Below, in pieces: positions 1 to 64,000 of a DNA stretch of 64,000 nucleotides. A program made the position numbers and the translations under genes. The notes under the pieces were generated by a model, which saw nothing but the letters and a program-made list of their open reading frames with translations, made no database searches and was not told the origin of the DNA. Numbering within the stretch: the first letter of the stretch is position 1; each line of letters begins with the position of its first letter. Origin of the DNA: Bacteroidales bacterium (GTDB taxonomy: Bacteria > Bacteroidota > Bacteroidia > Bacteroidales > UBA932); contig JAFTMS010000019.1 in the NCBI GenBank assembly GCA_017452265.1, positions 124,001 through 188,000 of the forward strand. Direction: 5' to 3'.

Positions 1-517
1 ATATGCGCACTCTTCCTGAGAACGCCGCATGGACAGGGTCTCCGACATGAAGCGGCAGATCCACGCCCTGATGCCTCCTGCCCCTGCGCGGGCCGAACTT
101 GCCGCGGGGATGCACCTCGCCCTGGAACGGACAATGATACTGGTCCAGACTGTCCACCAGCCATATAGACCACGTGGCCGGCAGTTCCTCCAGCTTCGTC
201 CCGTACGGATTCGTGGCACCGTTTTCATCCCACGCGACATCATACACACCCGAAGCCTGCATGAATTCCGGAGTCTTGTAGTACTGCCACGTATTGTCCC
301 CGTATATTATCACCTTCACATGCTCATGAGCCGTGTCAAGCGTATCAATCGGATCGGACTCCGAATCAATCAGCGACTTCACGCTTTCAAGCGCCGGACG
401 GCGTATTACAAGCTGAGTCTTGAGTGTATCTATGCGTGCCGGATTTATGACTCCCGCCATAGCCGGGCACATGGTTCCGAAAAGCAGTGCGATAACGCAG
501 CCGAAAAGTCTCTTCAT
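1..517 (-). CDS. M23 family peptidase, C-terminus beyond window edge
   Basis: Reading leftward from an ATG near 517, the translation starts with a signal peptide (MKRLFGCVIALLFGTMCPAMA) and runs about 170 residues to the window edge without a stop. The last part contains HQGVDLPLHVGDPVHAAFSG, which matches the HxGxD zinc-ligand motif that opens M23 (LytM/lysostaphin) peptidase domains; the second HxH motif would lie outside the window. The expected role is periplasmic cleavage of peptidoglycan cross-links. It is the last visible gene of the leftward ruvX-def-pmm operon: its start region overlaps or nearly overlaps the phosphomannomutase stop (three in-frame ATGs lie just upstream at 530-538), so translational coupling is likely. 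Family is secure; the exact start is uncertain. Confidence 0.82.
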   Translation of the reverse strand, partial: MKRLFGCVIALLFGTMCPAMAGVINPARIDTLKTQLVIRRPALESVKSLIDSESDPIDTLDTAHEHVKVIIYGDNTWQYYKTPEFMQASGVYDVAWDENGATNPYGTKLEELPATWSIWLVDSLDQYHCPFQGEVHPRGKFGPRRGRRHQGVDLPLHVGDPVHAAFSGRVRI

Positions 518-534
518 AGGGCCGTGCTCCATCA

Positions 535-1890
535 TCATACCGCTCCGAACTGCTTTGTGAGGATTTCACGGACCTTTGCGACCTTTTCATCCAGCAATTC
601 CTGCGATGTCGCCTCGCAGAGGAATCTGAGATACGGTTCCGTATTCGAAGGCCTGATGTTGAACCACCAGTCGGAGAACTCCACACGGTAGCCGTCGAAG
701 TCCATGTATGCCGTTGCCTTTTCCTCAGCCATGAAATGGTCACGGACAGCATCCATAGCGCCCTTCTTGTCCTCGAGGCGGAAGTTGATCTCACCTGAAT
801 TCCGGTACTTCTCTATGCGTGCGATGAGCTGGCTGAGCGAAACGCCCTGAGCCTTCATCTTAGCGACCACATTGAGTATCAGGATGGAAGCAAGCAGTCC
901 GCTGTCCGAGTAGAAGAAGTCACGGAAATAATAATGTCCGGCAAGCTCTCCGCCATACACACCGTCGATTTCACGAAGCTTGCGGGCTGCAAAGGCGCGT
1001 CCCACCTTCCATGTCTGCATCACTCCGCCCATCGGCGCAAGATATTCCCCGACAGCCTTGGAGCTGCGTATGTCCTGTATCACGATGCCCTTCACTCCCC
1101 TTTCCTCGAGGAAATAATGGCCGAGCACAGCTATCATCAGGTCCGGAGATATGAAGCGGCTGTTCTCGTCCACGAACATCACACGGTCTGCATCTCCGTC
1201 GTAAATCACTCCCACATCTGCCTTCGTCTGCGCCACGAGGGCCTTCAGGGCCTCGACGTTCTTCTGCACCAGAGGGTTAGGCTCATGATTAGGGAATGTT
1301 CCGTCCAATTCCTCATATATATATGAAGGCTGGTCTCCGAAGATGTCACGTACGAAAAGCGAAGCCATACCGTTGGATACGTCCATGGCAATGTTCAGTC
1401 CCGACCAGTCGCCTTTGTATCTGAGAAGGAAATCCAGATACTCCTTACGTATATCCATCTGATGCACAGAGCCTTTCACATCGGCCGGAGGACACGGGCG
1501 TCCTGCCTCGATCCACTCCTTTATCTGGCCGAGACCATTGTCCAGGCCCACAGGAAGGGCATTCTCGCGTGAAACCTTCATGCCGTTGTACTCCGCCGGA
1601 TTGTGCGATGCCGTGATCTGGACGGAAGCCTTGAATCCGAAATCCGCAGTGCCGAAATACACCATCGGAGTGGTGCTGAGGCCTATATCATATACATCCG
1701 CACCTGCATCCGTGATGCCTTTGAGCAGATAGTCGTGTATCTCGTCCGAAGACGTCCTGCAGTCCCTTCCCACAAGAACCTTGTCGGCGGAAAGCAGCTC
1801 CGGAAGGAAGTAGCCGACCTTGTAGGCCACGTCCTTGTCGAAGTCCACATTGTAGACTCCCCTTATGTCATATGCGTGGAATGCACCCAT
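535..1890 (-). CDS. manB: Phosphomannomutase/phosphoglucomutase
   Basis: Alpha-D-phosphohexomutase of 451 aa that interconverts hexose 6-phosphate and hexose 1-phosphate, feeding nucleotide-sugar synthesis in the cytoplasm. All four family signatures are visible: the phosphoserine loop TASHNP with Ser95, the metal-binding loop DGDADR at 231-236, the sugar-specificity loop GGELAGH at 313-319, and the C-terminal phosphate-binding loop RPSNTEP at 413-419. Length is normal for the phosphomannomutase/phosphoglucomutase (ManB/AlgC-like) branch. The ATG lies 6 bp after the def stop, so it is co-transcribed with def and ruvX. Substrate preference for mannose over glucose cannot be decided from the motifs. 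Confidence 0.92.
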   Translation of the reverse strand: MGAFHAYDIRGVYNVDFDKDVAYKVGYFLPELLSADKVLVGRDCRTSSDEIHDYLLKGITDAGADVYDIGLSTTPMVYFGTADFGFKASVQITASHNPAEYNGMKVSRENALPVGLDNGLGQIKEWIEAGRPCPPADVKGSVHQMDIRKEYLDFLLRYKGDWSGLNIAMDVSNGMASLFVRDIFGDQPSYIYEELDGTFPNHEPNPLVQKNVEALKALVAQTKADVGVIYDGDADRVMFVDENSRFISPDLMIAVLGHYFLEERGVKGIVIQDIRSSKAVGEYLAPMGGVMQTWKVGRAFAARKLREIDGVYGGELAGHYYFRDFFYSDSGLLASILILNVVAKMKAQGVSLSQLIARIEKYRNSGEINFRLEDKKGAMDAVRDHFMAEEKATAYMDFDGYRVEFSDWWFNIRPSNTEPYLRFLCEATSQELLDEKVAKVREILTKQFGAV

Positions 1891-1896
1891 GATATA

Positions 1897-2448
1897 TTAA
1901 CGTTTGCTTTTGTATCTTGTCTGCACCGCCCCTTTCGTGATGGCCTGAAGCTTACGGGCAATCATCTTGCGGCGTATCGGCGAGATCTCGTCCACGAAAA
2001 GGCCGCCGTCCAGGTGCGAAAGTTCATGCTGCACCATACGGCAGCCGAAGCGGTCGAATTCCTCCACGACCTTCTCGAAATTCTCGTTGTAATACTCGAC
2101 CTTGATTCTTGAAGGGCGACGCACCTCGGCATAGATGCCCGGCACGCTGAGACAGCCTTCCGAATACTCGCACGTATCCTCGCTTTCCTCCAGGACGACA
2201 GGATTTATCATCGTCCTGCGGAAGTCCTTGAGATAGTCGTACGTTTCCGTAAGATCGGAACCGTCCACAATCACGACGCGGAGGTTCACGCCCACCTGAG
2301 GAGCAGCAAGTCCGCAGCCGTCAGCCACCTTCAACGTCTCCTTCATGTCCGAAATCAGCTTCGTGAGGCCTTCCCTGTCATTGAGGTCCGCCTCGGCATT
2401 CTCGTTCCTGAGCACGTCAGCTCCGTATAAATAAATAGGTAAAATCAT
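1897..2448 (-). CDS. def: Peptide deformylase
   Basis: Removes the formyl group from the N-terminal methionine of new proteins; a cytoplasmic metalloenzyme. The 183-aa product has the three diagnostic motifs: GCGLAAPQ at 44-51 (GxGLAAxQ), EGCLS at 97-101 whose Cys99 is a metal ligand, and HELSH at 141-145 (HExxH), followed by LDG. The ATG is 4 bp downstream of the ruvX stop and the stop is 6 bp upstream of the mutase start, so this is a tight operon. No missing residues. Confidence 0.97.
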   Translation of the reverse strand: MILPIYLYGADVLRNENAEADLNDREGLTKLISDMKETLKVADGCGLAAPQVGVNLRVVIVDGSDLTETYDYLKDFRRTMINPVVLEESEDTCEYSEGCLSVPGIYAEVRRPSRIKVEYYNENFEKVVEEFDRFGCRMVQHELSHLDGGLFVDEISPIRRKMIARKLQAITKGAVQTRYKSKR

Positions 2449-2452
2449 TATA

Positions 2453-2944
2453 TTATCTCCTTTTTCTTTTTGTCACTTTTGAGGACAACGAGTCCGGCAC
2501 AAGAGACGGATCCACTGCAAATTTCGGGCCTCCTGCCGTCCTGTCCATATAGCTCTGGAGTATGATGGCTGCACTTATCTTGTCGACGGACTCCTTGTCG
2601 CGTCTGTCCTTTGCCTTCATGCCTCCGTCAATCATGGCCCTATGCGCCAGAACCGACGTAAAGCGTTCATCCTCAAGGCTCACCGGTACATCCGGGAAAG
2701 CCTTCGCAAGCTGTTTGAGAAACACTTCCACATCCTTCGCCGCCTCCGAAGGAGCACCGTCCATATTCACGGGACAACCCACGACAAAACGCACCACATT
2801 CTCATTTTCAGCGTATTTTTTAAGATATTCTATTATCTTTGCAGATTGTACCGTTTCGAGGGCAGACGCAAAGATGCCGAGCGGGTCGCTCACTGCGACG
2901 CCGACCCGTTTTCGTCCGTAATCTATGCCTATTATCCTCTCCAT
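2453..2944 (-). CDS. ruvX: RuvX/YqgF pre-16S rRNA nuclease, RNase H fold
   Basis: A 163-aa protein of the YqgF/RuvX family, proposed to process the 5' end of 16S rRNA and earlier annotated as a Holliday-junction resolvase. The N-terminus GIDYGRKRVGVAVSDPLG carries the RNase H-fold first catalytic Asp; VVGCPVNMDG and a LEDERFTSV motif match the conserved middle of the family; and an Asp near the KISAAIILQSY segment closes the active site. It is the first gene of the leftward operon ruvX-def-manB-M23. Its ATG sits directly beside a divergent promoter-like element (see 2953-2983), so its transcript may have almost no leader. Confidence 0.93.
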   Translation of the reverse strand: MERIIGIDYGRKRVGVAVSDPLGIFASALETVQSAKIIEYLKKYAENENVVRFVVGCPVNMDGAPSEAAKDVEVFLKQLAKAFPDVPVSLEDERFTSVLAHRAMIDGGMKAKDRRDKESVDKISAAIILQSYMDRTAGGPKFAVDPSLVPDSLSSKVTKRKRR

Positions 2945-2952
2945 TCAAGGTG

Positions 2953-2983
2953 CAAAGTTAAATAAACAATTCAGAATGGCAAT
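2953..2983 (-). promoter_or_regulatory. Candidate promoter for ruvX operon
   Basis: On the minus strand TAACTTTG (2953-2960) matches the Bacteroidota -7 consensus TAnnTTTG exactly, and ATTG (2980-2983) lies 19 nt upstream as a partial -33 element. The predicted start would fall 2-4 nt before the ruvX ATG. The element overlaps the start codon of the divergent M23 gene at 2976. Confidence 0.45.
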
Positions 2984-3845
2984 GACACTTAAGAAGTCAC
3001 ATAGGAACAGGGAGCCGCGAAGCAGCAATTTCCGCCTTGCGCTGATTGACGACATGACCCATCAGCAGCTGCTGACCTTCCATTTCACGAAGACGAGCCT
3101 CGCCGTGACCCTCATAAGCATACTGGTCATCCTCTGCGTGGCCATATACGCGATTGTTGCGTACACACCGGTGAGGACGTTCATCCCGGGCTACCCCGAC
3201 GCACGTTCGAAGAGGGCCGCCATCCAGAACGCGATACGCATCGACTCGCTGGAAAGGGTCATCTACAAGTGGGAACTGTATTCGGAAAGCCTGAAGAGAG
3301 TGATGGAGGGCACCGACCCTCTCCAGCTCGACAGCATGATAAACGCCAACAGGCAGCAGGCGGAGAGCGCGACAGAAAGGCCGGCGATGAGGCAGCAGGA
3401 CTCTCTGCTCAGGCAGCATGTCCGGGAGGAGGAGCAGTTCGGCATCTCGGACCGCGACAGGAGGGATCTCCCGATCGAGGGCAGGCTGTTCTTCACCCCG
3501 CTCAAGGGAGTCGTCTCGCAGGGGTACGACCCGGCACTGCACCCGTATGTGGACATCACGGCACCGGCCGGCTCTGTCGTGAAGGCGACCCTGGACGGCA
3601 CGGTGATCTTCGCCGGGTGGAGCGAGGAGGCAGGATATACGATACAGATACAGCATGACGGCGACATAGTCTCGATATACAAGCACAACGAAAAGCTGCT
3701 CAAAGGCACCGGCGACAAGGTCGCTGCCGGATCGCCTATAGCCTTGGTGGGGAATACGGGAGCACTCACGACCGGAGACCACCTGCACTTCGAACTGTGG
3801 CACAAGGGCGAGACCGTGGATCCGACAAGATACATCAACTTCTAA
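2976..3845 (+). CDS. Membrane-anchored M23 family metallopeptidase
   Basis: A 289-aa envelope peptidase. I chose the ATG at 2976 rather than upstream in-frame codons that overlap ruvX. Residues 1-40 are basic and cytoplasmic, 41-63 form one transmembrane helix, then a helical spacer of about 100 residues leads to the C-terminal M23 domain (about 165-289). The domain shows HPYVD in the position of the HxxxD ligand motif and HLHFELW at the HxH motif. This layout matches Bacteroidota cell-division or shape-related M23 proteins that act on peptidoglycan from the periplasmic face. It begins the rightward operon with dxr (19 bp gap), rseP and a DUF4837 lipoprotein. Confidence 0.88.
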   Translation: MAMTLKKSHRNREPRSSNFRLALIDDMTHQQLLTFHFTKTSLAVTLISILVILCVAIYAIVAYTPVRTFIPGYPDARSKRAAIQNAIRIDSLERVIYKWELYSESLKRVMEGTDPLQLDSMINANRQQAESATERPAMRQQDSLLRQHVREEEQFGISDRDRRDLPIEGRLFFTPLKGVVSQGYDPALHPYVDITAPAGSVVKATLDGTVIFAGWSEEAGYTIQIQHDGDIVSIYKHNEKLLKGTGDKVAAGSPIALVGNTGALTTGDHLHFELWHKGETVDPTRYINF

Positions 3846-3864
3846 CGGCCGCAAAGGCAGCGAA

Positions 3865-5043
3865 ATGGACAAGAGAAGAATTGCAATATTAGGTTCGACG
3901 GGCTCTATCGGCAGGCAGGCCCTCGATGTAATCAGACAGCACCGGGACCTCTTCGAGGTGGAGCTGCTGACAGCCAACAACAGCTCCGACCTGCTGATAC
4001 GTCAGGCCATCGAGTTCGACGCCAACGCAGTGGTGATCTGCAACGAAGCGAAATATGAGGAGGTCTCGAAGGCCTTGAAGCCCCATTATATAAAGGTATT
4101 CGCGGGAATGAAGTCGGTATGCGACCTCGTGACGGGCGACAACATAGACATCGTGCTTACTTCGATGGTGGGATTCAGCGGGCTTTCGTCCACTGTGGCT
4201 GCTGTAAAGGCCGGCAAGACGATCGCGCTGGCCAACAAGGAGACGCTCGTGGCGGCAGGACAGATCGTCATGGACCTTGCCGCAAAGTGCCATGCACGCA
4301 TCCTCCCCGTGGATTCGGAGCACTCAGCGATATTCCAGTGCCTCATGGGTTCAGCAGGTGCCGACATAGAAAAGATACACCTGACGGCTTCTGGAGGCCC
4401 TTTCCGCACGTGGACACGGGAGCAGATCGCCGGGGCGACAAGAGCGCAGGCGCTCAACCATCCGAACTGGAGCATGGGCAGCAAGATCACGATAGATTCG
4501 GCGACCATGATGAACAAGGGACTCGAGATCATCGAGGCCCGATGGCTCTTCGGCACGCCGGGCGAGAAGATAAACGTCGTCGTGCATCCGGAATCGGTAA
4601 TCCATTCGATGGTGGAATATGCAGACGGCTCGGTCATCGCGCAGATGGGCCATCCGGACATGCGCGAGGCCATCCAGTTCGCGTTCAGCTATCCTTTCAG
4701 ACTGCCGCTGGACAACCGCAAGCTGAATTTCGCGGAGCTGGGAGGCATGTCCTTCTTCGCTCCGGATCCGGAGAAGTTCCCTGCACTCAGACTCGCCTAC
4801 GATTCCCTCTCGAAGGGCGGAAACATGGCCTGCATCATGAATGCGGCGAACGAAGCGGCTGTGGCGGCGTTCCTGCAGGAGCGCATCGGCTTCTATGACA
4901 TCACGGACGTCGTGGCAGAGTGCATGGCTGGTGCGGATTTTGCAGCAGAACCGGATCTGGACACAATCTTCCGGACGAATGAGGCATCATATGCAAAGGC
5001 TGCCGGCATCATAGACAGAATCGCCGGAAGAAAATCATTCTAA
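3865..5043 (+). CDS. dxr: 1-deoxy-D-xylulose 5-phosphate reductoisomerase
   Basis: Second step of the MEP isoprenoid pathway: NADPH-dependent conversion of DXP to MEP, cytoplasmic. The 392-aa product starts with the nucleotide loop GSTGSIG at 10-16, then ANKETLVAAG, the metal-binding VDSEHSAIFQ, the substrate loop ASGGPFR, the flexible-loop region HPNWSMGSKITIDSATMMNK, and HPESVIHSMVEY. Length and motif order are normal. It lies between the M23 gene and rseP, a common Bacteroidota order, with an 11-bp gap to rseP. Confidence 0.98.
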   Translation: MDKRRIAILGSTGSIGRQALDVIRQHRDLFEVELLTANNSSDLLIRQAIEFDANAVVICNEAKYEEVSKALKPHYIKVFAGMKSVCDLVTGDNIDIVLTSMVGFSGLSSTVAAVKAGKTIALANKETLVAAGQIVMDLAAKCHARILPVDSEHSAIFQCLMGSAGADIEKIHLTASGGPFRTWTREQIAGATRAQALNHPNWSMGSKITIDSATMMNKGLEIIEARWLFGTPGEKINVVVHPESVIHSMVEYADGSVIAQMGHPDMREAIQFAFSYPFRLPLDNRKLNFAELGGMSFFAPDPEKFPALRLAYDSLSKGGNMACIMNAANEAAVAAFLQERIGFYDITDVVAECMAGADFAAEPDLDTIFRTNEASYAKAAGIIDRIAGRKSF

Positions 5044-5053
5044 ACAAAGACAG

Positions 5054-6415
5054 ATGACGATTATACTGATAAAGGCTCTTCAGCTTATCATAGCTCTCGC
5101 CGTGCTCATCCTCGTGCATGAGTCCGGCCATTTCATATTTGCAAAGATGTTCGGCATACGTGTGGACAAGTTCTTCCTCTTCTTCGATGCCGGCGGCGTG
5201 AAGCTGTTCAGCACGAAGCAGAAGTGGTTCGTGAAGCTTTTCCCGAAGGCCGCGCAATGGGATACCGAATACGGCATAGGCTGGCTTCCGTTCGGAGGCT
5301 ACTGCAAGATCGCCGGCATGGTGGACGAATCCATGGACACGGAAGCCCTGAAGAACGAGCCGCAGCCGTGGGAGTTCAGGACGCATCCGGCATGGCAGAG
5401 GCTTCTGGTCATGGCAGGAGGCGTGCTCTTCAACTTCATCTTTGCAATCATCATGTACACGACGATCCTCGCCCAATGGGGAGAATCATACGTAAAGAAT
5501 GAAGGCACAAGTATATATGTGAACGAACTTGCATATGAAATGGGCTTCCGCACGGGCGACCGCATCCTCAGCTTCGACGACTATGTGCCGGAGAACTTCC
5601 ACATGCTTCAGGCAGACCTTGCGAGAAGGGACGTAAGCAAGGCGACCGTTCTGAGAGGAAGCGACACCCTCGACATATACATAGACCACAACATGATAGG
5701 CGAGGTGCTCAACAGCCCGAACATGTTCGACATTGCGAGGCCGTTCGTCATAAGCGGGATTCCCGAGAATTCGATAAACTACGGTTCCGACGTGCAGGCC
5801 GGAGACAAGGTGCTTGCACTTGCCGGAGAAAAGGTGGAATACCTGCAGGACGGACGCCCTGTGCTGGCGGAGCACAAGGGAACGGAAATCCCCGTGGAGC
5901 TGCTCAGAGGCAATGACACCATCGCTCTCGAGATGAAGGTGGACACAGCCGGTATGCTCGGAGTGGGCATCATGCCGCTGGATCCGGGCCTCATAGTGCA
6001 GAAGGAATACGGCATAATCGAAGCGATACCGGCAGGCTGCAGGAAGATGTTCAGCAGCGTGGGCGGCTATCTGCAGGATCTCAAGCTCGTCGCCACACCA
6101 AGCACGGAGGCCTACAAGCAGGTGGGAAGCTTCATCACCATCGGAAGGATGTTCCCGGCAGTCTGGGACTGGCACTATTTCCTTAACATGCTGGCGCTCC
6201 TGTCACTCATGTTAGGTGTGATGAACCTCATGCCGATTCCCGCCCTTGACGGAGGACACATCACGTTCACCATATACGAGATGCTCACAGGCAGGAAGCC
6301 GAGCGAAAAGTTCCTGATGGCAGCCCAGATGATAGGAATGCTGCTCGTGATGGGACTGCTTGTGCTTGCCTGCGGCAACGACTTTGCCTCCATAGGACAG
6401 CTATTGAGAAAATAA
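5054..6415 (+). CDS. rseP: RseP-type site-2 membrane zinc protease (M50)
   Basis: A 453-aa intramembrane protease that cuts transmembrane substrates such as anti-sigma factors or signal-peptide remnants. HESGH at 22-26 in the first transmembrane helix supplies two zinc ligands and the catalytic Glu, and the C-terminal MPIPALDGG motif (Asp about 399) supplies the third. Between them lie two regions consistent with periplasmic PDZ-like domains (roughly 140-230 and 240-320). Additional hydrophobic helices lie near 100-120, 378-398 and 425-440. The protein is complete and is transcribed after dxr. Confidence 0.96.
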   Translation: MTIILIKALQLIIALAVLILVHESGHFIFAKMFGIRVDKFFLFFDAGGVKLFSTKQKWFVKLFPKAAQWDTEYGIGWLPFGGYCKIAGMVDESMDTEALKNEPQPWEFRTHPAWQRLLVMAGGVLFNFIFAIIMYTTILAQWGESYVKNEGTSIYVNELAYEMGFRTGDRILSFDDYVPENFHMLQADLARRDVSKATVLRGSDTLDIYIDHNMIGEVLNSPNMFDIARPFVISGIPENSINYGSDVQAGDKVLALAGEKVEYLQDGRPVLAEHKGTEIPVELLRGNDTIALEMKVDTAGMLGVGIMPLDPGLIVQKEYGIIEAIPAGCRKMFSSVGGYLQDLKLVATPSTEAYKQVGSFITIGRMFPAVWDWHYFLNMLALLSLMLGVMNLMPIPALDGGHITFTIYEMLTGRKPSEKFLMAAQMIGMLLVMGLLVLACGNDFASIGQLLRK

Positions 6416-6431
6416 ACAAAAACAAATTGAT

Positions 6432-7463
6432 ATGAAACGGTTAATCAGACTCATGGCCGTAGCTCTTGCAGCCCTCGCCATGATTTCATGCAACTCAAAC
6501 AAGACGAGGAAGGCCCTCCTGCCGAACATCAGCGGCAAGGCCGGCGAAGTGCTCGTGGTCATAGACAAGGGCTACTGGGAAGGCAGCGTCGGAACGACGA
6601 TAAGGGACACGCTCGCGGCCGACTGCCCTTACCTTCCGCAGAAAGAGGCCATGTACACGCTTGTCAATGTCGCTCCGAGCGGCTTCGGCAACATGTTCCA
6701 GGTGCACAGGAACATCATCATCGTGAACATCAGCAAGGATGTCACGGAGCCCGGCGTCATCTTCAGCCAGGATGCATGGGCGGCACCTCAGTGCGTGATC
6801 CGCATCAATGCCCCGGACAGCGAGACCGCTGTGGAGCTCTTCAAGGAGAACAGCGGGAAGATCATCAAGATGCTTGAGACCGCAGAGCGCGACCGCGTCA
6901 TCCGCAACGCCAAAAGATACGAAGAGCACAAGCTCGCTCCGATTGTGTCAGAGATGGTCGGAGGCTCGCCACGGTTTCCTTCCGGTTATCAGCTCAAGAA
7001 GAAGACCTCCGACTTCATCTGGATAAGCTACGACATCCAGTACGTGACCCAGAACATCCTCATATACAAATATCCGGTCGTGGAGGGCGAGAACATGATG
7101 GACCTCGACAACATCCTCGAAGTGAATGCCGAAGTGCTCAAGGAAAACGTTCCGGGAATGTTCGAGAACACATGGATGGTGACAAGCCCGATCATAAAGC
7201 CGGGCATCGAGTACATAAAGTACAAGGGGCGCGATTTTGCCGAGATAAGGGGCCTTTGGGAAGTCCACAACGACTTCATGGGCGGTCCTTTCGTCGCACA
7301 CGCCTTCTACAGCCCTGACGGAAAGGAAATGATAGTCCTCGAAGGATTCGTCTATGCACCGAAATATGACAAGAGGCACTATCTGCGTCAGGTGGAATCG
7401 ATCCTCTACTCGTTCGAATGGGCAAAACCGAAGGAGAAGGAAGAGGAGGCTGCAATAAAATAG
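6432..7463 (+). CDS. DUF4837 family lipoprotein
   Basis: A 343-aa protein with a lipoprotein signal ending in ALAMISC, so it should be anchored in the outer or inner membrane. The body, with GKAGEVLVVIDKGYWEG near the start and PFVAHAFYSPDGKEMIVLEGFVY near the end, matches the conserved Bacteroidota DUF4837 family. No function is known for the family. It begins 16 bp after rseP and ends the operon; no catalytic motif is visible. Confidence 0.8.
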   Translation: MKRLIRLMAVALAALAMISCNSNKTRKALLPNISGKAGEVLVVIDKGYWEGSVGTTIRDTLAADCPYLPQKEAMYTLVNVAPSGFGNMFQVHRNIIIVNISKDVTEPGVIFSQDAWAAPQCVIRINAPDSETAVELFKENSGKIIKMLETAERDRVIRNAKRYEEHKLAPIVSEMVGGSPRFPSGYQLKKKTSDFIWISYDIQYVTQNILIYKYPVVEGENMMDLDNILEVNAEVLKENVPGMFENTWMVTSPIIKPGIEYIKYKGRDFAEIRGLWEVHNDFMGGPFVAHAFYSPDGKEMIVLEGFVYAPKYDKRHYLRQVESILYSFEWAKPKEKEEEAAIK

Positions 7464-7481
7464 GGTAAAAGAGCAAAAATA

Positions 7482-7513
7482 TTTGGTCAAATAAAAAACA
7501 TTTGCTACCTTTG
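7482..7513 (+). promoter_or_regulatory. Consensus Bacteroidota promoter for tRNA-Glu/rpsT
   Basis: TTTG at 7482-7485 and TACCTTTG at 7506-7513, separated by 20 nt, match the -33/-7 consensus TTTG-N19-21-TAnnTTTG exactly. Transcription would start around 7520, just ahead of tRNA-Glu. Confidence 0.85.
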
Positions 7514-7542
7514 CACTCCCATTTGATAAAAATGGTTTGTTC

Positions 7543-7614
7543 GGTCGGTTCGTCTATCGGTTAGGACTCAAGATTTTCATTCTTGCAAGAGGGGTTCGAT
7601 TCCCCTACCGACTA
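7543..7614 (+). tRNA. tRNA-Glu (TTC)
   Basis: A full cloverleaf can be drawn: acceptor stem 7543-7549 with 7607-7613 (closing with a G-U pair), the D arm starting GTCTATCGG, anticodon stem CAAGA/TCTTG around loop TTTTCAT giving anticodon TTC, and T arm AGGGG-TTCGATT-CCCCT. CCA is not encoded: the discriminator A is followed by CGA. It is followed after 24 nt by rpsT and probably shares its promoter. Confidence 0.93.
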
Positions 7615-7638
7615 CGAAAAATATAAAAAATAAGAACA

Positions 7639-7893
7639 ATGGCAAACCACGCTTCAGCAGACAAGCGCTATCGCCAGAGCGAGAGGCGCAGATTGCATAA
7701 TAAGTATTATGCAAAGACGACAAGGAACGCAATACGTGCGTTGAGAAACACAACCGACAAGGCAGCAGCAGAGGCAAACGCACCTAAGGTCTACTCGATG
7801 ATCGACAAGCTCGCAAAAATCGGTGTGATCCACAAGAACAAGGCTGCAAACCTCAAGAGCGGTATCGCAGTCTACATCAATAAACTTTCATAA
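7639..7893 (+). CDS. rpsT: 30S ribosomal protein S20
   Basis: An 84-aa, highly basic protein that binds 16S rRNA in the small subunit. The N-terminus [18 protein letters not shown] and the C-terminal [13 protein letters not shown] segment are typical of S20. It lies 24 nt downstream of tRNA-Glu in a shared transcript and is closed by a strong terminator at 7930. Confidence 0.97.
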
Positions 7894-7929
7894 AGGAAGC
7901 TTCCCTTTTAAGGGTTTTCTTATAGCTGG

Positions 7930-7963
7930 AAAGTGGCAGTTCCAACAGGTCTGCCACTTTTTC
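7930..7963 (+). terminator. Rho-independent terminator after rpsT
   Basis: A perfect 10-bp stem AAAGTGGCAG (7930-7939) pairs with CTGCCACTTT (7951-7960) around an 11-nt loop, and the T run continues to 7962. Confidence 0.88.
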
Positions 7964-7971
7964 ATTAAAAT

Positions 7972-8047
7972 CGAGATGTAGCGCAGTTGGTAGCGCACTA
8001 CGTTCGGGACGTAGGGGTCGCGTGTTCGAGTCACGTCATCTCGACCA
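7972..8047 (+). tRNA. tRNA-Pro (CGG)
   Basis: Acceptor stem CGAGATG (7972-7978) pairs with CATCTCG (8037-8043). The anticodon stem CTACG/CGTAG holds the loop TTCGGGA with anticodon CGG, and the T arm contains TTCGAGT. Discriminator A and an encoded CCA complete the 3' end at 8047, unlike tRNA-Glu upstream. The left end of the mirror-image island (repeat at 8058) starts 11 nt after this gene. Confidence 0.94.
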
Positions 8048-8057
8048 AAGCAAAAGT

Positions 8058-8123
8058 TAAGCGTCCGGTTCCTTCACAGGGGCCGGACGCTTGTCAATAT
8101 TTATGTAAATAACCAGAAGGTTC
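8058..8123 (-). repeat. Island-end repeat, left copy (66 bp, inverted relative to 26577-26643)
   Basis: Read on the minus strand, this segment matches 26577-26643 with one 1-nt indel and one substitution over 66 bp. It begins 1 nt after the stop of the last gene of the left switch operon. Its inner part (8059-8092) is a hairpin with stem AAGCGTCCGG/CCGGACGCTT that can terminate transcription from both sides (tRNA-Pro and the left operon). It also contains ACATAAATATTGA (8094-8106), a 13-mer shared with the recombinase-site repeats at 18218 and 19416. Confidence 0.85.
8059..8092. terminator. Bidirectional terminator hairpin between tRNA-Pro and left switch operon
   Basis: A 10-bp perfect stem AAGCGTCCGG (8059-8068) / CCGGACGCTT (8083-8092) with a 14-nt loop lies between two converging transcripts. 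The U tract is weak on both strands, so efficiency is uncertain. Confidence 0.6.
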
Positions 8124-8124
8124 G

Positions 8125-8514
8125 TCATCTGACTTTGGTGTAGACAAATGTCTCCCCATTGTCGTTCTGTGCCGTCATACGGAGGGTGTCATCCTCCACG
8201 CCCACCTCATAGACGGCTCCCCATGCGTTCCCGTCAGAATACTTGCCGGAAAGAGTGCTGCCCGAGAGGTTCCATGTGCCGTCGTAAGTGCAGAACCTGC
8301 CCTGGCCAAGCATCTGCTCGATCAGGAATGTTCCGTCTGCATTGAAAGTGAGGTAGACCTCCACTTTCTGATCACCTATCTGAACAGCCTTCGTTATCAT
8401 GTCGGCAAGCTCCCATCTGCCGGTTATAGCAGGAAGGCTGCTTCCCTTATCCTTCTTGCATCCTGTAAAGACGAGGCCCAGGACAGCCATGATTATGATC
8501 AAATATCTTTTCAT
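8125..8514 (-). CDS. Small lipocalin-like lipoprotein
   Basis: A 129-aa product. I chose the ATG at 8514; an in-frame GTG at 8523 would add three residues. It has a lipoprotein signal ending in GLVFTGC and a body of about 105 residues with GRWELADM, LTFNADGTF, YDGTWNLSGSTLSGKY and DDTLRMTAQNDNGETFVYTKV, a pattern of short beta strands found in the small Bacteroidota lipocalin-like family. Ligand unknown. It is the last gene of the left switch operon, directly after a secreted protease, so a surface binding or protease-modulating role is possible but only inferred. Confidence 0.7.
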   Translation of the reverse strand: MKRYLIIIMAVLGLVFTGCKKDKGSSLPAITGRWELADMITKAVQIGDQKVEVYLTFNADGTFLIEQMLGQGRFCTYDGTWNLSGSTLSGKYSDGNAWGAVYEVGVEDDTLRMTAQNDNGETFVYTKVR

Positions 8515-8526
8515 AAACTTCACCGA

Positions 8527-10515
8527 TTAGAGCCAGCCTCCGTTTGAAGAACTGAATGAACGTACTATTACCGATATTTCCTGTGATATTTCCATTCCTC
8601 CGACGTTATCTCCCCCGCCGACCACATCTCCGCCTCCGACAGCCGTCACCTTGAACTTTGCGGCACCGGTCTTTGTCGGATGGATGTACAGCCTTCCGTA
8701 TTCGATATACGGATCCTGTGCGAGTCCCAGAGCCGCCCTATCATCTTCAGAAATCTCCACACCGAGGTATGTAAGGCTTGTCGAAGCCGAACCGAAATGG
8801 TCTGAAAGATCTAGCCACTGGTTTCTTCCGAGCTCGGCCGTCAGGCACGGAATGCCCTCGATCTGCATCATGAGCTGCCATGCATCGATTGCGCCCGTTC
8901 CAAGCTTATGGTAGAACTGGGCAAGATTCAGGTCCGGCCTGCCGACATAGCTCTTTGTTCCCTTGAGATACTGGTCCATGCCGTTGGCAGACGATACGAC
9001 CATATCCTTGAACCGCTCACGGTCGAACTTCTTTCCGAGCTTGCGGGCATACGAGAGGCCCAGTGCTACGACGCCCGACACATGCGGACAGGCCATCGAG
9101 GTGCCCTGCATGTATCCATAGTCGAATCCCTTGCCGGAAGACGTCGCTCCGTGGGCTGTGACTTCGGACGGAAGCGTGGAAAGCACCATAGCCTTGAACG
9201 TCTTCCATGGAGCAAGATAGGCTTCACCGCCGGGGGCGGATATGTTGCATCCGGGGCCGTAATTCGTATAATACGTCGGAAGGTAGTCCGGGCCGAACGC
9301 GGTCACGCTTATGATGTCGTTGTATGCACCCGGATAATGGGAATAGTCATGCGCATCGTTTCCGGAGGCAAATACGGCTATATTGCCGTCAAGGACATCG
9401 TTATTGCATGAGGCCTCGAAATAGTGGATGGCATCTATTTCTGCAGAGCCCACCTGCGCGAGATAATCATTGTCAGAAGAGTATGCGGACGTATAACCGA
9501 ATGAACAGGATATGATGGAGGCTCCATTGTCGGCAGCGTATTTTATAGCCTTGCACGTCAAGGATGTAGAACCTCCGACAGAACCAGAGAATATCTGGCA
9601 GGACATTATCCTGCATCCGTCTCCTTTCCCGTTTCCGCCTGCGACACCGGCAACACCGATCCCGTTGTTGTTGACTGCGGCAATGGTTCCGGCGCAGTGC
9701 GTGCCGTGTCCCGTGTCTTCGTCGTCCGTCCAGTCGATTGCACCTCCGGTGACGAAATTATAGCCATGAACGTCGTCGACATATCCGTTGCCGTCGTCGT
9801 CGATGCCGTTATCCGGAATTTCACCTGTATTTGTCCACATGTTGTCCTTGAGGTCCGGGTGGGTATGCTTGACACCTTCGTCGACTACAGCTATTATTAT
9901 CGAAGGGTCTCCGCAGGTAAGCTCCCGCCATACGTCCTTGACATTGATGTCGGCCCCTTTTCTTGCAGTTGTCGCAATCGAGGCGTTGCCTTGGTTATAA
10001 TAATGCCACTGGTCACCCAATGAGGGGTCGTTGAAATCACTTCCGCCTGTCGAGGCCTTCGTGTCCGGCTCCGGGCCTTCATACGGATATGCAATGCAGT
10101 CCGATGCCTTCGTCGCAACGACATTGTATTCGACGAGTTCGACCGTGGCCATTGATGCAAGCACGTTGACGACCTCATCTATATCCTGCGTTCCGCCGAA
10201 CTGCGCGACATACCAGCGGTCAAGACCGAATCTTGCCTCAAGCTCCTCCTTTCCGGGAGTGCTGTTGAAGAGTCTGGATACGTTCACAAGGCCTGACGAG
10301 GCGATTTCCGCAAGAGAGGCTGCGTCATCCGCTGTATTAAGCTTGAACAGGACGGTCGAAGGATCCGAACCGCTTTTCGTGTGCACTATCTTTCCTGACG
10401 GAGCAGGCACGTGCAAATCCTCGCTGAGGCCGCCAGGGACAGGTCCCGTTTCACATGAGACGGCCAGAACGGCAGCGAGGCATAATCCATTGATGATATG
10501 TCTGTGTGTCTTCAT
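8527..10515 (-). CDS. Subtilisin-family (S8) serine protease lipoprotein
   Basis: A 662-aa secreted protease with a lipoprotein signal (AVLAVSC, Cys21), so it is probably anchored at the cell surface. Residues about 52-135 resemble an inhibitor-I9-type propeptide. The catalytic domain (about 185-500) shows the full triad: Asp212 in VVDEGVKHTHPDL, His270 in GHGTHCAGT, and Ser473 in GTSMACPHVSG, with oxyanion Asn386 in ASGND. A calcium-loop-like stretch NGIDDDGNGYVDD sits at about 237-249. The C-terminal 150 residues are beta-rich and contain a glycine-rich segment. It is the fourth gene of the left switch operon, which suggests the operon degrades proteins or peptides that its SusC/SusD pair imports. 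Confidence 0.93.
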   Translation of the reverse strand: MKTHRHIINGLCLAAVLAVSCETGPVPGGLSEDLHVPAPSGKIVHTKSGSDPSTVLFKLNTADDAASLAEIASSGLVNVSRLFNSTPGKEELEARFGLDRWYVAQFGGTQDIDEVVNVLASMATVELVEYNVVATKASDCIAYPYEGPEPDTKASTGGSDFNDPSLGDQWHYYNQGNASIATTARKGADINVKDVWRELTCGDPSIIIAVVDEGVKHTHPDLKDNMWTNTGEIPDNGIDDDGNGYVDDVHGYNFVTGGAIDWTDDEDTGHGTHCAGTIAAVNNNGIGVAGVAGGNGKGDGCRIMSCQIFSGSVGGSTSLTCKAIKYAADNGASIISCSFGYTSAYSSDNDYLAQVGSAEIDAIHYFEASCNNDVLDGNIAVFASGNDAHDYSHYPGAYNDIISVTAFGPDYLPTYYTNYGPGCNISAPGGEAYLAPWKTFKAMVLSTLPSEVTAHGATSSGKGFDYGYMQGTSMACPHVSGVVALGLSYARKLGKKFDRERFKDMVVSSANGMDQYLKGTKSYVGRPDLNLAQFYHKLGTGAIDAWQLMMQIEGIPCLTAELGRNQWLDLSDHFGSASTSLTYLGVEISEDDRAALGLAQDPYIEYGRLYIHPTKTGAAKFKVTAVGGGDVVGGGDNVGGMEISQEISVIVRSFSSSNGGWL

Positions 10516-10748
10516 TAACTCAAGTTTCGCAAGTGTAAGTTATTTTTAATCTGAAAGTTGGTGAAGCTTGCGAAACTTTTCCCCACCACACTTTCTTTGT
10601 CTACGTTACCCTCCTCGGGAGGAGGACTTACCTCGACCAAGGTCGATATATAAGGTCTTTCGCATTTGCGAAAGTTAAGTTCATTAATAATATGGTTTTG
10701 GAAAGCCAGGAGGAATCCCTCCCTCCTGACCTTGATACCCGGATGGCG
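10516..10748 (-). other. Hairpin-dense intergenic region inside left switch operon
   Basis: This 233-bp gap separates the 841-aa lipoprotein gene from the protease gene and contains no ORF I can support. It carries five separate inverted repeats: AAGTTTCGCAAG/CTTGCGAAACTT (10522-10578), CCTCCTC/GAGGAGG (10610-10625), TCGACC/GGTCGA (10633-10646), CTTTCGCA/TGCGAAAG (10657-10674) and CAGGAGG/CCTCCTG (10707-10728). No TAnnTTTG promoter is visible on the minus strand. It may act as attenuator, RNA-processing or mRNA-stability element, but this is inference. Confidence 0.6.
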
Positions 10749-13274
10749 CTAATAGTTCAGCACCTCTGAGGTTGTGCTGATCTGAGAGCTTCTGGTGTTG
10801 AAGCTTCCTGCATAAGGAACCTCGACCGCCTTGAACGATACGGATGAAACCTCTCTTTCACCCTTGATGCCCATGAAGTTGTCATACTTCTTCACGCCCT
10901 TGACAGAGTCGATGATCGAGTGTATGCGGCCTCTTTCCGTCTCGACACAATTGCCTTTCTCATTGAACCTGGCATTGATCAGGTCGAGCTGAGCCTTTGA
11001 AACAGACGAAGTCTCAGGTGCTTGAGCGAGTCCGTTGTCATCGACTTCAGGATCTACGAGAAGGACATCCTGATAGCAGGCGAAATTGCCGACAGTAGTT
11101 GAATATTCAGCATCAGAGAAAGCCCTGAGAAGCCATCCGTTGAAGCCGTATCCGCCAGTGGCATCCACGAATGCTATGTATCCCTCGTCCACAAAGCCAC
11201 CGAACATCACGTAATTGTTCGAAGCACCGTAAAGGCCGCCGTCAGCAGTCAGATACATTACTGCAGGATAGTATGCACCGTCGGCAATGGCATCGTAATA
11301 CGTAGAGAGCTGGTAAAGCACGCCGCCGTAATATTCCATGGTCATGGTGTCGTCGAAGGCATATTTCTGAGCTGTCGGTCCGAAGATTCCCTTCACGTTT
11401 ACATACTCTGCAACAAGGCCATATTCATCAACTTCAGCATTAGGAAGTTCACTGTCAGAGACGGTCACCTGACCGATGTAGCTTCTGAGAGGCGAATCAC
11501 CGAAATAGTCCACCGCATAGTAGTTGTACGTTCCGAAATATCCCTCGGATGCCGTAGGGAGAAGTTCTTCGACGAAATCATCTGAAGAGTAGTTCTTGTA
11601 TACAGGAAGAGGATCTCCCGATGTATAGAAGCCGTCGCTCATCACGACAGTGGTCTCATATCCGTTTGAAGCCCAGACGAGAAGATAGTACTCCGTTCCC
11701 GGCACGAGGCCTGTAACGACGTCGACGTATCCTGTCTCGTTCATGAGTGCCAGAACTTCCGCAGGAGCGGATTCCGACGCCATGAGACCCTCAAGGCATC
11801 CGTCCATGTCTGATACGAGAGACGCATATGTGTATATGCCGAGCTTTGCCTCCACGAGATCCTGGCCGTATACCCAGAATTCAAGCGATGTCTCTGTAGA
11901 CGCTCCGGCTGGAACATACTTGTCGGCCGAACCGAGACCGGCTGTAACGACAACAGGAGCAGGCGAATCAGCCGCAACATATGTGAACACAAGGGAAGTA
12001 TTGTTCTGTACGTTTCCTTCGGCATCATACGCTACCGCCACGAGAGTGTACTTTCCTGTCGCCTCCATGGAGACTGCAACCGTCGATGACTCTGCCACCT
12101 CGCTTACGGCTGTCTCGGAACCGTCGGCGATTGCAGCAATCTTGGCATCAAGCTGAGCTACATTCAGTTCGCCTTCATAGACTGCATACTTGACGCTCGC
12201 AACGTCCGCTCCGAGTTCGAATGTTACAGGAGCAGCACCTTCCGACGTAAGGCCGGCGCTGAGTTCAAGAGAATAGTCCACGCGGGTGAAGCCGTCGGCA
12301 ATCGCAAGAACATCAAACTCATCAGGTGTCCAGCCGCCACCGGCTGAAGGAACATAGTACCTGAGGTTGAAGCAGAAGCCTCCGTTGCCGTCATAGTAAG
12401 ACTGTGCATATGCACCCGGATTCTTCGCAAGGAATCCAGCCCAGTCTGCCCATGCACCGGCATAACCGCCATCTGTGGTCAGATAGTAGAACCAGTCGTA
12501 GAAATAGATTGGGTCCGAAGCATCAGATTCCGGTTTTGACTCCCAGTCAGAGTAGTCGAATCCAAGATATTGTCTTGGAACATCAAGCACCTGATAACCG
12601 TTCTCGTTGACAAGATTCGTATTCCATGTGAAGTTGAATGTCACGCCTGCATTGTCTCCCCAGATTCCGACAGGATTTCCTTCATCATCTGTCTCATTGC
12701 AGGTCGCCACGCATGTGCGCACACCGTTCACTTCATAATATTTCAAAGTCGCGGTGTGAACCTCCCCCCACCATCCTTCGTTGAAGGTAACCACAGCAGG
12801 CTCATTGGTCACAGGGTTGAGGAAATCAAGCCACTGCACTCTGAGTACGGAAAAGTCGATGTTCGTCGCTCCGTCATTGTATTTCGAAGCATACTGAGGA
12901 TCTGTGACTGCGAGTGTAAGCGAATACTTGACTCCGTTTTCAGAGTTCGGGAATGTCACGGTGAACTGGGTTTCAGCCTGACCGTCAGCGAAAGACACGA
13001 CTGGGATCTCGAAGATGCCTTCGTGCGAGACTGTCGGAACGACAGGTACGGTGATTTCGCCCTTCGAGTTGGTTCTGGCCAGGGTGAATGTGATCTCGGC
13101 AGGCATGCTCGGATCGAATGTGTGCGAGCCTGAAGCTTCCTGTGCTGGGAAATAGACTCCATAGCAGCCCTCGACGTCAGCCTCACCCTTGACATAGGTG
13201 TCGGCTTCCTCGACGCATGAAACAGCGAAGAGAGACAGTGCCGCGAATGTCAATATATTTCTTAATGATTTCAT
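10749..13274 (-). CDS. Large surface lipoprotein of SusCD operon, function unknown
   Basis: An 841-aa protein with a lipoprotein signal (MKSLRNILTFAALSLFAVSC). The N-terminal 130 residues look like a beta-sandwich (VTDPQYASKYNDGATNIDFSV), the middle (about 330-600) contains repeated fibronectin-like or Ig-like segments ending in phrases such as GTEYYLLVWASNGYET, and the C-terminal part is beta-rich and rich in Tyr and Gly. I recognise no enzyme motif. Position immediately after SusC/SusD is that of a SusE/SusF-like surface binding protein, and the downstream protease suggests a proteinaceous ligand. Confidence 0.65.
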   Translation of the reverse strand: MKSLRNILTFAALSLFAVSCVEEADTYVKGEADVEGCYGVYFPAQEASGSHTFDPSMPAEITFTLARTNSKGEITVPVVPTVSHEGIFEIPVVSFADGQAETQFTVTFPNSENGVKYSLTLAVTDPQYASKYNDGATNIDFSVLRVQWLDFLNPVTNEPAVVTFNEGWWGEVHTATLKYYEVNGVRTCVATCNETDDEGNPVGIWGDNAGVTFNFTWNTNLVNENGYQVLDVPRQYLGFDYSDWESKPESDASDPIYFYDWFYYLTTDGGYAGAWADWAGFLAKNPGAYAQSYYDGNGGFCFNLRYYVPSAGGGWTPDEFDVLAIADGFTRVDYSLELSAGLTSEGAAPVTFELGADVASVKYAVYEGELNVAQLDAKIAAIADGSETAVSEVAESSTVAVSMEATGKYTLVAVAYDAEGNVQNNTSLVFTYVAADSPAPVVVTAGLGSADKYVPAGASTETSLEFWVYGQDLVEAKLGIYTYASLVSDMDGCLEGLMASESAPAEVLALMNETGYVDVVTGLVPGTEYYLLVWASNGYETTVVMSDGFYTSGDPLPVYKNYSSDDFVEELLPTASEGYFGTYNYYAVDYFGDSPLRSYIGQVTVSDSELPNAEVDEYGLVAEYVNVKGIFGPTAQKYAFDDTMTMEYYGGVLYQLSTYYDAIADGAYYPAVMYLTADGGLYGASNNYVMFGGFVDEGYIAFVDATGGYGFNGWLLRAFSDAEYSTTVGNFACYQDVLLVDPEVDDNGLAQAPETSSVSKAQLDLINARFNEKGNCVETERGRIHSIIDSVKGVKKYDNFMGIKGEREVSSVSFKAVEVPYAGSFNTRSSQISTTSEVLNY

Positions 13275-13313
13275 ATTGCCAAATTTTTATGATTTGTACC
13301 TCATGTTTCAGGA

Positions 13314-14948
13314 TCAGTCCGTCACACCGTCACGAAGTTCGGCATTCTGGTCCTGTACCGGCTGGTTGCCGCCGTCATTATCGACGATTGCAAGGTTGGT
13401 GTTTTTCTCACTCGTGGTGAACCTCATCAGCCACCATCCGTCGTCAGCCGTCATGTTGAAGCGGAATGCCTCCGGCCAGTTGCTCTTATTATCGTGGAAA
13501 CGTACGAGAGGCTTGTTCAGACGCCTTGTATCGTTGTTCGCAAATCCTTCTCCCCAGAGCTCGACGCGGCGCTGGAACCAGACTTCATCAGCAAATGTGC
13601 GACCTGTCACCGCTGAAGAGTACTCAGGATCACGGTAGGTCTTCACGAAATTATCGAGAATCTCACGTCCCTTGGCCTCGTTTCCTGCCTTTGCATAAGC
13701 CTCGGCCTGGATGAGGATCATCTCCTCGACACGCATGAACGGCCAGTCTTCATCGTTGGTCACGGTGCCGACAGTGTTGCAGCCGAACTTCACGTTGGTA
13801 TAAGGAAGGAATGCAAGCTTGTCGTTTGTCTCGAATACAGGTATCTCGTTTCCTGTCGCAGAATCTCCTGTTGTAGGATCGGCCCATGTAAGACCTTCGA
13901 GAAGAGGTGATTCAAGGTTCTCGTCCACCCACCATCCCTTGCGGACGTCAGATGCAGGAATCTTGTTGTAAAGAAGGTTGTTGCAGATTGAATACACCTG
14001 ACATGCAGGAGCATAGCCGTTGTTCGAGAACGAACGGATCCATGAGCTTGAAGTTGCATACGGATAGATGGATGCGATGGAATTCGTCATGTCATATCCC
14101 CATATCCAATTGTGTTCTGAAATGTCGTAAAGGAAAGGGGTTGAGACCTCTTCAATCGTTGCAGGTGAATATCCTGCCGCTGCCTTCTCTGCATCTGCAG
14201 CTGCTTCTGCCCACATTTCCATATTGAGATATGCGCGTGCACGGAGGCCGTAAGCCACCTGCTGGTCAATCTTGCTTTTGTCAGGTCTGGTATAGCCTTC
14301 AAGCTTCTCGATGGCATATGAAAGGTCGTCGAGGATGAGTTTATAGACCTCAGCCACGGTCGCACGTGGGTTCTGTGTGAAATCAACGGTGGATTCCGTT
14401 ACAATCGGTACACATGGTTCATCCTTTGCACCTGCGGCATAGCTGAACTGAAAGTATGGCGCAAGATTGAGATATGAGAACGCCCTCATGGCACGGGCCT
14501 GGGCAATCTTGTTCATCGCCTCCGCATCTTCGGTATCTGCCGGATATGATTTTATGATGTCGTTTGCTGCAGCAATTTCATTATACGGAGCGGCATAACG
14601 TATATATGGGTTTGCATAATCTGCATTTCTTGACGTAAGCTCACCGCAGGTACTGAACCAGTTGTAACCGCTGTCCGGAATGATGAGATCGGCCGCCTCG
14701 GCATCATTCGAGAAACATATCATGATGAAGCCCCAGTCGTCAGGTCTGCTCGACAGGACTGTACATGGCTGGCCGAGTTTTGTAAACATTCCGCTGAACG
14801 GTGCCTCGGCACGTGCCGGAACGACCTTATAGGTCTCCTGCACCTGAGTTGCAAGGAGGGTTCCGCTTTCAGGAGCGGCTTCATCCATATCACAAGCTGC
14901 GACAGCGAGCGATGCAAGGGCCAGATATGCGAATTTATTGTATTTCAT
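13314..14948 (-). CDS. susD: SusD/RagB-family nutrient-binding lipoprotein (left switch system)
   Basis: A 544-aa lipoprotein (signal MKYNKFAYLALASLAVAAC) of the SusD/RagB family, which forms the extracellular lid on a SusC barrel. TPR-type helical pairs are visible around IAQARAMRAFSYLNLAPYFQ, YGLRARAYLNMEMWAEAA and RVEEMILIQAEAYAKAGNEA, as in other SusD proteins. It starts 19 bp after the SusC stop. It is strikingly similar to the product of 31638-33257 throughout its length, including the C-terminus ending in PVQDQNAELRDGVTD, so the two are recent paralogues. Confidence 0.92.
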   Translation of the reverse strand: MKYNKFAYLALASLAVAACDMDEAAPESGTLLATQVQETYKVVPARAEAPFSGMFTKLGQPCTVLSSRPDDWGFIMICFSNDAEAADLIIPDSGYNWFSTCGELTSRNADYANPYIRYAAPYNEIAAANDIIKSYPADTEDAEAMNKIAQARAMRAFSYLNLAPYFQFSYAAGAKDEPCVPIVTESTVDFTQNPRATVAEVYKLILDDLSYAIEKLEGYTRPDKSKIDQQVAYGLRARAYLNMEMWAEAAADAEKAAAGYSPATIEEVSTPFLYDISEHNWIWGYDMTNSIASIYPYATSSSWIRSFSNNGYAPACQVYSICNNLLYNKIPASDVRKGWWVDENLESPLLEGLTWADPTTGDSATGNEIPVFETNDKLAFLPYTNVKFGCNTVGTVTNDEDWPFMRVEEMILIQAEAYAKAGNEAKGREILDNFVKTYRDPEYSSAVTGRTFADEVWFQRRVELWGEGFANNDTRRLNKPLVRFHDNKSNWPEAFRFNMTADDGWWLMRFTTSEKNTNLAIVDNDGGNQPVQDQNAELRDGVTD

Positions 14949-14967
14949 AATGTTCTCCTTTAATTTG

Positions 14968-17900
14968 TTAGAATGTAAGGGTAATGCCTCCTGTTATCGT
15001 GCGCATAGAAGAGTAGGAGCCACTGTTAAGTCCTGATGCTGAAGTGAATGAACCTAAGCCCATTGAATAGCGAGGGTCAACACCTTTGCGGGCAGACAGG
15101 ACAGCGAGGTTGTCGCCAGCCAGATATATGCGGAGTCCGGCAATGCCGATTTTCCTGACCGCCTTGGCAGGGAAAGTATATCCGAATGTAACATTGTTCA
15201 CACTCAGATAATCCGAGCTGATGAAATAGTTGTCCACAGCAGTCTGTCCGACGCTTGTGTCTCCGTCAAGACGAGGAATGTCCGATGTCCTGTTGGTTTC
15301 CGACCAGGAATCGAGCACATCCTTGTGCCATGCCGTTCCGACGCCGGCCGAAGTATGCATGAGGGCCTGATACGTACCGTCATAATACCTTCCGCCCAAC
15401 TGATATGAGAACTGCGCAGAAAGGTCGAAGCCATAGAACCTCAATGTAGTGCCGAATCCTCCGTAAAGTTTAGGGAGAACGGTTCCGCACTCATACTGGT
15501 CGGCCTGAGAGAAGACTGTCGTGACCTCATCTTCACCGGTATAGTTGCCGTCCTTGTCATATACCTTCTTATACCATTGAGCCTGTCCTGTCTCATCGTC
15601 CACTCCTGCAAACCTGCGGACATATGCCTCATAAAGCGAACCTCCTACCTTGTAGATATAGTAGCCTCCTTTGATGCCGTCCTCCGCCACACTTTCATCA
15701 AGCGAAAGAATCGTATTCTTATAGTGGCTGATGTTCGCGTTCCAGTTCCACTGGATATTCTTCGTATTGATGATGTTTCCGTCCAGAGAAAGTTCTATAC
15801 CGGAATTGCTTACCGAGCCGACATTCACCGGATAAAATCCAGTAGGGTTACCTGCCGAGAGAGGAACATCTTTAGAGAAGAGCATGTCGGAAGTTATGCG
15901 TGAGAAGTATTCCACATTTCCGTTGAGCCTGCCGTTGAAGAGTTCGAAGTCAGCTCCTACGTTGAACGAATGTGAAGACTCCCATGTAAGTTCCTCATTA
16001 CCCTTATAGCTGAGAGACAGGGAATATTCGCCTGTTGATTCGTTAAACGAATGCTCATACTGGTCGGCATACGGGTAGAAACGCACCGTATAATTGGTCG
16101 AATTAGGATAGAGGTTGTCATTTCCCTGCACACCGTAGCTCACCTTGAACTTAAGCATGTCAACCCAGCTGCTGTTCATCAGGAAGTCCTCACCGCTCAC
16201 GAGCCATGCGGCGCCTATGCTGCCGAAATTGCCCCAGCGATGATCAGGATGGAAGCGCGAAGAGGCGTCACGACGGAAAGATGCACTGAGGAAGTATTTC
16301 TCACCATAATTATACTGTGCTCTGGCAAGGAATCCCTGGGTCATGTATGTGTTGGTGTTAGAAGACATATTCATATTTGATTTTCCGTCAGCATTGTCAA
16401 GTTCGCCGATGTATGGATTGAAGAGACGGTCGTTCTGAGCCACAAGGTACTGACGCTTGAACGTGTAACCTTCATATCCCGCAAGAATGTCGAACGAATG
16501 GTCGGAACCTCCGAAATCAGTCTTGTACTCGGCAAGGAGCTGGGAGTTGACGGCAAAATATCTTGTATGTCTGACGTATGCGAGGCCGTCGGTACTAGAC
16601 TGGTCTGCAAACTGGCTGTAAAGGGCATTGTAACGGGTATTGTCGTTCATGAGTCCGACGTTTCCTGTGATGTTGAAGCCCTTGAAAGGATTAAGCACCA
16701 CCCCGAACTTGCCGTTGAGGACATCGGCATAGTTCTGCTTTCTGTCATGTGCATTTGACCTTACGGCGTTACCGACGATGCTCGGACGTATGAAATTCGT
16801 CTGATTGGCATCATATACAGGTATGCCGTTCTCATACATGATGTTTCCTTCGGCATTACGGACATAGAGCGGATATATAGGCGCAATCGTGTTTGTCACG
16901 TAGAAGATGTTTCCTGAAGAACCGTAAGTGCTGGAATATGACGCCACCTGGGAATCTGAATGAGAATAGCTCATATTGGTGGTTATCTTCATCCACTTCT
17001 TTGCCTGATAGTCAACGTTCACGCGGGCCGTGTAACGCTTGTAGTTCGAATTGTCCACGATACCGCCGTCATCAAGAAATCCGATGCTTGCATAATAGGA
17101 AAGCCTGTCCTTTGAACCGCTTATGGAAAGATTGTATTCCTGACGGAACGAGTTATGGAATGCCTCGTCATACCAGTTGTCAGGGATATATGTGTACTCT
17201 CCGTCCGAATATCCGAGAGTTGCATTAGGGTTGAGCTTGAAGTTCGTACCGATGAACTTCTGCCCGTCAGGAATCGTGTACACCTGATATCCGAGACCTC
17301 CGTTATTCTGGTTGAAGAGGTTGGCGTCTGCATATGCGTATGCCTCAGCGACTGATTTACCTGCATAAACCTGCGAGTTGTACATCATGCGGTAATGAGT
17401 CTCATAGTATTGCGCAGGATCGGTGATGACATCATACTGCGGAATAAGACGCGAATTCGATCCCCACTTGGCATCGAACTTCACCTGTGCTTCGCCGGCC
17501 TTGGCCTTCTTGGTGGTGATGAGCACGACACCGTTCGCACCACGCGCACCGTAGATTGCAGATGCGGCCGCATCTTTGAGGACAGACATCGACTCGACAT
17601 CGTTAGGGTTTATGTCCGAAATCGTTCCGTCATAAGGCATACCGTCAACTATATAGAGCGGAGAATTGCTTGCACTCATTGAGCCGATGCCTCGGATGCG
17701 GATTGTCGCCGAGCTGGAAGCAGGGTCTCCTGAAGACGAAATCACCTGTACGCCCGGAGTTGTTCCCGCAAGAGCGTTTGTCACGTTTGTCATCACGCGG
17801 TTCTCGATTGTCTCGGCATTCACGACGGCAGCCGAGCCTGTGAACGAGCTCTTGGTCGCGGTACCATATGCAACGACGATTGTCTCGTCAAGGAAATGGC

Positions 17901-18195
17901 TGTCCGGATCCAGAGCCACATCGAGCTGCGTGTGTGCATTCACCGCTACCTCCTTGGTCTTGTAACCGATTGATGAGAATACGAGTACGCCGTCATGAGG
18001 AACGGAAATCGTGAAATGTCCCTCGGCGTCTGTGCTGACTCCGGTCGTTGTGTTCTTAAGCTGGACCGAAGCGAACGGGACAGACTCGCCATTTGAAGAG
18101 TCTGTCACATTTCCGGACACCGTGATGTTCTGGGCAAAGGCCGCAGTCGTCATCAGTGCCGACAACACCATAAGAAATAGTTTCATTTTTCTCAT
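14968..18195 (-). CDS. susC: SusC/RagA TonB-dependent transporter (left switch system)
   Basis: A 1075-aa outer-membrane importer. Order: signal peptide ending at about residue 21 (AFAQ), carboxypeptidase-regulatory-like beta domain (about 24-100, ending DETIVVAYG), TonB plug (about 110-230, with IRGIGSMSASNSPLYIVDGMPY and IYGARGANGVVLITTKK), then a beta barrel ending in aromatic GGITLTF. The ATG lies 15 nt from the left end of the invertible segment, so any promoter flipped in that segment would drive it. No TAnnTTTG element is visible between the gene and the recombinase on this strand, which suggests it is silent in the present orientation. Closely paralogous to the SusC at 28397. Confidence 0.95.
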   Translation of the reverse strand: MRKMKLFLMVLSALMTTAAFAQNITVSGNVTDSSNGESVPFASVQLKNTTTGVSTDAEGHFTISVPHDGVLVFSSIGYKTKEVAVNAHTQLDVALDPDSHFLDETIVVAYGTATKSSFTGSAAVVNAETIENRVMTNVTNALAGTTPGVQVISSSGDPASSSATIRIRGIGSMSASNSPLYIVDGMPYDGTISDINPNDVESMSVLKDAAASAIYGARGANGVVLITTKKAKAGEAQVKFDAKWGSNSRLIPQYDVITDPAQYYETHYRMMYNSQVYAGKSVAEAYAYADANLFNQNNGGLGYQVYTIPDGQKFIGTNFKLNPNATLGYSDGEYTYIPDNWYDEAFHNSFRQEYNLSISGSKDRLSYYASIGFLDDGGIVDNSNYKRYTARVNVDYQAKKWMKITTNMSYSHSDSQVASYSSTYGSSGNIFYVTNTIAPIYPLYVRNAEGNIMYENGIPVYDANQTNFIRPSIVGNAVRSNAHDRKQNYADVLNGKFGVVLNPFKGFNITGNVGLMNDNTRYNALYSQFADQSSTDGLAYVRHTRYFAVNSQLLAEYKTDFGGSDHSFDILAGYEGYTFKRQYLVAQNDRLFNPYIGELDNADGKSNMNMSSNTNTYMTQGFLARAQYNYGEKYFLSASFRRDASSRFHPDHRWGNFGSIGAAWLVSGEDFLMNSSWVDMLKFKVSYGVQGNDNLYPNSTNYTVRFYPYADQYEHSFNESTGEYSLSLSYKGNEELTWESSHSFNVGADFELFNGRLNGNVEYFSRITSDMLFSKDVPLSAGNPTGFYPVNVGSVSNSGIELSLDGNIINTKNIQWNWNANISHYKNTILSLDESVAEDGIKGGYYIYKVGGSLYEAYVRRFAGVDDETGQAQWYKKVYDKDGNYTGEDEVTTVFSQADQYECGTVLPKLYGGFGTTLRFYGFDLSAQFSYQLGGRYYDGTYQALMHTSAGVGTAWHKDVLDSWSETNRTSDIPRLDGDTSVGQTAVDNYFISSDYLSVNNVTFGYTFPAKAVRKIGIAGLRIYLAGDNLAVLSARKGVDPRYSMGLGSFTSASGLNSGSYSSMRTITGGITLTF

Positions 18196-18210
18196 AGTTG
18201 TGTTTTTTAA

Positions 18211-18251
18211 AAGTTAAACATAAATATTGATGTAATTTTACACTACACTTC
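18211..18251 (+). repeat. Outer inverted repeat, left copy
   Basis: This 41-nt element (starts AAGTTAAACATAAATATTG, ends ACACTACACTTC) matches the reverse complement of 19396-19435 with a single 1-nt indel in a T run. The two ends of the element are imperfect mirror halves (AAGTTAAACATAAATA against AAGTGTAGTGTAAATT, 10 of 16 matching), as expected of a serine-recombinase crossover site with two inverted half sites. Confidence 0.85.
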
Positions 18252-18295
18252 AAAAGTTTCAGGCTTGCATGCCAACGCCCTGCGGACCATAATAT

Positions 18296-18318
18296 TTGCA
18301 CAAATAAACGGGCGTTTT
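18296..18318 (+). repeat. Inner inverted repeat, left copy
   Basis: A 23-bp exact match (TTGCACAAATAAACGG then GCGTTTT) to the reverse complement of 19351-19373. The spacing from the outer repeat is 44 nt here and 22 nt on the right side, and the sequence between is unrelated, so the two elements are conserved independently. Confidence 0.85.
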
Positions 18319-18430
18319 TCCAATCGGGCGGTGGGGAAAGCCAAAGTGCTCCGGGAAATAGGCCAATTTTCCGGATGAGATGCAGAAAAAGCGGGGGTGC
18401 TCCGGAAAAAGCCGCGATTTTCCGGATGAG
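18316..18430. repeat. 51-bp tandem hairpin repeat within invertible segment
   Basis: TTTTCC recurs with a 51-52 nt period (18316, 18367, 18418). Two full units start GTGCTCCGG at 18346 and 18397, and each contains a stem-loop: TCCGGGAAAT/ATTTTCCGGA (18350-18375) and TCCGGAAAA/TTTTCCGGA (18401-18426). A short leftward reading frame with a 17-residue period spans it, but nothing else supports coding. Similar GCTCCGGAAAATC hairpins occur at 41032-41116. Confidence 0.7.
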
Positions 18431-18470
18431 CGGTAGAAAAGAGACACCTGACTAAATGCAGTATGCAGAA

Positions 18471-18506
18471 CGTCCGATATGATTGACTCAAATATCGGGC
18501 GTTTTT
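18471..18506 (+). terminator. Terminator-like hairpin just upstream of recombinase gene
   Basis: CGTCCGATAT (18471-18480) pairs with ATATCGGGCG (18492-18501, one G-T pair) around an 11-nt loop, followed by TTTTT. It points toward the recombinase, whose ATG is at 18541, so it could block read-through into the recombinase or act as an attenuator. Confidence 0.6.
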
Positions 18507-18540
18507 ATATTCGTCTTATAATGTATAAAAACGAACCGCC

Positions 18541-19149
18541 ATGTCAGTCTATGCCTACATCAGGGTCAGCACGGAAATGCAGACCTACGCCGGTCAGGAG
18601 CATGAAATCCTGCAATACTGCAAGTCTCACGGAATCAATGTGGACAAATGGATATCCGAATCTGTGTCGGGAACCGTAGCTGTCGAGAAGAGACTGCTGG
18701 GCAGGCAGATACGGAAGATGCGCAAAGGGGATCTGCTCATATGCACGGAACTGTCCCGGCTCGGACGCAACATGCTCATGATCATGGGGATACTGAACAC
18801 GTGCGCGGCAAAGGGAGTAGCCATACACACCATAAAGGACAACTTCGACCTTACCGACAACATCAATTCGAAAATCATCGCATTTGCCTTCGCTTTGGCC
18901 GCTGAAATAGAGCGAAACCTCATATCGCAGCGTACGAAGGAGGCTCTGGCTGCAAAACGTAAGGAAGGCGTAAGGCTCGGAAGACCGCCCGGAAGCTCAC
19001 GTAAAAGGGATCTCTGTGAAGCCGAAGAAGGAAAGATCCGCTGTCTCTATGAGGAAGGAAAGACGCTGACATTCATCGCGAAATGTCTGAAAATCCACAG
19101 GAACACTCTCAGAAAATACATGATTGAGTTGAAAATCATTAAAATTTAA
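18541..19149 (+). CDS. Serine site-specific recombinase (resolvase/invertase family)
   Basis: A 202-aa small serine recombinase that would invert or resolve DNA between paired sites. The N-terminal catalytic domain starts YAYIRVSTEMQ with the nucleophile Ser10, followed by the family motif ELSRLGRN near 69-76 and the IAFAFALAAEIERNLISQRTKEALAAKR helix (dimer interface, E-helix). The C-terminal 50 residues (GKTLTFIAKCLKIHRNTLRKYM) form a helix-turn-helix that reads DNA. Size and layout match DNA invertases of the Hin/Mpi type. It lies inside its own probable invertible segment, with inverted repeats on both sides and outward-facing susC genes beyond them. No consensus promoter is visible upstream; a terminator-like hairpin precedes it. 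Confidence 0.95.
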   Translation: MSVYAYIRVSTEMQTYAGQEHEILQYCKSHGINVDKWISESVSGTVAVEKRLLGRQIRKMRKGDLLICTELSRLGRNMLMIMGILNTCAAKGVAIHTIKDNFDLTDNINSKIIAFAFALAAEIERNLISQRTKEALAAKRKEGVRLGRPPGSSRKRDLCEAEEGKIRCLYEEGKTLTFIAKCLKIHRNTLRKYMIELKIIKI

Positions 19150-19303
19150 CTGAAAGATGATTTTTTCTCCGCATTAAAAAATGCAATATAAAATGGTTTT
19201 AGCACTTAAAGATTATTTCAAATCGTAACCTGATGAGCAATAATTTATAAATTAATTCCCTAAAATCACTTAACAAACGCCGTAAAACCATGTTTTTGGG
19301 AAG

Positions 19304-19335
19304 TTTGGATTTTTAATTCCAATAATCTAACTTTG
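19304..19335 (+). promoter_or_regulatory. Outward consensus promoter inside invertible segment
   Basis: TTTG (19304-19307) and TAACTTTG (19328-19335) with a 20-nt spacer match the Bacteroidota consensus exactly. The start site would be near 19342, so the transcript would include both right-hand repeats in its leader and reach susC at 19453. The only such match in the segment; inversion would direct it to susC at 18195. Confidence 0.85.
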
Positions 19336-19350
19336 AAGTCCATGCTGAAT

Positions 19351-19373
19351 AAAACGCCCGTTTATTTGTGCAA
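19351..19373 (-). repeat. Inner inverted repeat, right copy
   Basis: Exact 23-bp reverse complement of 18296-18318. It lies just after the predicted start site of the switch promoter. Confidence 0.85.
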
Positions 19374-19395
19374 GTTCAGCTGATGAATCCGTAAA

Positions 19396-19435
19396 GAAGT
19401 GTAGTGTAAATTACATCAATATTTATGTTTAACTT
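19396..19435 (-). repeat. Outer inverted repeat, right copy
   Basis: This 40-nt element is the reverse complement of 18211-18251 apart from one missing T. It lies in the leader of the right susC, ending 17 nt before the ATG. Confidence 0.85.
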
Positions 19436-19452
19436 ATAAAAAGTCAGAATCT

Positions 19453-22400
19453 ATGAAAAAAAACTTGATGCTGCTTTTTGCCTCTCTTGTTCTGGGCGCA
19501 GGTTCGCTGCTTGCTCAGAATAAAGTATCCGGTATCGTGACTTCCGAAGCCGACGGCCAGCCTGTCATCGGAGCATACGTCACTGTGAAAGGTACCACAG
19601 ATGGAGGCACAATTACCGATCTTGACGGTAAGTTCGAGTTTGAGGTACCATCAGATGCAAAGATCGTGGTATTCTCCTGCCTCGGTATGGAAACCGTGGA
19701 GGTGGCCGTCAGACCTTATCTCCAGGTGACCATGAGACCGGATTCCGAAATGCTGGAAGGTGTAGTCGTTACCGGTATGCAGAAAATGGACAAACGTCTC
19801 TTCACAGGCTCGACTGCGAAGGTGGACGGTGAAAAGGCAAGGGTGGACGGAATGCCTGAAATCAGCCGTGCCCTTGAAGGAAGGGCCTCCGGAGTATCGG
19901 TACAGAATGTTTCCGGTTCATTCGGTACTGCCCCTAAGATCCGCGTCCGCGGTGCGACTTCAATCTACGGAAGTTCGAAACCTCTCTGGGTCGTTGATGG
20001 AGTGATCATGGAAGACGTGGTCGAAGTCGATGCAGACCAGCTCTCATCAGGAGATGCGACAACCCTCATCAGCTCCGCCATCGCCGGTCTCAACGCTGAC
20101 GACATCGAGAGCTTCCAGATTCTCAAGGACGGATCGGCCACTTCGATCTATGGTGCCCGCGCCATGGCCGGCGTGATTGTAGTAACCACCAAGAAAGGTG
20201 CAGCAGGACGTAGCAGAATCAGCTACACCGGAGAATTCACGACACGTCTGAAGCCTTCGTACAGAAACTTCAACATCATGAACTCGCAGGAGCAGATGAG
20301 CATCTACCGTGAACTTGAGCAGAAAGGATGGCTCAACTATTCGGAAGTCCCTAATTCAAGTGAGAGCGGTATCTACGGTGAGATGTACAACATGATCACC
20401 GCAGGAAGCCTTGCCAACACAGAGGCCGCACGCAACGCATTCCTCCGTCAGGCCGAGTACCGCAATACCGACTGGTTCGACATGCTCTTCAGCAATGCCA
20501 TGCAGCAGAACCACTCGGTCAGCCTATCGGCCGGAAACGAGAAGTCACAGTACTATGCTTCCATCAGTGCCATGGTGGATCCGGGTTGGGCAAGGCAGAG
20601 CAATGTGAACCGCTATACAGCCAACTTCAACGCCAACTACAACATCTTCAAGAAGCTTTCGTTCAACATGATCTCAAGTGCTTCGTACCGTCAGCAGCGA
20701 GCTCCGGGAACACTTTCATCAGATGTTGACGTTGTCAGCGGCGAAGTAAAGCGTGACTTCGACATCAACCCTTATTCATACGCCCTCAACACCTCAAGAG
20801 TGCTGGATCCTTCCGCTTACTATAAGAGGAACTATGCGGACTTCAACATCCTTCACGAACTTGAGAACAACTATATGGACTTTGATGTAGTCGACCTCAA
20901 GTTCCAGGGCGAATTCAAGCTTAAGCCGGTGACAGGGCTTGAACTTTCCGTTCTCGGTGCCGTGAAGTATTCATCTTCAGCACAGCAGCACACTATCACG
21001 GACTACTCGAATCAGGCAATGGCATACCGCGCAATGCCTACAACCACAATCCGCGACAACAACCCGTTCCTCTATACCGACCCTGACAACCCTTATGCAG
21101 TGCCTGTCACAGTGCTCCCTGACGGAGGTATCTATGAAAGAACCGACTTCAAGATGCTGTCATACGATTTCCGTGCTACCGCACAGTACAACAAGGAGTT
21201 TGCCGGCGGAAACATCGTAAACTTCTTCGGAGGTATGGAACTTAATCAGGTTCAGCGTCAGCGGACCTGGTTCCGTGGCTGGGGAATGCAGTATTCTATG
21301 GGAGAAATTGCAAGATATGCCTACGAAGTATTCAAGAAAGGTGCAGAAGAGAACACCCAGTATTATACAATGACAAACACCCTCATGAGAAGCGTCGCAT
21401 TCTTTGCAAACGGCACTTACTCATATAAAGGGCGTTATACGGTCAACGGGACCATACGTTACGAGGGAACAAACAAGCTTGGCAAGACAACTTCTGCGCG
21501 CTGGCTTCCTACCTGGAACGTTTCAGGTGCATGGAACGTACACGAAGAAGAGTGGATGAAGGGAGCATGGCCTTATCTGTCATTCCTCTCGCTCAAGGCT
21601 TCCTACTCGCTTACCGCTGACCGTGGCCCTGCAAGCGTGACAAACTCACGAGTTGTGATCGACGCGAAAAACCCTTGGCGTCCTAATGCCGGTGACGGCG
21701 AATCTGCACTCTATGTGTCCGACCTTGAAAATGCAGCACTCACATATGAGAAGAAGCATGAGCTGAATATCGGTGGCTCGATAGGATTCTTCGACAACAG
21801 AATCAACGTGGAAGCGGACTGGTACAAGCGTGACAACTACGACCTCATCGGCCCTGTAACCACTCAGGGTATCGGCGGTCAGGTCATCAAGTACGGTAAC
21901 GTCGCATCGATGAAATCCTCAGGTGTTGAACTCACGATTTCAACAAGAAACATCGACACCAAGGACTTCAAGTGGACCACGGACTTCATATACTCGCACG
22001 CCGAGAATGAGGTAACAAGCCTCGAGAACCAGCAGAGGGTGATTGACCTCGTTGCAGGTACCGGCTTTGCACTCGAAGGCTATCCGGTACGTTCCGTATT
22101 CTCGATTCCTTTCAAGGGCCTGAACGAACAGGGGCTTCCTACCTTCCTCGACCAGGATGGAAACATCACGACGACCGGCATCTACTTCCAGGAACGCGAC
22201 AAGATTGACTTCCTCGAGTATTCAGGAACAGCCGATCCGACAGACTTCGGTTCGTTCGGCAACACATTCCAGTACAAGGGTCTGAAACTCAACATCTTCT
22301 TCACATACTCATTCGGCAACGTCGTACGTATGGATCCTGTTTTCTCAAGCTCATACAGCGACCTCTCTTCAATGCCTAAGGAGTTCAAGAACAGATGGGT

Positions 22401-22752
22401 GGTACCTGGAGACGAGAATGTGACGACCATCCCTGTCATCGCATCCAGAATGCAGACATACAACGACAGCAATCTGTCTTATGCTTACAATGCCTACAAC
22501 TTCTCTTCCGAGCGTATTGCAAAGGGAGACTTCATACGACTCAAGGAAGTGTCCATAAGCTACGACTTTCCAAAGAATTGGGTAAAGGCATTGAAGATGA
22601 ATTCACTTTCTGTAAAGGTACAGGGAACAAACCTCGCACTTCTATATGCCGACAAGAAGCTCAACGGACAGGATCCTGAGTTCTTCAACACCGGTGGTGT
22701 GGCGACTCCGCTCCCTAAGCAGTTCACAGTAACATTGAGACTTGGTCTGTAA
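19453..22752 (+). CDS. susC: SusC/RagA TonB-dependent transporter (right switch system)
   Basis: A 1099-aa outer-membrane importer: signal peptide (to about residue 22, SLLAQ), regulatory-like beta domain with GKFEFEVPSDAKIVVFSCLGMETVEV, TonB plug (IRVRGATSIYGSSKPLWVVD, IYGARAMAGVIVVTTKKG), beta barrel, C-terminal FTVTLRLGL. It is only distantly related to the left-hand SusC, so the switch would exchange receptors of different specificity and not near-identical variants. The full consensus promoter at 19304 faces it, so it should be the expressed side in this orientation. Confidence 0.95.
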   Translation: MKKNLMLLFASLVLGAGSLLAQNKVSGIVTSEADGQPVIGAYVTVKGTTDGGTITDLDGKFEFEVPSDAKIVVFSCLGMETVEVAVRPYLQVTMRPDSEMLEGVVVTGMQKMDKRLFTGSTAKVDGEKARVDGMPEISRALEGRASGVSVQNVSGSFGTAPKIRVRGATSIYGSSKPLWVVDGVIMEDVVEVDADQLSSGDATTLISSAIAGLNADDIESFQILKDGSATSIYGARAMAGVIVVTTKKGAAGRSRISYTGEFTTRLKPSYRNFNIMNSQEQMSIYRELEQKGWLNYSEVPNSSESGIYGEMYNMITAGSLANTEAARNAFLRQAEYRNTDWFDMLFSNAMQQNHSVSLSAGNEKSQYYASISAMVDPGWARQSNVNRYTANFNANYNIFKKLSFNMISSASYRQQRAPGTLSSDVDVVSGEVKRDFDINPYSYALNTSRVLDPSAYYKRNYADFNILHELENNYMDFDVVDLKFQGEFKLKPVTGLELSVLGAVKYSSSAQQHTITDYSNQAMAYRAMPTTTIRDNNPFLYTDPDNPYAVPVTVLPDGGIYERTDFKMLSYDFRATAQYNKEFAGGNIVNFFGGMELNQVQRQRTWFRGWGMQYSMGEIARYAYEVFKKGAEENTQYYTMTNTLMRSVAFFANGTYSYKGRYTVNGTIRYEGTNKLGKTTSARWLPTWNVSGAWNVHEEEWMKGAWPYLSFLSLKASYSLTADRGPASVTNSRVVIDAKNPWRPNAGDGESALYVSDLENAALTYEKKHELNIGGSIGFFDNRINVEADWYKRDNYDLIGPVTTQGIGGQVIKYGNVASMKSSGVELTISTRNIDTKDFKWTTDFIYSHAENEVTSLENQQRVIDLVAGTGFALEGYPVRSVFSIPFKGLNEQGLPTFLDQDGNITTTGIYFQERDKIDFLEYSGTADPTDFGSFGNTFQYKGLKLNIFFTYSFGNVVRMDPVFSSSYSDLSSMPKEFKNRWVVPGDENVTTIPVIASRMQTYNDSNLSYAYNAYNFSSERIAKGDFIRLKEVSISYDFPKNWVKALKMNSLSVKVQGTNLALLYADKKLNGQDPEFFNTGGVATPLPKQFTVTLRLGL

Positions 22753-22772
22753 TCACTTTAAATCAGAAAATT

Positions 22773-24377
22773 ATGAAAATGAAGAATATAACCCTTTTAA
22801 CGCTGTCGCTCGCCTTTGCACTGACCTCCTGCAATGAATGGCTGGACGTCATGCCGGACAACCGCGCAGAGATCGACACCGAAGAGAAGGTGGAGAAGCT
22901 TCTTGTAAGCGCATATCCGGAAAACGCATACATCATGCTTTCCGAGCTATCTTCCGACAATGTCGATGACTTCGGAGAAGATTCTCCATACAGCAACAGA
23001 TTATACACTCAGGTCTATCAGTGGAACGAAGTCACTGAAACAGACAATGAAGATCCGAAAGAAGTCTGGGGAGCACTCTACATAGCAATCACCAACGCCA
23101 ATCAGGCACTTGCCGCGATTGAGGAAATAGGCGCCGACACTCCGGCACTGAAGGCATCCCGCGGAGAAGCACTCCTTGCAAGAGCATACAACCATTTCAT
23201 TCTTGCAAGCCTCTTCTGCAAGGCCTATGACCCGGCGACAGCTTCGACAGACTTAGGCATCCCTTACATGGACAGGCCTGAGACAGAACTCAATCCGAAA
23301 TATGAAAGGGGTACGGTTGCGGAAGTATATGCCGCGATCGAGAAAGATCTTGAGGAAGGACTTCCTTTGGTCAATGATGCAGGATACAGCGTACCGAAAT
23401 TCCATTTCAACGAGAAAGCTGCCTATACATTCGCTTCACGTTTCTACCTGTTCTACGGTAAATGGGACAAATGTATCGAGTGTGCAGACAAGGCACTCGG
23501 TTCAGCCCCTGCGGAACTCCTCAGAGACTATGCGACACTGACGAGCTATCCTAAGGCACTTGATGTAGTTGGGCCACAGTACAACAGTACCAGCGCAAAG
23601 AACAATTTCCTTCTCCAGACTGCCTACTCTTCCCTCGGTCTCCTTTTCGGACCATACTATTTCGAGTCAAGGATTTCTTCCGGCAACCTGCTGATGCAGA
23701 CAGAGATGTTCAATCTCGCGCCTTGGGGAGGGCTTGCTCCTTCGACTTCAAACTACAACTACAGGAAGATGTACAAGCTTGACCACTACGTATATGTGGC
23801 GACAGGATTTGACAAGACCATCCTCCCGCGTCTGAACAATCTGTTCGAATATACCGACCCTGTTGCAGGTATCGGTTACTACCGCACCATATATGCAGCC
23901 CTTACAGCAGAGGAAGCGCTTCTGAACAGAGCCGAGGCATATATCATGAAGGAGCAGTACGACCTTGCCCTTGCCGACATGAACCTCTGGACAGCAAACA
24001 CACTCAACCCAGACTATTGCGATCCTGTGCTCACAGACCAGATCATCAAGGACTGGGTGAACGGAATGGAATACTATACGGACACTGCCCCTACTCCGAA
24101 GAAGAAACTTAACCCTCTCGTGGCTGATTTCGCTGAAGGAAGTGACATGGAGGCATATGTACACGCAATCCTGTACATGAGACGTGCAGAATTCTACATG
24201 ATGGGAATGAGATGGTTCGACGTCAAGCGTTACGGCATAGAGATCACCAGACGAAAGCTGGGAACCACCCTTGAGGTTCTTGAGACTTACGACAGACTCA
24301 CCGTGAAGGATGAAAGACGAGCCCTTCAGCTCCCTAAGGATGTCATCACAGCAGGCATGACTCCAAACCCAAGGTAA
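22773..24377 (+). CDS. susD: SusD/RagB-family lipoprotein (right switch system)
   Basis: A 534-aa lipoprotein (signal ending ALTSC) of the SusD/RagB family, partner of the SusC 20 bp upstream. The N-terminal NEWLDVMPDNRAEIDT is typical of RagB-like members. Helical pairs around ALYIAITNANQALAAIEEIG, GEALLARAYNHFILASLFCKAY and EEALLNRAEAYIMKEQY fit the TPR core, and the C-terminal YMRRAEFYMMGMRWFDVKRYG is the usual SusD signature near the end. Expected to capture the substrate at the surface. Confidence 0.94.
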   Translation: MKMKNITLLTLSLAFALTSCNEWLDVMPDNRAEIDTEEKVEKLLVSAYPENAYIMLSELSSDNVDDFGEDSPYSNRLYTQVYQWNEVTETDNEDPKEVWGALYIAITNANQALAAIEEIGADTPALKASRGEALLARAYNHFILASLFCKAYDPATASTDLGIPYMDRPETELNPKYERGTVAEVYAAIEKDLEEGLPLVNDAGYSVPKFHFNEKAAYTFASRFYLFYGKWDKCIECADKALGSAPAELLRDYATLTSYPKALDVVGPQYNSTSAKNNFLLQTAYSSLGLLFGPYYFESRISSGNLLMQTEMFNLAPWGGLAPSTSNYNYRKMYKLDHYVYVATGFDKTILPRLNNLFEYTDPVAGIGYYRTIYAALTAEEALLNRAEAYIMKEQYDLALADMNLWTANTLNPDYCDPVLTDQIIKDWVNGMEYYTDTAPTPKKKLNPLVADFAEGSDMEAYVHAILYMRRAEFYMMGMRWFDVKRYGIEITRRKLGTTLEVLETYDRLTVKDERRALQLPKDVITAGMTPNPR

Positions 24378-24404
24378 TAACGGACCCATAAAATCGGAAA
24401 CATC

Positions 24405-25280
24405 ATGACAAAGTTTTTGAAATACATAGCAATGGCGGTGGTCGCAGCATCATTCATCGCCTGCGAGGAAAAGCCTCTGGATCCGGAGAGTCAGGTCATC
24501 GACTCGCAGGTCGAGGAAAATGATTTTGACAGATGGCTTGTAACCAACTATATCGAGCCTTACAACATAATGTTCAAGTACCGTATGGAAAAGAACGAGT
24601 CGGACTTCAACTATTGGCTTGTTCCTGCAAAGTACGAGAATGCCATCAAGATGGCGAAACTTATGAAGTTCCTCTGCTTCGAGCCTTACGACGAGATCAC
24701 CGGAAGCAAGGAGTTCATCAGAACCTACTATCCGAAGATGATCCATCTCGTAGGTTCGGGAGCATACCGCAACAACAACACATTCGTTCTTGGTACGGCT
24801 GAAGGCGGTCTGAAGATCACGATGTACTTCGTGAATGACATGATCATTGATGTAGACTATCTCAACGAATACTACTTCAAGACCATGCACCATGAATTCG
24901 CGCACATTCTTCACCAGACAAAGCCATATTCAAGCGACTTCAATGCCATCTCCGGCTCTAAGTACGTGACTGACGCATGGAGCAGCACATGGGATGGCGA
25001 CGCAGACGCACAGAAGAACGGCTTCATAAGCGAATACGCCTCATCTGAAGTAAACGAGGATTTCGTGGAACTGATTTCAATATATGTGACAAATCCTGCC
25101 GAGTATTGGGAAAACATCCTTGCCAATGCCGGTGAAGGTGCCGCAATAATCAACGCCAAGTTCGACATAGCATACAACTACATGCTCAACTCATGGAACA
25201 TCGATCTCAACGAACTCAGGGATGTGATCCAGAGGCGTCAGGGCGAAATCGACACCCTTGATTTGGAAACGCTTAACTAA
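24405..25280 (+). CDS. Putative zinc metallopeptidase lipoprotein (Peptidase_Mx1-like)
   Basis: A 291-aa lipoprotein (signal ending FIAC, Cys20). HHEFAHILHQ holds a HExxH zinc motif at 163-167, and NEDFVE about 65 residues later offers a candidate third ligand. This matches the Bacteroidota family of short zinc-binding metallopeptidase-like lipoproteins regularly encoded after SusC/SusD pairs and before DUF4302 genes. Peptidase activity is predicted, not shown, for the family. Together with the subtilisin of the left operon it means both sides of the switch carry a protease-type gene. Confidence 0.85.
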   Translation: MTKFLKYIAMAVVAASFIACEEKPLDPESQVIDSQVEENDFDRWLVTNYIEPYNIMFKYRMEKNESDFNYWLVPAKYENAIKMAKLMKFLCFEPYDEITGSKEFIRTYYPKMIHLVGSGAYRNNNTFVLGTAEGGLKITMYFVNDMIIDVDYLNEYYFKTMHHEFAHILHQTKPYSSDFNAISGSKYVTDAWSSTWDGDADAQKNGFISEYASSEVNEDFVELISIYVTNPAEYWENILANAGEGAAIINAKFDIAYNYMLNSWNIDLNELRDVIQRRQGEIDTLDLETLN

Positions 25281-25295
25281 AATAGGACACTTATT

Positions 25296-26573
25296 ATGAG
25301 AAAGATATATTTAATCCTGCTTGCTGTCCTGGGAATGACTGTCACGTCATGCATCATGGAAGAGAAGGAACTCTTTGACAAGACCCCTGCGGAAAGAATG
25401 GAGGCTTATCTTGACGAGTACAGGACTCTCCTTGCCTCAGCCGAGGAAGGATGGCTTCTCCAGTACTTTCCTGAAGAAAATCAGTCATATGGAGGATATA
25501 CTTACGTGCTTCAGTTCTCAAAGGACTCAGTGACAGCATATTTCCAGCTTGACGAGGATATCGCCACTCCGGTATCCAGCCTTTACAAGATGACCCCGGA
25601 CGACGGCCCTGTCATCACCTTTGACACTTACAACGAGAACATCCATTACTTCGCCACTCCGGACATCAGCAACTATGAAGCTCTCCACGGAGACTACGAA
25701 TTCCGCATTGTCGGCAAGAACCCGGAAGCGACTGAGGTATACATGAAAGGAAAAAGGACAAACAACAGCTACACTCTGGTAAAGTTCTCCGGCGACCCTG
25801 TAGACTACCTTAACACGATAAACGCTGTAGAATCGTCTATGGGAGCACCTGCATACAGAATGATCATGGATGCAGATACCACAGTATGCTCGATCAGCGG
25901 AAACGTGTTTGAATTCGAATACAACGTATACACTCCGGAAGACACGACAGTCGTAACAGGTACTGCATCATTCTGCTACACGCCGGAAGGTGCGGACTTC
26001 TACGCTCCTGTAGAAATCAATGGAACGGAATATACAAACCTCGTATTTGATGCTGAGAACGGCACACTTTCCACAGAAGACGGAAAAATCACAATCATTC
26101 AGGTGATTCCACCTCTCAATGAGTTGTTTGTACTCGGCAACTGGTTCATCAAATACAGCACTCTGGGATCATATGCACAGAGTTATTTCGACATGGTAAA
26201 ACAGGGTGAAGACGCTATCGGCGAGGAACTTCAGTTTGCTTTCATCGGAAGCATGCTCTATCCGGGTCATTTCGGTTTCCAGTTCATAAGCAGCGGATAT
26301 GGCGGATCTCTTGACTTCATGTATGCACTTGAAGGCGAGGATACCATTACCCTCCAGTTCAGCATGGCCGCAGCCGGCGACGGTGTCTGGTATTACAACA
26401 ATGCAAACTTTGCATATGCTCTCTTCCCATTCGGATACAGTACACCAAGGACATTCAAGCTTACGGCCGATGATGTCAAGAATCCGACGATGATAACTAT
26501 GACTGAGATCGGCAATGAGGTAAATACCATTACTCTCTTCGCAGAACAAATCGCATATCCTTTCGACAACTGA
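25296..26573 (+). CDS. DUF4302 family lipoprotein
   Basis: A 425-aa lipoprotein (signal ending MTVTSC). The N-terminal pattern FDKTPAERMEAYLDEYRTLL, then AEEGWLLQYFPE and a GGYTYVLQF strand, is characteristic of the DUF4302 family that accompanies SusC/SusD and zinc-peptidase genes in Bacteroidota. Function unknown; probably a surface binding protein. It starts 15 bp after the metallopeptidase gene and ends the right switch operon: the 66-bp island-end repeat begins 3 nt after its stop. Confidence 0.8.
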   Translation: MRKIYLILLAVLGMTVTSCIMEEKELFDKTPAERMEAYLDEYRTLLASAEEGWLLQYFPEENQSYGGYTYVLQFSKDSVTAYFQLDEDIATPVSSLYKMTPDDGPVITFDTYNENIHYFATPDISNYEALHGDYEFRIVGKNPEATEVYMKGKRTNNSYTLVKFSGDPVDYLNTINAVESSMGAPAYRMIMDADTTVCSISGNVFEFEYNVYTPEDTTVVTGTASFCYTPEGADFYAPVEINGTEYTNLVFDAENGTLSTEDGKITIIQVIPPLNELFVLGNWFIKYSTLGSYAQSYFDMVKQGEDAIGEELQFAFIGSMLYPGHFGFQFISSGYGGSLDFMYALEGEDTITLQFSMAAAGDGVWYYNNANFAYALFPFGYSTPRTFKLTADDVKNPTMITMTEIGNEVNTITLFAEQIAYPFDN

Positions 26574-26576
26574 TCA

Positions 26577-26643
26577 GAACCTTCTGGTTATTTTACATAA
26601 ATATTGACAAGCGTCCGGTCCCTGTGAAGGAACCGGACGCTTA
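26577..26643 (+). repeat. Island-end repeat, right copy (with terminator hairpin 26609-26642)
   Basis: A near-perfect inverted copy of 8058-8123 (one indel, one substitution over 66 bp). It contains the 13-mer ACATAAATATTGA (26595-26607) and a hairpin AAGCGTCCGG (26609-26618) / CCGGACGCTT (26633-26642), which would terminate the right switch operon and, from the other side, the convergent ATPase gene. The remaining 84 bp to the ATPase stop hold nothing else I recognise. Confidence 0.85.
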
Positions 26644-26727
26644 TTATATATCGGGATAGTGGAGACATGCGGGCTGTCAGCAGAACAGGTCGTCGAGGAC
26701 GATTTCTCTCTGGACATTCGAATAATC

Positions 26728-28080
26728 CTAAATATCCGCCAAACCGGACAAGTCCACTTTGTAATAAAGTGGAGCCGCATTATTCTTTTCAAGAAACATA
26801 GCCATATAGACGGGAGCATAGACGACTCGACCTGTCATCTTCAGATTGTCGTTACCGAACACCACGGCTTCAGGAATAGCATACTCATTGCAATCCATGA
26901 TGTTAGTCAGGGCTCTGTGCGTTTCATAGTCTTTACCAGACTTGACCTCAATGGGCAGCACTTTCCCATCAAACTCGATGACAAAATCAAGTTCACCCCG
27001 CTTCTTATTGTTGTAATAATATGGAGCAATACCGTGGGCCACAAGTTCCTGAGCAACTGCGTTTTCATAAATTGAACCGAAGTTGATGTCATTGTCCCCT
27101 CTGATGATTCTCATCTGAATTCCCTCGGCATACTGGCAGGCAAGAAGCCCGATATCGCTTTGAAAAAGCTTGAACAGATTACGTGAGCGGGCGAGCAGAA
27201 GAGGAACTTTCGGCTCCTCCACATTATAGACAGGCAAAGCCACACCCGCATTGGTCAGCCAAAGGAAACTGCTCTCCACTCGTTCAAACTTTGCGTGCTC
27301 ATTCAGACGCTTCAGAATGAAACGCTTGTTCTTAGCGTTGAGTTCCGGCGGTATGAGATTGAATATCTCTTCAATATAGAGCTTGTTATCGGGGTCATAT
27401 TGTGCGATATCGCGTTTATAAAGACGGATGATATCCTGTTGGATGGACATAACCTTCTGAAGGTTGTTGGTTTCAATATACTTGCTGACGGCTGCCGGCA
27501 TACCTCCTACAATCAGATAAAGTCTGAACAGATCCATGATTTTTCCATGTATGAACGCGTCGACGGCAGTACGGGTCTCCCATGCCCTGCGCAAAGCCCC
27601 TATCACATTGTCATTGACACCTGTGCATGAAATGAATTCTTCAAAATCAAGAGGAAACATATCCTTGATGCCCATATACCCTACCGGCTCAGAACGCAAA
27701 TCCTTCAGTTCCACGCCGAGAAGAGAACCGCTCAATATATAGCGATAAGATCCTTCCTCAACCAAAAATTTGATTGCCGTAACAATCTCCGGACATTGCT
27801 GCACCTCATCAAAAAAGACAAGCGTTTCACCTTTGACAAGAGGCGTATGAGCTATTGTCGAAAGACGGAACAGAATATCATCGCTGCTCTTCGCTCCCTT
27901 GAACAACTGAACAGCTTCAGGCATCTCGATGAAATTGATTTCAACGAAACTCTTGAAATTCTTGCCGAACTGCCGTATCGAATAGGTCTTTCCTATCTGT
28001 CGTGCACCTGTCACAAGCAAAGCATTGCGTGTCGTTTTGTAATAATGCCTGATATAGTCATCTATCTTTCGTCTTAACAT
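26728..28080 (-). CDS. AAA ATPase with DUF4143 domain
   Basis: A 450-aa ATPase common in Bacteroidota and archaea. Walker A GARQIGKT at 25-32 and Walker B LVFFDE at 87-92 lie in the N-terminal AAA_14-like domain; the C-terminal third has the PIEVKSGKDY segment of DUF4143, which resembles a nuclease-fold PD-(D/E)xK core (DFVIEF then IEVKSG). The cellular role of the family is unknown. It is monocistronic, converges with the right switch operon, and its upstream region carries a tandem repeat with promoter-like motifs. Such genes are often variable accessory genes. Confidence 0.88.
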   Translation of the reverse strand: MLRRKIDDYIRHYYKTTRNALLVTGARQIGKTYSIRQFGKNFKSFVEINFIEMPEAVQLFKGAKSSDDILFRLSTIAHTPLVKGETLVFFDEVQQCPEIVTAIKFLVEEGSYRYILSGSLLGVELKDLRSEPVGYMGIKDMFPLDFEEFISCTGVNDNVIGALRRAWETRTAVDAFIHGKIMDLFRLYLIVGGMPAAVSKYIETNNLQKVMSIQQDIIRLYKRDIAQYDPDNKLYIEEIFNLIPPELNAKNKRFILKRLNEHAKFERVESSFLWLTNAGVALPVYNVEEPKVPLLLARSRNLFKLFQSDIGLLACQYAEGIQMRIIRGDNDINFGSIYENAVAQELVAHGIAPYYYNNKKRGELDFVIEFDGKVLPIEVKSGKDYETHRALTNIMDCNEYAIPEAVVFGNDNLKMTGRVVYAPVYMAMFLEKNNAAPLYYKVDLSGLADI

Positions 28081-28125
28081 AAACTCTCAATATTTTAATA
28101 CATTTACTTACATCAAAAAATGTTT

Positions 28126-28245
28126 TGCCGTTTTTCCAAGCAAGAATAAAGCAATTCTGCCGTTTTTCCAAGCAAAAATAAAGCAATTCTGCCGCTTTTC
28201 CAAGTAGAAAACGGTGTAATTGTGCCGTTTTTACAAGATTAAAAC
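28126..28245 (-). repeat. 32-bp tandem repeat carrying promoter-like motifs, upstream of AAA ATPase
   Basis: Units begin TGCCG at 28126, 28158, 28190 and 28223: two 32-bp units differ at one base, the third (33 bp) is diverged, and the fourth is partial. On the minus strand units 1 and 2 give TATTCTTG (28141-28148) and TATTTTTG (28173-28180), each with CTTG exactly 20 nt upstream in the neighbouring unit, close to the TTTG-N20-TAnnTTTG consensus. The repeat length is not a multiple of three, which argues against the overlapping leftward reading frame. The rest of the 316-bp gap (to 28396) holds only the leader of the next susC. Confidence 0.7.
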
Positions 28246-28396
28246 TAAAAATGCGCACATTCTCATTCACAAGTCTGGCACAATTAGTGCTTTTGGGGAC
28301 TGACGACACCGTAACCGTATGACAACGTTGACTGACCGCAGGGAAGGGGCAGAGCCCCGGACTGCAAAACATGTATCACAGTTAAACGTTGATCAA

Positions 28397-31300
28397 ATGA
28401 AAGCATTATCCACGGTTTTGGCGGCATTGATTGCCATCGGGGCGTCTGCACAGGAGATATCCGTGTCCGGCAACGTCACCGACGCCACCAACGGAGAACC
28501 TGTCCCGTTCGTGTCCGTACACATCGAAGGGACAATGACCGGTGTCAGCACGGACGCCGACGGACATTACGGCATCACGGTCCCGGCAGACGGCATCCTT
28601 ATATTCTCATCCATCGGCTACACCACAAAGGCCGTTTCAGTGGCCTCACGCTCACATATCGACGTAGCTCTGGAACCGGACACCGAACTGCTTGACGAGA
28701 CCATAGTCATAGCGTACGGTACCGCGACGAAAAGCTCGTTCACCGGTTCGGCTTCGATGATAGGGGCTGAGACGATAGAGAACAGAGTGAGCACGAGCGT
28801 GACGAGTGCTCTGGCCGGCACGACGCCCGGTGTTCAGTTCATCTCGTCTTCCGGAGATCCGGCCTCGGGCGGCGCGACCATACGCATAAGAGGCATCGGC
28901 TCGATGAGTGCAAGCAACTCGCCGCTGTACATAGTGGACGGAATGCCATATGACGGCTCGATTGCCGACATAAATCCGAATGATGTGGAGTCGATGTCTG
29001 TGCTGAAGGATGCGTCCGCGTCGGCAATCTACGGTGCAAGAGGTGCGAACGGAGTGGTGCTCATCACCACGAAAAAGGCCGGCAGAGGGGATGCAGTGGT
29101 GAAGTTCGATGCAAAGTGGGGCTCTAACTCACGCCTCATCCCTCAGTATGACGTGATCACTGATCCTGCGACGTATTACGAGACGCACTACAGGATGATG
29201 TACAACTCGCAGATATACGCCGGGAAAACAGCAGAAGAGGCATATGCATACGCAGACGCCAATCTTTTCAACCAGAACAACGGAGGCCTCGGATATCAGG
29301 TGTTCACTGTCCCGGAAGGGGAAAAATTCATCGGAACGGACTTCAGGCTGAACCCGTCAGCCACCCTCGGATATTCCGACGGGACTTATTACTATATCCC
29401 GGACGACTGGTACGGCGAGACGTTCCACAGTTCCTTCCGTCAGGAATACAATTTCTCCGTCAGCGGCTCGCAGGACAAGCTCTCGTATTACGGAAGCGTC
29501 GGATATCTTGACGACGGAGGAATCGTGAACAATTCCGATTACAGGCGCTACACTGCACGAATCAATGCAGAATATCAGGCCAAGAGATGGATGAAGGTGC
29601 TCACGAACATGAGCTACGCCCATTCGGATTCGGAAACAGCCTCGTATTCATCCACATACGGTTCTTCAACCAACGTATTCTACGTGACCAACATGATGGG
29701 ACCGATATATCCGCTTTATGTGCGTGACGCATCCGGCAAGATCATGTACGAGAACGGCATGCCTGTCTACGATGCGAACCAGACGAACTTCGTACGCCCT
29801 TCGTTCATCGGGAATGCCGTACGGGACAACGAAGTGGACCGCAAGTGCAACTATACGGACTTCATTTCCGGCAAATGGGGTGTCGTGCTCACTCCGTTCA
29901 AGGGATTCTCACTGACTGGAAACGTCGGTCTTACGAACGAAAATTCACGCTACAACGCGCTATACAGCAGGTTCGGCTCCTATGCTTCGACGGACGGCGT
30001 GGCATATGTATATAACGACCGGTATTTCGCCGTGAACACTCAGCTTCTGGCAGAATACAAGACCGACTTCGGAGGCAGTCCGCACAATCTCGACATCCTT
30101 GCCGGATACGAACGCTACCACCTCAAGAGGCAGTGGATAGAAGGGCAGAACGACCATCTGTTCGACCCTTCGGTCGGAGAACTCGGCAATGCGGACGGCA
30201 CAAGCGCAAAGCAGACAGACTCCTACACAGCGGACTACATGACACAAGGTATCCTGGCACGTGTGCAGTACAGCTTCTCCGAAAAGTATTTCGTGAGCGG
30301 TTCCTTCAGACGGGACGAATCCTCACGCTTCGCTCCGGGCCACCGCTGGGGCAGCTTCGGCAGCATCGGCGCAGCATGGCTCATAAGCAACGAATATTTC
30401 ATGAGCGGAGCGGAATGGGTGGATATGCTCAAATTCAAGGCCTCGTATGGAGTACAGGGAAACGACAACCTCTACCCTACCGCCAACTACGCACGCCAGT
30501 ATTATCCGTATGCGGACAACTACACCCATAAATACAATGAGGAAACCGGCGAATACTCGCTTGAGCTGGCTTACAAAGGCAATAAGGAGCTGACTTGGGA
30601 ATCCTCACATTCGTTCAATGCAGGACTCGACTTCGGTCTTTTCGGAGGGTATCTCAACGGCTCGTTCGAATATTTCTCACGCAAGACCACCGACCTGCTC
30701 TACAGCAAGGACGTTCCGCTTTCTGCAGGCAATCCGACAGGATACTATCCCGTGAACGTGGGTTCCATCCTCAATGACGGCTTCGAACTGTCGCTTGACG
30801 GAGACATCTTCAACACGCACGACGTGCAGTGGTCATGGAACGTGAACCTCAGCCACTACAGAAACCGGATCCTGTCCCTTGACAAAAGCGTTCCGGCAGA
30901 AGGGATAAAGGGAGGAAACTACATATACAAGGTCGGAGGCTCTCTGTATCAGGCATATATGCGCAGGTATGCAGGTGTGGATCCTGAAACGGGAAAAGGT
31001 CTGTACTACATGAAGGTGCTTGACGACGAAGGCCGCTGGACGGGAGAATCCGTGACTACGGATGATTTTTCGAAGGCCGGCCAGTACGAGATCGGAACCG
31101 TGCTGCCGAAGGTCTACGGAGGCTTCGGGACAACGCTCAGGCTGTATGGAGCGGACATTTCAGCCCAGTTCTCGTTCCAGTTGGGAGGCAGATACTACGA
31201 CGGCACATATCAGGCCCTCATGCATACATCCTCGGCGATAGGAACCGCATGGCATAAGGATGTTCTGAAGGCATGGTCTGAGGATAATCCGACATCGGAC

Positions 31301-31612
31301 ATTCCTCGTCTGGACGGCGACACGAGTGTAGGGCAAAGTGCCGTAGACCGCTTTCTCATAAGCTCGAATTATCTTAGCATCAACAATATAACCATCGGAT
31401 ACACATTACCGGAGAGATGGACATCCACCGTACGTGTCAGCAATGTAAGGATATACTTTGCCGCCGACAATCTGGCAGTGTTCTCTGCCCGAAAGGGTGT
31501 GGATCCGCGCTATTCCATGGGCCTTGGCTCATACACATCCGGCTCGGGACTCAACAGCGGCTCGTATTCGGCCATGAGGACGCTCACAGGAGGCATCACA
31601 CTGACATTCTGA
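28397..31612 (+). CDS. susC: SusC/RagA TonB-dependent transporter (paralogue of left switch SusC)
   Basis: A 1071-aa importer. I chose the ATG at 28397 (MKALSTVLAALIAIGASAQ, a good signal peptide); an upstream in-frame start at 28319 would place 26 basic residues before it. Domain order is as in other SusC proteins, with IRGIGSMSASNSPLYIVDG in the plug. It matches the product of 14968-18195 almost without gaps over its length, including KSSFTGSA, DPRYSMGLGS and the final GGITLTF. The promoter region does not resemble the switch and no TAnnTTTG element is clear. Confidence 0.94.
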   Translation: MKALSTVLAALIAIGASAQEISVSGNVTDATNGEPVPFVSVHIEGTMTGVSTDADGHYGITVPADGILIFSSIGYTTKAVSVASRSHIDVALEPDTELLDETIVIAYGTATKSSFTGSASMIGAETIENRVSTSVTSALAGTTPGVQFISSSGDPASGGATIRIRGIGSMSASNSPLYIVDGMPYDGSIADINPNDVESMSVLKDASASAIYGARGANGVVLITTKKAGRGDAVVKFDAKWGSNSRLIPQYDVITDPATYYETHYRMMYNSQIYAGKTAEEAYAYADANLFNQNNGGLGYQVFTVPEGEKFIGTDFRLNPSATLGYSDGTYYYIPDDWYGETFHSSFRQEYNFSVSGSQDKLSYYGSVGYLDDGGIVNNSDYRRYTARINAEYQAKRWMKVLTNMSYAHSDSETASYSSTYGSSTNVFYVTNMMGPIYPLYVRDASGKIMYENGMPVYDANQTNFVRPSFIGNAVRDNEVDRKCNYTDFISGKWGVVLTPFKGFSLTGNVGLTNENSRYNALYSRFGSYASTDGVAYVYNDRYFAVNTQLLAEYKTDFGGSPHNLDILAGYERYHLKRQWIEGQNDHLFDPSVGELGNADGTSAKQTDSYTADYMTQGILARVQYSFSEKYFVSGSFRRDESSRFAPGHRWGSFGSIGAAWLISNEYFMSGAEWVDMLKFKASYGVQGNDNLYPTANYARQYYPYADNYTHKYNEETGEYSLELAYKGNKELTWESSHSFNAGLDFGLFGGYLNGSFEYFSRKTTDLLYSKDVPLSAGNPTGYYPVNVGSILNDGFELSLDGDIFNTHDVQWSWNVNLSHYRNRILSLDKSVPAEGIKGGNYIYKVGGSLYQAYMRRYAGVDPETGKGLYYMKVLDDEGRWTGESVTTDDFSKAGQYEIGTVLPKVYGGFGTTLRLYGADISAQFSFQLGGRYYDGTYQALMHTSSAIGTAWHKDVLKAWSEDNPTSDIPRLDGDTSVGQSAVDRFLISSNYLSINNITIGYTLPERWTSTVRVSNVRIYFAADNLAVFSARKGVDPRYSMGLGSYTSGSGLNSGSYSAMRTLTGGITLTF

Positions 31613-31637
31613 GATCATCATATAAACATGCAAATCC

Positions 31638-33257
31638 ATGAAAACGTTTAAATACATCATACCGGCCGCACTTCTTGCCGCTGCCTGCACTTCCATCGAC
31701 GAGCTTGACCCTCAAGGCGGCATCATACTCGCCACACAGGTTCAGGAGACCAACGCCCTCGTGCCTTCACGTACAAATGCCACATTCAACGGCATGTTCA
31801 CAAAGTTAGGCTCACCGGGAAGCGTATTCGGAGGCACACGTCCGGACGACTGGGGCTTCCTCATGATGTGCCTTTCGAACGATCTGGAGGCTGCGGACGT
31901 CGTCTTCCCATACAGCGGATACAACTGGTTTTCTGCCTGCGGACTTCTCACATCGCGCAATGCAGACTATGCGAACCCTTACGTCCGATATGCCGCTCCG
32001 TACAACGAAATCGCAATCGCAAATGAAATCATAAGCTCATATCCGGCTGATACTCAAGATACAGAATCTCTTTACAAGATTGCTCAGGCCCGCGCGATGC
32101 GTGCTTTTGCATATCTGAATCTCGCACCGTATTTCCAGTTCGGTCATGCTGCCGGAGGGGCCGACAAACCGTGTGTTCCGATTGTCACCGAAGCCACGAC
32201 CGACTTCACGGACAATCCGCGTGCTTCTGTAAGCGAGGTGTATGCCCTCATAATCGACGACCTCACATATGCAATCGACAAGCTGGAAGGATATGTCCGC
32301 ACAGACAAGTCGCGTATCGACAGACAGGTTGCATACGGTCTTAGAGCCAGAGCCTACCTGAACATGCAGGAATGGGCTCTCGCCGCTTCCGATGCCGCCG
32401 CAGCAGCCTCAGGATACGCTCCGGCATCCATTCAGGAAGTCTCCGCGCCTTCATTCTACAGCATCAGCGAGCACAACTGGATCTGGGGATACGACATGAC
32501 GACAGACGTCGCCCTGAAGAATCCTTATGCAACATCGAGTTCGTGGATACGTTCTTTCTCGGCAGACGGATACGCAGCGGCCTGCCAGGTGTACGCCTGC
32601 TGCAACAATCTGCTCTATGAAAAGATTCCGCAGACCGACGTGCGAAAAGGATGGTGGGTGGATTCTTCGCTGTACTCCCCTCTTCTGGATGCGGTCAGCT
32701 GGGACGGCGTTTCCGGACAGGAGCTTGCAAAGCTTGAAATCGAGAATGTAAAGATGGCCTTTCTGCCGTATACGAACGTGAAGTTCGGCATGTACACCAT
32801 CGGAGGGACAAGCAACGATGAGGACTGGCCTTTCATGCGCGTCGAGGAAATGATACTGATTCAGGCCGAGGGGCTGCTCAAGAGCGGGTCGGCCGGCCAG
32901 GCGAAGGCGCTGCTTGAAGATTTCGTGAAGACATATCGCGATCCGGCATATTCGGCAGACGCTTCCGGGCGCACCCTTGAAGACGAAATCTGGTTTCAGC
33001 GCCGCGTAGAGCTCTGGGGAGAAGGCTTCTCGAACGCAGACACACGCCGCCTAAACAAGCCTTTGGTGCGTTTCCATGATTCTTCAAGCAACTTCCCCGA
33101 AGCGTTCCGCTTCAATATGGCCGCCGATGACGGATGGTGGCTGATGCGATTCACATCCGGCGAGAAGAACACGAATCTTGCGATCGTGGACAATACAGGA
33201 GGCTCACTGCCGGTTCAGGATCAGAATCCGGGCCTGCGTGACGGAGTGACAGACTGA
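31638..33257 (+). CDS. susD: SusD/RagB-family lipoprotein (paralogue of left switch SusD)
   Basis: A 539-aa lipoprotein (signal ending LLAAAC) that pairs with the SusC 25 bp upstream. Shared stretches with 13314-14948 include TQVQETNALVPSRTNATF, SRNADYANPYVRYAAPYNEI and the C-terminal PVQDQNPGLRDGVTD. Unlike its paralogue, no lipoprotein or protease gene follows; the transcript appears to end at the palindrome near 33367. Confidence 0.93.
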   Translation: MKTFKYIIPAALLAAACTSIDELDPQGGIILATQVQETNALVPSRTNATFNGMFTKLGSPGSVFGGTRPDDWGFLMMCLSNDLEAADVVFPYSGYNWFSACGLLTSRNADYANPYVRYAAPYNEIAIANEIISSYPADTQDTESLYKIAQARAMRAFAYLNLAPYFQFGHAAGGADKPCVPIVTEATTDFTDNPRASVSEVYALIIDDLTYAIDKLEGYVRTDKSRIDRQVAYGLRARAYLNMQEWALAASDAAAAASGYAPASIQEVSAPSFYSISEHNWIWGYDMTTDVALKNPYATSSSWIRSFSADGYAAACQVYACCNNLLYEKIPQTDVRKGWWVDSSLYSPLLDAVSWDGVSGQELAKLEIENVKMAFLPYTNVKFGMYTIGGTSNDEDWPFMRVEEMILIQAEGLLKSGSAGQAKALLEDFVKTYRDPAYSADASGRTLEDEIWFQRRVELWGEGFSNADTRRLNKPLVRFHDSSSNFPEAFRFNMAADDGWWLMRFTSGEKNTNLAIVDNTGGSLPVQDQNPGLRDGVTD

Positions 33258-33366
33258 TGGGCAGACAATCATGCCGGCAGATTGGTGAAGGGAAGGCCTG
33301 CTGGCCGACTGAAAGGCAATTCGCGTCAATCAGCTAAATCATTGGCTTTCTTGGAGTTACAACAAT

Positions 33367-33390
33367 CAAGGTCGGTAAATTTACCGACCT
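33367..33390. terminator. 24-bp perfect palindrome between convergent genes
   Basis: AAGGTCGGTAAA followed directly by TTTACCGACCTT is a perfect palindrome in the 193-bp gap between susD (stop 33257) and groEL (stop 33451). It probably forms a bidirectional terminator hairpin; there is no strong U tract, so an operator or protein-binding site is possible. I see nothing else in this gap. Confidence 0.55.
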
Positions 33391-33450
33391 TAATAATCAC
33401 ATATCATTGAGCATCAGCAAATTGAATGCTCAGGGCTTTTATGAATATCA

Positions 33451-35088
<1,638 letters not shown>

Positions 35089-35096
35089 CTATTTCA

Positions 35097-35363
35097 TTAA
35101 AGTATTGCCAAGATGTCTGACTGCTTCATGATGATGTAGTCCTTTCCTTCCACTGAAACCTCGGTTCCTGCGTACTTTCCGTAGAGCACCACGTCGCCTA
35201 CCTTCACTTCCATAGGCTCGTCCTTCTTGCCCGGGCCCGCCGCTACGACTGTACCCTGCTGTGGTTTTTCCTTTGCTGTATCAGGAATGAAAAGTCCCGA
35301 TGCTGTCTGTGTCTCGGCCGCCTTCGGCTCGATGACGACTCTGTCTGCTAATGGTCTGATCAT
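35097..35363 (-). CDS. groS: Co-chaperonin GroES
   Basis: An 88-aa heptameric lid for GroEL. I chose the ATG at 35363 ([14 protein letters not shown]); codons further upstream are in frame but give a non-homologous extension. The conserved VVAAGPGKK mobile-loop region, [15 protein letters not shown] and the C-terminal SDILAIL are present. Normal length. First gene of the groES-groEL operon. Confidence 0.97.
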
Positions 35364-35451
35364 TTTGTCTATTTTTTTAAATTGTAATTTCACGTCATTG
35401 CGAGGCCCTCGGCCGTGGCAATCTCTGCGTTCGGAAACACATAAGGACAAA

Positions 35452-35483
35452 CAAAATGCCAGTCCATCCGGACTGACATTTTG
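35452..35483 (-). terminator. Terminator of aldose epimerase transcript
   Basis: CAAAATGCCAGTCC pairs with GGACTGACATTTTG around ATCC (one mismatch). Read on the minus strand it ends in ATTTTGTTTG. It lies between the galM-like stop (35513) and groES and should separate the two transcripts. Confidence 0.65.
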
Positions 35484-35512
35484 GCAGAATTTTATATCAG
35501 CAGCACCTCCGG

Positions 35513-36637
35513 CTACTTGACAGAGAACCTGTAGACGCAGGTATGCTCATATTTTTCACCCGGATTCAGCAGCGTTGACGGAAAGTTGTCATGGTTCGGA
35601 GTGTCCGGAAAGAGCTGTGTCTCAAGAGCCAGCGACTCACGATAGCTGAGCGGCCTGCCATATTTTCCGTTTGTCGAGCCATCAAAGAAGTTCCCGCTGT
35701 AGAACTGCAATGCAGGCTGATCTGTCAGCACTTCCATGAAACGTCCTGAAGCAGGCTCCCAGACAGAGGCCGCAAGCTCCAGGCCACAGCATGACTTCCT
35801 GTCCAGCACCCAGTTATGGTCGTATCCCGGACCGTACGAAATCTGCACATTGTCTGCATTCACGTCCTGACCTATCGTCTTTGGAGTGCGGAAATCGAAC
35901 GGCGTGCCTGTCACGTCCGCGACCTCGCCTGTCGGAATCAGCAGAGAATCCACCGGAGTGGTCCTGGAGGCATTGATATAGAGGATATTGTCCAGAATCG
36001 TACCATTTCCCTCACCTTTCAGATTGAAGAACGAGTGATGCGAGATGTTCACATGCGTCGCCTTGTCGGTCTCTGCCAGATAGTCCACCCTGAACTCATT
36101 GTCAGATGTCAGGGCATATGTCATGACAATCTTCAGATTACCCGGCATGCCTTCCTGACCGTCCTTATGCAGATACTCCAGCACGAGCGAGCTGTCCGTC
36201 TGTGCCGTAACGTCCCACACGACCATGTCAAGACCTTTCTCACCGCCATGGAGCGTATTGCCGTTGTTGTTCAGAGGAAAATTATACACATCCTCCCCTA
36301 TCGTATATGTACCTTTTGCGATACGGTTGGCATATGGGCCGACGACAGCACCGAGAAAACGCTCCCCAGGATTGTTCAGATACGTATCTATATTATTATA
36401 TCCCAGCACTATATCTTCATAGGCACCGTTCTTGTCCGGAGTCCACAGAGTGACCACGCGCGCACCGAAATCCGTCACCTGCATCGTCAGGTCGCCGCCT
36501 TTCAGCGTATAGAGTGACACATCCTTTCCATCCACGACAGTCTCAAAATCAGCTGCAGGAAGCAGCACGACCTCGCTTTCACGGGCACACGAAGCCAGAA
36601 CGACAGCCGCCGCAAGAGAATAAAAAATCTTCTTCAT
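35513..36637 (-). CDS. galM: Aldose 1-epimerase lipoprotein
   Basis: A 374-aa mutarotase that equilibrates alpha and beta anomers of free sugars. I chose the ATG at 36637, giving a lipoprotein signal ([17 protein letters not shown]); an in-frame TTG four codons upstream is the only longer option. Family motifs: [10 protein letters not shown], the substrate-binding [11 protein letters not shown], the catalytic His region [14 protein letters not shown] and [10 protein letters not shown]. The catalytic Glu region near the C-terminus ([18 protein letters not shown]) is present. Being a lipoprotein, it probably acts in the periplasm. It starts 8 bp after glyA on the same strand. Confidence 0.92.
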
Positions 36638-36645
36638 ATCGTTTT

Positions 36646-37974
36646 TCAATATCTGTTCAGCGGCATTCCGTTGGTCTTCATGCGTACCTGCTTCTTCACC
36701 TTGTCGAGCACCTCCTCATATGCCTCGCGGCCTTCCTCAGTCTTGCCGGCGATGAGATCCAGATGCCCGGATGCATTTGCAAGCACCTGATCGATGAGGT
36801 TCACGATGAATTCCATATCCTTCTCCACAAAGCCGCGTGATGTGATGGCCGGTGTACCGACGCGGATGCCGGAAGTCTGGAACGGAGTGCGTGAATCGAA
36901 CGGAACCATATTCTTGTTTACGGTGATGTCCGCCTTGCCGAGCTCCTTCTCAGCCACCTTTCCGGTAAGATCTGGGAACTTGGTGCGGAGGTCTATGAGC
37001 ATGAGATGGTTGTCCGTGCCGCCAGACACAATCTTGTAGCCCCTGCTTACGAAGGCCTCTGCCATTGCCTGCGCATTTGCAACCACCTGCTTCTGATAAT
37101 CCTTGAACTCCGGCTGAAGCGCCTCGTAGAACGAAACGGCCTTGGCAGCGATGCAGTGTTCGAGCGGGCCGCCCTGTACGCCAGGGAACACGCTCGAATT
37201 GAGGATCTGGGACATCTTCTTCACAACGCCCTTAGGAGTCTTGAGGCCCCAAGGATTGTCGAAGTCCTTGCCAAGAAGGATTATGCCGCCGCGTGGGCCA
37301 CGGAGGGTCTTGTGTGTGGTCGATGTCACTATATGGGCATATTTCACAGGGTTGCTCAGAAGACCGGCCGCGATGAGACCGGCCGTGTGTGCCATGTCGA
37401 TCCAGAGGATTGCGCCCACCTTGTCCGCAATCTCACGCATACGTGCGTAATCCCACTCCCTTGAATATGCAGACGCACCGCCGATGATGAGCTTCGGCCT
37501 GAACTCCAGAGCCCTCTGCTCCATCTGGTCGTAGTCAATCATGCCCGTTGCCTCGCTGAGGCCGTAAGCCACTGCATTGTAGAGTATTCCCGACATATTC
37601 ACAGGCGAGCCATGGGTAAGGTGACCGCCATGCGCAAGATCGAGGCCCATGAAGGTCTCCCCCGGCTTGAGGCATGCCATCATCACGGCCATGTTGGCCT
37701 GTGCACCCGAATGCGGCTGCACGTTTGCGTATTCCGCCTCGAAAAGTTCACAGAGTCTGTCGATGGCAAGCTGTTCAATCTGGTCAACAACCTCGCATCC
37801 GCCGTAGTACCTTGCTCCCGGATAACCTTCCGCATATTTGTTTGTGCAGATCGAACCGAGGGCTGCAAGCACCTGGTTGCTGACATAGTTTTCCGAAGCG
37901 ATAAGTTCGATTCCTGAGGTCTGTCTGTCCTCTTCCTTCCTGATCAGATTGAAAATTTGGAGATCCTGTTTCAT
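36646..37974 (-). CDS. glyA: Serine hydroxymethyltransferase
   Basis: PLP enzyme of 442 aa that converts serine and tetrahydrofolate to glycine and methylene-THF in the cytoplasm. The PLP lysine lies in [13 protein letters not shown]. Also visible are LIASENYVS near the N-terminus, [18 protein letters not shown], and a [14 protein letters not shown] motif near the C-terminus. Complete and normal length. Confidence 0.97.
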
Positions 37975-37999
37975 ATGATATACGTCTTAAAAAGTCCGG

Positions 38000-38034
38000 C
38001 AAAATTACACATTTTTTGTTTTTTATTATCTTTG
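38000..38034. promoter_or_regulatory. Divergent -7 elements for glyA and RNA methyltransferase
   Basis: On the minus strand TAATTTTG (38000-38007) lies 25 nt from the glyA start; on the plus strand TATCTTTG (38027-38034) lies 35 nt before the methyltransferase start. Both match TAnnTTTG; neither has a clear TTTG at the -33 distance, so confidence is limited. Confidence 0.4.
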
Positions 38035-38069
38035 TGTTGATAACTTTTTGCAATAAGGACAAAATCATC

Positions 38070-38600
38070 ATGCAGAACAGGAAACTTCTTAACATCGAAC
38101 TGGGACGCGTCTCAGCCGACGAGTACAAGGAACTCCCTGATTCAGGGATAGTTATAGTGCTCGACAACGTTCGCAGCGCCCATAATGTCGGTTCAGCGTT
38201 CAGAACGGCGGATTCATTCAAGGCGGACAAGGTATGGCTGTGCGGAATCTGTGCGGTGCCCCCGTCAGCGGAAATCCACAAATCTGCCCTCGGAGCGGAG
38301 GACAGCGTGGAATGGGAGCATGTCGACGACACTATGGAAGCGGTCAGGAGGCTCAAGGAAGAGGGATATACGGTCGTCAGCGCGGAGCAGACAGTCGGTT
38401 CGGTGATGCTCGACAGGTTCGTTCCGGAAAAGGGCAGGAAATATGCCATTGTATTCGGAAACGAGGTGTCGGGGGTACGGCAGGACGTTGTGGATGCATC
38501 GGATTTCTGTCTTGAGATACCTCAGTTCGGCACGAAGCATTCGCTGAACGTATCTGTAAGCGTAGGCGTAATACTATGGCATTTTAAACTTAACATCTGA
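38070..38600 (+). CDS. TrmH/SpoU-family RNA 2'-O-methyltransferase
   Basis: A 176-aa SPOUT-fold methyltransferase acting on tRNA or rRNA. I chose the ATG at 38070 (MQNRKLLNIEL) over an upstream frame rich in Phe/Ile. All three SpoU motifs are present: NVGSAFRTAD, VFGNEVSGV and IPQFGTKHSLNVSVSVGV. The short length without a N-terminal RNA-binding domain is like TrmL/TrmH-type enzymes. Target base unknown. The next gene starts 3 bp downstream, although its function is unrelated. Confidence 0.93.
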   Translation: MQNRKLLNIELGRVSADEYKELPDSGIVIVLDNVRSAHNVGSAFRTADSFKADKVWLCGICAVPPSAEIHKSALGAEDSVEWEHVDDTMEAVRRLKEEGYTVVSAEQTVGSVMLDRFVPEKGRKYAIVFGNEVSGVRQDVVDASDFCLEIPQFGTKHSLNVSVSVGVILWHFKLNI

Positions 38601-38602
38601 CT

Positions 38603-41029
38603 ATGAAAAGGCTTATTTCTTTTATTTCTGGACTTATGGCCCTGGCAGGATTTTCTTCATGCCGTTCTGATGCGGACAAGGAATGCGGATTCTGGTTCGA
38701 GCATCCTGCAAGAATCTGGGAGGAAACCGTGCCGCTGGGCAACGGGCGCATCGGCATGATGCCGTGGGGCGGAACGGACTGCGAAAGAATCACGCTGAAC
38801 GAGATAACGATGTGGTCCGGATCAGTGCAGAATGCCGACAACCCTGAGGCAGGAAAGCACCTTGGGGATATCCGCAGACTGCTTTTCGAAGGCAGGAACA
38901 GGGAGGCTCAGGAGCTCATGTACAGGACGTTCACCTGCTCGGGCCCCGGCTCAGGCGGAAGGCAGTACGGCAACTATCAGGTGTTTGCAGACCTTGTGGT
39001 GGACTTCGGCACAGGCAATGCCGCTTCCGACTGCTATAAAAGGAGTCTTAACATGGCGGAAGGCATATCGCAGACCTCCTATGAAGCCGGCGGGACCATA
39101 TATGAAAGGGAACATTTCACATCGATGACCGAAGACGTGGCCGTCGCGAAGTATTCATCCGACAGAAAGGGCGGAGTCAGCTTCACGGTGACATTCAGAA
39201 GAGAATCCGACATAACCCTCGCAAGGCATGATGATGCCCTGACCATATCCGGAAGGCTCTCTGACGGCATCACGGAAGATGGCGGAATGGCCTTTGCCGG
39301 AGCCACGTCAGTACGCACCAAGGGAGGAAATGTCGTATATACGGATACGTCTGTCGTCGTGACGGGAGCGGATGAGGCAGAAATCATCATAGCCATGAAT
39401 ACTGATCACGAGATGCCGGGCAAGGATTGCGAGCCTATGGAGGCCTCGCTGATGCAGATAAGGAAGGCAAAGAAATATGATTATGCGCAACTCCGCAAAA
39501 GGCATACTGAAGCGTTCGGCGGGCTTTTCGGAAGAGCCTCCCTTGAACTGCCACGCAACGGTAATTCCGGGCTTTCAATCAGCCGCCGCTTAGAAGCGTT
39601 TGCAGAAGACCCGACAGACCTCGACCTTGTGGCCACATACATGCAGTACGGACGCTATCTGCTGATAAGCTCGACGCGCGAGGGAAGCCTGCCTCCGAAT
39701 CTTCAGGGGCTGTGGGCAGAAGGGACAGGCACACCGTGGAACGGCGACTACCACCTCAACATCAATCTGCAGATGAACCTCTGGGGAGCCGAGACCGGAA
39801 ATCTCAGCGAGCTGCACATGCCGATGATCGACTATACGCGCAGCCTTGTGCCGAACGGCGGAAAAACCGCAAGGACGTATTACGGAAGCGACGGATGGGT
39901 GACGCATATCCTCGGCAATGTCTGGGGATGGACATCTCCGTCGGAGGATCCGTCGTGGGGAGCGACAAACACTGCCGGAGCATGGCTGTGCAGGCATATA
40001 TGGGAGCACTATCTGTATACCTCGGACACGGATTTCCTTGCGGAATATTTTCCTGTCATGCAGGGAGCCGCAGAATTCTTTTCGGACATGCTCGTGGAAG
40101 ATCCGCGCACAGGCTTCCTCGTCACGGCTCCGACGACTTCGCCTGAGAACCATTATATCGACAGTAACGGGGATGTGCTGGCTATCTGCGCAGGCTCGAC
40201 TATGGACAACCAGCTTGTACGCGAGCTGTTCACCAATGTGCTCGACGCCTCTGAAGCGCTTGAAAATGACGGCAGGACAGTCGGCGGACAGGATTTTCTT
40301 GAAAGAATCGCATCACAAAGGGAAAGGCTGGCACCGACAGTCGTAGGAAAGTACGGCCAGATTGTGGAATGGAATGAGGACTATCAGGAAGCGGAGCCGC
40401 ATCACAGGCATGTGTCCCAGCTCTACGGACTGTATCCAGGCAATCAGCTTACATGGGAGGCCACCCCGGAACTGATGGAGGCGGCAAAGGTGACGCTGGA
40501 GCGCAGGGGCGACCAGTCCACCGGCTGGTCCATGGCATGGAAGATAAACTTCTGGGCACGTCTGAAGGACGGAGACAGGGCATTCAAGCTGCTGCGCAAC
40601 CTGCTCAAGCCGGCCGTGGATGCTGTGCCGACAGGAGATGAAGCCACAGACCGGGCAGCACTGAAGAATCACCGCTGGGGCACATTCCCGAACCTTTTCA
40701 GTTCGCATCCGCCAATGCAGATCGACGGCAATTTCGGAGGAAGCGCCGGCATAATGGAAATGCTTCTTCAAAGCCACCGCACGGAATGCATGGAAGCCGG
40801 TAACGAGCTGAATGTCATCGAGATACTGCCCGCCCTTCCGTCCTCATGGTCTGAAGGCTCGTTCAGCGGTCTGATGGCAAGAGGCGGCATCGCAGTCTCA
40901 TGCACATGGAGCGAAGGCAAAGTCACACACCTCACCCTCAGCTCCCCAACCCCACAGCCCGTAATCCTGACCTGCAACGGCCGCACCCACCGCCTAACCT
41001 GCACCTCCCGCACAAAGGTCAGATTATAG
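38603..41029 (+). CDS. GH95 family glycoside hydrolase (alpha-L-fucosidase/galactosidase type), lipoprotein
   Basis: An 808-aa exo-glycosidase with a lipoprotein signal ending GFSSC. Order: N-terminal beta domain (about 28-270, with PLGNGRIG), linker helices, an (alpha/alpha)6 barrel (about 330-700) and a C-terminal beta domain. Residues matching the established GH95 active site: Asn386 and Asn388 in HLNINLQMN, Glu515 in TTSPENHY and Asp708 in QIDGNFGG. GH95 members remove terminal alpha-1,2-L-fucose or the related alpha-L-galactose by inversion. Here it sits at the edge of a mannan locus, so galactosyl or fucosyl side chains are candidates. It starts 3 bp after the methyltransferase. Confidence 0.9.
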   Translation: MKRLISFISGLMALAGFSSCRSDADKECGFWFEHPARIWEETVPLGNGRIGMMPWGGTDCERITLNEITMWSGSVQNADNPEAGKHLGDIRRLLFEGRNREAQELMYRTFTCSGPGSGGRQYGNYQVFADLVVDFGTGNAASDCYKRSLNMAEGISQTSYEAGGTIYEREHFTSMTEDVAVAKYSSDRKGGVSFTVTFRRESDITLARHDDALTISGRLSDGITEDGGMAFAGATSVRTKGGNVVYTDTSVVVTGADEAEIIIAMNTDHEMPGKDCEPMEASLMQIRKAKKYDYAQLRKRHTEAFGGLFGRASLELPRNGNSGLSISRRLEAFAEDPTDLDLVATYMQYGRYLLISSTREGSLPPNLQGLWAEGTGTPWNGDYHLNINLQMNLWGAETGNLSELHMPMIDYTRSLVPNGGKTARTYYGSDGWVTHILGNVWGWTSPSEDPSWGATNTAGAWLCRHIWEHYLYTSDTDFLAEYFPVMQGAAEFFSDMLVEDPRTGFLVTAPTTSPENHYIDSNGDVLAICAGSTMDNQLVRELFTNVLDASEALENDGRTVGGQDFLERIASQRERLAPTVVGKYGQIVEWNEDYQEAEPHHRHVSQLYGLYPGNQLTWEATPELMEAAKVTLERRGDQSTGWSMAWKINFWARLKDGDRAFKLLRNLLKPAVDAVPTGDEATDRAALKNHRWGTFPNLFSSHPPMQIDGNFGGSAGIMEMLLQSHRTECMEAGNELNVIEILPALPSSWSEGSFSGLMARGGIAVSCTWSEGKVTHLTLSSPTPQPVILTCNGRTHRLTCTSRTKVRL

Positions 41030-41031
41030 GA

Positions 41032-41116
41032 GTGCTCCGGAAAATCAGGCATTTCTCCGGAGCACCCATGTTTTTTGCACCACTGCTCCGGAAAATCAGG
41101 CTTTTTCCCGGAGCAG
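41032..41116. terminator. Two related hairpins between GH95 and AraC genes
   Basis: GTGCTCCGGA (41032-41041) pairs with TCCGGAGCAC (41056-41065), and CTGCTCCGG (41083-41091) pairs with CCGGAGCAG (41108-41116). Both share the core GCTCCGGAAAATCAGGC. They lie between convergent genes, so they can end both transcripts. The same core recurs at 18397 inside the invertible segment. Confidence 0.65.
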
Positions 41117-41119
41117 CGC

Positions 41120-41983
41120 TCAATATTTTATGAGGAGCTGCGAGATATGGTTGCGGTACTCGATCGGGGTCATGTTCTTGCGTTTGGTGAATATGCGGAT
41201 GAAATTGGACTTGTTGTTGAATCCGCAGTCATAGCATATTTCGGAAGCGCTCAAGGATGTGCTTGCAAGCAGGTCGCAGGCCTTGGCTACACGAAGATTG
41301 TTGATATAAGTGATGAATGAAATGCCCGTCTTCTTCTTGAAGAAATGGCTGAATGCCGAATCCGACATGTTCACAAGCCTCGCGACATCCGAAAGACTTA
41401 CCTTCCGGGATATGTTTTCCTCTATATAACGGCAGGCCTTGCTGATCCTGCGCGACTTCGAGCTGGTGACCAGATTCTCTGATTCATACATATTGCTAAC
41501 AAGCTTGCGACGGCTGGCATGAGCAAGCGCATTCAATATGTTCAGGAACTTTGTCGCGGTCTGGAAACCCTGCATCCTTGTAAGTTCGATTATCTCATCC
41601 TTTATCCTTTCTGCATCCGCACCATAGAACTGGAGGCCCTGCATGGAATCCACAAGCAGCTGCCTTATCGGAGCGAAAAGCCGCTTGCTTATCATCTGAT
41701 AGTTCAACAGGTCGCTTGAGAACTGGATGGTTATGACATGGTTGTTCACAAGGTCGGATTTCCACACATGAGGAACATTCGGGCCGGTCATGACTATGTC
41801 CAGATCGCCGAAATATTCTTCAGAATCCCCGACCACCCTTGTTCCGCTCGTCTTCATGACCACATTTATCTCATATTCCGGATGGCAATGGATAGGATAG
41901 TCAAAATCCGCATTCGGATGGTTCAAGATAATAAAAAAATCCTCGCTGGTCAGAGGAGTTATTTCCTGTTGAATATCATTCAT
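41120..41983 (-). CDS. AraC-family transcriptional regulator
   Basis: A 287-aa regulator. I chose the ATG at about 41983 (MNDIQQEIT); an in-frame TTG two codons upstream also exists. The N-terminal 150 residues look like a cupin sugar-sensing domain (HCHPEYEINVVMKTSGTRVVGD). The C-terminal 100 residues are a double helix-turn-helix with SLSDVARLVNMSDSAFSHFF and the family signature ICYDCGFNNKSNFIRIFTKR then MTPIEYR. It is the last gene of the leftward mannan operon and is the best candidate for its regulator; no hybrid two-component regulator is present in the window. Confidence 0.93.
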   Translation of the reverse strand: MNDIQQEITPLTSEDFFIILNHPNADFDYPIHCHPEYEINVVMKTSGTRVVGDSEEYFGDLDIVMTGPNVPHVWKSDLVNNHVITIQFSSDLLNYQMISKRLFAPIRQLLVDSMQGLQFYGADAERIKDEIIELTRMQGFQTATKFLNILNALAHASRRKLVSNMYESENLVTSSKSRRISKACRYIEENISRKVSLSDVARLVNMSDSAFSHFFKKKTGISFITYINNLRVAKACDLLASTSLSASEICYDCGFNNKSNFIRIFTKRKNMTPIEYRNHISQLLIKY

Positions 41984-42063
41984 AGTCAAGTTTGTTTACT
42001 CAACAAATGTAAATGAATTTTCAAACGAAAACAATAGGGTGCGCAAAAAAGTATAATCTTTTG

Positions 42064-43554
42064 TCAATCCTGTACATTCATATCTGTAATTACGACAAGA
42101 GAACCGGCAGGTACATCCAGTACAAGGTGTTCCCCGCATAGTCCGCTGTCAGAGGCCACAAGCCAGCCCTTCCCGTCATACACGGCCCTGCCCTCTTCAT
42201 ACACATATACAGACGCATCCTCAAAGCGCTCCGGCATGGTCAGCCTGATTCTGCGGTCCTTTTCGGCCCAGTTGACGACAGCGAAGGTCTGACGGCCGTC
42301 CTTTTCAGCAGCACACATCCTTACGCTTTCCTCCCCGCATGGTTCCACAGTCAGGATGTCACATCCCTTTGGAAAGCACCGGCACATCAGGGTCCATGCC
42401 CAGTACCACGGGCGCACATCCTCTTCTTCCGGACATCCGAAAACCTCCTCACCAAGTGTATTCCAGAAGCCCCATACCTTTATATTGTCCGGACGTCCCA
42501 CATCACCGACAGAATGAGCCGCATCGTCAAGCATCCACACAGCCATACCGGAATATCCGGAATTCATGACATCCATGGCAAGAAGAGCCATATCAAGGCC
42601 ATAGAAATGGTCGTACACCATCATATTGCTGTCAGCTCCCCCTGCATACGGGTGAGCCTCTGCCCTTGCAAGATTCTCCTGAAGCAGGAGCTCGTCCCCG
42701 GGCTTGTCATACTTGAAGCCGGCTTCGCCGAGAATCATCCTTTTTCCCTCCGGCACCGCCTCACGCAGAGCCTTGAGCCTCCGTGCATACGAACCGTCAC
42801 GCACCTCAGTCTGCCCCGGATAGGCATGCACATCATATATACCGACAAGTTCATCCATATCCTCGACAGTTCTGCGTATCCAGTCATCAGCCGTCAGTCC
42901 TGTCTCAGGATGCACCCAGTGCACCACCACATCCGGAGCTGCAAGCGACACTTTCTCCTTCAGACCGGGATATCTCCCCATCTCTTCATCGAAGCGCCGT
43001 GCCATGGACATCCAAAGGCCGTAATCGCCGTCCGTGCTGGCCCAGTCACCGTCCGGCTCGTTGAAGATGACGAAATGCCTTATGCAGTCGAAACCAAGAC
43101 CGTTCACCAGATGGTCAAGATAGTTTACCGACATCTTCACCCATTCCTGAGAATCCCTCATGTGGGGCTCAGGCGGATTGAATTCTCCGTACATGACGGT
43201 AATTCCGTGATCCTGACAATACCGGAGCACCTTCTCCAGCCTGCCGATATTACGATCACGTATATATTCCCCCCCCCTCGCAGCATCCCAATAGAGAAAC
43301 CGGCTGTTTATCATGCAGCGGACGTAGCCCATCCCCATGACATCGATCCTGGACGTGAGCATCCGCCAGTCCTCTTCGGAGACATCGAAGCCCCATGAGG
43401 CTGCCTCATCGTACGGATCCCATTCTGCGCCGTTACCGATATAGTCACTGCTGATGACCTCGTCCGTCACCTTCACGTCCAGTACCTCCCGTGTACATGA
43501 AAAGCACATGACGGCACCTAACATGCAGCCCATCATCTTCCTCAGCATAAGCAT
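42064..43554 (-). CDS. Clan GH-A glycoside hydrolase lipoprotein, family uncertain
   Basis: A 496-aa lipoprotein (signal ending VMCFSC) with a predicted TIM barrel. FVIFNEPDGDW holds the Asn165-Glu166 pair typical of clan GH-A acid/base residues, and MILGEAGF holds Glu277 as likely nucleophile. A small C-terminal beta domain follows (from about 400). It resembles cellulase-fold GH5/GH39-like enzymes but I cannot place it in a family. It overlaps the GH130 gene by 13 bp, so the two should be translated together, pointing to a linked step in mannoside breakdown. Confidence 0.8.
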   Translation of the reverse strand: MLMLRKMMGCMLGAVMCFSCTREVLDVKVTDEVISSDYIGNGAEWDPYDEAASWGFDVSEEDWRMLTSRIDVMGMGYVRCMINSRFLYWDAARGGEYIRDRNIGRLEKVLRYCQDHGITVMYGEFNPPEPHMRDSQEWVKMSVNYLDHLVNGLGFDCIRHFVIFNEPDGDWASTDGDYGLWMSMARRFDEEMGRYPGLKEKVSLAAPDVVVHWVHPETGLTADDWIRRTVEDMDELVGIYDVHAYPGQTEVRDGSYARRLKALREAVPEGKRMILGEAGFKYDKPGDELLLQENLARAEAHPYAGGADSNMMVYDHFYGLDMALLAMDVMNSGYSGMAVWMLDDAAHSVGDVGRPDNIKVWGFWNTLGEEVFGCPEEEDVRPWYWAWTLMCRCFPKGCDILTVEPCGEESVRMCAAEKDGRQTFAVVNWAEKDRRIRLTMPERFEDASVYVYEEGRAVYDGKGWLVASDSGLCGEHLVLDVPAGSLVVITDMNVQD

Positions 43555-44567
43555 TCAGTCTTTAAGAAGTCCAGCAGCTCCTGCAGCGGGCATGTAGCCA
43601 CTCCGACATATCTGTCCGCCGCGCCGTAATACACATACAGGGTTCCGTCCACCACGACATTGCCTCCAGGGAAAATGCACCTGCTGTAGAATCCGTCCGT
43701 CTCGTACGGATGTTCCGGCTGCATTATCGGTTCCCTGGTGCGGGCTATCACCTTCAACGGATCCTCCCTGTCCAGCAGCATGGCTCCGACACTATATTCG
43801 GCTTTCCCTCCATCAGCGACTCCATGATACAGGACAAGCCATCCTTCGTCCGTCATCAGCGGAGGAGTGCTTCCGCCTATCTTTTCCTCCCATGTACCCT
43901 TCCTTCCGGTTATGAGCAGATGGCTCGGCTTGTCTTCCCATGCCATCAGGTCATCGGAAAACTTGAGCCATATGGATGGATATTCCACACCGTACTTCTC
44001 CCCCACATACTGCTTAGGCCTGTGCATGAGGACGTATCGTCCCCCGATCTTCTCCGGGAACAGGATCACATCCCTGTCGTCCAGGACAGGCGACGTGATT
44101 CTGCCGAGCCTGCGGAATGTACGGAAATCCTTCGTCATGGCCAGTCCTGTATTCCCGATGTTCTGCTTCAGGGACTCAGGTGCCTCGCAGCCGCATTCCG
44201 GAAGCATCACGACATCATGAGGGAACGTCCAGTACTGTCCTGGCGGATGAATCCTGTACGCATAGGTCACATAGAAGGTGTCTCCGAGGCGGATTATGCG
44301 CGGGTCCTCGACACAGCCAGCATCCGGCCCGTCTGCACTTGGCCCGAACACAGGAGTGTCGCAGCAGCGCTCGAAATGGAAGCCGTCACGGCTGGTTGCG
44401 AGGCCGAAACGTATGACATGTTCCGGATCATCCCCAGCTGCCCGGTACAGCATGTAAAAGACCCCCTTGTCGTAAATCACCCCCGGATTACAGGTCACAA
44501 GATTCTCCCACCGGTTGTCCGGATTCGGACATAGAATCGGATTATGTTCGTATTTGTTCAGCTTCAT
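43542..44567 (-). CDS. GH130 mannoside phosphorylase-type enzyme
   Basis: A 341-aa five-bladed beta-propeller enzyme with no signal peptide, so probably cytoplasmic. GH130 members phosphorolyse beta-mannosides (mannosylglucose or manno-oligosaccharides), or hydrolyse beta-1,2-mannosides. Visible family features: NPGVIYDKGVFYMLYRA, CVEDPRII with Asp88 as the expected catalytic acid, GSTPPLMTDEGWLVLYHGV and the C-terminal YVYYGAAD. Its neighbours (GH26 mannanase, symporter) fit the established mannobiose pathway of Bacteroides, but the subfamily is not settled. Confidence 0.93.
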   Translation of the reverse strand: MKLNKYEHNPILCPNPDNRWENLVTCNPGVIYDKGVFYMLYRAAGDDPEHVIRFGLATSRDGFHFERCCDTPVFGPSADGPDAGCVEDPRIIRLGDTFYVTYAYRIHPPGQYWTFPHDVVMLPECGCEAPESLKQNIGNTGLAMTKDFRTFRRLGRITSPVLDDRDVILFPEKIGGRYVLMHRPKQYVGEKYGVEYPSIWLKFSDDLMAWEDKPSHLLITGRKGTWEEKIGGSTPPLMTDEGWLVLYHGVADGGKAEYSVGAMLLDREDPLKVIARTREPIMQPEHPYETDGFYSRCIFPGGNVVVDGTLYVYYGAADRYVGVATCPLQELLDFLKTECLC

Positions 44568-44585
44568 ATCTCAAGTTTAGCAAAT

Positions 44586-46169
44586 CTAACTGAAAATAAA
44601 CAAAAGCATCGTGCCGGACACGAGAAGAGCCGCTCCCCACAGCCGGTAGTTGTTCCACCATGGCACTCCGCGAAGTTCCATGCCTTCCTTCCTGAAATCG
44701 GACAGTGAGAACACCGTATCCTTCAGCCGGTCAGATTCCGGAGCAGGATACATCAGACTGACGGCATATATGATGACGAGGCTCAACGTGAAGAGTATCG
44801 GTATCACAAAGAGGAAATGCATGTCGCCGAAGATGTCCTTCCTGAAGAAAAGGAGCAGCACCGCAAGGACGAGACCTGCCATGAGGCCCGCAAATGCACC
44901 ATTGGCATTCGTCCTTCTTGAAAAGATGCCGGCAAGGAAAGCAGCCACAACAGGAGGCGCGACATATGAGATCATCTCCTGATAGTATTTCAGGAGAGAA
45001 TCGAAACGGCTGATGTTCGGTGCCCACAAGGCGGCGATGACAAGGATCGCCACTGTCGCTGTCTTTCCGACCCTGACAAGTCCGGCAGAATCCGCCTTGG
45101 GGTTCATCTGGGCATAGAAGTCCATCGTGAAGAGGGTTGAGGCCGAATTCAGTATGGCGCTTAGCGTGGACATGAGCGCAGCAAGCATCGCCGAAAGCAG
45201 AATGCCGAGAAGACCGGCAGGAAGGAGCTTTATGACCATCGTCGGATACACCATGTCCGGATTGTCTATATCAGGAAAGAAATTCCGCGCCATGACACCC
45301 GGAAATATGATTATGAACAGGGTCACAAGTGTCAGGAAACCACAGAACATCACACCCTTGCGTCCTTCATTGACGCTTTTCGCGCTCAACACCCTCTGCA
45401 CGAGCGTCTGGTTGTTCGCCCAGAAATACAGGCCTGATATCGGCATGCCGACGAACAGCCCGAGCCACGGGGTAGCTGTGTCATCCATAGGACGAACCAG
45501 CTTCATGGACGTGTCACCCTCCTGCATCAGCCCCGCAATATATTCGCCTCCGCCCGACACGAAGCAGGTGACCGTGAGAATCACCGAGCCTGCAATGAGT
45601 ATGACAGCCTGGATAAGTTCCGCACTGATTGCAGAAGACAGGCCTCCCGGAATCGTATACGAAGCAGCCAGCAGGGCGAATATCCAGATGATCAGGCTCA
45701 AGTCTGCCGAAGGGAAGATAAGCTTGATTATCAAAGCCGCGGCATACATTGCTCCAGCGGCATCAAGGAACACGTTCCCGATTATGCTGACAGCAGAAAA
45801 ATAGTATCTTGAACGTTTGTCATAACGTTTTTCCAGAAATTCAGGGATAGTGAATATGCCCGACCTTATGTACAGCGGCAGAAGGAAGACGGCAAAGAAC
45901 ACCATGACGAAAACTCCTCCGGTCAGGTTGTAGTTGAATACCGCGATGCCTGTGTCATAGGCATCACCGGACTGCCCGATGAGCGTCGTGCTTGATATGC
46001 TGGCGGCAAAGAGCGAAAGCCCCACAACCCACCACGGCATTGTCCTTCCGGCCAGAAAATATGAGCCGGCATCCTTGCTCCGGCCATGACGAAGCCCCCA
46101 CCATGTGATGAACACGATGTAAAGAACAATTACGGCGATGTCAGCCAGCCCTATAGAGAATCCGTCCAT
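44586..46169 (-). CDS. Sodium:solute symporter (SSS family)
   Basis: A 527-aa inner-membrane transporter with about 14 predicted helices that couples sodium to uptake of a sugar. The ATG at 46169 (MDGFSIGLADIAVIV) lies 7 bp after the GH30 stop; an ATG nine codons upstream would overlap that gene. Characteristic segments are ISSTTLIGQSGDAYDTG, IPEFLEKRYDKRSRYY and TIPGGLSSAISAELIQ, which fits the SGLT-like sugar branch. Between GH30 and GH130 genes it is the likely importer of mannobiose or related short products. Confidence 0.92.
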   Translation of the reverse strand: MDGFSIGLADIAVIVLYIVFITWWGLRHGRSKDAGSYFLAGRTMPWWVVGLSLFAASISSTTLIGQSGDAYDTGIAVFNYNLTGGVFVMVFFAVFLLPLYIRSGIFTIPEFLEKRYDKRSRYYFSAVSIIGNVFLDAAGAMYAAALIIKLIFPSADLSLIIWIFALLAASYTIPGGLSSAISAELIQAVILIAGSVILTVTCFVSGGGEYIAGLMQEGDTSMKLVRPMDDTATPWLGLFVGMPISGLYFWANNQTLVQRVLSAKSVNEGRKGVMFCGFLTLVTLFIIIFPGVMARNFFPDIDNPDMVYPTMVIKLLPAGLLGILLSAMLAALMSTLSAILNSASTLFTMDFYAQMNPKADSAGLVRVGKTATVAILVIAALWAPNISRFDSLLKYYQEMISYVAPPVVAAFLAGIFSRRTNANGAFAGLMAGLVLAVLLLFFRKDIFGDMHFLFVIPILFTLSLVIIYAVSLMYPAPESDRLKDTVFSLSDFRKEGMELRGVPWWNNYRLWGAALLVSGTMLLFIFS

Positions 46170-46176
46170 GGCACCG

Positions 46177-47655
46177 TCACTCAGCATTCCACACATATGT
46201 CGCCACGGCTCCCGGTTCCAGTTTCAGGCGCGCGAACTTTCCGTTGTACTGGACATTCACGTCACGACGTGACCACGAATCGTTCGCCACGATCATGACG
46301 ACCTTGCCATATGGCGTCAGGAAAGTCACGTTGTCCGGAACATCAGCCTTCTCTATAACGTTCGTCCTCCACATCTGAGGATGCTGTTCATCCTCGCATA
46401 TGGATATCAGCCTGTCGCCGGGAGCAGTCGAGAAGATACGCTTCGATCCCGGAGGAACGAGCTTGGAAGCATGCGCGATGACATAGTAGGCAAGATTCCT
46501 CGTCACCTCGTCGCCATCTATAGTTATGGCTCCCTGACACATCGAACAGCCTCCGTTATCCGTATGAGGGTCATTCAGCGGGTCTGCCGCCAGATTCCAT
46601 AGGACGACATTGCTGCTCCAGTTGCGTGTGACTCCCACTATCAGCCTCTTGACGGCACGTGCGATATCTATTGTCGGCGAGCCGGGCCGTTCCGTCGTCA
46701 TCTGCTCGGTGAAATATATCCGTTTGTCCGGCCGCGCCTCATACACATAGGTCATCGCGCTCAGGTCACCACGATAATGATGGTAGGCTGCCCCTGACAC
46801 ATATCCGGCAGCCACAGGGTCGCCATATATCGCCAAAGCATAATCCGGACGGTCGCAGTTGTGGTCGAAGACTACGATTTCCGTATCTATCCCGGCCCTT
46901 GCAAAGGCTGGTCCGAGATGGTCTCTTACAAATTCAGTCTGATCGGCGGGATCCCACGGCATGCTCGGAGTATTGCGCGAGTTGAGCGGTTCGTTCTGAA
47001 TGGTGACAGCATCTATGTCAATGCCTTCCTTCTTCATGGCCTGAACATATTTCACAAAATACTCAGCATAGACTCCATAGCACTCCTTCCTCAGCTTTCC
47101 TCCCCTTACATCACCGCTTTCCTTCATCCATACAGGGGCCGACCACGGCGATGACATCACGGTGATGTCCGGATTAATGCCAAGTATCTCGTACATCACC
47201 GGCACCACATCCTTAAGATCCTGAGAAAGCGAGAAATGCTTCAGACCGAAATCCTCCTGTCCGGCCGGCATGTCATCATAAGAGAACACAAAGCTGTTCA
47301 GGTCGGATGCGCCCAAGGTCAGGCGGACATAACTGAACCCCACCCCTTCCTTGGGATCGAACATCTCACGCAGGATATCATGACGTACGGAAGGCGTCAT
47401 CTTCATCAGATGCTCTGCACTTCCCCCGGTGAGGGCGAATCCGAAACCGTCCATCGTCTGATATCCGCGTACAGGGTCGACCACGATGTATGCCGCCCTT
47501 TCATTGCGCTTTACGTCAAATTCGGCGACTTCACCCTGAGCCGCAAACAATGCAGACCGGTCCGGTGAAGTCATCCATGAGGATATTTTCTGTCCCGAAG
47601 CAGAGACAGCCGTCAGCAGCGATATCGCCGCAAATGCAGAACGAAGAGTCTTCAT
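46177..47655 (-). CDS. GH30 family glycoside hydrolase
   Basis: A 492-aa secreted enzyme. I chose the ATG at 47655 (MKTLRSAFAAISLLTAVSASGQ, signal peptide) rather than an in-frame TTG five codons upstream. GH30 features: GYQTMDGFGFALTGGSA, the acid/base Glu222 in TIQNEPLNS, and nucleophile Glu317 in IYFTEQMT, followed by a C-terminal beta domain. Family activities include beta-glucosidase/glucosylceramidase, beta-xylosidase and beta-fucosidase; in this locus cleavage of beta-glucosyl links in glucomannan is plausible but inferred. Confidence 0.93.
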   Translation of the reverse strand: MKTLRSAFAAISLLTAVSASGQKISSWMTSPDRSALFAAQGEVAEFDVKRNERAAYIVVDPVRGYQTMDGFGFALTGGSAEHLMKMTPSVRHDILREMFDPKEGVGFSYVRLTLGASDLNSFVFSYDDMPAGQEDFGLKHFSLSQDLKDVVPVMYEILGINPDITVMSSPWSAPVWMKESGDVRGGKLRKECYGVYAEYFVKYVQAMKKEGIDIDAVTIQNEPLNSRNTPSMPWDPADQTEFVRDHLGPAFARAGIDTEIVVFDHNCDRPDYALAIYGDPVAAGYVSGAAYHHYRGDLSAMTYVYEARPDKRIYFTEQMTTERPGSPTIDIARAVKRLIVGVTRNWSSNVVLWNLAADPLNDPHTDNGGCSMCQGAITIDGDEVTRNLAYYVIAHASKLVPPGSKRIFSTAPGDRLISICEDEQHPQMWRTNVIEKADVPDNVTFLTPYGKVVMIVANDSWSRRDVNVQYNGKFARLKLEPGAVATYVWNAE

Positions 47656-47666
47656 ATGAGTATATT

Positions 47667-49286
47667 TCAAAACCAGTTTTCAGAAACGATCATTCTTGCC
47701 TCCCTGTCGATATCATCAGACATGAAGCATCTGTCATTCAGAATCATCATCCGTCCGTCTTCAGGAGTGTAGCGTTCCCATTCCGGAAGTCTTCTTGCCG
47801 ATGGAACACCGGTGCGCATGAAGTTGAGAAGAGCTTCCGACATCTTCATCGAAAGCCTGTACGGGCGGTTACCGCCTCCGTTATGCGTCACCATCCTGTC
47901 CGTGTTCATGAGCCAGAAGGATATGTCTATGCAATGGAAGGCCCTGTGGCGTCCGTCGAAAAGCGGTGATTCCCACCCGAACCATGCCATATATACCGGG
48001 GCGCCCTGCCTGCATCTTGCATCGGCAAGCTTCACCATTCCGTACCTGTGGGATACCGCGAATGCCCATATTTCTATTGGTCTCGCCTCCGGAAACACCG
48101 TCCTGTAGCCCTCGATGACAGCCATCGGATCCCTGTATGTTCCTGAAAGCCTTTCCGCCACTTCCTCAAAGGTGATGTCCTCATGTTCAGGATTGTCCCT
48201 GTTCGGATTCCATTCATGGAATGTGCTGCACAGGAGCATAGGTATATCCGACTTTCTTCCTTCAAAGAACTCTCCCGAAGGTATGTCTACATCGTTTCCC
48301 ACAGGGGCAAAGCCTGCACGGTAGCCTGATTCTGCACTAAGCTTCTTCTGAGCCCTCATTGCAAGGGCGAGGTACTCTTCCCAAGGCATGTTCTGCAGGG
48401 AATCGACCTCGGAAGGCTTCAGTCCGGCCTCCTCAAGGACAGCCTCTCCCAGAGCGGCAGAATATGCCGCATCATTCGCTCTGGTGGCATCGCCGCTCAA
48501 CGCGACTGCCTTGTGGAACAGGCCTTCCGCAGAAGGCATCGCACACAACATGCTCACTTTCGAGCCGCCGCCCGACTGTCCCATTATCGTGACGTTGGAA
48601 GGATCTCCGCCGAAATGCTCTATATTGTCACGCACCCATTCGAGCGCCGCCACGATATCAAGCATTCCCACATTTGCCGAATGCCTGTACTTCTCTCCTC
48701 CGACAGACGAGAAGTCACTGAATCCGAATGCATTAAGTCTGTGGTTTACCGAGCAGAACACGATATCTCCACGACGGGCGATGTTCTCCCCGCTGTAACC
48801 GTCCTGCTCGATGCCGTTGCCTTTGGCGAAGCCTCCTCCATGAAGCCACACAAGCACAGGACGTTTTCCGCCATCTCCCAGTCCGGAAGTCCACACATTC
48901 AGGCGAAGGCAGTCTTCACCCATGGCGTCATAGTTCCAATGGTCAGTGAACATGTAATACGACTCCGGTCTCCTGTCATAGTACTCCTGCGGTGCAGATT
49001 CTCCGAATGCTACAGCCGGACGTACACCCTCCCAGGGCTGTGGAGGCTGCGGCGGCATGAAACGGTTGCTTCCGGAAGTCGGAGCTCCGTAAGGAATACC
49101 GTGGAAGCAGTACACGTCATGCATGAGATAGCCGCGCACCATCCCGTATTCCGTCTGTGCCACGGCGATGTCCTCACCTATATATACCTGTTGACGCGAA
49201 AGCGGGAACATCCTATTCCCGTCGCACGAGCATGAAACAGCCATGGCCGCTGCGGCCACAAGGCTCAATAATCCTGCAGTCTTCAT
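47667..49286 (-). CDS. Carboxylesterase type B family, secreted lipoprotein
   Basis: An esterase of about 539 aa with a lipoprotein signal (LVAAAAMAVSC). The type-B pattern EDCLRLNVW, the oxyanion-hole HGGGF and the nucleophile motif GQSGGGS (Ser about 238) are present, with a His-containing segment HRAFHCIDISFW near the expected catalytic His. It is the first gene of the leftward operon, 11 bp before GH30. Removal of acetyl or other ester groups from mannan is the likely job, inferred from position. Confidence 0.88.
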   Translation of the reverse strand: MKTAGLLSLVAAAAMAVSCSCDGNRMFPLSRQQVYIGEDIAVAQTEYGMVRGYLMHDVYCFHGIPYGAPTSGSNRFMPPQPPQPWEGVRPAVAFGESAPQEYYDRRPESYYMFTDHWNYDAMGEDCLRLNVWTSGLGDGGKRPVLVWLHGGGFAKGNGIEQDGYSGENIARRGDIVFCSVNHRLNAFGFSDFSSVGGEKYRHSANVGMLDIVAALEWVRDNIEHFGGDPSNVTIMGQSGGGSKVSMLCAMPSAEGLFHKAVALSGDATRANDAAYSAALGEAVLEEAGLKPSEVDSLQNMPWEEYLALAMRAQKKLSAESGYRAGFAPVGNDVDIPSGEFFEGRKSDIPMLLCSTFHEWNPNRDNPEHEDITFEEVAERLSGTYRDPMAVIEGYRTVFPEARPIEIWAFAVSHRYGMVKLADARCRQGAPVYMAWFGWESPLFDGRHRAFHCIDISFWLMNTDRMVTHNGGGNRPYRLSMKMSEALLNFMRTGVPSARRLPEWERYTPEDGRMMILNDRCFMSDDIDREARMIVSENWF

Positions 49287-49525
49287 AATCATTCCGTTTT
49301 CGACTTCAAAGATACCGATTTATCAGACTAAACCCATTATACTTTTTTGCCGGATGATTATACGATTTTTCCAACGTTCAAAATTGTATAATTATTTGAC
49401 CGAACATGACACCCGCAGGAAATTCATAAAAACTATTTTTGTTGACGGATTATGCCATGACGGCAGGATTCCATCAAGGCCTGCAACAAAGCACAAACCA
49501 TAATTATAAACTAAAAAACCACGTT
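49287..49525. promoter_or_regulatory. Divergent promoter region of the mannan locus
   Basis: This region separates the leftward and rightward operons. On the minus strand TATCTTTG (49307-49314) matches the -7 consensus near the esterase start. On the plus strand TATTTTTG (49434-49441) matches it about 85 nt before the lipoprotein gene. Neither has a perfect -33 box, which suits activator-dependent promoters; an AraC binding site is expected here but I cannot point to one. Confidence 0.45.
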
Positions 49526-50566
49526 ATGAAGAAGAATTTAAGACATCTGTTTCTTGCAGTGGCTGCGTCACTGGCCTTCTCTTCCTGCGAAGAGCAGCCG
49601 CGCAACACTGAAGAGCTGATCGACCCTTGGCTTCGCGAGCGTACTCCTGTCAACCTCAGGCTGGAATCACAGATCGGTGCGGCAGTCATCACGGACAACT
49701 GGCGTAACGATGCGGAGGGTTCGATAGTGGTCAGTCTGATCACCGGAGGGCTTGACCTTTCGGCAGTCAAGGTGGTCGCTCTGGACTTCGAATATCCGGA
49801 CAGCGAATTCTGCCCTGTGGCCAGCATCGCTCCGGGAAGCACCCTGGATTTAAGCGACGGCAAAGCGGATTTCACGGTCACAGCCTATAACGGGGAGACG
49901 CGCACCTACACTGTCAGCTACTCCCAGTTCAAGGATCCGCTCGAAGGCACTTACAGCTTCACTCAGATAGGCGGCCTCCTTGACTCAAGTGCGCCTATGA
50001 GCGCATTCATAATCCATGGAGGATGGGATGACGCCGAGGTCAGGTCTACCGTCATGGACAAATGGTGGCATTGGGGAGACGGATACATGCCGACAGACGA
50101 GGATGACAATCTCCTGAGCTTCAGACTTGAAGAGGCCGATGCCGAAACAGGAGCAACATTCGGAACACTCGTGAACACGCCGGGACCGGACGGGAAGTAT
50201 GCCAACTACATGTTCCAGAACAGTAATGACGTGAACGGCAAGTACCGTATTTTCCCTACAGGAAAGAGCCGCTGGGCAAAACCGGGAGACGGCAGCATCG
50301 TCGTGTATGCATACGAGGACGAAGAATATGCCGAGCCACTCTGGACTGTGAACCTCTACGAGGCAGGAGACCACTCATTCTCTGCCGTCACAGTCACAGT
50401 GCCGGATCTTGCTTTCGGACGCTCGCATGAAGGTCCTTTCGACAACATCGACTGGAACTGGCCGGATTCACGCTGGTTCACCGACAACGTCCGGAACACC
50501 TTCTGGCTCGTTCATAAGGACACTGACGCACCTCTTGCAAACCATTCAGACCTTTTAGCTCAATAA
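49526..50566 (+). CDS. Surface lipoprotein of mannan locus, probable glycan-binding
   Basis: A 346-aa lipoprotein; the ATG at 49526 gives signal MKKNLRHLFLAVAASLAFSSC, whereas upstream codons add an unlikely leader. The N-terminal 120 residues resemble an Ig-like domain (DSEFCPVASIAPGSTLDLSD, AYNGETRTYTVSYSQ). The C-terminal 220 residues are beta-rich with many Trp and Tyr residues (DKWWHWGDGYMP, SRWAKPGDGSIVVYAY, IDWNWPDSRW), suited to sugar binding. No enzyme motif is visible. It leads the operon, 3 bp before the GH26 gene, as a SusE/SGBP-like protein would. Confidence 0.72.
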   Translation: MKKNLRHLFLAVAASLAFSSCEEQPRNTEELIDPWLRERTPVNLRLESQIGAAVITDNWRNDAEGSIVVSLITGGLDLSAVKVVALDFEYPDSEFCPVASIAPGSTLDLSDGKADFTVTAYNGETRTYTVSYSQFKDPLEGTYSFTQIGGLLDSSAPMSAFIIHGGWDDAEVRSTVMDKWWHWGDGYMPTDEDDNLLSFRLEEADAETGATFGTLVNTPGPDGKYANYMFQNSNDVNGKYRIFPTGKSRWAKPGDGSIVVYAYEDEEYAEPLWTVNLYEAGDHSFSAVTVTVPDLAFGRSHEGPFDNIDWNWPDSRWFTDNVRNTFWLVHKDTDAPLANHSDLLAQ

Positions 50567-50569
50567 GCA

Positions 50570-52021
50570 ATGTCCAGAACCATGAGCATAACATTCATAT
50601 CGATGGCCGCATCACTGACGGCCTTGCTGTCATGTTCCGGAACAGGCAATGAAGCCGAGCCGACCCCTGCGGACACAAGATTCATGACGGTGCCGGAAAG
50701 CGTGGAAATCGCTCACAATGCAGGTTCGTTCTCCGTAGACGTGAATTCGAACTTCACATTCACTGCAGAATCCCAGGCAGACTGGATGGAGTTCGACAGG
50801 GCAGAGGACGGCAAGGCATGGTTTACGGTGGAGGACAACAACAGGATATCGCCGAGGGAAGGAAAGATCAAGGTGTCGGATGCCGGCGACCGCTACTACT
50901 ATAAGATAGTGACGGTCACTCAGTCCGCCAACCCTGCTCCGGCAGTGTCCCTCAGCATAGTGGACAAGAATGCGACCGCTGAGACCAAGGCCCTGTATGC
51001 AAATCTATGGGCTCTTTCGGAAAAGGGTTTCATGTTCGGTCATCACGACGACCTGTGGTACGGACGCTACTGGTATGACGAGCCGGGCAATTCGGACACT
51101 AAGGCTGTCTGCGGAGACTATCCGGGAGTGTTCAGCGTGGACTTCGGCGAAATCATGGACAACAGGCATCAGTCTGAAGCGAACGAGATACGCAGGCGCG
51201 TGATAATAGAGGCATATGACAGAGGCGAGGTCATCACGGCATGCTGCCATCTCAACAATCCTCACACCGGAGGCGATTCATGGGACAACTCCAGCAACGA
51301 AGTCGTGAAAAGCATCCTTACCGAAGGACATGCCACACGCACGAAATACCTCCAGTGGCTTGACAGATGCGCAGATTTCGCCAACAATCTCAAAGGCTCA
51401 GACGGAAAGCTCATTCCGATTCTGTTCCGTCCGTATCACGAGCACACCCAGACATGGTCATGGTGGGGCTCGAAGTGCACTACCGAGCAGGAGTTCAAGG
51501 ACTTCTGGAAGTTCACCGTAACGTACCTCCGCGACGTCAAGGGCGTTCATAATTTCATCTACGCGATATCGCCGCAGATGGACGCGGACTACGGCAACGG
51601 CACAAGGGACAGGCTTCTGCACAGATGGCCGGGAGACGACTACGTCGACTTCATCGGCATGGACTGCTACCATTACAGCAACGTGCAGGCATTCAAGAGC
51701 AACCTCAAGGCGATATCGGCCCTTTCCATCGAGAAGAACAAGCCTTGCGGCGTGACCGAAACAGGCCCTGAAGGCTTCGACTGGACTGACTACTGGACTT
51801 CACATATCCTTGCGAGTGCCGCCGGAAACAGGGTGAGCATGATCGTGATGTGGAGGAACAAGTACGTAGGAAGCAACGAGTCGGACAGACACTTCTATTC
51901 AGTATATCCGGGGCATCCTTCTGAGAATGACTTCCGTACGATGTACGACGACCCTTCCACTTTCTTCAGCAGAGACCTCCCTGACATGTACACGATGCCG
52001 GAGCAGCATGAAGTGAAGTAG
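50570..52021 (+). CDS. GH26 endo-beta-mannanase with BACON domain, lipoprotein
   Basis: A 483-aa lipoprotein (signal ending ALLSC). Residues about 38-118 are a BACON-type beta domain (EIAHNAGSFSVDVNSNFTF, then ADWMEF). The TIM barrel follows with Glu291 in FRPYHEHTQTWSWWG as acid/base and Glu397 in GVTETGPEG as nucleophile, both characteristic of GH26. Expected to cut beta-1,4-mannan at the cell surface. It is the strongest evidence for the substrate of this locus. Confidence 0.95.
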   Translation: MSRTMSITFISMAASLTALLSCSGTGNEAEPTPADTRFMTVPESVEIAHNAGSFSVDVNSNFTFTAESQADWMEFDRAEDGKAWFTVEDNNRISPREGKIKVSDAGDRYYYKIVTVTQSANPAPAVSLSIVDKNATAETKALYANLWALSEKGFMFGHHDDLWYGRYWYDEPGNSDTKAVCGDYPGVFSVDFGEIMDNRHQSEANEIRRRVIIEAYDRGEVITACCHLNNPHTGGDSWDNSSNEVVKSILTEGHATRTKYLQWLDRCADFANNLKGSDGKLIPILFRPYHEHTQTWSWWGSKCTTEQEFKDFWKFTVTYLRDVKGVHNFIYAISPQMDADYGNGTRDRLLHRWPGDDYVDFIGMDCYHYSNVQAFKSNLKAISALSIEKNKPCGVTETGPEGFDWTDYWTSHILASAAGNRVSMIVMWRNKYVGSNESDRHFYSVYPGHPSENDFRTMYDDPSTFFSRDLPDMYTMPEQHEVK

Positions 52022-52056
52022 ACCATAAAGAATTTTAATGACAAAACATAACCAAT

Positions 52057-55000
52057 ATGACCAGATCACTCAAATCATTTCTGCTGAGCGGCATCATGCT
52101 GCTTTGCGGAGCCATTGCAGGTCCGCTTTATGGCCAAAGCAGGACGGTCAATGGTGTAGTGCAGGACGATAATGGGGAACCGTTATATGGCGCATTTGTA
52201 GTTGAGAAGGGCACGACCAACGGTGTCTCGACCGACATTGACGGAAAATTCGAGATCCAGGTTCCTTCCGACGCTGTGCTGGAATTCCAGTTTATCGGCT
52301 ATAAGACTCAGGAGATACAGCTTACTGCCGGCCGGCAGCTGCTGTTGGTGCAGTTGGAAACAGACGCCAACCTCATGGAAGAGGTGGTGGTGACCGCATT
52401 CGCGACACAGAAGAAGATCAACGTCACCGGCGCCATATCGGCGGTCAGCGGCACAGACCTCGTCGCCTCACCAGTGGCCAACATATCGAACGCCCTGATA
52501 GGCAATACTCCTGGCGTAAGCGGTCTCCAGACATCAGGAGAGCCGGGACGCAACCAGGCCAACATCTATGTGCGCGGCGTCTCCACATACGGAGAGTCCA
52601 CCCCTCTGATCATCATCGACGGCGTGGAGCAGGCGTCAGAGCAGGCTTTCAGTGCATTCAATGCGATGGACGCGAATGAAATCGCCAGCATATCCGTGCT
52701 GAAGGACGCTTCCTCGACAGCTGTATATGGAGTCAGGGGCGCCAACGGCGTCATCATAGTGACCACAAAGAGAGGCCAGGTCGGCAAGCCTGTCATAAGC
52801 GCTTCAGCCAACTTCGGTCTCACATCGGCGACAAATCTTCAGGAAGGAACCACAGCCTATGAATATGCTCTTTTCAGGAACGAGGCGATACGCAACGAGC
52901 AGAACGCATATCCCGGCAATGAAGGCCTTTCGGCATACATCTATGACGACTACGACCTCTGGAAGTTCAAGAACAACCGCGACTTCACCCCTCAGGAGGT
53001 GGATGCGATGACGAACCTGACCCCGGAGCAGAAGGAACAGCTCAAGAACACGCCTGCCCTCTATTATGCATCGCGCAACCTCTACAAGGAGCAGTTCAGC
53101 AAGGTCGCTCCGCAATACCAGGCCAACGTAAACATAAGCGGAGGAACAGATCGTGTGAAATATTTCGTGTCGTTCGGATACTTCCGTCAGGAAGGCATCA
53201 CCAACGACGTATCATATTATGGCTCGAACACCGGTTCCGTCTTCAACCGCTACAACTTCAGGAGCAACTTCGACATCAATGTCACGAAGAACCTCAAGGT
53301 GACTATCAATTCGGCCGGACAGTTCGGAGAGACCACCGGTCCGGGCAACAGCGCCGACCCTTATGACCTTTCGTCACGCTACAAGATCATAATGCAGTAC
53401 ATTTACGACGCCAACCCGTTCATTTCACCGGGAATTGTGGATGGCCGCCTCATCAGAGGATTCGCTGGAATTTCAGGTTCCGAGCAGAATCCGCTTGCAG
53501 CCAAGACGAACAGCCAGATCGGAGAACAGAACGCCCTCTACAACCTCCTCATAAGCGGTTCCGGCACAATCTTCAACAGCCTGCTCGACAATTCGATAAA
53601 GGTGGAGCATACGATGGACTACCTGCTTCCGAACCTCCGTGCATATGCAACAGTTTCGTATCAGGACAACTACAACAGGTACGTGAAGTACACCCCTTCC
53701 ATCCCTTCATACACAGTCCAGAGAAGTGCAGAGGACCCTAACCAGCTCGAATTCTTCGGAGGTTCCATGGGAAGCGGTTCGTTCGAGTCGTGGGGCTACA
53801 GCAACTGGAACAAGTTCTATGTGGATGCAGGGCTGGACTGGGCAGAATCATATGGAAAGCACAACGTATCCGCCCTCCTGCTTGCAAAGGCTTCGAAATA
53901 CACCATGCCTTCCGATTCATACAACGTGCCTTCGGGAATCATGGGATTCGTCGGCCGCGTGACCTACAATTACGATGACCGCTACATGGCGGAAGTCAAT
54001 GTAGGATACAACGGTACCGAGCAGTTTGCGGAAGGACAGCGCTTCGGCCTCTTCCCTGCAATTTCGGCCGGTTGGGTTCCTACAGCAGAAAAATGGTTCC
54101 CGCAGAACGACATTTTCACATTCATGAAGATACGTGCTTCATACGGTGAGGTCGGAAACGACCGTCTCGGAGCTGCGAGAAGATACTATTACCTTCCTAA
54201 CACATACTACCTCAACCAGACAGGATATTATCTCGGAAACGGTAACGGTTCATCCGCAAACACATATTTCGCCGGAGCCACGGAAGGTGTGCTCGGAAAT
54301 CCTGACATCACATGGGAAAGGTCAAGGAAATACGATGTCGGAGTGGAAACAAAGTTCTTCTCTGACAGACTGTCTCTGGATTTCGACTACTTCTATGAGA
54401 AGCGAGACAACATCCTCACGACCCTCGGAACAATCCCTGCGATTTACGGCGTTTCATCAGGAGCCGTGCCTCCTGCAAATGTCGGAATCACGGAGAACAG
54501 AGGATACGAGATCGTGCTTGGATGGGAGGACACCATAGGCGACTTCACATACTCAATCGGCGGAGACCTCAGCTGGTCACGCAACAAGATCATCTACAAG
54601 GCGGAGGCCAAGAACCCTTATCCTTGGATGAACGAGACAGGACATGCCATCGGACAGCGTTTCGGCCTTATCAACGACGGGCTCTTCAACACAGAGGAAG
54701 AACTTGCAGACCGTCCTTACAACACCTACACGGCAAACCAGGCGACCCTCGGTGACATCCGCTACAAGGATCTTGACGGCGACGGATACATAAACCAGAA
54801 CGACGTGGCGCCGATAGGCTTCCCGAACTATGCGGAGTACCACTTCAACGTGAAGCTGCATCTGGCATGGAAGGGTCTCGACCTCAGGATGCTCTTCACG
54901 GGTTCGGCGAACGGTTCGTACTACCTCAGCAGCGGATACACGATTCCGTTCTTCAAGAACGCCGGAAACGCATGGAAATGGCAGTATGACGGACGCTGGA

Positions 55001-55341
55001 CGGCTGAAAAGTATGCGGCAGGCGAGAAGATAACATATCCTCGCGCCACCTATTCAGCCACATCGTCACACAACAACTACCTGACGAGCGACTACTGGAT
55101 GGTGTCAACTAACCATTTCAAGCTCAAGAATGTGGAGCTCGGCTACACCTTCAACGTGAAGAAGGGCATCCTCAGCCAGCTCAACGTCCAGTCTCTCAGG
55201 CTGTTCATGAACGCGAACAATGTATACACCTTCAGGAACGCACTTACACCATATGGAATCGACCCTGAGACCACAGACGGCAGCACATACCTCTACCCTC
55301 TCACACGAGTATTCACATTCGGCGTAAACCTGCGCTTCTAA
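52057..55341 (+). CDS. susC: SusC-like TonB-dependent transporter, mannan locus pair 1
   Basis: A 1094-aa importer with signal peptide (cut near AGPLYGQ), regulatory-like N-terminal domain (GVVQDDNGEPLYGAFV to LMEEVVVTAFAT), TonB plug (IYVRGVSTYGESTPLIIIDG, AVYGVRGANGVIIVTTKRG) and C-terminal barrel ending TFGVNLRF. It follows the GH26 gene after 35 bp and precedes its SusD by 4 bp. Expected to import manno-oligosaccharides released by GH26. Confidence 0.95.
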   Translation: MTRSLKSFLLSGIMLLCGAIAGPLYGQSRTVNGVVQDDNGEPLYGAFVVEKGTTNGVSTDIDGKFEIQVPSDAVLEFQFIGYKTQEIQLTAGRQLLLVQLETDANLMEEVVVTAFATQKKINVTGAISAVSGTDLVASPVANISNALIGNTPGVSGLQTSGEPGRNQANIYVRGVSTYGESTPLIIIDGVEQASEQAFSAFNAMDANEIASISVLKDASSTAVYGVRGANGVIIVTTKRGQVGKPVISASANFGLTSATNLQEGTTAYEYALFRNEAIRNEQNAYPGNEGLSAYIYDDYDLWKFKNNRDFTPQEVDAMTNLTPEQKEQLKNTPALYYASRNLYKEQFSKVAPQYQANVNISGGTDRVKYFVSFGYFRQEGITNDVSYYGSNTGSVFNRYNFRSNFDINVTKNLKVTINSAGQFGETTGPGNSADPYDLSSRYKIIMQYIYDANPFISPGIVDGRLIRGFAGISGSEQNPLAAKTNSQIGEQNALYNLLISGSGTIFNSLLDNSIKVEHTMDYLLPNLRAYATVSYQDNYNRYVKYTPSIPSYTVQRSAEDPNQLEFFGGSMGSGSFESWGYSNWNKFYVDAGLDWAESYGKHNVSALLLAKASKYTMPSDSYNVPSGIMGFVGRVTYNYDDRYMAEVNVGYNGTEQFAEGQRFGLFPAISAGWVPTAEKWFPQNDIFTFMKIRASYGEVGNDRLGAARRYYYLPNTYYLNQTGYYLGNGNGSSANTYFAGATEGVLGNPDITWERSRKYDVGVETKFFSDRLSLDFDYFYEKRDNILTTLGTIPAIYGVSSGAVPPANVGITENRGYEIVLGWEDTIGDFTYSIGGDLSWSRNKIIYKAEAKNPYPWMNETGHAIGQRFGLINDGLFNTEEELADRPYNTYTANQATLGDIRYKDLDGDGYINQNDVAPIGFPNYAEYHFNVKLHLAWKGLDLRMLFTGSANGSYYLSSGYTIPFFKNAGNAWKWQYDGRWTAEKYAAGEKITYPRATYSATSSHNNYLTSDYWMVSTNHFKLKNVELGYTFNVKKGILSQLNVQSLRLFMNANNVYTFRNALTPYGIDPETTDGSTYLYPLTRVFTFGVNLRF

Positions 55342-55345
55342 AAAA

Positions 55346-57169
55346 ATGAACATGATGAAAAAGATTATAAACATATTGGCAGTCATCGGTCTTGCGACGG
55401 TCACTTCGTGCAGCCTCTTCCTTGAGAAGCCTGACACGACCGGTACCGTGGACCTTGACGCAGTGTTCGGCACCACAAAGAACGCCGAAGCAGCCTTGAT
55501 GTCCTGCTATTCGAATGTTCTTCTGCACGGATGGCCTGGCGGAATGGGAATCGGCCACGGCACTCTCGGAGCCATGTCCGGAGAAGTGAACAGAGGATAC
55601 AACTGGCACGGCACATATGTCGTGGCTCAGCAGGGACTGAGCGTGAACGGAGTCGACGGATCCGACGCCGGAGCGGACAGCTACCAGAACAACTGGAGGT
55701 ACATCCGCCAGTGCTTCATCGTGAAGGAGAACATAGACAAAGTGGCGGACATGGATCAGGCGACCAAGGATGTCATAAAGGCGGAAGCGACTGCTCTGAT
55801 AGCATACAGGTACATGGGAATGTTCTACCGCTACGGCGGCGTCCCTATCGTCACCAAGTCATTCGAGGCGAACGACGACCTCACGGCAGGCCGTGCCCCT
55901 CTCGAAGAAGTGCTCCAGTACATCATCGACCTCTGTGACGAGGCCTGTGCGGTGCTCCCTGCGAAATGGGATGCCGCCAATACCGGCCGCATGACGCAGG
56001 GAGCGGCTCTCGCCATCAAGGCCAGGGCACTGATGTTCGCCGCACGTCCTCTATTCAACAGCGCGACACCTTACCTCGACAACGGTTCCCTGAACAATCT
56101 GATATGCTTCGGAAGCGCAGATACAGAGCGCTGGAAGGATGCCATAGATGCCAATGAGGCGGTGCTGTCATGGGCAGCGGCAAACGGAACGGCCATCATC
56201 GACACAGGAAAGCCTTTCGAGGACTATGCCACTGCGACATCAACGCCGGGCAACAACGAGATCATCCTCGCCTACAAGTGCAACAGCTCGGACAAGCACA
56301 GCTGGCCTGCAAGCGCCCTCTTCTACTATCATAACTGCTCGCCTTACTGGGACTACAACCGCTGGGATTCGGACGAGTCAGGTGTGCTCTCAAACCATGT
56401 GAAGCTCTACTACAGGAATGACGGAGGCGAGATCGACTGGCCGTCAGTCGGAGATGCAGCTCCCCGCACAGGTGCGGATTACATAGCCTGCATCAATTCA
56501 TTGGAACCTCGCGCTCTCGCAGACATAAAGTTCGGAGGATTTGATGCGAAGAACAATGCCGGAGACTCGCAATGGCAGAACAACGGCTGGGGAAGAGGCG
56601 GATACGATGCCGACAAGGATAAAGGCAGTGCATTCCCGAACAGGGTAGGAGCGACAGGCCAGGGCTGTGGAGAAAGGAGCAAGTTCTACTACAATGCAGG
56701 CTCCCGCGTATGGTTCGAGGCACCTCTCTTCCGTCTTGCGGAGACATATCTCAACCTCGCGGAAGCATACAACGAATACGGCAACAGCACCAAGGCGCTT
56801 GAGAACCTCAACAAGGTACATGAGCGTGCCGGACTCCCTGCCGTTACGGAAAAGGATCAGACAAGGCTCCGTGAAATCATACAGAGGGAGAAGGCCATCG
56901 AGTTCTTCCAGGAGAACCACAGATACTTCGACGCGAAGCACTGGAAGCGTTCCGACATCGGAACAGCCATCTGCGGAGGTTCGATGCGTTCGTTCACATT
57001 CAACATAAAGAATGACGATGCAGCCACATGGCCATATGCGGCAGAGTGGGTTGAATCCTGGTGGGAAGCTGAAATCTACACCGCATTCTGGTCTCCGGCT
57101 ATGTATCTCGAACCATTCCCTCAGACCGAGGTCAACAAGGGAACCATCACTCAGAATCCGGGCTATTAA
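55346..57169 (+). CDS. susD: SusD-like lipoprotein, mannan locus pair 1
   Basis: A 607-aa lipoprotein (signal ending ATVTSC; the fourth codon ATG at 55355 is an equally good start). SusD-type helices are visible in KAEATALIAYRYMGMFYRYGG, GAALAIKARALMFAARPLF and LAETYLNLAEAYNEYGNS, and the closing INQ-type segment EKAIEFFQENHRYFDAKHWK is present. Longer than average for the family, which suggests a larger glycan-binding lid. Confidence 0.94.
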   Translation: MNMMKKIINILAVIGLATVTSCSLFLEKPDTTGTVDLDAVFGTTKNAEAALMSCYSNVLLHGWPGGMGIGHGTLGAMSGEVNRGYNWHGTYVVAQQGLSVNGVDGSDAGADSYQNNWRYIRQCFIVKENIDKVADMDQATKDVIKAEATALIAYRYMGMFYRYGGVPIVTKSFEANDDLTAGRAPLEEVLQYIIDLCDEACAVLPAKWDAANTGRMTQGAALAIKARALMFAARPLFNSATPYLDNGSLNNLICFGSADTERWKDAIDANEAVLSWAAANGTAIIDTGKPFEDYATATSTPGNNEIILAYKCNSSDKHSWPASALFYYHNCSPYWDYNRWDSDESGVLSNHVKLYYRNDGGEIDWPSVGDAAPRTGADYIACINSLEPRALADIKFGGFDAKNNAGDSQWQNNGWGRGGYDADKDKGSAFPNRVGATGQGCGERSKFYYNAGSRVWFEAPLFRLAETYLNLAEAYNEYGNSTKALENLNKVHERAGLPAVTEKDQTRLREIIQREKAIEFFQENHRYFDAKHWKRSDIGTAICGGSMRSFTFNIKNDDAATWPYAAEWVESWWEAEIYTAFWSPAMYLEPFPQTEVNKGTITQNPGY

Positions 57170-57181
57170 AATTCAGAAGAC

Positions 57182-59992
57182 ATGAGAAAACAGAATATGA
57201 TAAGATGCCTCACCATATTGGGAGCATCGATACTGACAAGCACAGGATTGACGGCACAGGAGAAATCCGATTCGCTTTCGACATCCGCTGTGTCGACAGT
57301 GACCGGAGAAGACCTGTACCACATCCAGACATCTAACCTGTCCAATACCTGGGTGGGCATGATTCCGGGACTGACCGTTCTTCAGGGAACAGGTGAAGTA
57401 GGAAACGACAATGCCAGATGGCTCATCCGTGGCGTGGGAAGCTATGGTGTCGGCAACTGGAATTCGGCAAAGATATTCGTCGACGGCTTCGAAGTGAATT
57501 CGGAATATCTCGTTTCGCTGTCTCCGTCGGAGATAGAAAGCGTATCGGTTCTCAAGGACGGCGCAGCTCTCGCGATTTACGGAGACCGAGGAGCGAACGG
57601 CGTGATCCGCATCGAGACCAAAAGAGGAAAGACCGGGCCTGCAACAGTGTCTGCAAAGGTACGCTACGGTGCACAGACTCCGACAGTCCTCAACAAGCCG
57701 CTCGGCTCGTATGATTTCGCCAACCTTTACAACCAGGCTGTATCGAACGACAACGGCATGGTGTGGTCGCCGGCATACACTCCCGAGCAGCTTGAAGCCT
57801 ACAGGAACGGGACAGGTGTGGACGTAGACTGGTACGATGAGGTGATGAGAAGCGCCGGTTCATATATGGACGGCGACATCATCTTCAACGGAGGAAATGC
57901 CAATGCACGCTACAACGTGACCCTCGGCTACGTAAATGCCGGAGGTCTCCTCAACACAAGCAATACAGACGCGACAAAGAACCTCGGATACGAAAGGTAC
58001 AACCTCCGCGCGAACCTCGACTTCAACATCATGAAGATCTTCGAGTTCAGGGTGGACTTCGGCGGAAGGCTCGAAATGCGCCGCAGGCCGAACTACGGCA
58101 TCAGCTCGCTCTTCAACGATCTGGCACGCTACCCTTCGAATATCTACAACATCTACGATGATGCGGAGCAGACACACCTTTCCGGAACGGCCATATATCC
58201 GAACAACCCTTACGCTTCGGTGAACGAGCTCGGATGGTATTCCCAGAAGGCCAGAAGCCTGCAGGGCAACTTCGTGATCAGGGAGAAGCTCGACATCGTG
58301 ACTCCGGGTCTGTACCTCGAAGAGGCGTTCTCCTTCTACAGCTACACACTCAGCACATACAGCAAGACGAAGAACTACGCACGCTGGTTCAACGGCGAGA
58401 ACACGACCACAGACGAGAGCACATCGCTTGTCGCAAGCGGATACGGTTCCGGCGGAATGCAGGACTGGAAGCAGGGAAGGCTCACGATAGGTTACGACCG
58501 TGACTTCGGAAAGAACAAGGTTTCGGCAGCCGTGAACTACAACATCTCCGCATACAAGGGCGACGGCTACTTCTCATACAAGTACAACTACCTCAACCTC
58601 AACGGAATCGTGGACTACAGCTTCGATGACAGATATGTGGCCCAGCTTGCGTTCTCATATTTCGGAAACGACTCGTTCGCTCCGGGACACAGATGGCATT
58701 TCTATCCGGCTGCATCATTCGCATGGGTCGCTTCCAACGAGGAATTCCTCAGGAACAGCTCATGGGTGGATTTCCTCAAGGTGCGTCTGTCGGCAGGAGC
58801 TGCCGGTGCATCCGATTCAGGAGCGACATCCGTGCTCTCGAACTTCTCTTCAAACGGACGATTCCTATTCAAGGACTACTATGCGAACAGCTATGTGGGC
58901 TCGTTCTACATGGGACAGAACGGCGGAAGCTGGCAGAACACCCTCGTGCCTATGTTCGTTCCGAATGAAGACATCGTGCCGGAAAGAAGCATGAAATATA
59001 ATGTCGGCATCGATGCAATGCTCTTCGGAGGCCTCAGCATCACTGCGGATGCCTTCCTCGACAAGAGAAGCGACATTCTCACGCTCGACAACTCGAAGAT
59101 GGGATATTACGGAAAGCAGTACCATTTCTCCAATGTAGGCGAAATGACCAACAGAGGATTCGAGGCATCGGCAATGTACTCAGGAAAGAGCGGAGACTTC
59201 TCGTACAGGGTGAACGGCATGGTATCATTTGCAAGGAACACGATCGACTATATGGCCGAAGTGGCTCCTGCCAACGAATTCAGTGCACAGACTGGACGTC
59301 CATACGGAACAATCATAGGACTGAAGGCCGAGCGATTCTTTGATGTGAACGATTTCGACAATGCAGGAAATCTCAAGGAAGGCATTCCGGTTCCGGCATT
59401 CGGCTCCGTCCAGCCGGGAGACGTGAAGTACGCCGACCTCGACGGGAACGATGTGGTTGACCAGAACGATGTGACCGCAATCGGAAAGTCGGCTTATCCT
59501 GAATGGTACTACAGCTTCGGCGGAAAGATCGGATGGAAGGGATTCGACCTCGAAGTCCTCTTTCAGGGAGCGGCAGGAGCATCAGTGAATCTCCTCGACA
59601 ACTGGAATCAGACAGTGGCCTTCGTAGACAACGGCAATGCATATGAGATTGCGAAGAGCGCATGGGCATACTACCCTGCAGAAGGCATAGACACACGCGC
59701 CTCAGCACGCTTCCCGCGTCTTTCGACACAGAGCAATGAGAACAACTACCAGACAAGTTCGCTCTGGATCAGAAGTGCGGACTATCTCAAGCTCCGTAAC
59801 CTCGAACTCGGATACAACTTCAACACAATGAAGCTTCAGAAGGCCGGAATCGAGAACCTCAGGATATATCTGAGCGGGCACAACCTGCTGACCTTCAGCG
59901 GACTTCTGCGCAACTACGACCTCGACCCCGAGGGATTCGGTTACTACCCGACCGTAAGGTCATGCAATGTCGGTGTGTCGATAACATTCTAA
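57182..59992 (+). CDS. susC: Short SusC-like TonB-dependent transporter, mannan locus pair 2
   Basis: A 936-aa transporter, about 150 residues shorter than the other SusC proteins here. After the signal peptide (ending GLTAQ) it goes directly into the plug (VSTVTGEDLYHIQTSNLSNT, WLIRGVGSYG, AIYGDRGANGVIRIETKRG) and so lacks the regulatory-like N-terminal beta domain. The barrel is complete and ends in VGVSITF. It directly follows the pair-1 SusD, forming a second tandem pair. Confidence 0.92.
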   Translation: MRKQNMIRCLTILGASILTSTGLTAQEKSDSLSTSAVSTVTGEDLYHIQTSNLSNTWVGMIPGLTVLQGTGEVGNDNARWLIRGVGSYGVGNWNSAKIFVDGFEVNSEYLVSLSPSEIESVSVLKDGAALAIYGDRGANGVIRIETKRGKTGPATVSAKVRYGAQTPTVLNKPLGSYDFANLYNQAVSNDNGMVWSPAYTPEQLEAYRNGTGVDVDWYDEVMRSAGSYMDGDIIFNGGNANARYNVTLGYVNAGGLLNTSNTDATKNLGYERYNLRANLDFNIMKIFEFRVDFGGRLEMRRRPNYGISSLFNDLARYPSNIYNIYDDAEQTHLSGTAIYPNNPYASVNELGWYSQKARSLQGNFVIREKLDIVTPGLYLEEAFSFYSYTLSTYSKTKNYARWFNGENTTTDESTSLVASGYGSGGMQDWKQGRLTIGYDRDFGKNKVSAAVNYNISAYKGDGYFSYKYNYLNLNGIVDYSFDDRYVAQLAFSYFGNDSFAPGHRWHFYPAASFAWVASNEEFLRNSSWVDFLKVRLSAGAAGASDSGATSVLSNFSSNGRFLFKDYYANSYVGSFYMGQNGGSWQNTLVPMFVPNEDIVPERSMKYNVGIDAMLFGGLSITADAFLDKRSDILTLDNSKMGYYGKQYHFSNVGEMTNRGFEASAMYSGKSGDFSYRVNGMVSFARNTIDYMAEVAPANEFSAQTGRPYGTIIGLKAERFFDVNDFDNAGNLKEGIPVPAFGSVQPGDVKYADLDGNDVVDQNDVTAIGKSAYPEWYYSFGGKIGWKGFDLEVLFQGAAGASVNLLDNWNQTVAFVDNGNAYEIAKSAWAYYPAEGIDTRASARFPRLSTQSNENNYQTSSLWIRSADYLKLRNLELGYNFNTMKLQKAGIENLRIYLSGHNLLTFSGLLRNYDLDPEGFGYYPTVRSCNVGVSITF

Positions 59993-59996
59993 ACAG

Positions 59997-61664
59997 ATGA
60001 AGATTATGAAACATAGATACATTATTTCAGCTCTCGCGGTTGCACTGATGTCTTCAGCCTGCAGCGATTTTCTCGACACGAGCCTCGACCGCAACCAGAC
60101 AGGAGAGACCATAGTCACTGACAGAAGCTCCATCTGGTACTTCGGCTATGCATTCTACTCCCCTATCGGATATGGGTATACGACGATTGACAACAACATC
60201 TTCGCCACAGCTTCCGACGAGGCACAGCAGACCTCTGCTTCCTCACAGGTAATATATTTCAATAAAGGTATGCTCAACGAAAGCGTGAATCCGCTGTTCT
60301 ACCTTTATCAGAACTGCTACGAAGGCATCCGCGCCGCAAATTTCTTCCTTGAGTATGTGGCGGACGGAAAAGGCGAGGAACTTCTTGCACAGAACAGGAA
60401 CCTCATCACGGACGCAACGAACTACAAGAAGGATCTGGAGTCTCTCGCATGGTTCAAGGCCGAGGCTCATATCGCCCGTGCCTACTATTACTCGGAACTC
60501 ATCAAGATGTATGGCGGAGTGCCGATTGTCGAGTCTTCACAGGATGACGGACAGATGATTCCGCGCTCTACATATGAAGAGGTAGTGGAATATATCGTCA
60601 AGGAGATAGACGACCACAAGGATGCGCTCGCAGTAAACTGGAACGATTACACTGACCGCGAAGGACGCTTCACCCTCGGAGCAGCCCTCGCCATCAAGGC
60701 CCGTGTGCTCCTCTATGCGGCATCTCCCCTCCACAACGAAAGCAATGACGTAAAGAAATGGGAAAGGGCGGCGGCCGCTGTGAACGAACTCGTTTCCAAC
60801 ACATCACTGTCATATTCGCTTGATTCCGACTACGGCGCATATTTCTCAGGAGGCAATCCACTGTCGAGCAGCGAGACGATATATGCCGTACGCAGCTGGA
60901 GTTCAAACACGATGGAGGCTCTCAACTACCCTATCGCCACACAGGGAGGAGGCAGCGGAGCGACACCTACGCATAATCTCGTGTCTGCATACGAATACAT
61001 CGGCACACCTGATCCATCCGATCCTTATGCCAACCGCGACCCGAGGCTTGCGGCGTCAGTCGTGACAAACGGAAGCACATGGAACGGTCGCATCATAGAC
61101 CAGTCAGCGGGAGGTAGCGACGACATGGCCAAGGCGAATGCAAGCCGCACAGGCTACTATCTAAAGAAGTTCCTCACAGACAACCTCAATCTCACACAAG
61201 GCCAGACCGTACAGCACAACTGGGTGGCATACCGCTGGGGTGAAGTGCTTCTGAACTACGCTGAGGCCATGAACGAGGCTTACGGCCCGGATGCTGTTCC
61301 GGCCGGATTCAGCATGTCGGCGCGTCAGGCGCTTCAGATGGTCAGAGACCGCGCGAGCAGCCTGCTGCCTCAGGTGACAGCCACTGATGTGGAGTCCTTC
61401 CGCAAGGCGGTCAAGCATGAAAGGCGCATCGAACTGGCATTCGAAGACCACCGCTACTGGGATCTTATCCGCTGGAAGGACGCCATGGAAGTGCTGAACA
61501 CTCCTGTACTTGGAGTGAAGGTCTCGAAGAGCGGAGACACATATGAATATGAGGTGACGGAAGTGGCTGCACGCACGTTCCACGAAAGGAATCATTACCT
61601 GCCGTTCCTCCGTTCGGAGATAGAGAACTCAAACAACACACTGGAACAGAATCCTCAATATTAG
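59997..61664 (+). CDS. susD: SusD-like lipoprotein, mannan locus pair 2
   Basis: A 555-aa lipoprotein (signal ending MSSAC) that starts 4 bp after the short SusC. SusD-type helices occur in WFKAEAHIARAYYYSELIKMYGG, GAALAIKARVLLYAASPLH and EVLLNYAEAMNEAYG, with the terminal HERRIELAFEDHRYWDLIRW. It closes the transcription unit, since a strong terminator follows at 61751. Confidence 0.94.
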   Translation: MKIMKHRYIISALAVALMSSACSDFLDTSLDRNQTGETIVTDRSSIWYFGYAFYSPIGYGYTTIDNNIFATASDEAQQTSASSQVIYFNKGMLNESVNPLFYLYQNCYEGIRAANFFLEYVADGKGEELLAQNRNLITDATNYKKDLESLAWFKAEAHIARAYYYSELIKMYGGVPIVESSQDDGQMIPRSTYEEVVEYIVKEIDDHKDALAVNWNDYTDREGRFTLGAALAIKARVLLYAASPLHNESNDVKKWERAAAAVNELVSNTSLSYSLDSDYGAYFSGGNPLSSSETIYAVRSWSSNTMEALNYPIATQGGGSGATPTHNLVSAYEYIGTPDPSDPYANRDPRLAASVVTNGSTWNGRIIDQSAGGSDDMAKANASRTGYYLKKFLTDNLNLTQGQTVQHNWVAYRWGEVLLNYAEAMNEAYGPDAVPAGFSMSARQALQMVRDRASSLLPQVTATDVESFRKAVKHERRIELAFEDHRYWDLIRWKDAMEVLNTPVLGVKVSKSGDTYEYEVTEVAARTFHERNHYLPFLRSEIENSNNTLEQNPQY

Positions 61665-61750
61665 ACTCTCGAAAACGGCACAATGGCCACAGTTGTTGTG
61701 GACGTCGATGCTCTGAAAAGCATTTAGTGCTGATAATAACTTGTTGTGAC

Positions 61751-61784
61751 GACCGCCGTCGCAAAAGATGACGGCGGTCTTTTA
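61751..61784 (+). terminator. Rho-independent terminator after second SusD
   Basis: Perfect 10-bp stem GACCGCCGTC (61751-61760) / GACGGCGGTC (61770-61779), loop of 9 nt, then TTTT. Downstream hydrolase genes would then depend on read-through or a promoter I cannot see. Confidence 0.85.
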
Positions 61785-61807
61785 AAAGCTGTTTAAAGCC
61801 AAAGACC

Positions 61808-63451
61808 ATGAAGCGATTGTTTTTGACCATACTCACTGTGATGACAGCTGCTGCGTTGCATGCACAGATCGGCAGCATCACCCCACCTGACGGGAAGACT
61901 GAAAGATACGGACTTGCAGCCTTCGGGATCCGCCTTACCGGGAACTGGGAGAACCCATACCTGCAGGAAGAGGCGGCCTTGGACATGCTGCTCACTTCCC
62001 CATCGGGAAAGGCCATTGTGCTGCCGTGTTTCCACGTTTCAGGCAAAAGTGGCTCGGAAAGTATATGGGAAGCACGTTTCACCCCTCAGGAAGCCGGAGA
62101 ATACACTTACCGTTTCCGCTATTCAGAGGATGGGGAATGTGTATCCGAAACATCCGACGGCACGCTTGAGGTAAAAGACAGCCGTCGTCAGGGAATACTA
62201 CATCTGCGCGACAACCGGACCCTGCAGTTCGACAACGGGGACATTTTCCGGGGCATCGGCATGAATCTATGCTGGGAATCCCGTACGAGAGACGATTCTA
62301 AATATTTCAGCGGCCTGCATGAGCAGCACGACAGGTTCAATTATGACGTCATGCTCCCGATGTTCGCTGAAAACGGAGGAAACTTCACAAGGATGTGGAT
62401 GTGTTCATGGAACTTCCCTATCGACAGGAAGGACGGATTCAACAACCACCGTTACATGCCGACGGACGGATACATCAATCAGAGCGCTGTGGAACGCCTT
62501 GACCATGTGGTGCGTCTGGCCGAAAGACACGACATCAGGATCATGCTGTGCATGGGCCAGGGTGACGTAAGGGCGGACAGGGAATTCTTCGTTTCAGAAG
62601 AGGCCAAAGCCCGCTACAGGAACAGGCTGCGCTATATCGTCGCAAGATGGGGCTACAGTCCCGCCATCGGAATGTGGGAGTTCTTCAATGAGATAGACAA
62701 CATCCAGCACCGCGACAGAAATGGTGTGATACCGAGCGGGGAAATCGTCGCATGGCATGACGAAATGAGCACATATCTCAAGGAGATTGATCCTTACGGA
62801 CATATCACCACAACATCCATATCGCACCGCGACCTCGAAGGGCTGAATTCAGTAAGGAATCTGGACATCAACCAGAAGCATATCTACAATGCGACCTCAA
62901 GCATCCCGAGTAACCTCAGAAGCTATAGCGAAAAGTTCGGCAAGCCATACATCATCGGAGAATTCGGCTATGAATGGGACTGGTCGAAGAATTTCGACGA
63001 TTTTGCAGAAGGAATGGACATGGACTTCCGCCGCGGCCTCTGGTACGGGCTGTTCTGCGGCACTCCTGTCACCCCTATGAGCTGGTGGTGGGAATATTTC
63101 GAGAACAGGAACATGATTCCGTACATAAGGAATGCCAGATTCATAAGCGACATGATGCTTGAAGCCGGTAATGGAGACTTCGAAGTCCTTGAGACTGAAG
63201 ACAACGGCAAGGCGGAGACATTTGCGGTACAGTGCGGAAGAAAGGTATTCGTATATATCTTCAACGGAAGCGACAAAGTGCTCGACTCCACGGAAATACG
63301 CCTCGGCACAACAGGCAGGCTGAAGATTTCCAGGCTCGACACGAAAAAGACAAGACTGGTCAAGGACGGCAAGGCATCGTCAGACGGAACCGTCAGACTT
63401 GAAGCACTGGAGCTGAAGCCTCTTGAAGAAGCGATCTTAGTACTGGAATAA
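61808..63451 (+). CDS. DUF5060 plus GH5-like glycoside hydrolase
   Basis: A 547-aa secreted enzyme with signal peptide (AAALHAQ). Residues about 25-125 form a DUF5060-type beta domain (GIRLTGNWENPY, FTPQEAGEYTYRFRY). The TIM barrel has GNFTRMWMCSWNFP, the Asn294-Glu295 pair in MWEFFNEIDN (acid/base) and Glu385 in YIIGEFGYEW (nucleophile), the clan GH-A pattern. A C-terminal beta domain follows. Family assignment beyond GH5-like is uncertain. In context it should act on manno-oligosaccharides in the periplasm. Confidence 0.85.
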   Translation: MKRLFLTILTVMTAAALHAQIGSITPPDGKTERYGLAAFGIRLTGNWENPYLQEEAALDMLLTSPSGKAIVLPCFHVSGKSGSESIWEARFTPQEAGEYTYRFRYSEDGECVSETSDGTLEVKDSRRQGILHLRDNRTLQFDNGDIFRGIGMNLCWESRTRDDSKYFSGLHEQHDRFNYDVMLPMFAENGGNFTRMWMCSWNFPIDRKDGFNNHRYMPTDGYINQSAVERLDHVVRLAERHDIRIMLCMGQGDVRADREFFVSEEAKARYRNRLRYIVARWGYSPAIGMWEFFNEIDNIQHRDRNGVIPSGEIVAWHDEMSTYLKEIDPYGHITTTSISHRDLEGLNSVRNLDINQKHIYNATSSIPSNLRSYSEKFGKPYIIGEFGYEWDWSKNFDDFAEGMDMDFRRGLWYGLFCGTPVTPMSWWWEYFENRNMIPYIRNARFISDMMLEAGNGDFEVLETEDNGKAETFAVQCGRKVFVYIFNGSDKVLDSTEIRLGTTGRLKISRLDTKKTRLVKDGKASSDGTVRLEALELKPLEEAILVLE

Positions 63452-63456
63452 TCCAT

Positions 63457-64000
63457 ATGCATATGAACGTCAGGACATTCATAATATCCACATTACTGAT
63501 ATGCTGCCATGCCGCAGCCCTTGCACAGACACCGCACAGGCAGAAGACGTCAACCAACTTCGGTCTGGCATCGCCACAGCCCGCCCACACCCTTCCTGTA
63601 AGCAAAGTGCCTGCAGACGTGCCGCAGAGGGTGGAAAAGCGTCCTGCTGTGACGGAGCTGCACCCGGCTGGAGAAGGCTCATGGTCCATCACATCCGGAT
63701 GGGAACTGTGCGAAGCGTACAATATATGTTCTGACGGATGGTACAATGCCACCGTACCAGGTACCGTCCTCACGACGTTGGTGAAGCAGGGAGTATATCC
63801 GGATCCGCGCTACGGCCTGAACAATCTCGCGATTCCGGACGACCTGTGCAGAAAGGACTGGTGGTACAGATGCAGCTTCGCATTGCCGGAAGAAGCGAAG
63901 GACAAGAAGACCGTCGAACTCATATTCAACGGAATAAACTACAGGGCGGACATCTGGCTCAACGGCAGCAGAATCGGCAGCATCGCAGGAGCCTTTACCA
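63457..64000 (+). CDS. GH2-family beta-mannosidase-like enzyme, cut by window edge
   Basis: The frame opens at ATG 63457, with a second ATG at 63463 that gives a cleaner signal peptide (MNVRTFIISTLLICCHAAALAQ), and runs off the end of the window after about 181 codons. The visible part is the GH2 N-terminal sugar-binding domain: WYNATVPGTVLTTL, PDPRYGLNNL, DWWYRCSF and NGINYRADIWLNGSRIG, the pattern seen in beta-mannosidases and exo-glucosaminidases. The catalytic domain lies outside. It begins 5 bp after the DUF5060 hydrolase. Confidence 0.85.
   Translation, partial: MHMNVRTFIISTLLICCHAAALAQTPHRQKTSTNFGLASPQPAHTLPVSKVPADVPQRVEKRPAVTELHPAGEGSWSITSGWELCEAYNICSDGWYNATVPGTVLTTLVKQGVYPDPRYGLNNLAIPDDLCRKDWWYRCSFALPEEAKDKKTVELIFNGINYRADIWLNGSRIGSIAGAFT

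Follow-up and report, generated by a model that had tools for sequence, protein, structure and literature searches.

The stretch of DNA analysed here (the window, 64 kb) is part of a 2.56-Mb genome of a Bacteroidales bacterium that is 84% complete and consists of 45 contigs. Two divergent susC genes, with start codons at 18195 (-) and 19453 (+), enclose a short region that contains, in this order, an outer repeat, an inner repeat, a gene of a small serine recombinase, a promoter, the second inner repeat and the second outer repeat (Table 1). The initial annotation described a recombinase gene within inverted repeats of 41 and 40 bp with one indel, a nested exact pair of 23 bp, and susC start codons 15 and 17 nt outside the outer repeats, all of which was reproduced upon recomputation. 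It also placed the invertase inside the flipping segment, and the recombinase ORF (18541-19149) indeed sits within the inner repeats too. The outer inverted repeat (18211-18251/19396-19435) was recovered as two abutting pairs of 35 nt (97%) and 15 nt (100%) that are offset by the indel, and with one mismatch it extends to 18204/19442; the inner repeats (18296-18318/19351-19373) are an exact inverted pair of 23 bp. When up to three mismatches were allowed, a 25-mer of the outer repeat and a 22-mer of the inner repeat each had exactly two matches in the 2.56-Mb genome, one in each orientation and both at this locus, and reversed patterns used as a control for both searches gave none. A chance origin of the repeats is ruled out by these counts.

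Table 1. Features of the putative switch locus and of its two arms (positions in the window).
Feature	Position	Strand	Remark
Left arm subtilase (Peptidase_S8)	8527..10515	-	Pfam
Left arm large protein	10749..13274	-	no Pfam match
Left susD	13314..14948	-	Pfam SusD-like_3 and SusD_RagB
Left susC, predicted OFF at present	14968..18195	-	TIGR04056 SusC/RagA, 774 bits
Left outer repeat = left susC leader element (TCAATATTTATGTTTAAC + AGTGTAGTGTA)	18204..18251	-	conserved upstream of relatives' SusC
Left inner repeat = left crossover site (predicted)	18296..18318	+	exact inverted pair
Left core AACGGGCGTT	18307-18316	+	central dinucleotide GG at 18311-18312
Inferred flipping segment, 1,046 bp (recombinase + promoter)	18312..19357	.	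inferred from core sites
Third core-like site ATCGGGCGTT	18494..18503	+	direct repeat of left core; motif scan
Small serine recombinase (invertase), 202 aa	18541..19149	+	inside flipping segment; Pfam Resolvase
Promoter TTTG-N20-TAACTTTG, Bacteroidota-type	19304..19335	+	now faces right susC
Right inner repeat = right crossover site (predicted)	19351..19373	-	exact inverted pair
Right core AACGCCCGTT	19353-19362	-	central dinucleotide CC at 19357-19358
Right outer repeat = right susC leader element	19396..19442	+	conserved upstream of relatives' SusC
Right susC, predicted ON at present	19453..22752	+	TIGR04056, 626 bits
Right susD	22773..24377	+	Pfam SusD-like_3
Right arm zinc metallopeptidase (Peptidase_Mx1)	24405..25280	+	Pfam
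Right arm DUF4302 protein	25296..26573	+	Pfam

The recombinase matches the Resolvase family of Pfam (E 1e-33), and in the PDB its sequence is matched best by a DNA invertase (E 3.8e-14) and by gamma-delta resolvase. The closest curated family is Mpi (NCBIfam model NF009949), to which nearly the full model length was aligned with a score of 258 bits (E 5.7e-77), just under the curated cut-off of 272, so that the enzyme is a close relative of Mpi without being filed as a member. The serine and arginine positions checked, which we take to be catalytic residues, are retained among its relatives: Ser10 and Arg8 in all 61 members of the clade described below that have the residue (two alignment rows begin later), and Arg73, Arg76 and Arg125, together with Glu124, in 63 of 63.

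At least 189 of 400 genomes of the genus contain a match to the recombinase at an E value of 0.001 or better, and 90 loci among the matches listed, including that of the window, were examined. A tree of 108 recombinases, 19 of them from a wider genome-contig set and an order-level search, united 63 sequences, all from one genus, in a single clade with a support of 100/100 (the bootstrap was not fully settled, and G181, with a stop inside the recombinase frame, was excluded). The clade has at least 63 members among the 400 genomes, since partial matches of 54-63% identity (G009, G019:C28, G065, G154, G200, G323 etc.) were left unread. SusC was found on at least one side of 59 of the 63 recombinases. 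Divergent SusC genes on both sides were present in 41 of the 52 members for which each flank was read over 900 nt or more, the others having SusC only on the 3' side (seven), only on the 5' side (two) or on neither (G366 and G390). None of the 90 loci read had a SusC on the wrong strand in its flanks. Outside the clade, SusC adjoins the recombinase in G315, G089 and L154. The order-level search gave matches at E 1e-50 or better in 18 of 295 genomes, two of which are within the genus, and among 19 further loci examined SusC was located on both sides in one (L154). The named records among the relatives are Bacteroidales MAGs, and gut samples, from deer and buffalo among others, are the source of several.

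The genome of the window contains a second recombinase (L002, contig C39), which is 53% identical to the first and groups with relatives that have no SusC pair. In the excluded G181 (L105) the ON-side SusC has kept a promoter match despite the stop codon within the recombinase frame, and this is possibly a locked switch. In G243 (L082) the OFF-side SusC is separated from the recombinase by two ORFs of 407 and 93 aa, as if something had been inserted into the arm.

The promoter TTTG-N20-TAACTTTG was described in the initial annotation as single and pointing out of the segment, and no other sequence in the 3.6 kb of the locus that surround the recombinase matches TTTG-N17..23-TANNTTTG. It falls within both repeat pairs (19304-19335), the arrangement of TTTG/TANNTTTG between inverted repeats by which Bacteroidota invertons are recognised. 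An independent promoter of the left susC, which had been named as an argument against switching, was not found upstream of this gene within one mismatch. A flip at the core centres in silico places the promoter upstream of the left susC, the distance from the end of the -7 box to the ATG being 118 nt now and 139 nt after the flip; the two leaders, earlier called equivalent, share only their last 50-60 nt or so. The same asymmetry is found in relatives. In 37 loci, 60-260 nt upstream of SusC were scanned, the sides being set by the recombinase and not by the promoter, and with up to one mismatch a promoter was present in 29 of 37 loci on the recombinase 3' side versus none of 37 on the 5' side (7.7% of shuffled windows), leaving eight loci without such a promoter on the ON side. 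Exact matches numbered 12 versus 0 of 37, and at two mismatches 33 versus 8 of 37, a level at which shuffles gave 48%.

A promoter of the recombinase itself was not found, and inward promoter matches were few in the loci scanned. The chosen left site is no more than 70 nt from the recombinase in 24 of 36 loci, so the promoter of this gene may coincide in part with the site or else belong to the adjacent arm. The stretch from the left site to the recombinase holds, at 18337-18438, two direct copies of 51 nt, 73% alike, with CCGGA-rich inverted halves, which may form a hairpin or a terminator insulating the recombinase.

The elements AGTGTAGTGTA and TCAATATTTATGTTTAAC of the outer repeat sit immediately upstream of SusC in many relatives, within the transcribed leader. 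The outer repeat is a leader common to both susC genes, and each copy should stay with its own gene upon flipping. At positions -70 to -36 the leaders have a median similarity of 0.65 within a locus versus 0.47 between loci, 13 of 36 loci lying above the 95th percentile of the between-locus values. This number is 11 for the segment from -36 to the start codon, 10 for codons 1-25 and 9 for codons 26-100, and it falls to just 4 of 36 for SusC residues 105-330, where the medians are equal (0.40). This greater likeness of leaders at one locus implies that its two arms have undergone some exchange. An 18-mer of the leader has six matches in the genome of the window with up to two mismatches, two of them at the switch locus; the two next best (contigs C44 and C4; L147 1501-1518 and L148 1501-1518, 0 and 1 mismatch) are not followed by SusC, and the idea that this element is a general SusC leader of the genome is unsupported. 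In G029 (L027, positions 1-80) the first 80 bases of the contig, on the OFF side, nearly copy the ON-side leader of the same locus, which reflects homogenisation of the leaders or, alternatively, a contig end to which reads of the opposite orientation were joined.

Orientation was compared among relatives using one genome per species (99 arms), SusC genes of different loci being paired at 80% identity or more. Opposite states were found in 12 of 21 pairs (10.5 expected at random; pairs within a cluster are not independent), and a single fixed orientation among relatives, which the initial annotation had proposed to look for, was not what was found. The right SusC, SusD, metalloprotease and DUF4302 of the window are 97, 96, 95 and 85% identical to those of G236, where the operon is located on the opposite side of its recombinase; G021 and G245 share the placement of the window. 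Both arms match (at 58% or more) in only three pairs of loci, two in the same orientation and one in the opposite (G271/G310). As the partner SusC usually differs, these data are evidence for both states of an arm and not for a clean inversion of one locus, and arm exchange could account for some of the state changes. A set of viral contigs contained no match to the flipped junction, which is uninformative because the native junction was absent there too. A contig ends within 900 nt of the recombinase in 11 of the 63 clade loci; the contig of G290 begins at the first base of its core, and that of G343 ends a few bases short of the position of a relative's core. Contig breaks as a sign of mixed orientations were set aside, since other breaks do not fall at the core.

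Sites of serine invertases are dyads with a non-palindromic centre, and serine recombinases need a matching central dinucleotide in both sites. The inner repeat contains such a dyad, AACG-NN-CGTT with a non-palindromic centre. It was sought in 37 related loci flanked by divergent SusC genes, and the best site was picked independently for either flank. Sites with up to one mismatch were present on each side in 26 of the 37, and the central dinucleotide agreed in 25 of these 26, whereas shuffled pairing gave a mean of 7.0 and a maximum of 16 agreements, 25 being reached in none of 20,000 shuffles. With up to two mismatches, 36 of the 37 loci had both sites and 31 agreed, so that disagreement rises from one locus in 26 to five in 36; shuffled flanks yielded a site on both sides in 2 of 1,850. 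Between loci the dinucleotide varies (GG, AG, GT, GA, TC and others on the strand of the site; CC, CT, AC, TC and GA when read towards SusC).

Homology between loci in opposite states typically breaks at the same place. For G236/G245, G341/G066 and G245/G304, which are in opposite states, the DNA match begins at the start codon and is lost past the inner core. Median identity on the arm side of the site and beyond it is 0.81 and 0.52 for opposite-state pairs (n=12), 0.82 and 0.65 for same-state pairs (n=8), and 0.69 and 0.52 for unrelated arms (n=285); exceptions are G015a/G204, in which homology continues past the site, and G015a/G139, with low identity on both sides, and some sites are probably misplaced. 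Judging by sequence, crossover most likely takes place at the inner 23-bp repeats, the outer 41/40-bp repeats not being the sites, since dinucleotides match within loci and the homology of ON and OFF arms breaks there. A crossover at these repeats would make the flipping segment approximately 18312-19357, to which the earlier proposal of 18211-19435 has been corrected. The third core-like site (18494-18503), which the initial annotation did not mention, has one mismatch, is in direct orientation to the left site and is located 37 nt before the recombinase start, within the 70 nt in which 24 of 36 relatives have their chosen left site; G032, the nearest relative by recombinase identity, also carries a second core copy. 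Direct sites in the window could delete the intervening piece or act as alternative left ends.

Both SusC proteins exceed the TIGR04056 cut-off of 368 bits (774 left and 626 right), and they are 30% identical over the N-terminal part. The accessory genes of the arms were surveyed in 21 loci as 89 of 129 co-directional chain genes, SusD genes and one partial SusC being left out; the subtilase of the window's left arm belongs to a separate set of 20 arm genes picked by hand. Among the 89 proteins there are 22 subtilase N-terminal domains, 21 subtilase domains, eight Peptidase_Mx1, one Peptidase_Mx, one Peptidase_M64 and eight DUF4302. No glycoside hydrolase or lyase was found among the 23 Pfam families of these 89 accessory proteins in 21 loci, several arms ending with the stretch fetched. 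A glycan utilisation locus (PUL) is defined by glycoside hydrolases or lyases together with SusC/SusD, and here peptidases of families S8, Mx1, Mx and M64 occur instead. The two systems of the window probably represent one functional class, protease-linked SusC/SusD, despite the unrelated sequences of their SusC proteins. The first description of the locus as a bistable switch is supported as to the cis-encoded invertase, the one outward promoter, the two divergent SusC/SusD operons and the two-way choice, and its reference to "unrelated" systems fits their SusC sequences but probably not their function. RagAB, a relative of SusCD, serves peptide uptake (PMC11817032), and the arms may serve peptide or protein acquisition, the gene counts coming from switch arms alone.

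Arms and invertase segments are of mixed descent. The OFF-side SusC genes of G271 and G368 are 96.5% identical beside different dinucleotides (CC and CT), and the recombinase of the window falls outside a supported group of G236, G021, G299 and G245 (100/89), though the right SusC of the window and that of G236 share 97% identity. Arms may be replaced by homologous recombination through the leader.

The locus is thus very probably a self-contained two-way promoter switch between two SusC/SusD operons. The recombinase, made from inside the segment, would bind the two inverted inner sites (AACG-NN-CGTT), cut at the central dinucleotide and rejoin the ends, turning the segment of about 1.05 kb round. 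The single promoter near the 3' end of the recombinase would face either the right SusC/SusD-metalloprotease operon, as at present, or the left SusC/SusD-subtilase operon, and, as it faces one operon at a time, one system would be transcribed and the other not. Because the outer repeats lie outside the crossover, the two transcripts would resemble each other immediately ahead of the start codon. The evidence is that of sequence comparison (the anatomy, the conservation of sites, the matched dinucleotides, the one-sided promoter and the arms in both states across species), and from it we infer that the recombinase catalyses the reaction, that the segment flips in this strain, that expression of the two operons is mutually exclusive and that peptides are imported.

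Among other explanations, it is unlikely that the locus is a frozen switch, descended from a working inverton and fixed here with the right operon on. The assembly contains one orientation only, no promoter was found for the recombinase, and in the window the stretch from the left site to the recombinase is some 190 bases longer and an additional core-like site is present, all of which would fit a fixed state; on the other side, the recombinase ORF is intact with its catalytic residues, the cores are perfect and the inner 23-bp repeats are identical. A crossover within the outer 41/40-bp repeats, by homologous recombination or a second recombinase, with the inner repeats merely binding the recombinase, is quite improbable. 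These are the longest pair, and the leaders at -70 to -36 are more alike within than between loci (above the 95th percentile in 13 of 36), but the feature shared throughout the clade is the inner core with its matched dinucleotide, ON/OFF homology typically crosses the outer repeat to end at the inner site, and gene conversion accounts for homogenised leaders without inversion there. On the matched dinucleotides and homology breakpoints the outer repeats were rejected as the place of crossover.

We regard a broader shufflon, in which the third core-like site and a nearby susC (28319-31612) put more than two genes under the promoter, as very unlikely. This susC is 10 kb to the right and has orthologues about 71% identical to the left susC, and the extra core-like site is present at 18494-18503; that site, however, is on the same side as the left site and direct to it, so it allows a deletion or an alternative left end and no third gene, the other places in the window with a loose core ANCG-NN-CGNT have no second half-site or flanking TGCAC, and the leader element is absent at the third susC. 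Hardly credible is a passing mobile element, a transposon resolvase or integrase that landed between two susC genes by chance: resolvase-type recombinases are common on mobile elements and same-genus relatives without a SusC pair exist, yet a clade of 63 members has the same layout, matched sites and promoter placement, and SusC is on the wrong strand in none of 90 loci. On this clade-wide layout and strand consistency that explanation was rejected.

A two-way promoter switch of this kind resembles the Hin/hix flagellar switch in its cis-encoded serine invertase, two short inverted sites and one outward promoter. Like Hin systems, it has a small serine recombinase with the catalytic residues, and the invertase and promoter are located between inverted dyads of the same dinucleotide. 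In the Hin switch the promoter directly drives a single side, the other phase arising by de-repression, whereas both flanking operons here are alternatives with SusC leaders, and the recombinase is distant in sequence. In Campylobacter fetus, Dworkin and Blaser reportedly described in 1996 a single promoter on an invertible segment that creates surface-protein diversity at sapA. The sapA system comprises S-layer genes and RecA-dependent recombination of a larger segment, and has neither the SusC targets nor the serine invertase of the window. Tsr0667 of Bacteroides fragilis is a tyrosine recombinase. As with Tsr0667, DNA inversion would select SusC/SusD proteins, although here by a serine recombinase, one segment and two arms. 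Salmonella Hin is encoded within its flipping segment (PMC5903667), and inversion by Tsr0667 chooses the SusC/SusD proteins made, with shufflon-type multiple inversions, its targets being three SusC/SusD clusters and nine other regions (PMC4747536).

Mpi, the master DNA invertase of Bacteroides fragilis, acts in trans on 13 regions (PMC4747536), and a site ARACGTTCGTN is given for the Mpi type (PMC8375218). Mpi and the recombinase of the window have in common the small serine recombinase, the half-site ACG..CGT and the turning (here predicted) of Bacteroidota promoters. The half-sites agree (AACG..CGTT), with a centre of GG in the window and TT for Mpi. Unlike Mpi, which is trans-acting on many promoters, the window's recombinase lies inside its own segment with two sites only in the genome, and in its clade the central dinucleotide differs from locus to locus. 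Besides two reviews (PMC12632263, PMC11868660), related publications deal with invertible regions close to SusC in IBD (PMC10939037), with invertible promoters that have an invertase next to them (PMC8748976) and with the IR sequences at capsule promoters of Bacteroidales (PMC12118408). In the literature covered, which does not extend to key subscription papers, no description was found of divergent SusC operons enclosing a segment with its own serine invertase, nor a printed report of phase variation in the genus under the name Candidatus Cryptobacteroides, which we suspect to apply. What is new would be the combination of a Hin-like layout, a Mpi-like enzyme and SusC/SusD targets, each of a kind already known.

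If the switch is real, the cells of a clone would each have one or the other of two protease-linked SusC/SusD importers at the outer membrane and so hedge their bets on food, phage receptors and immune targets there, and a large uncultured genus of Bacteroidales would join the groups with programmed inversions. As the enzyme, sites and promoter form a 1-kb unit, they could easily be moved into laboratory Bacteroides for testing, and the natural variation of dinucleotides, which spans dozens of loci, provides existing material for the question of how serine invertases stay apart. A wider reading, which we put forward only tentatively, is that these loci form a genus-wide family of two-slot selectors of surface proteins, in which a relative of Mpi has moved into its own segment, the dinucleotide is an address and the arms are cassettes exchangeable through the leader. 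On that reading the switch would avoid recombining with other sites, because the dinucleotide differs between loci and is identical within each, and the outer repeat would be a landing strip for new importer genes, exchange taking place via the homogenised susC leader and not via the invertase. Near-identical SusC operons do have differing partners at different loci, and they occur both ON and OFF and even next to unlike dinucleotides.

The third susC, whose orthologues about 71% identical to the left susC are those of G021 and G236, could be a donor or a former arm. It is separated from the DUF4302 gene by a gap of 1.7 kb with an ORF of 450 aa (26728-28080, -), whereas in G236 and G021 the distance from DUF4302 to the next susC is 130-160 nt. 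The ORF is unmatched among the compared loci, and this region looks like an insertion in the lineage of the window.
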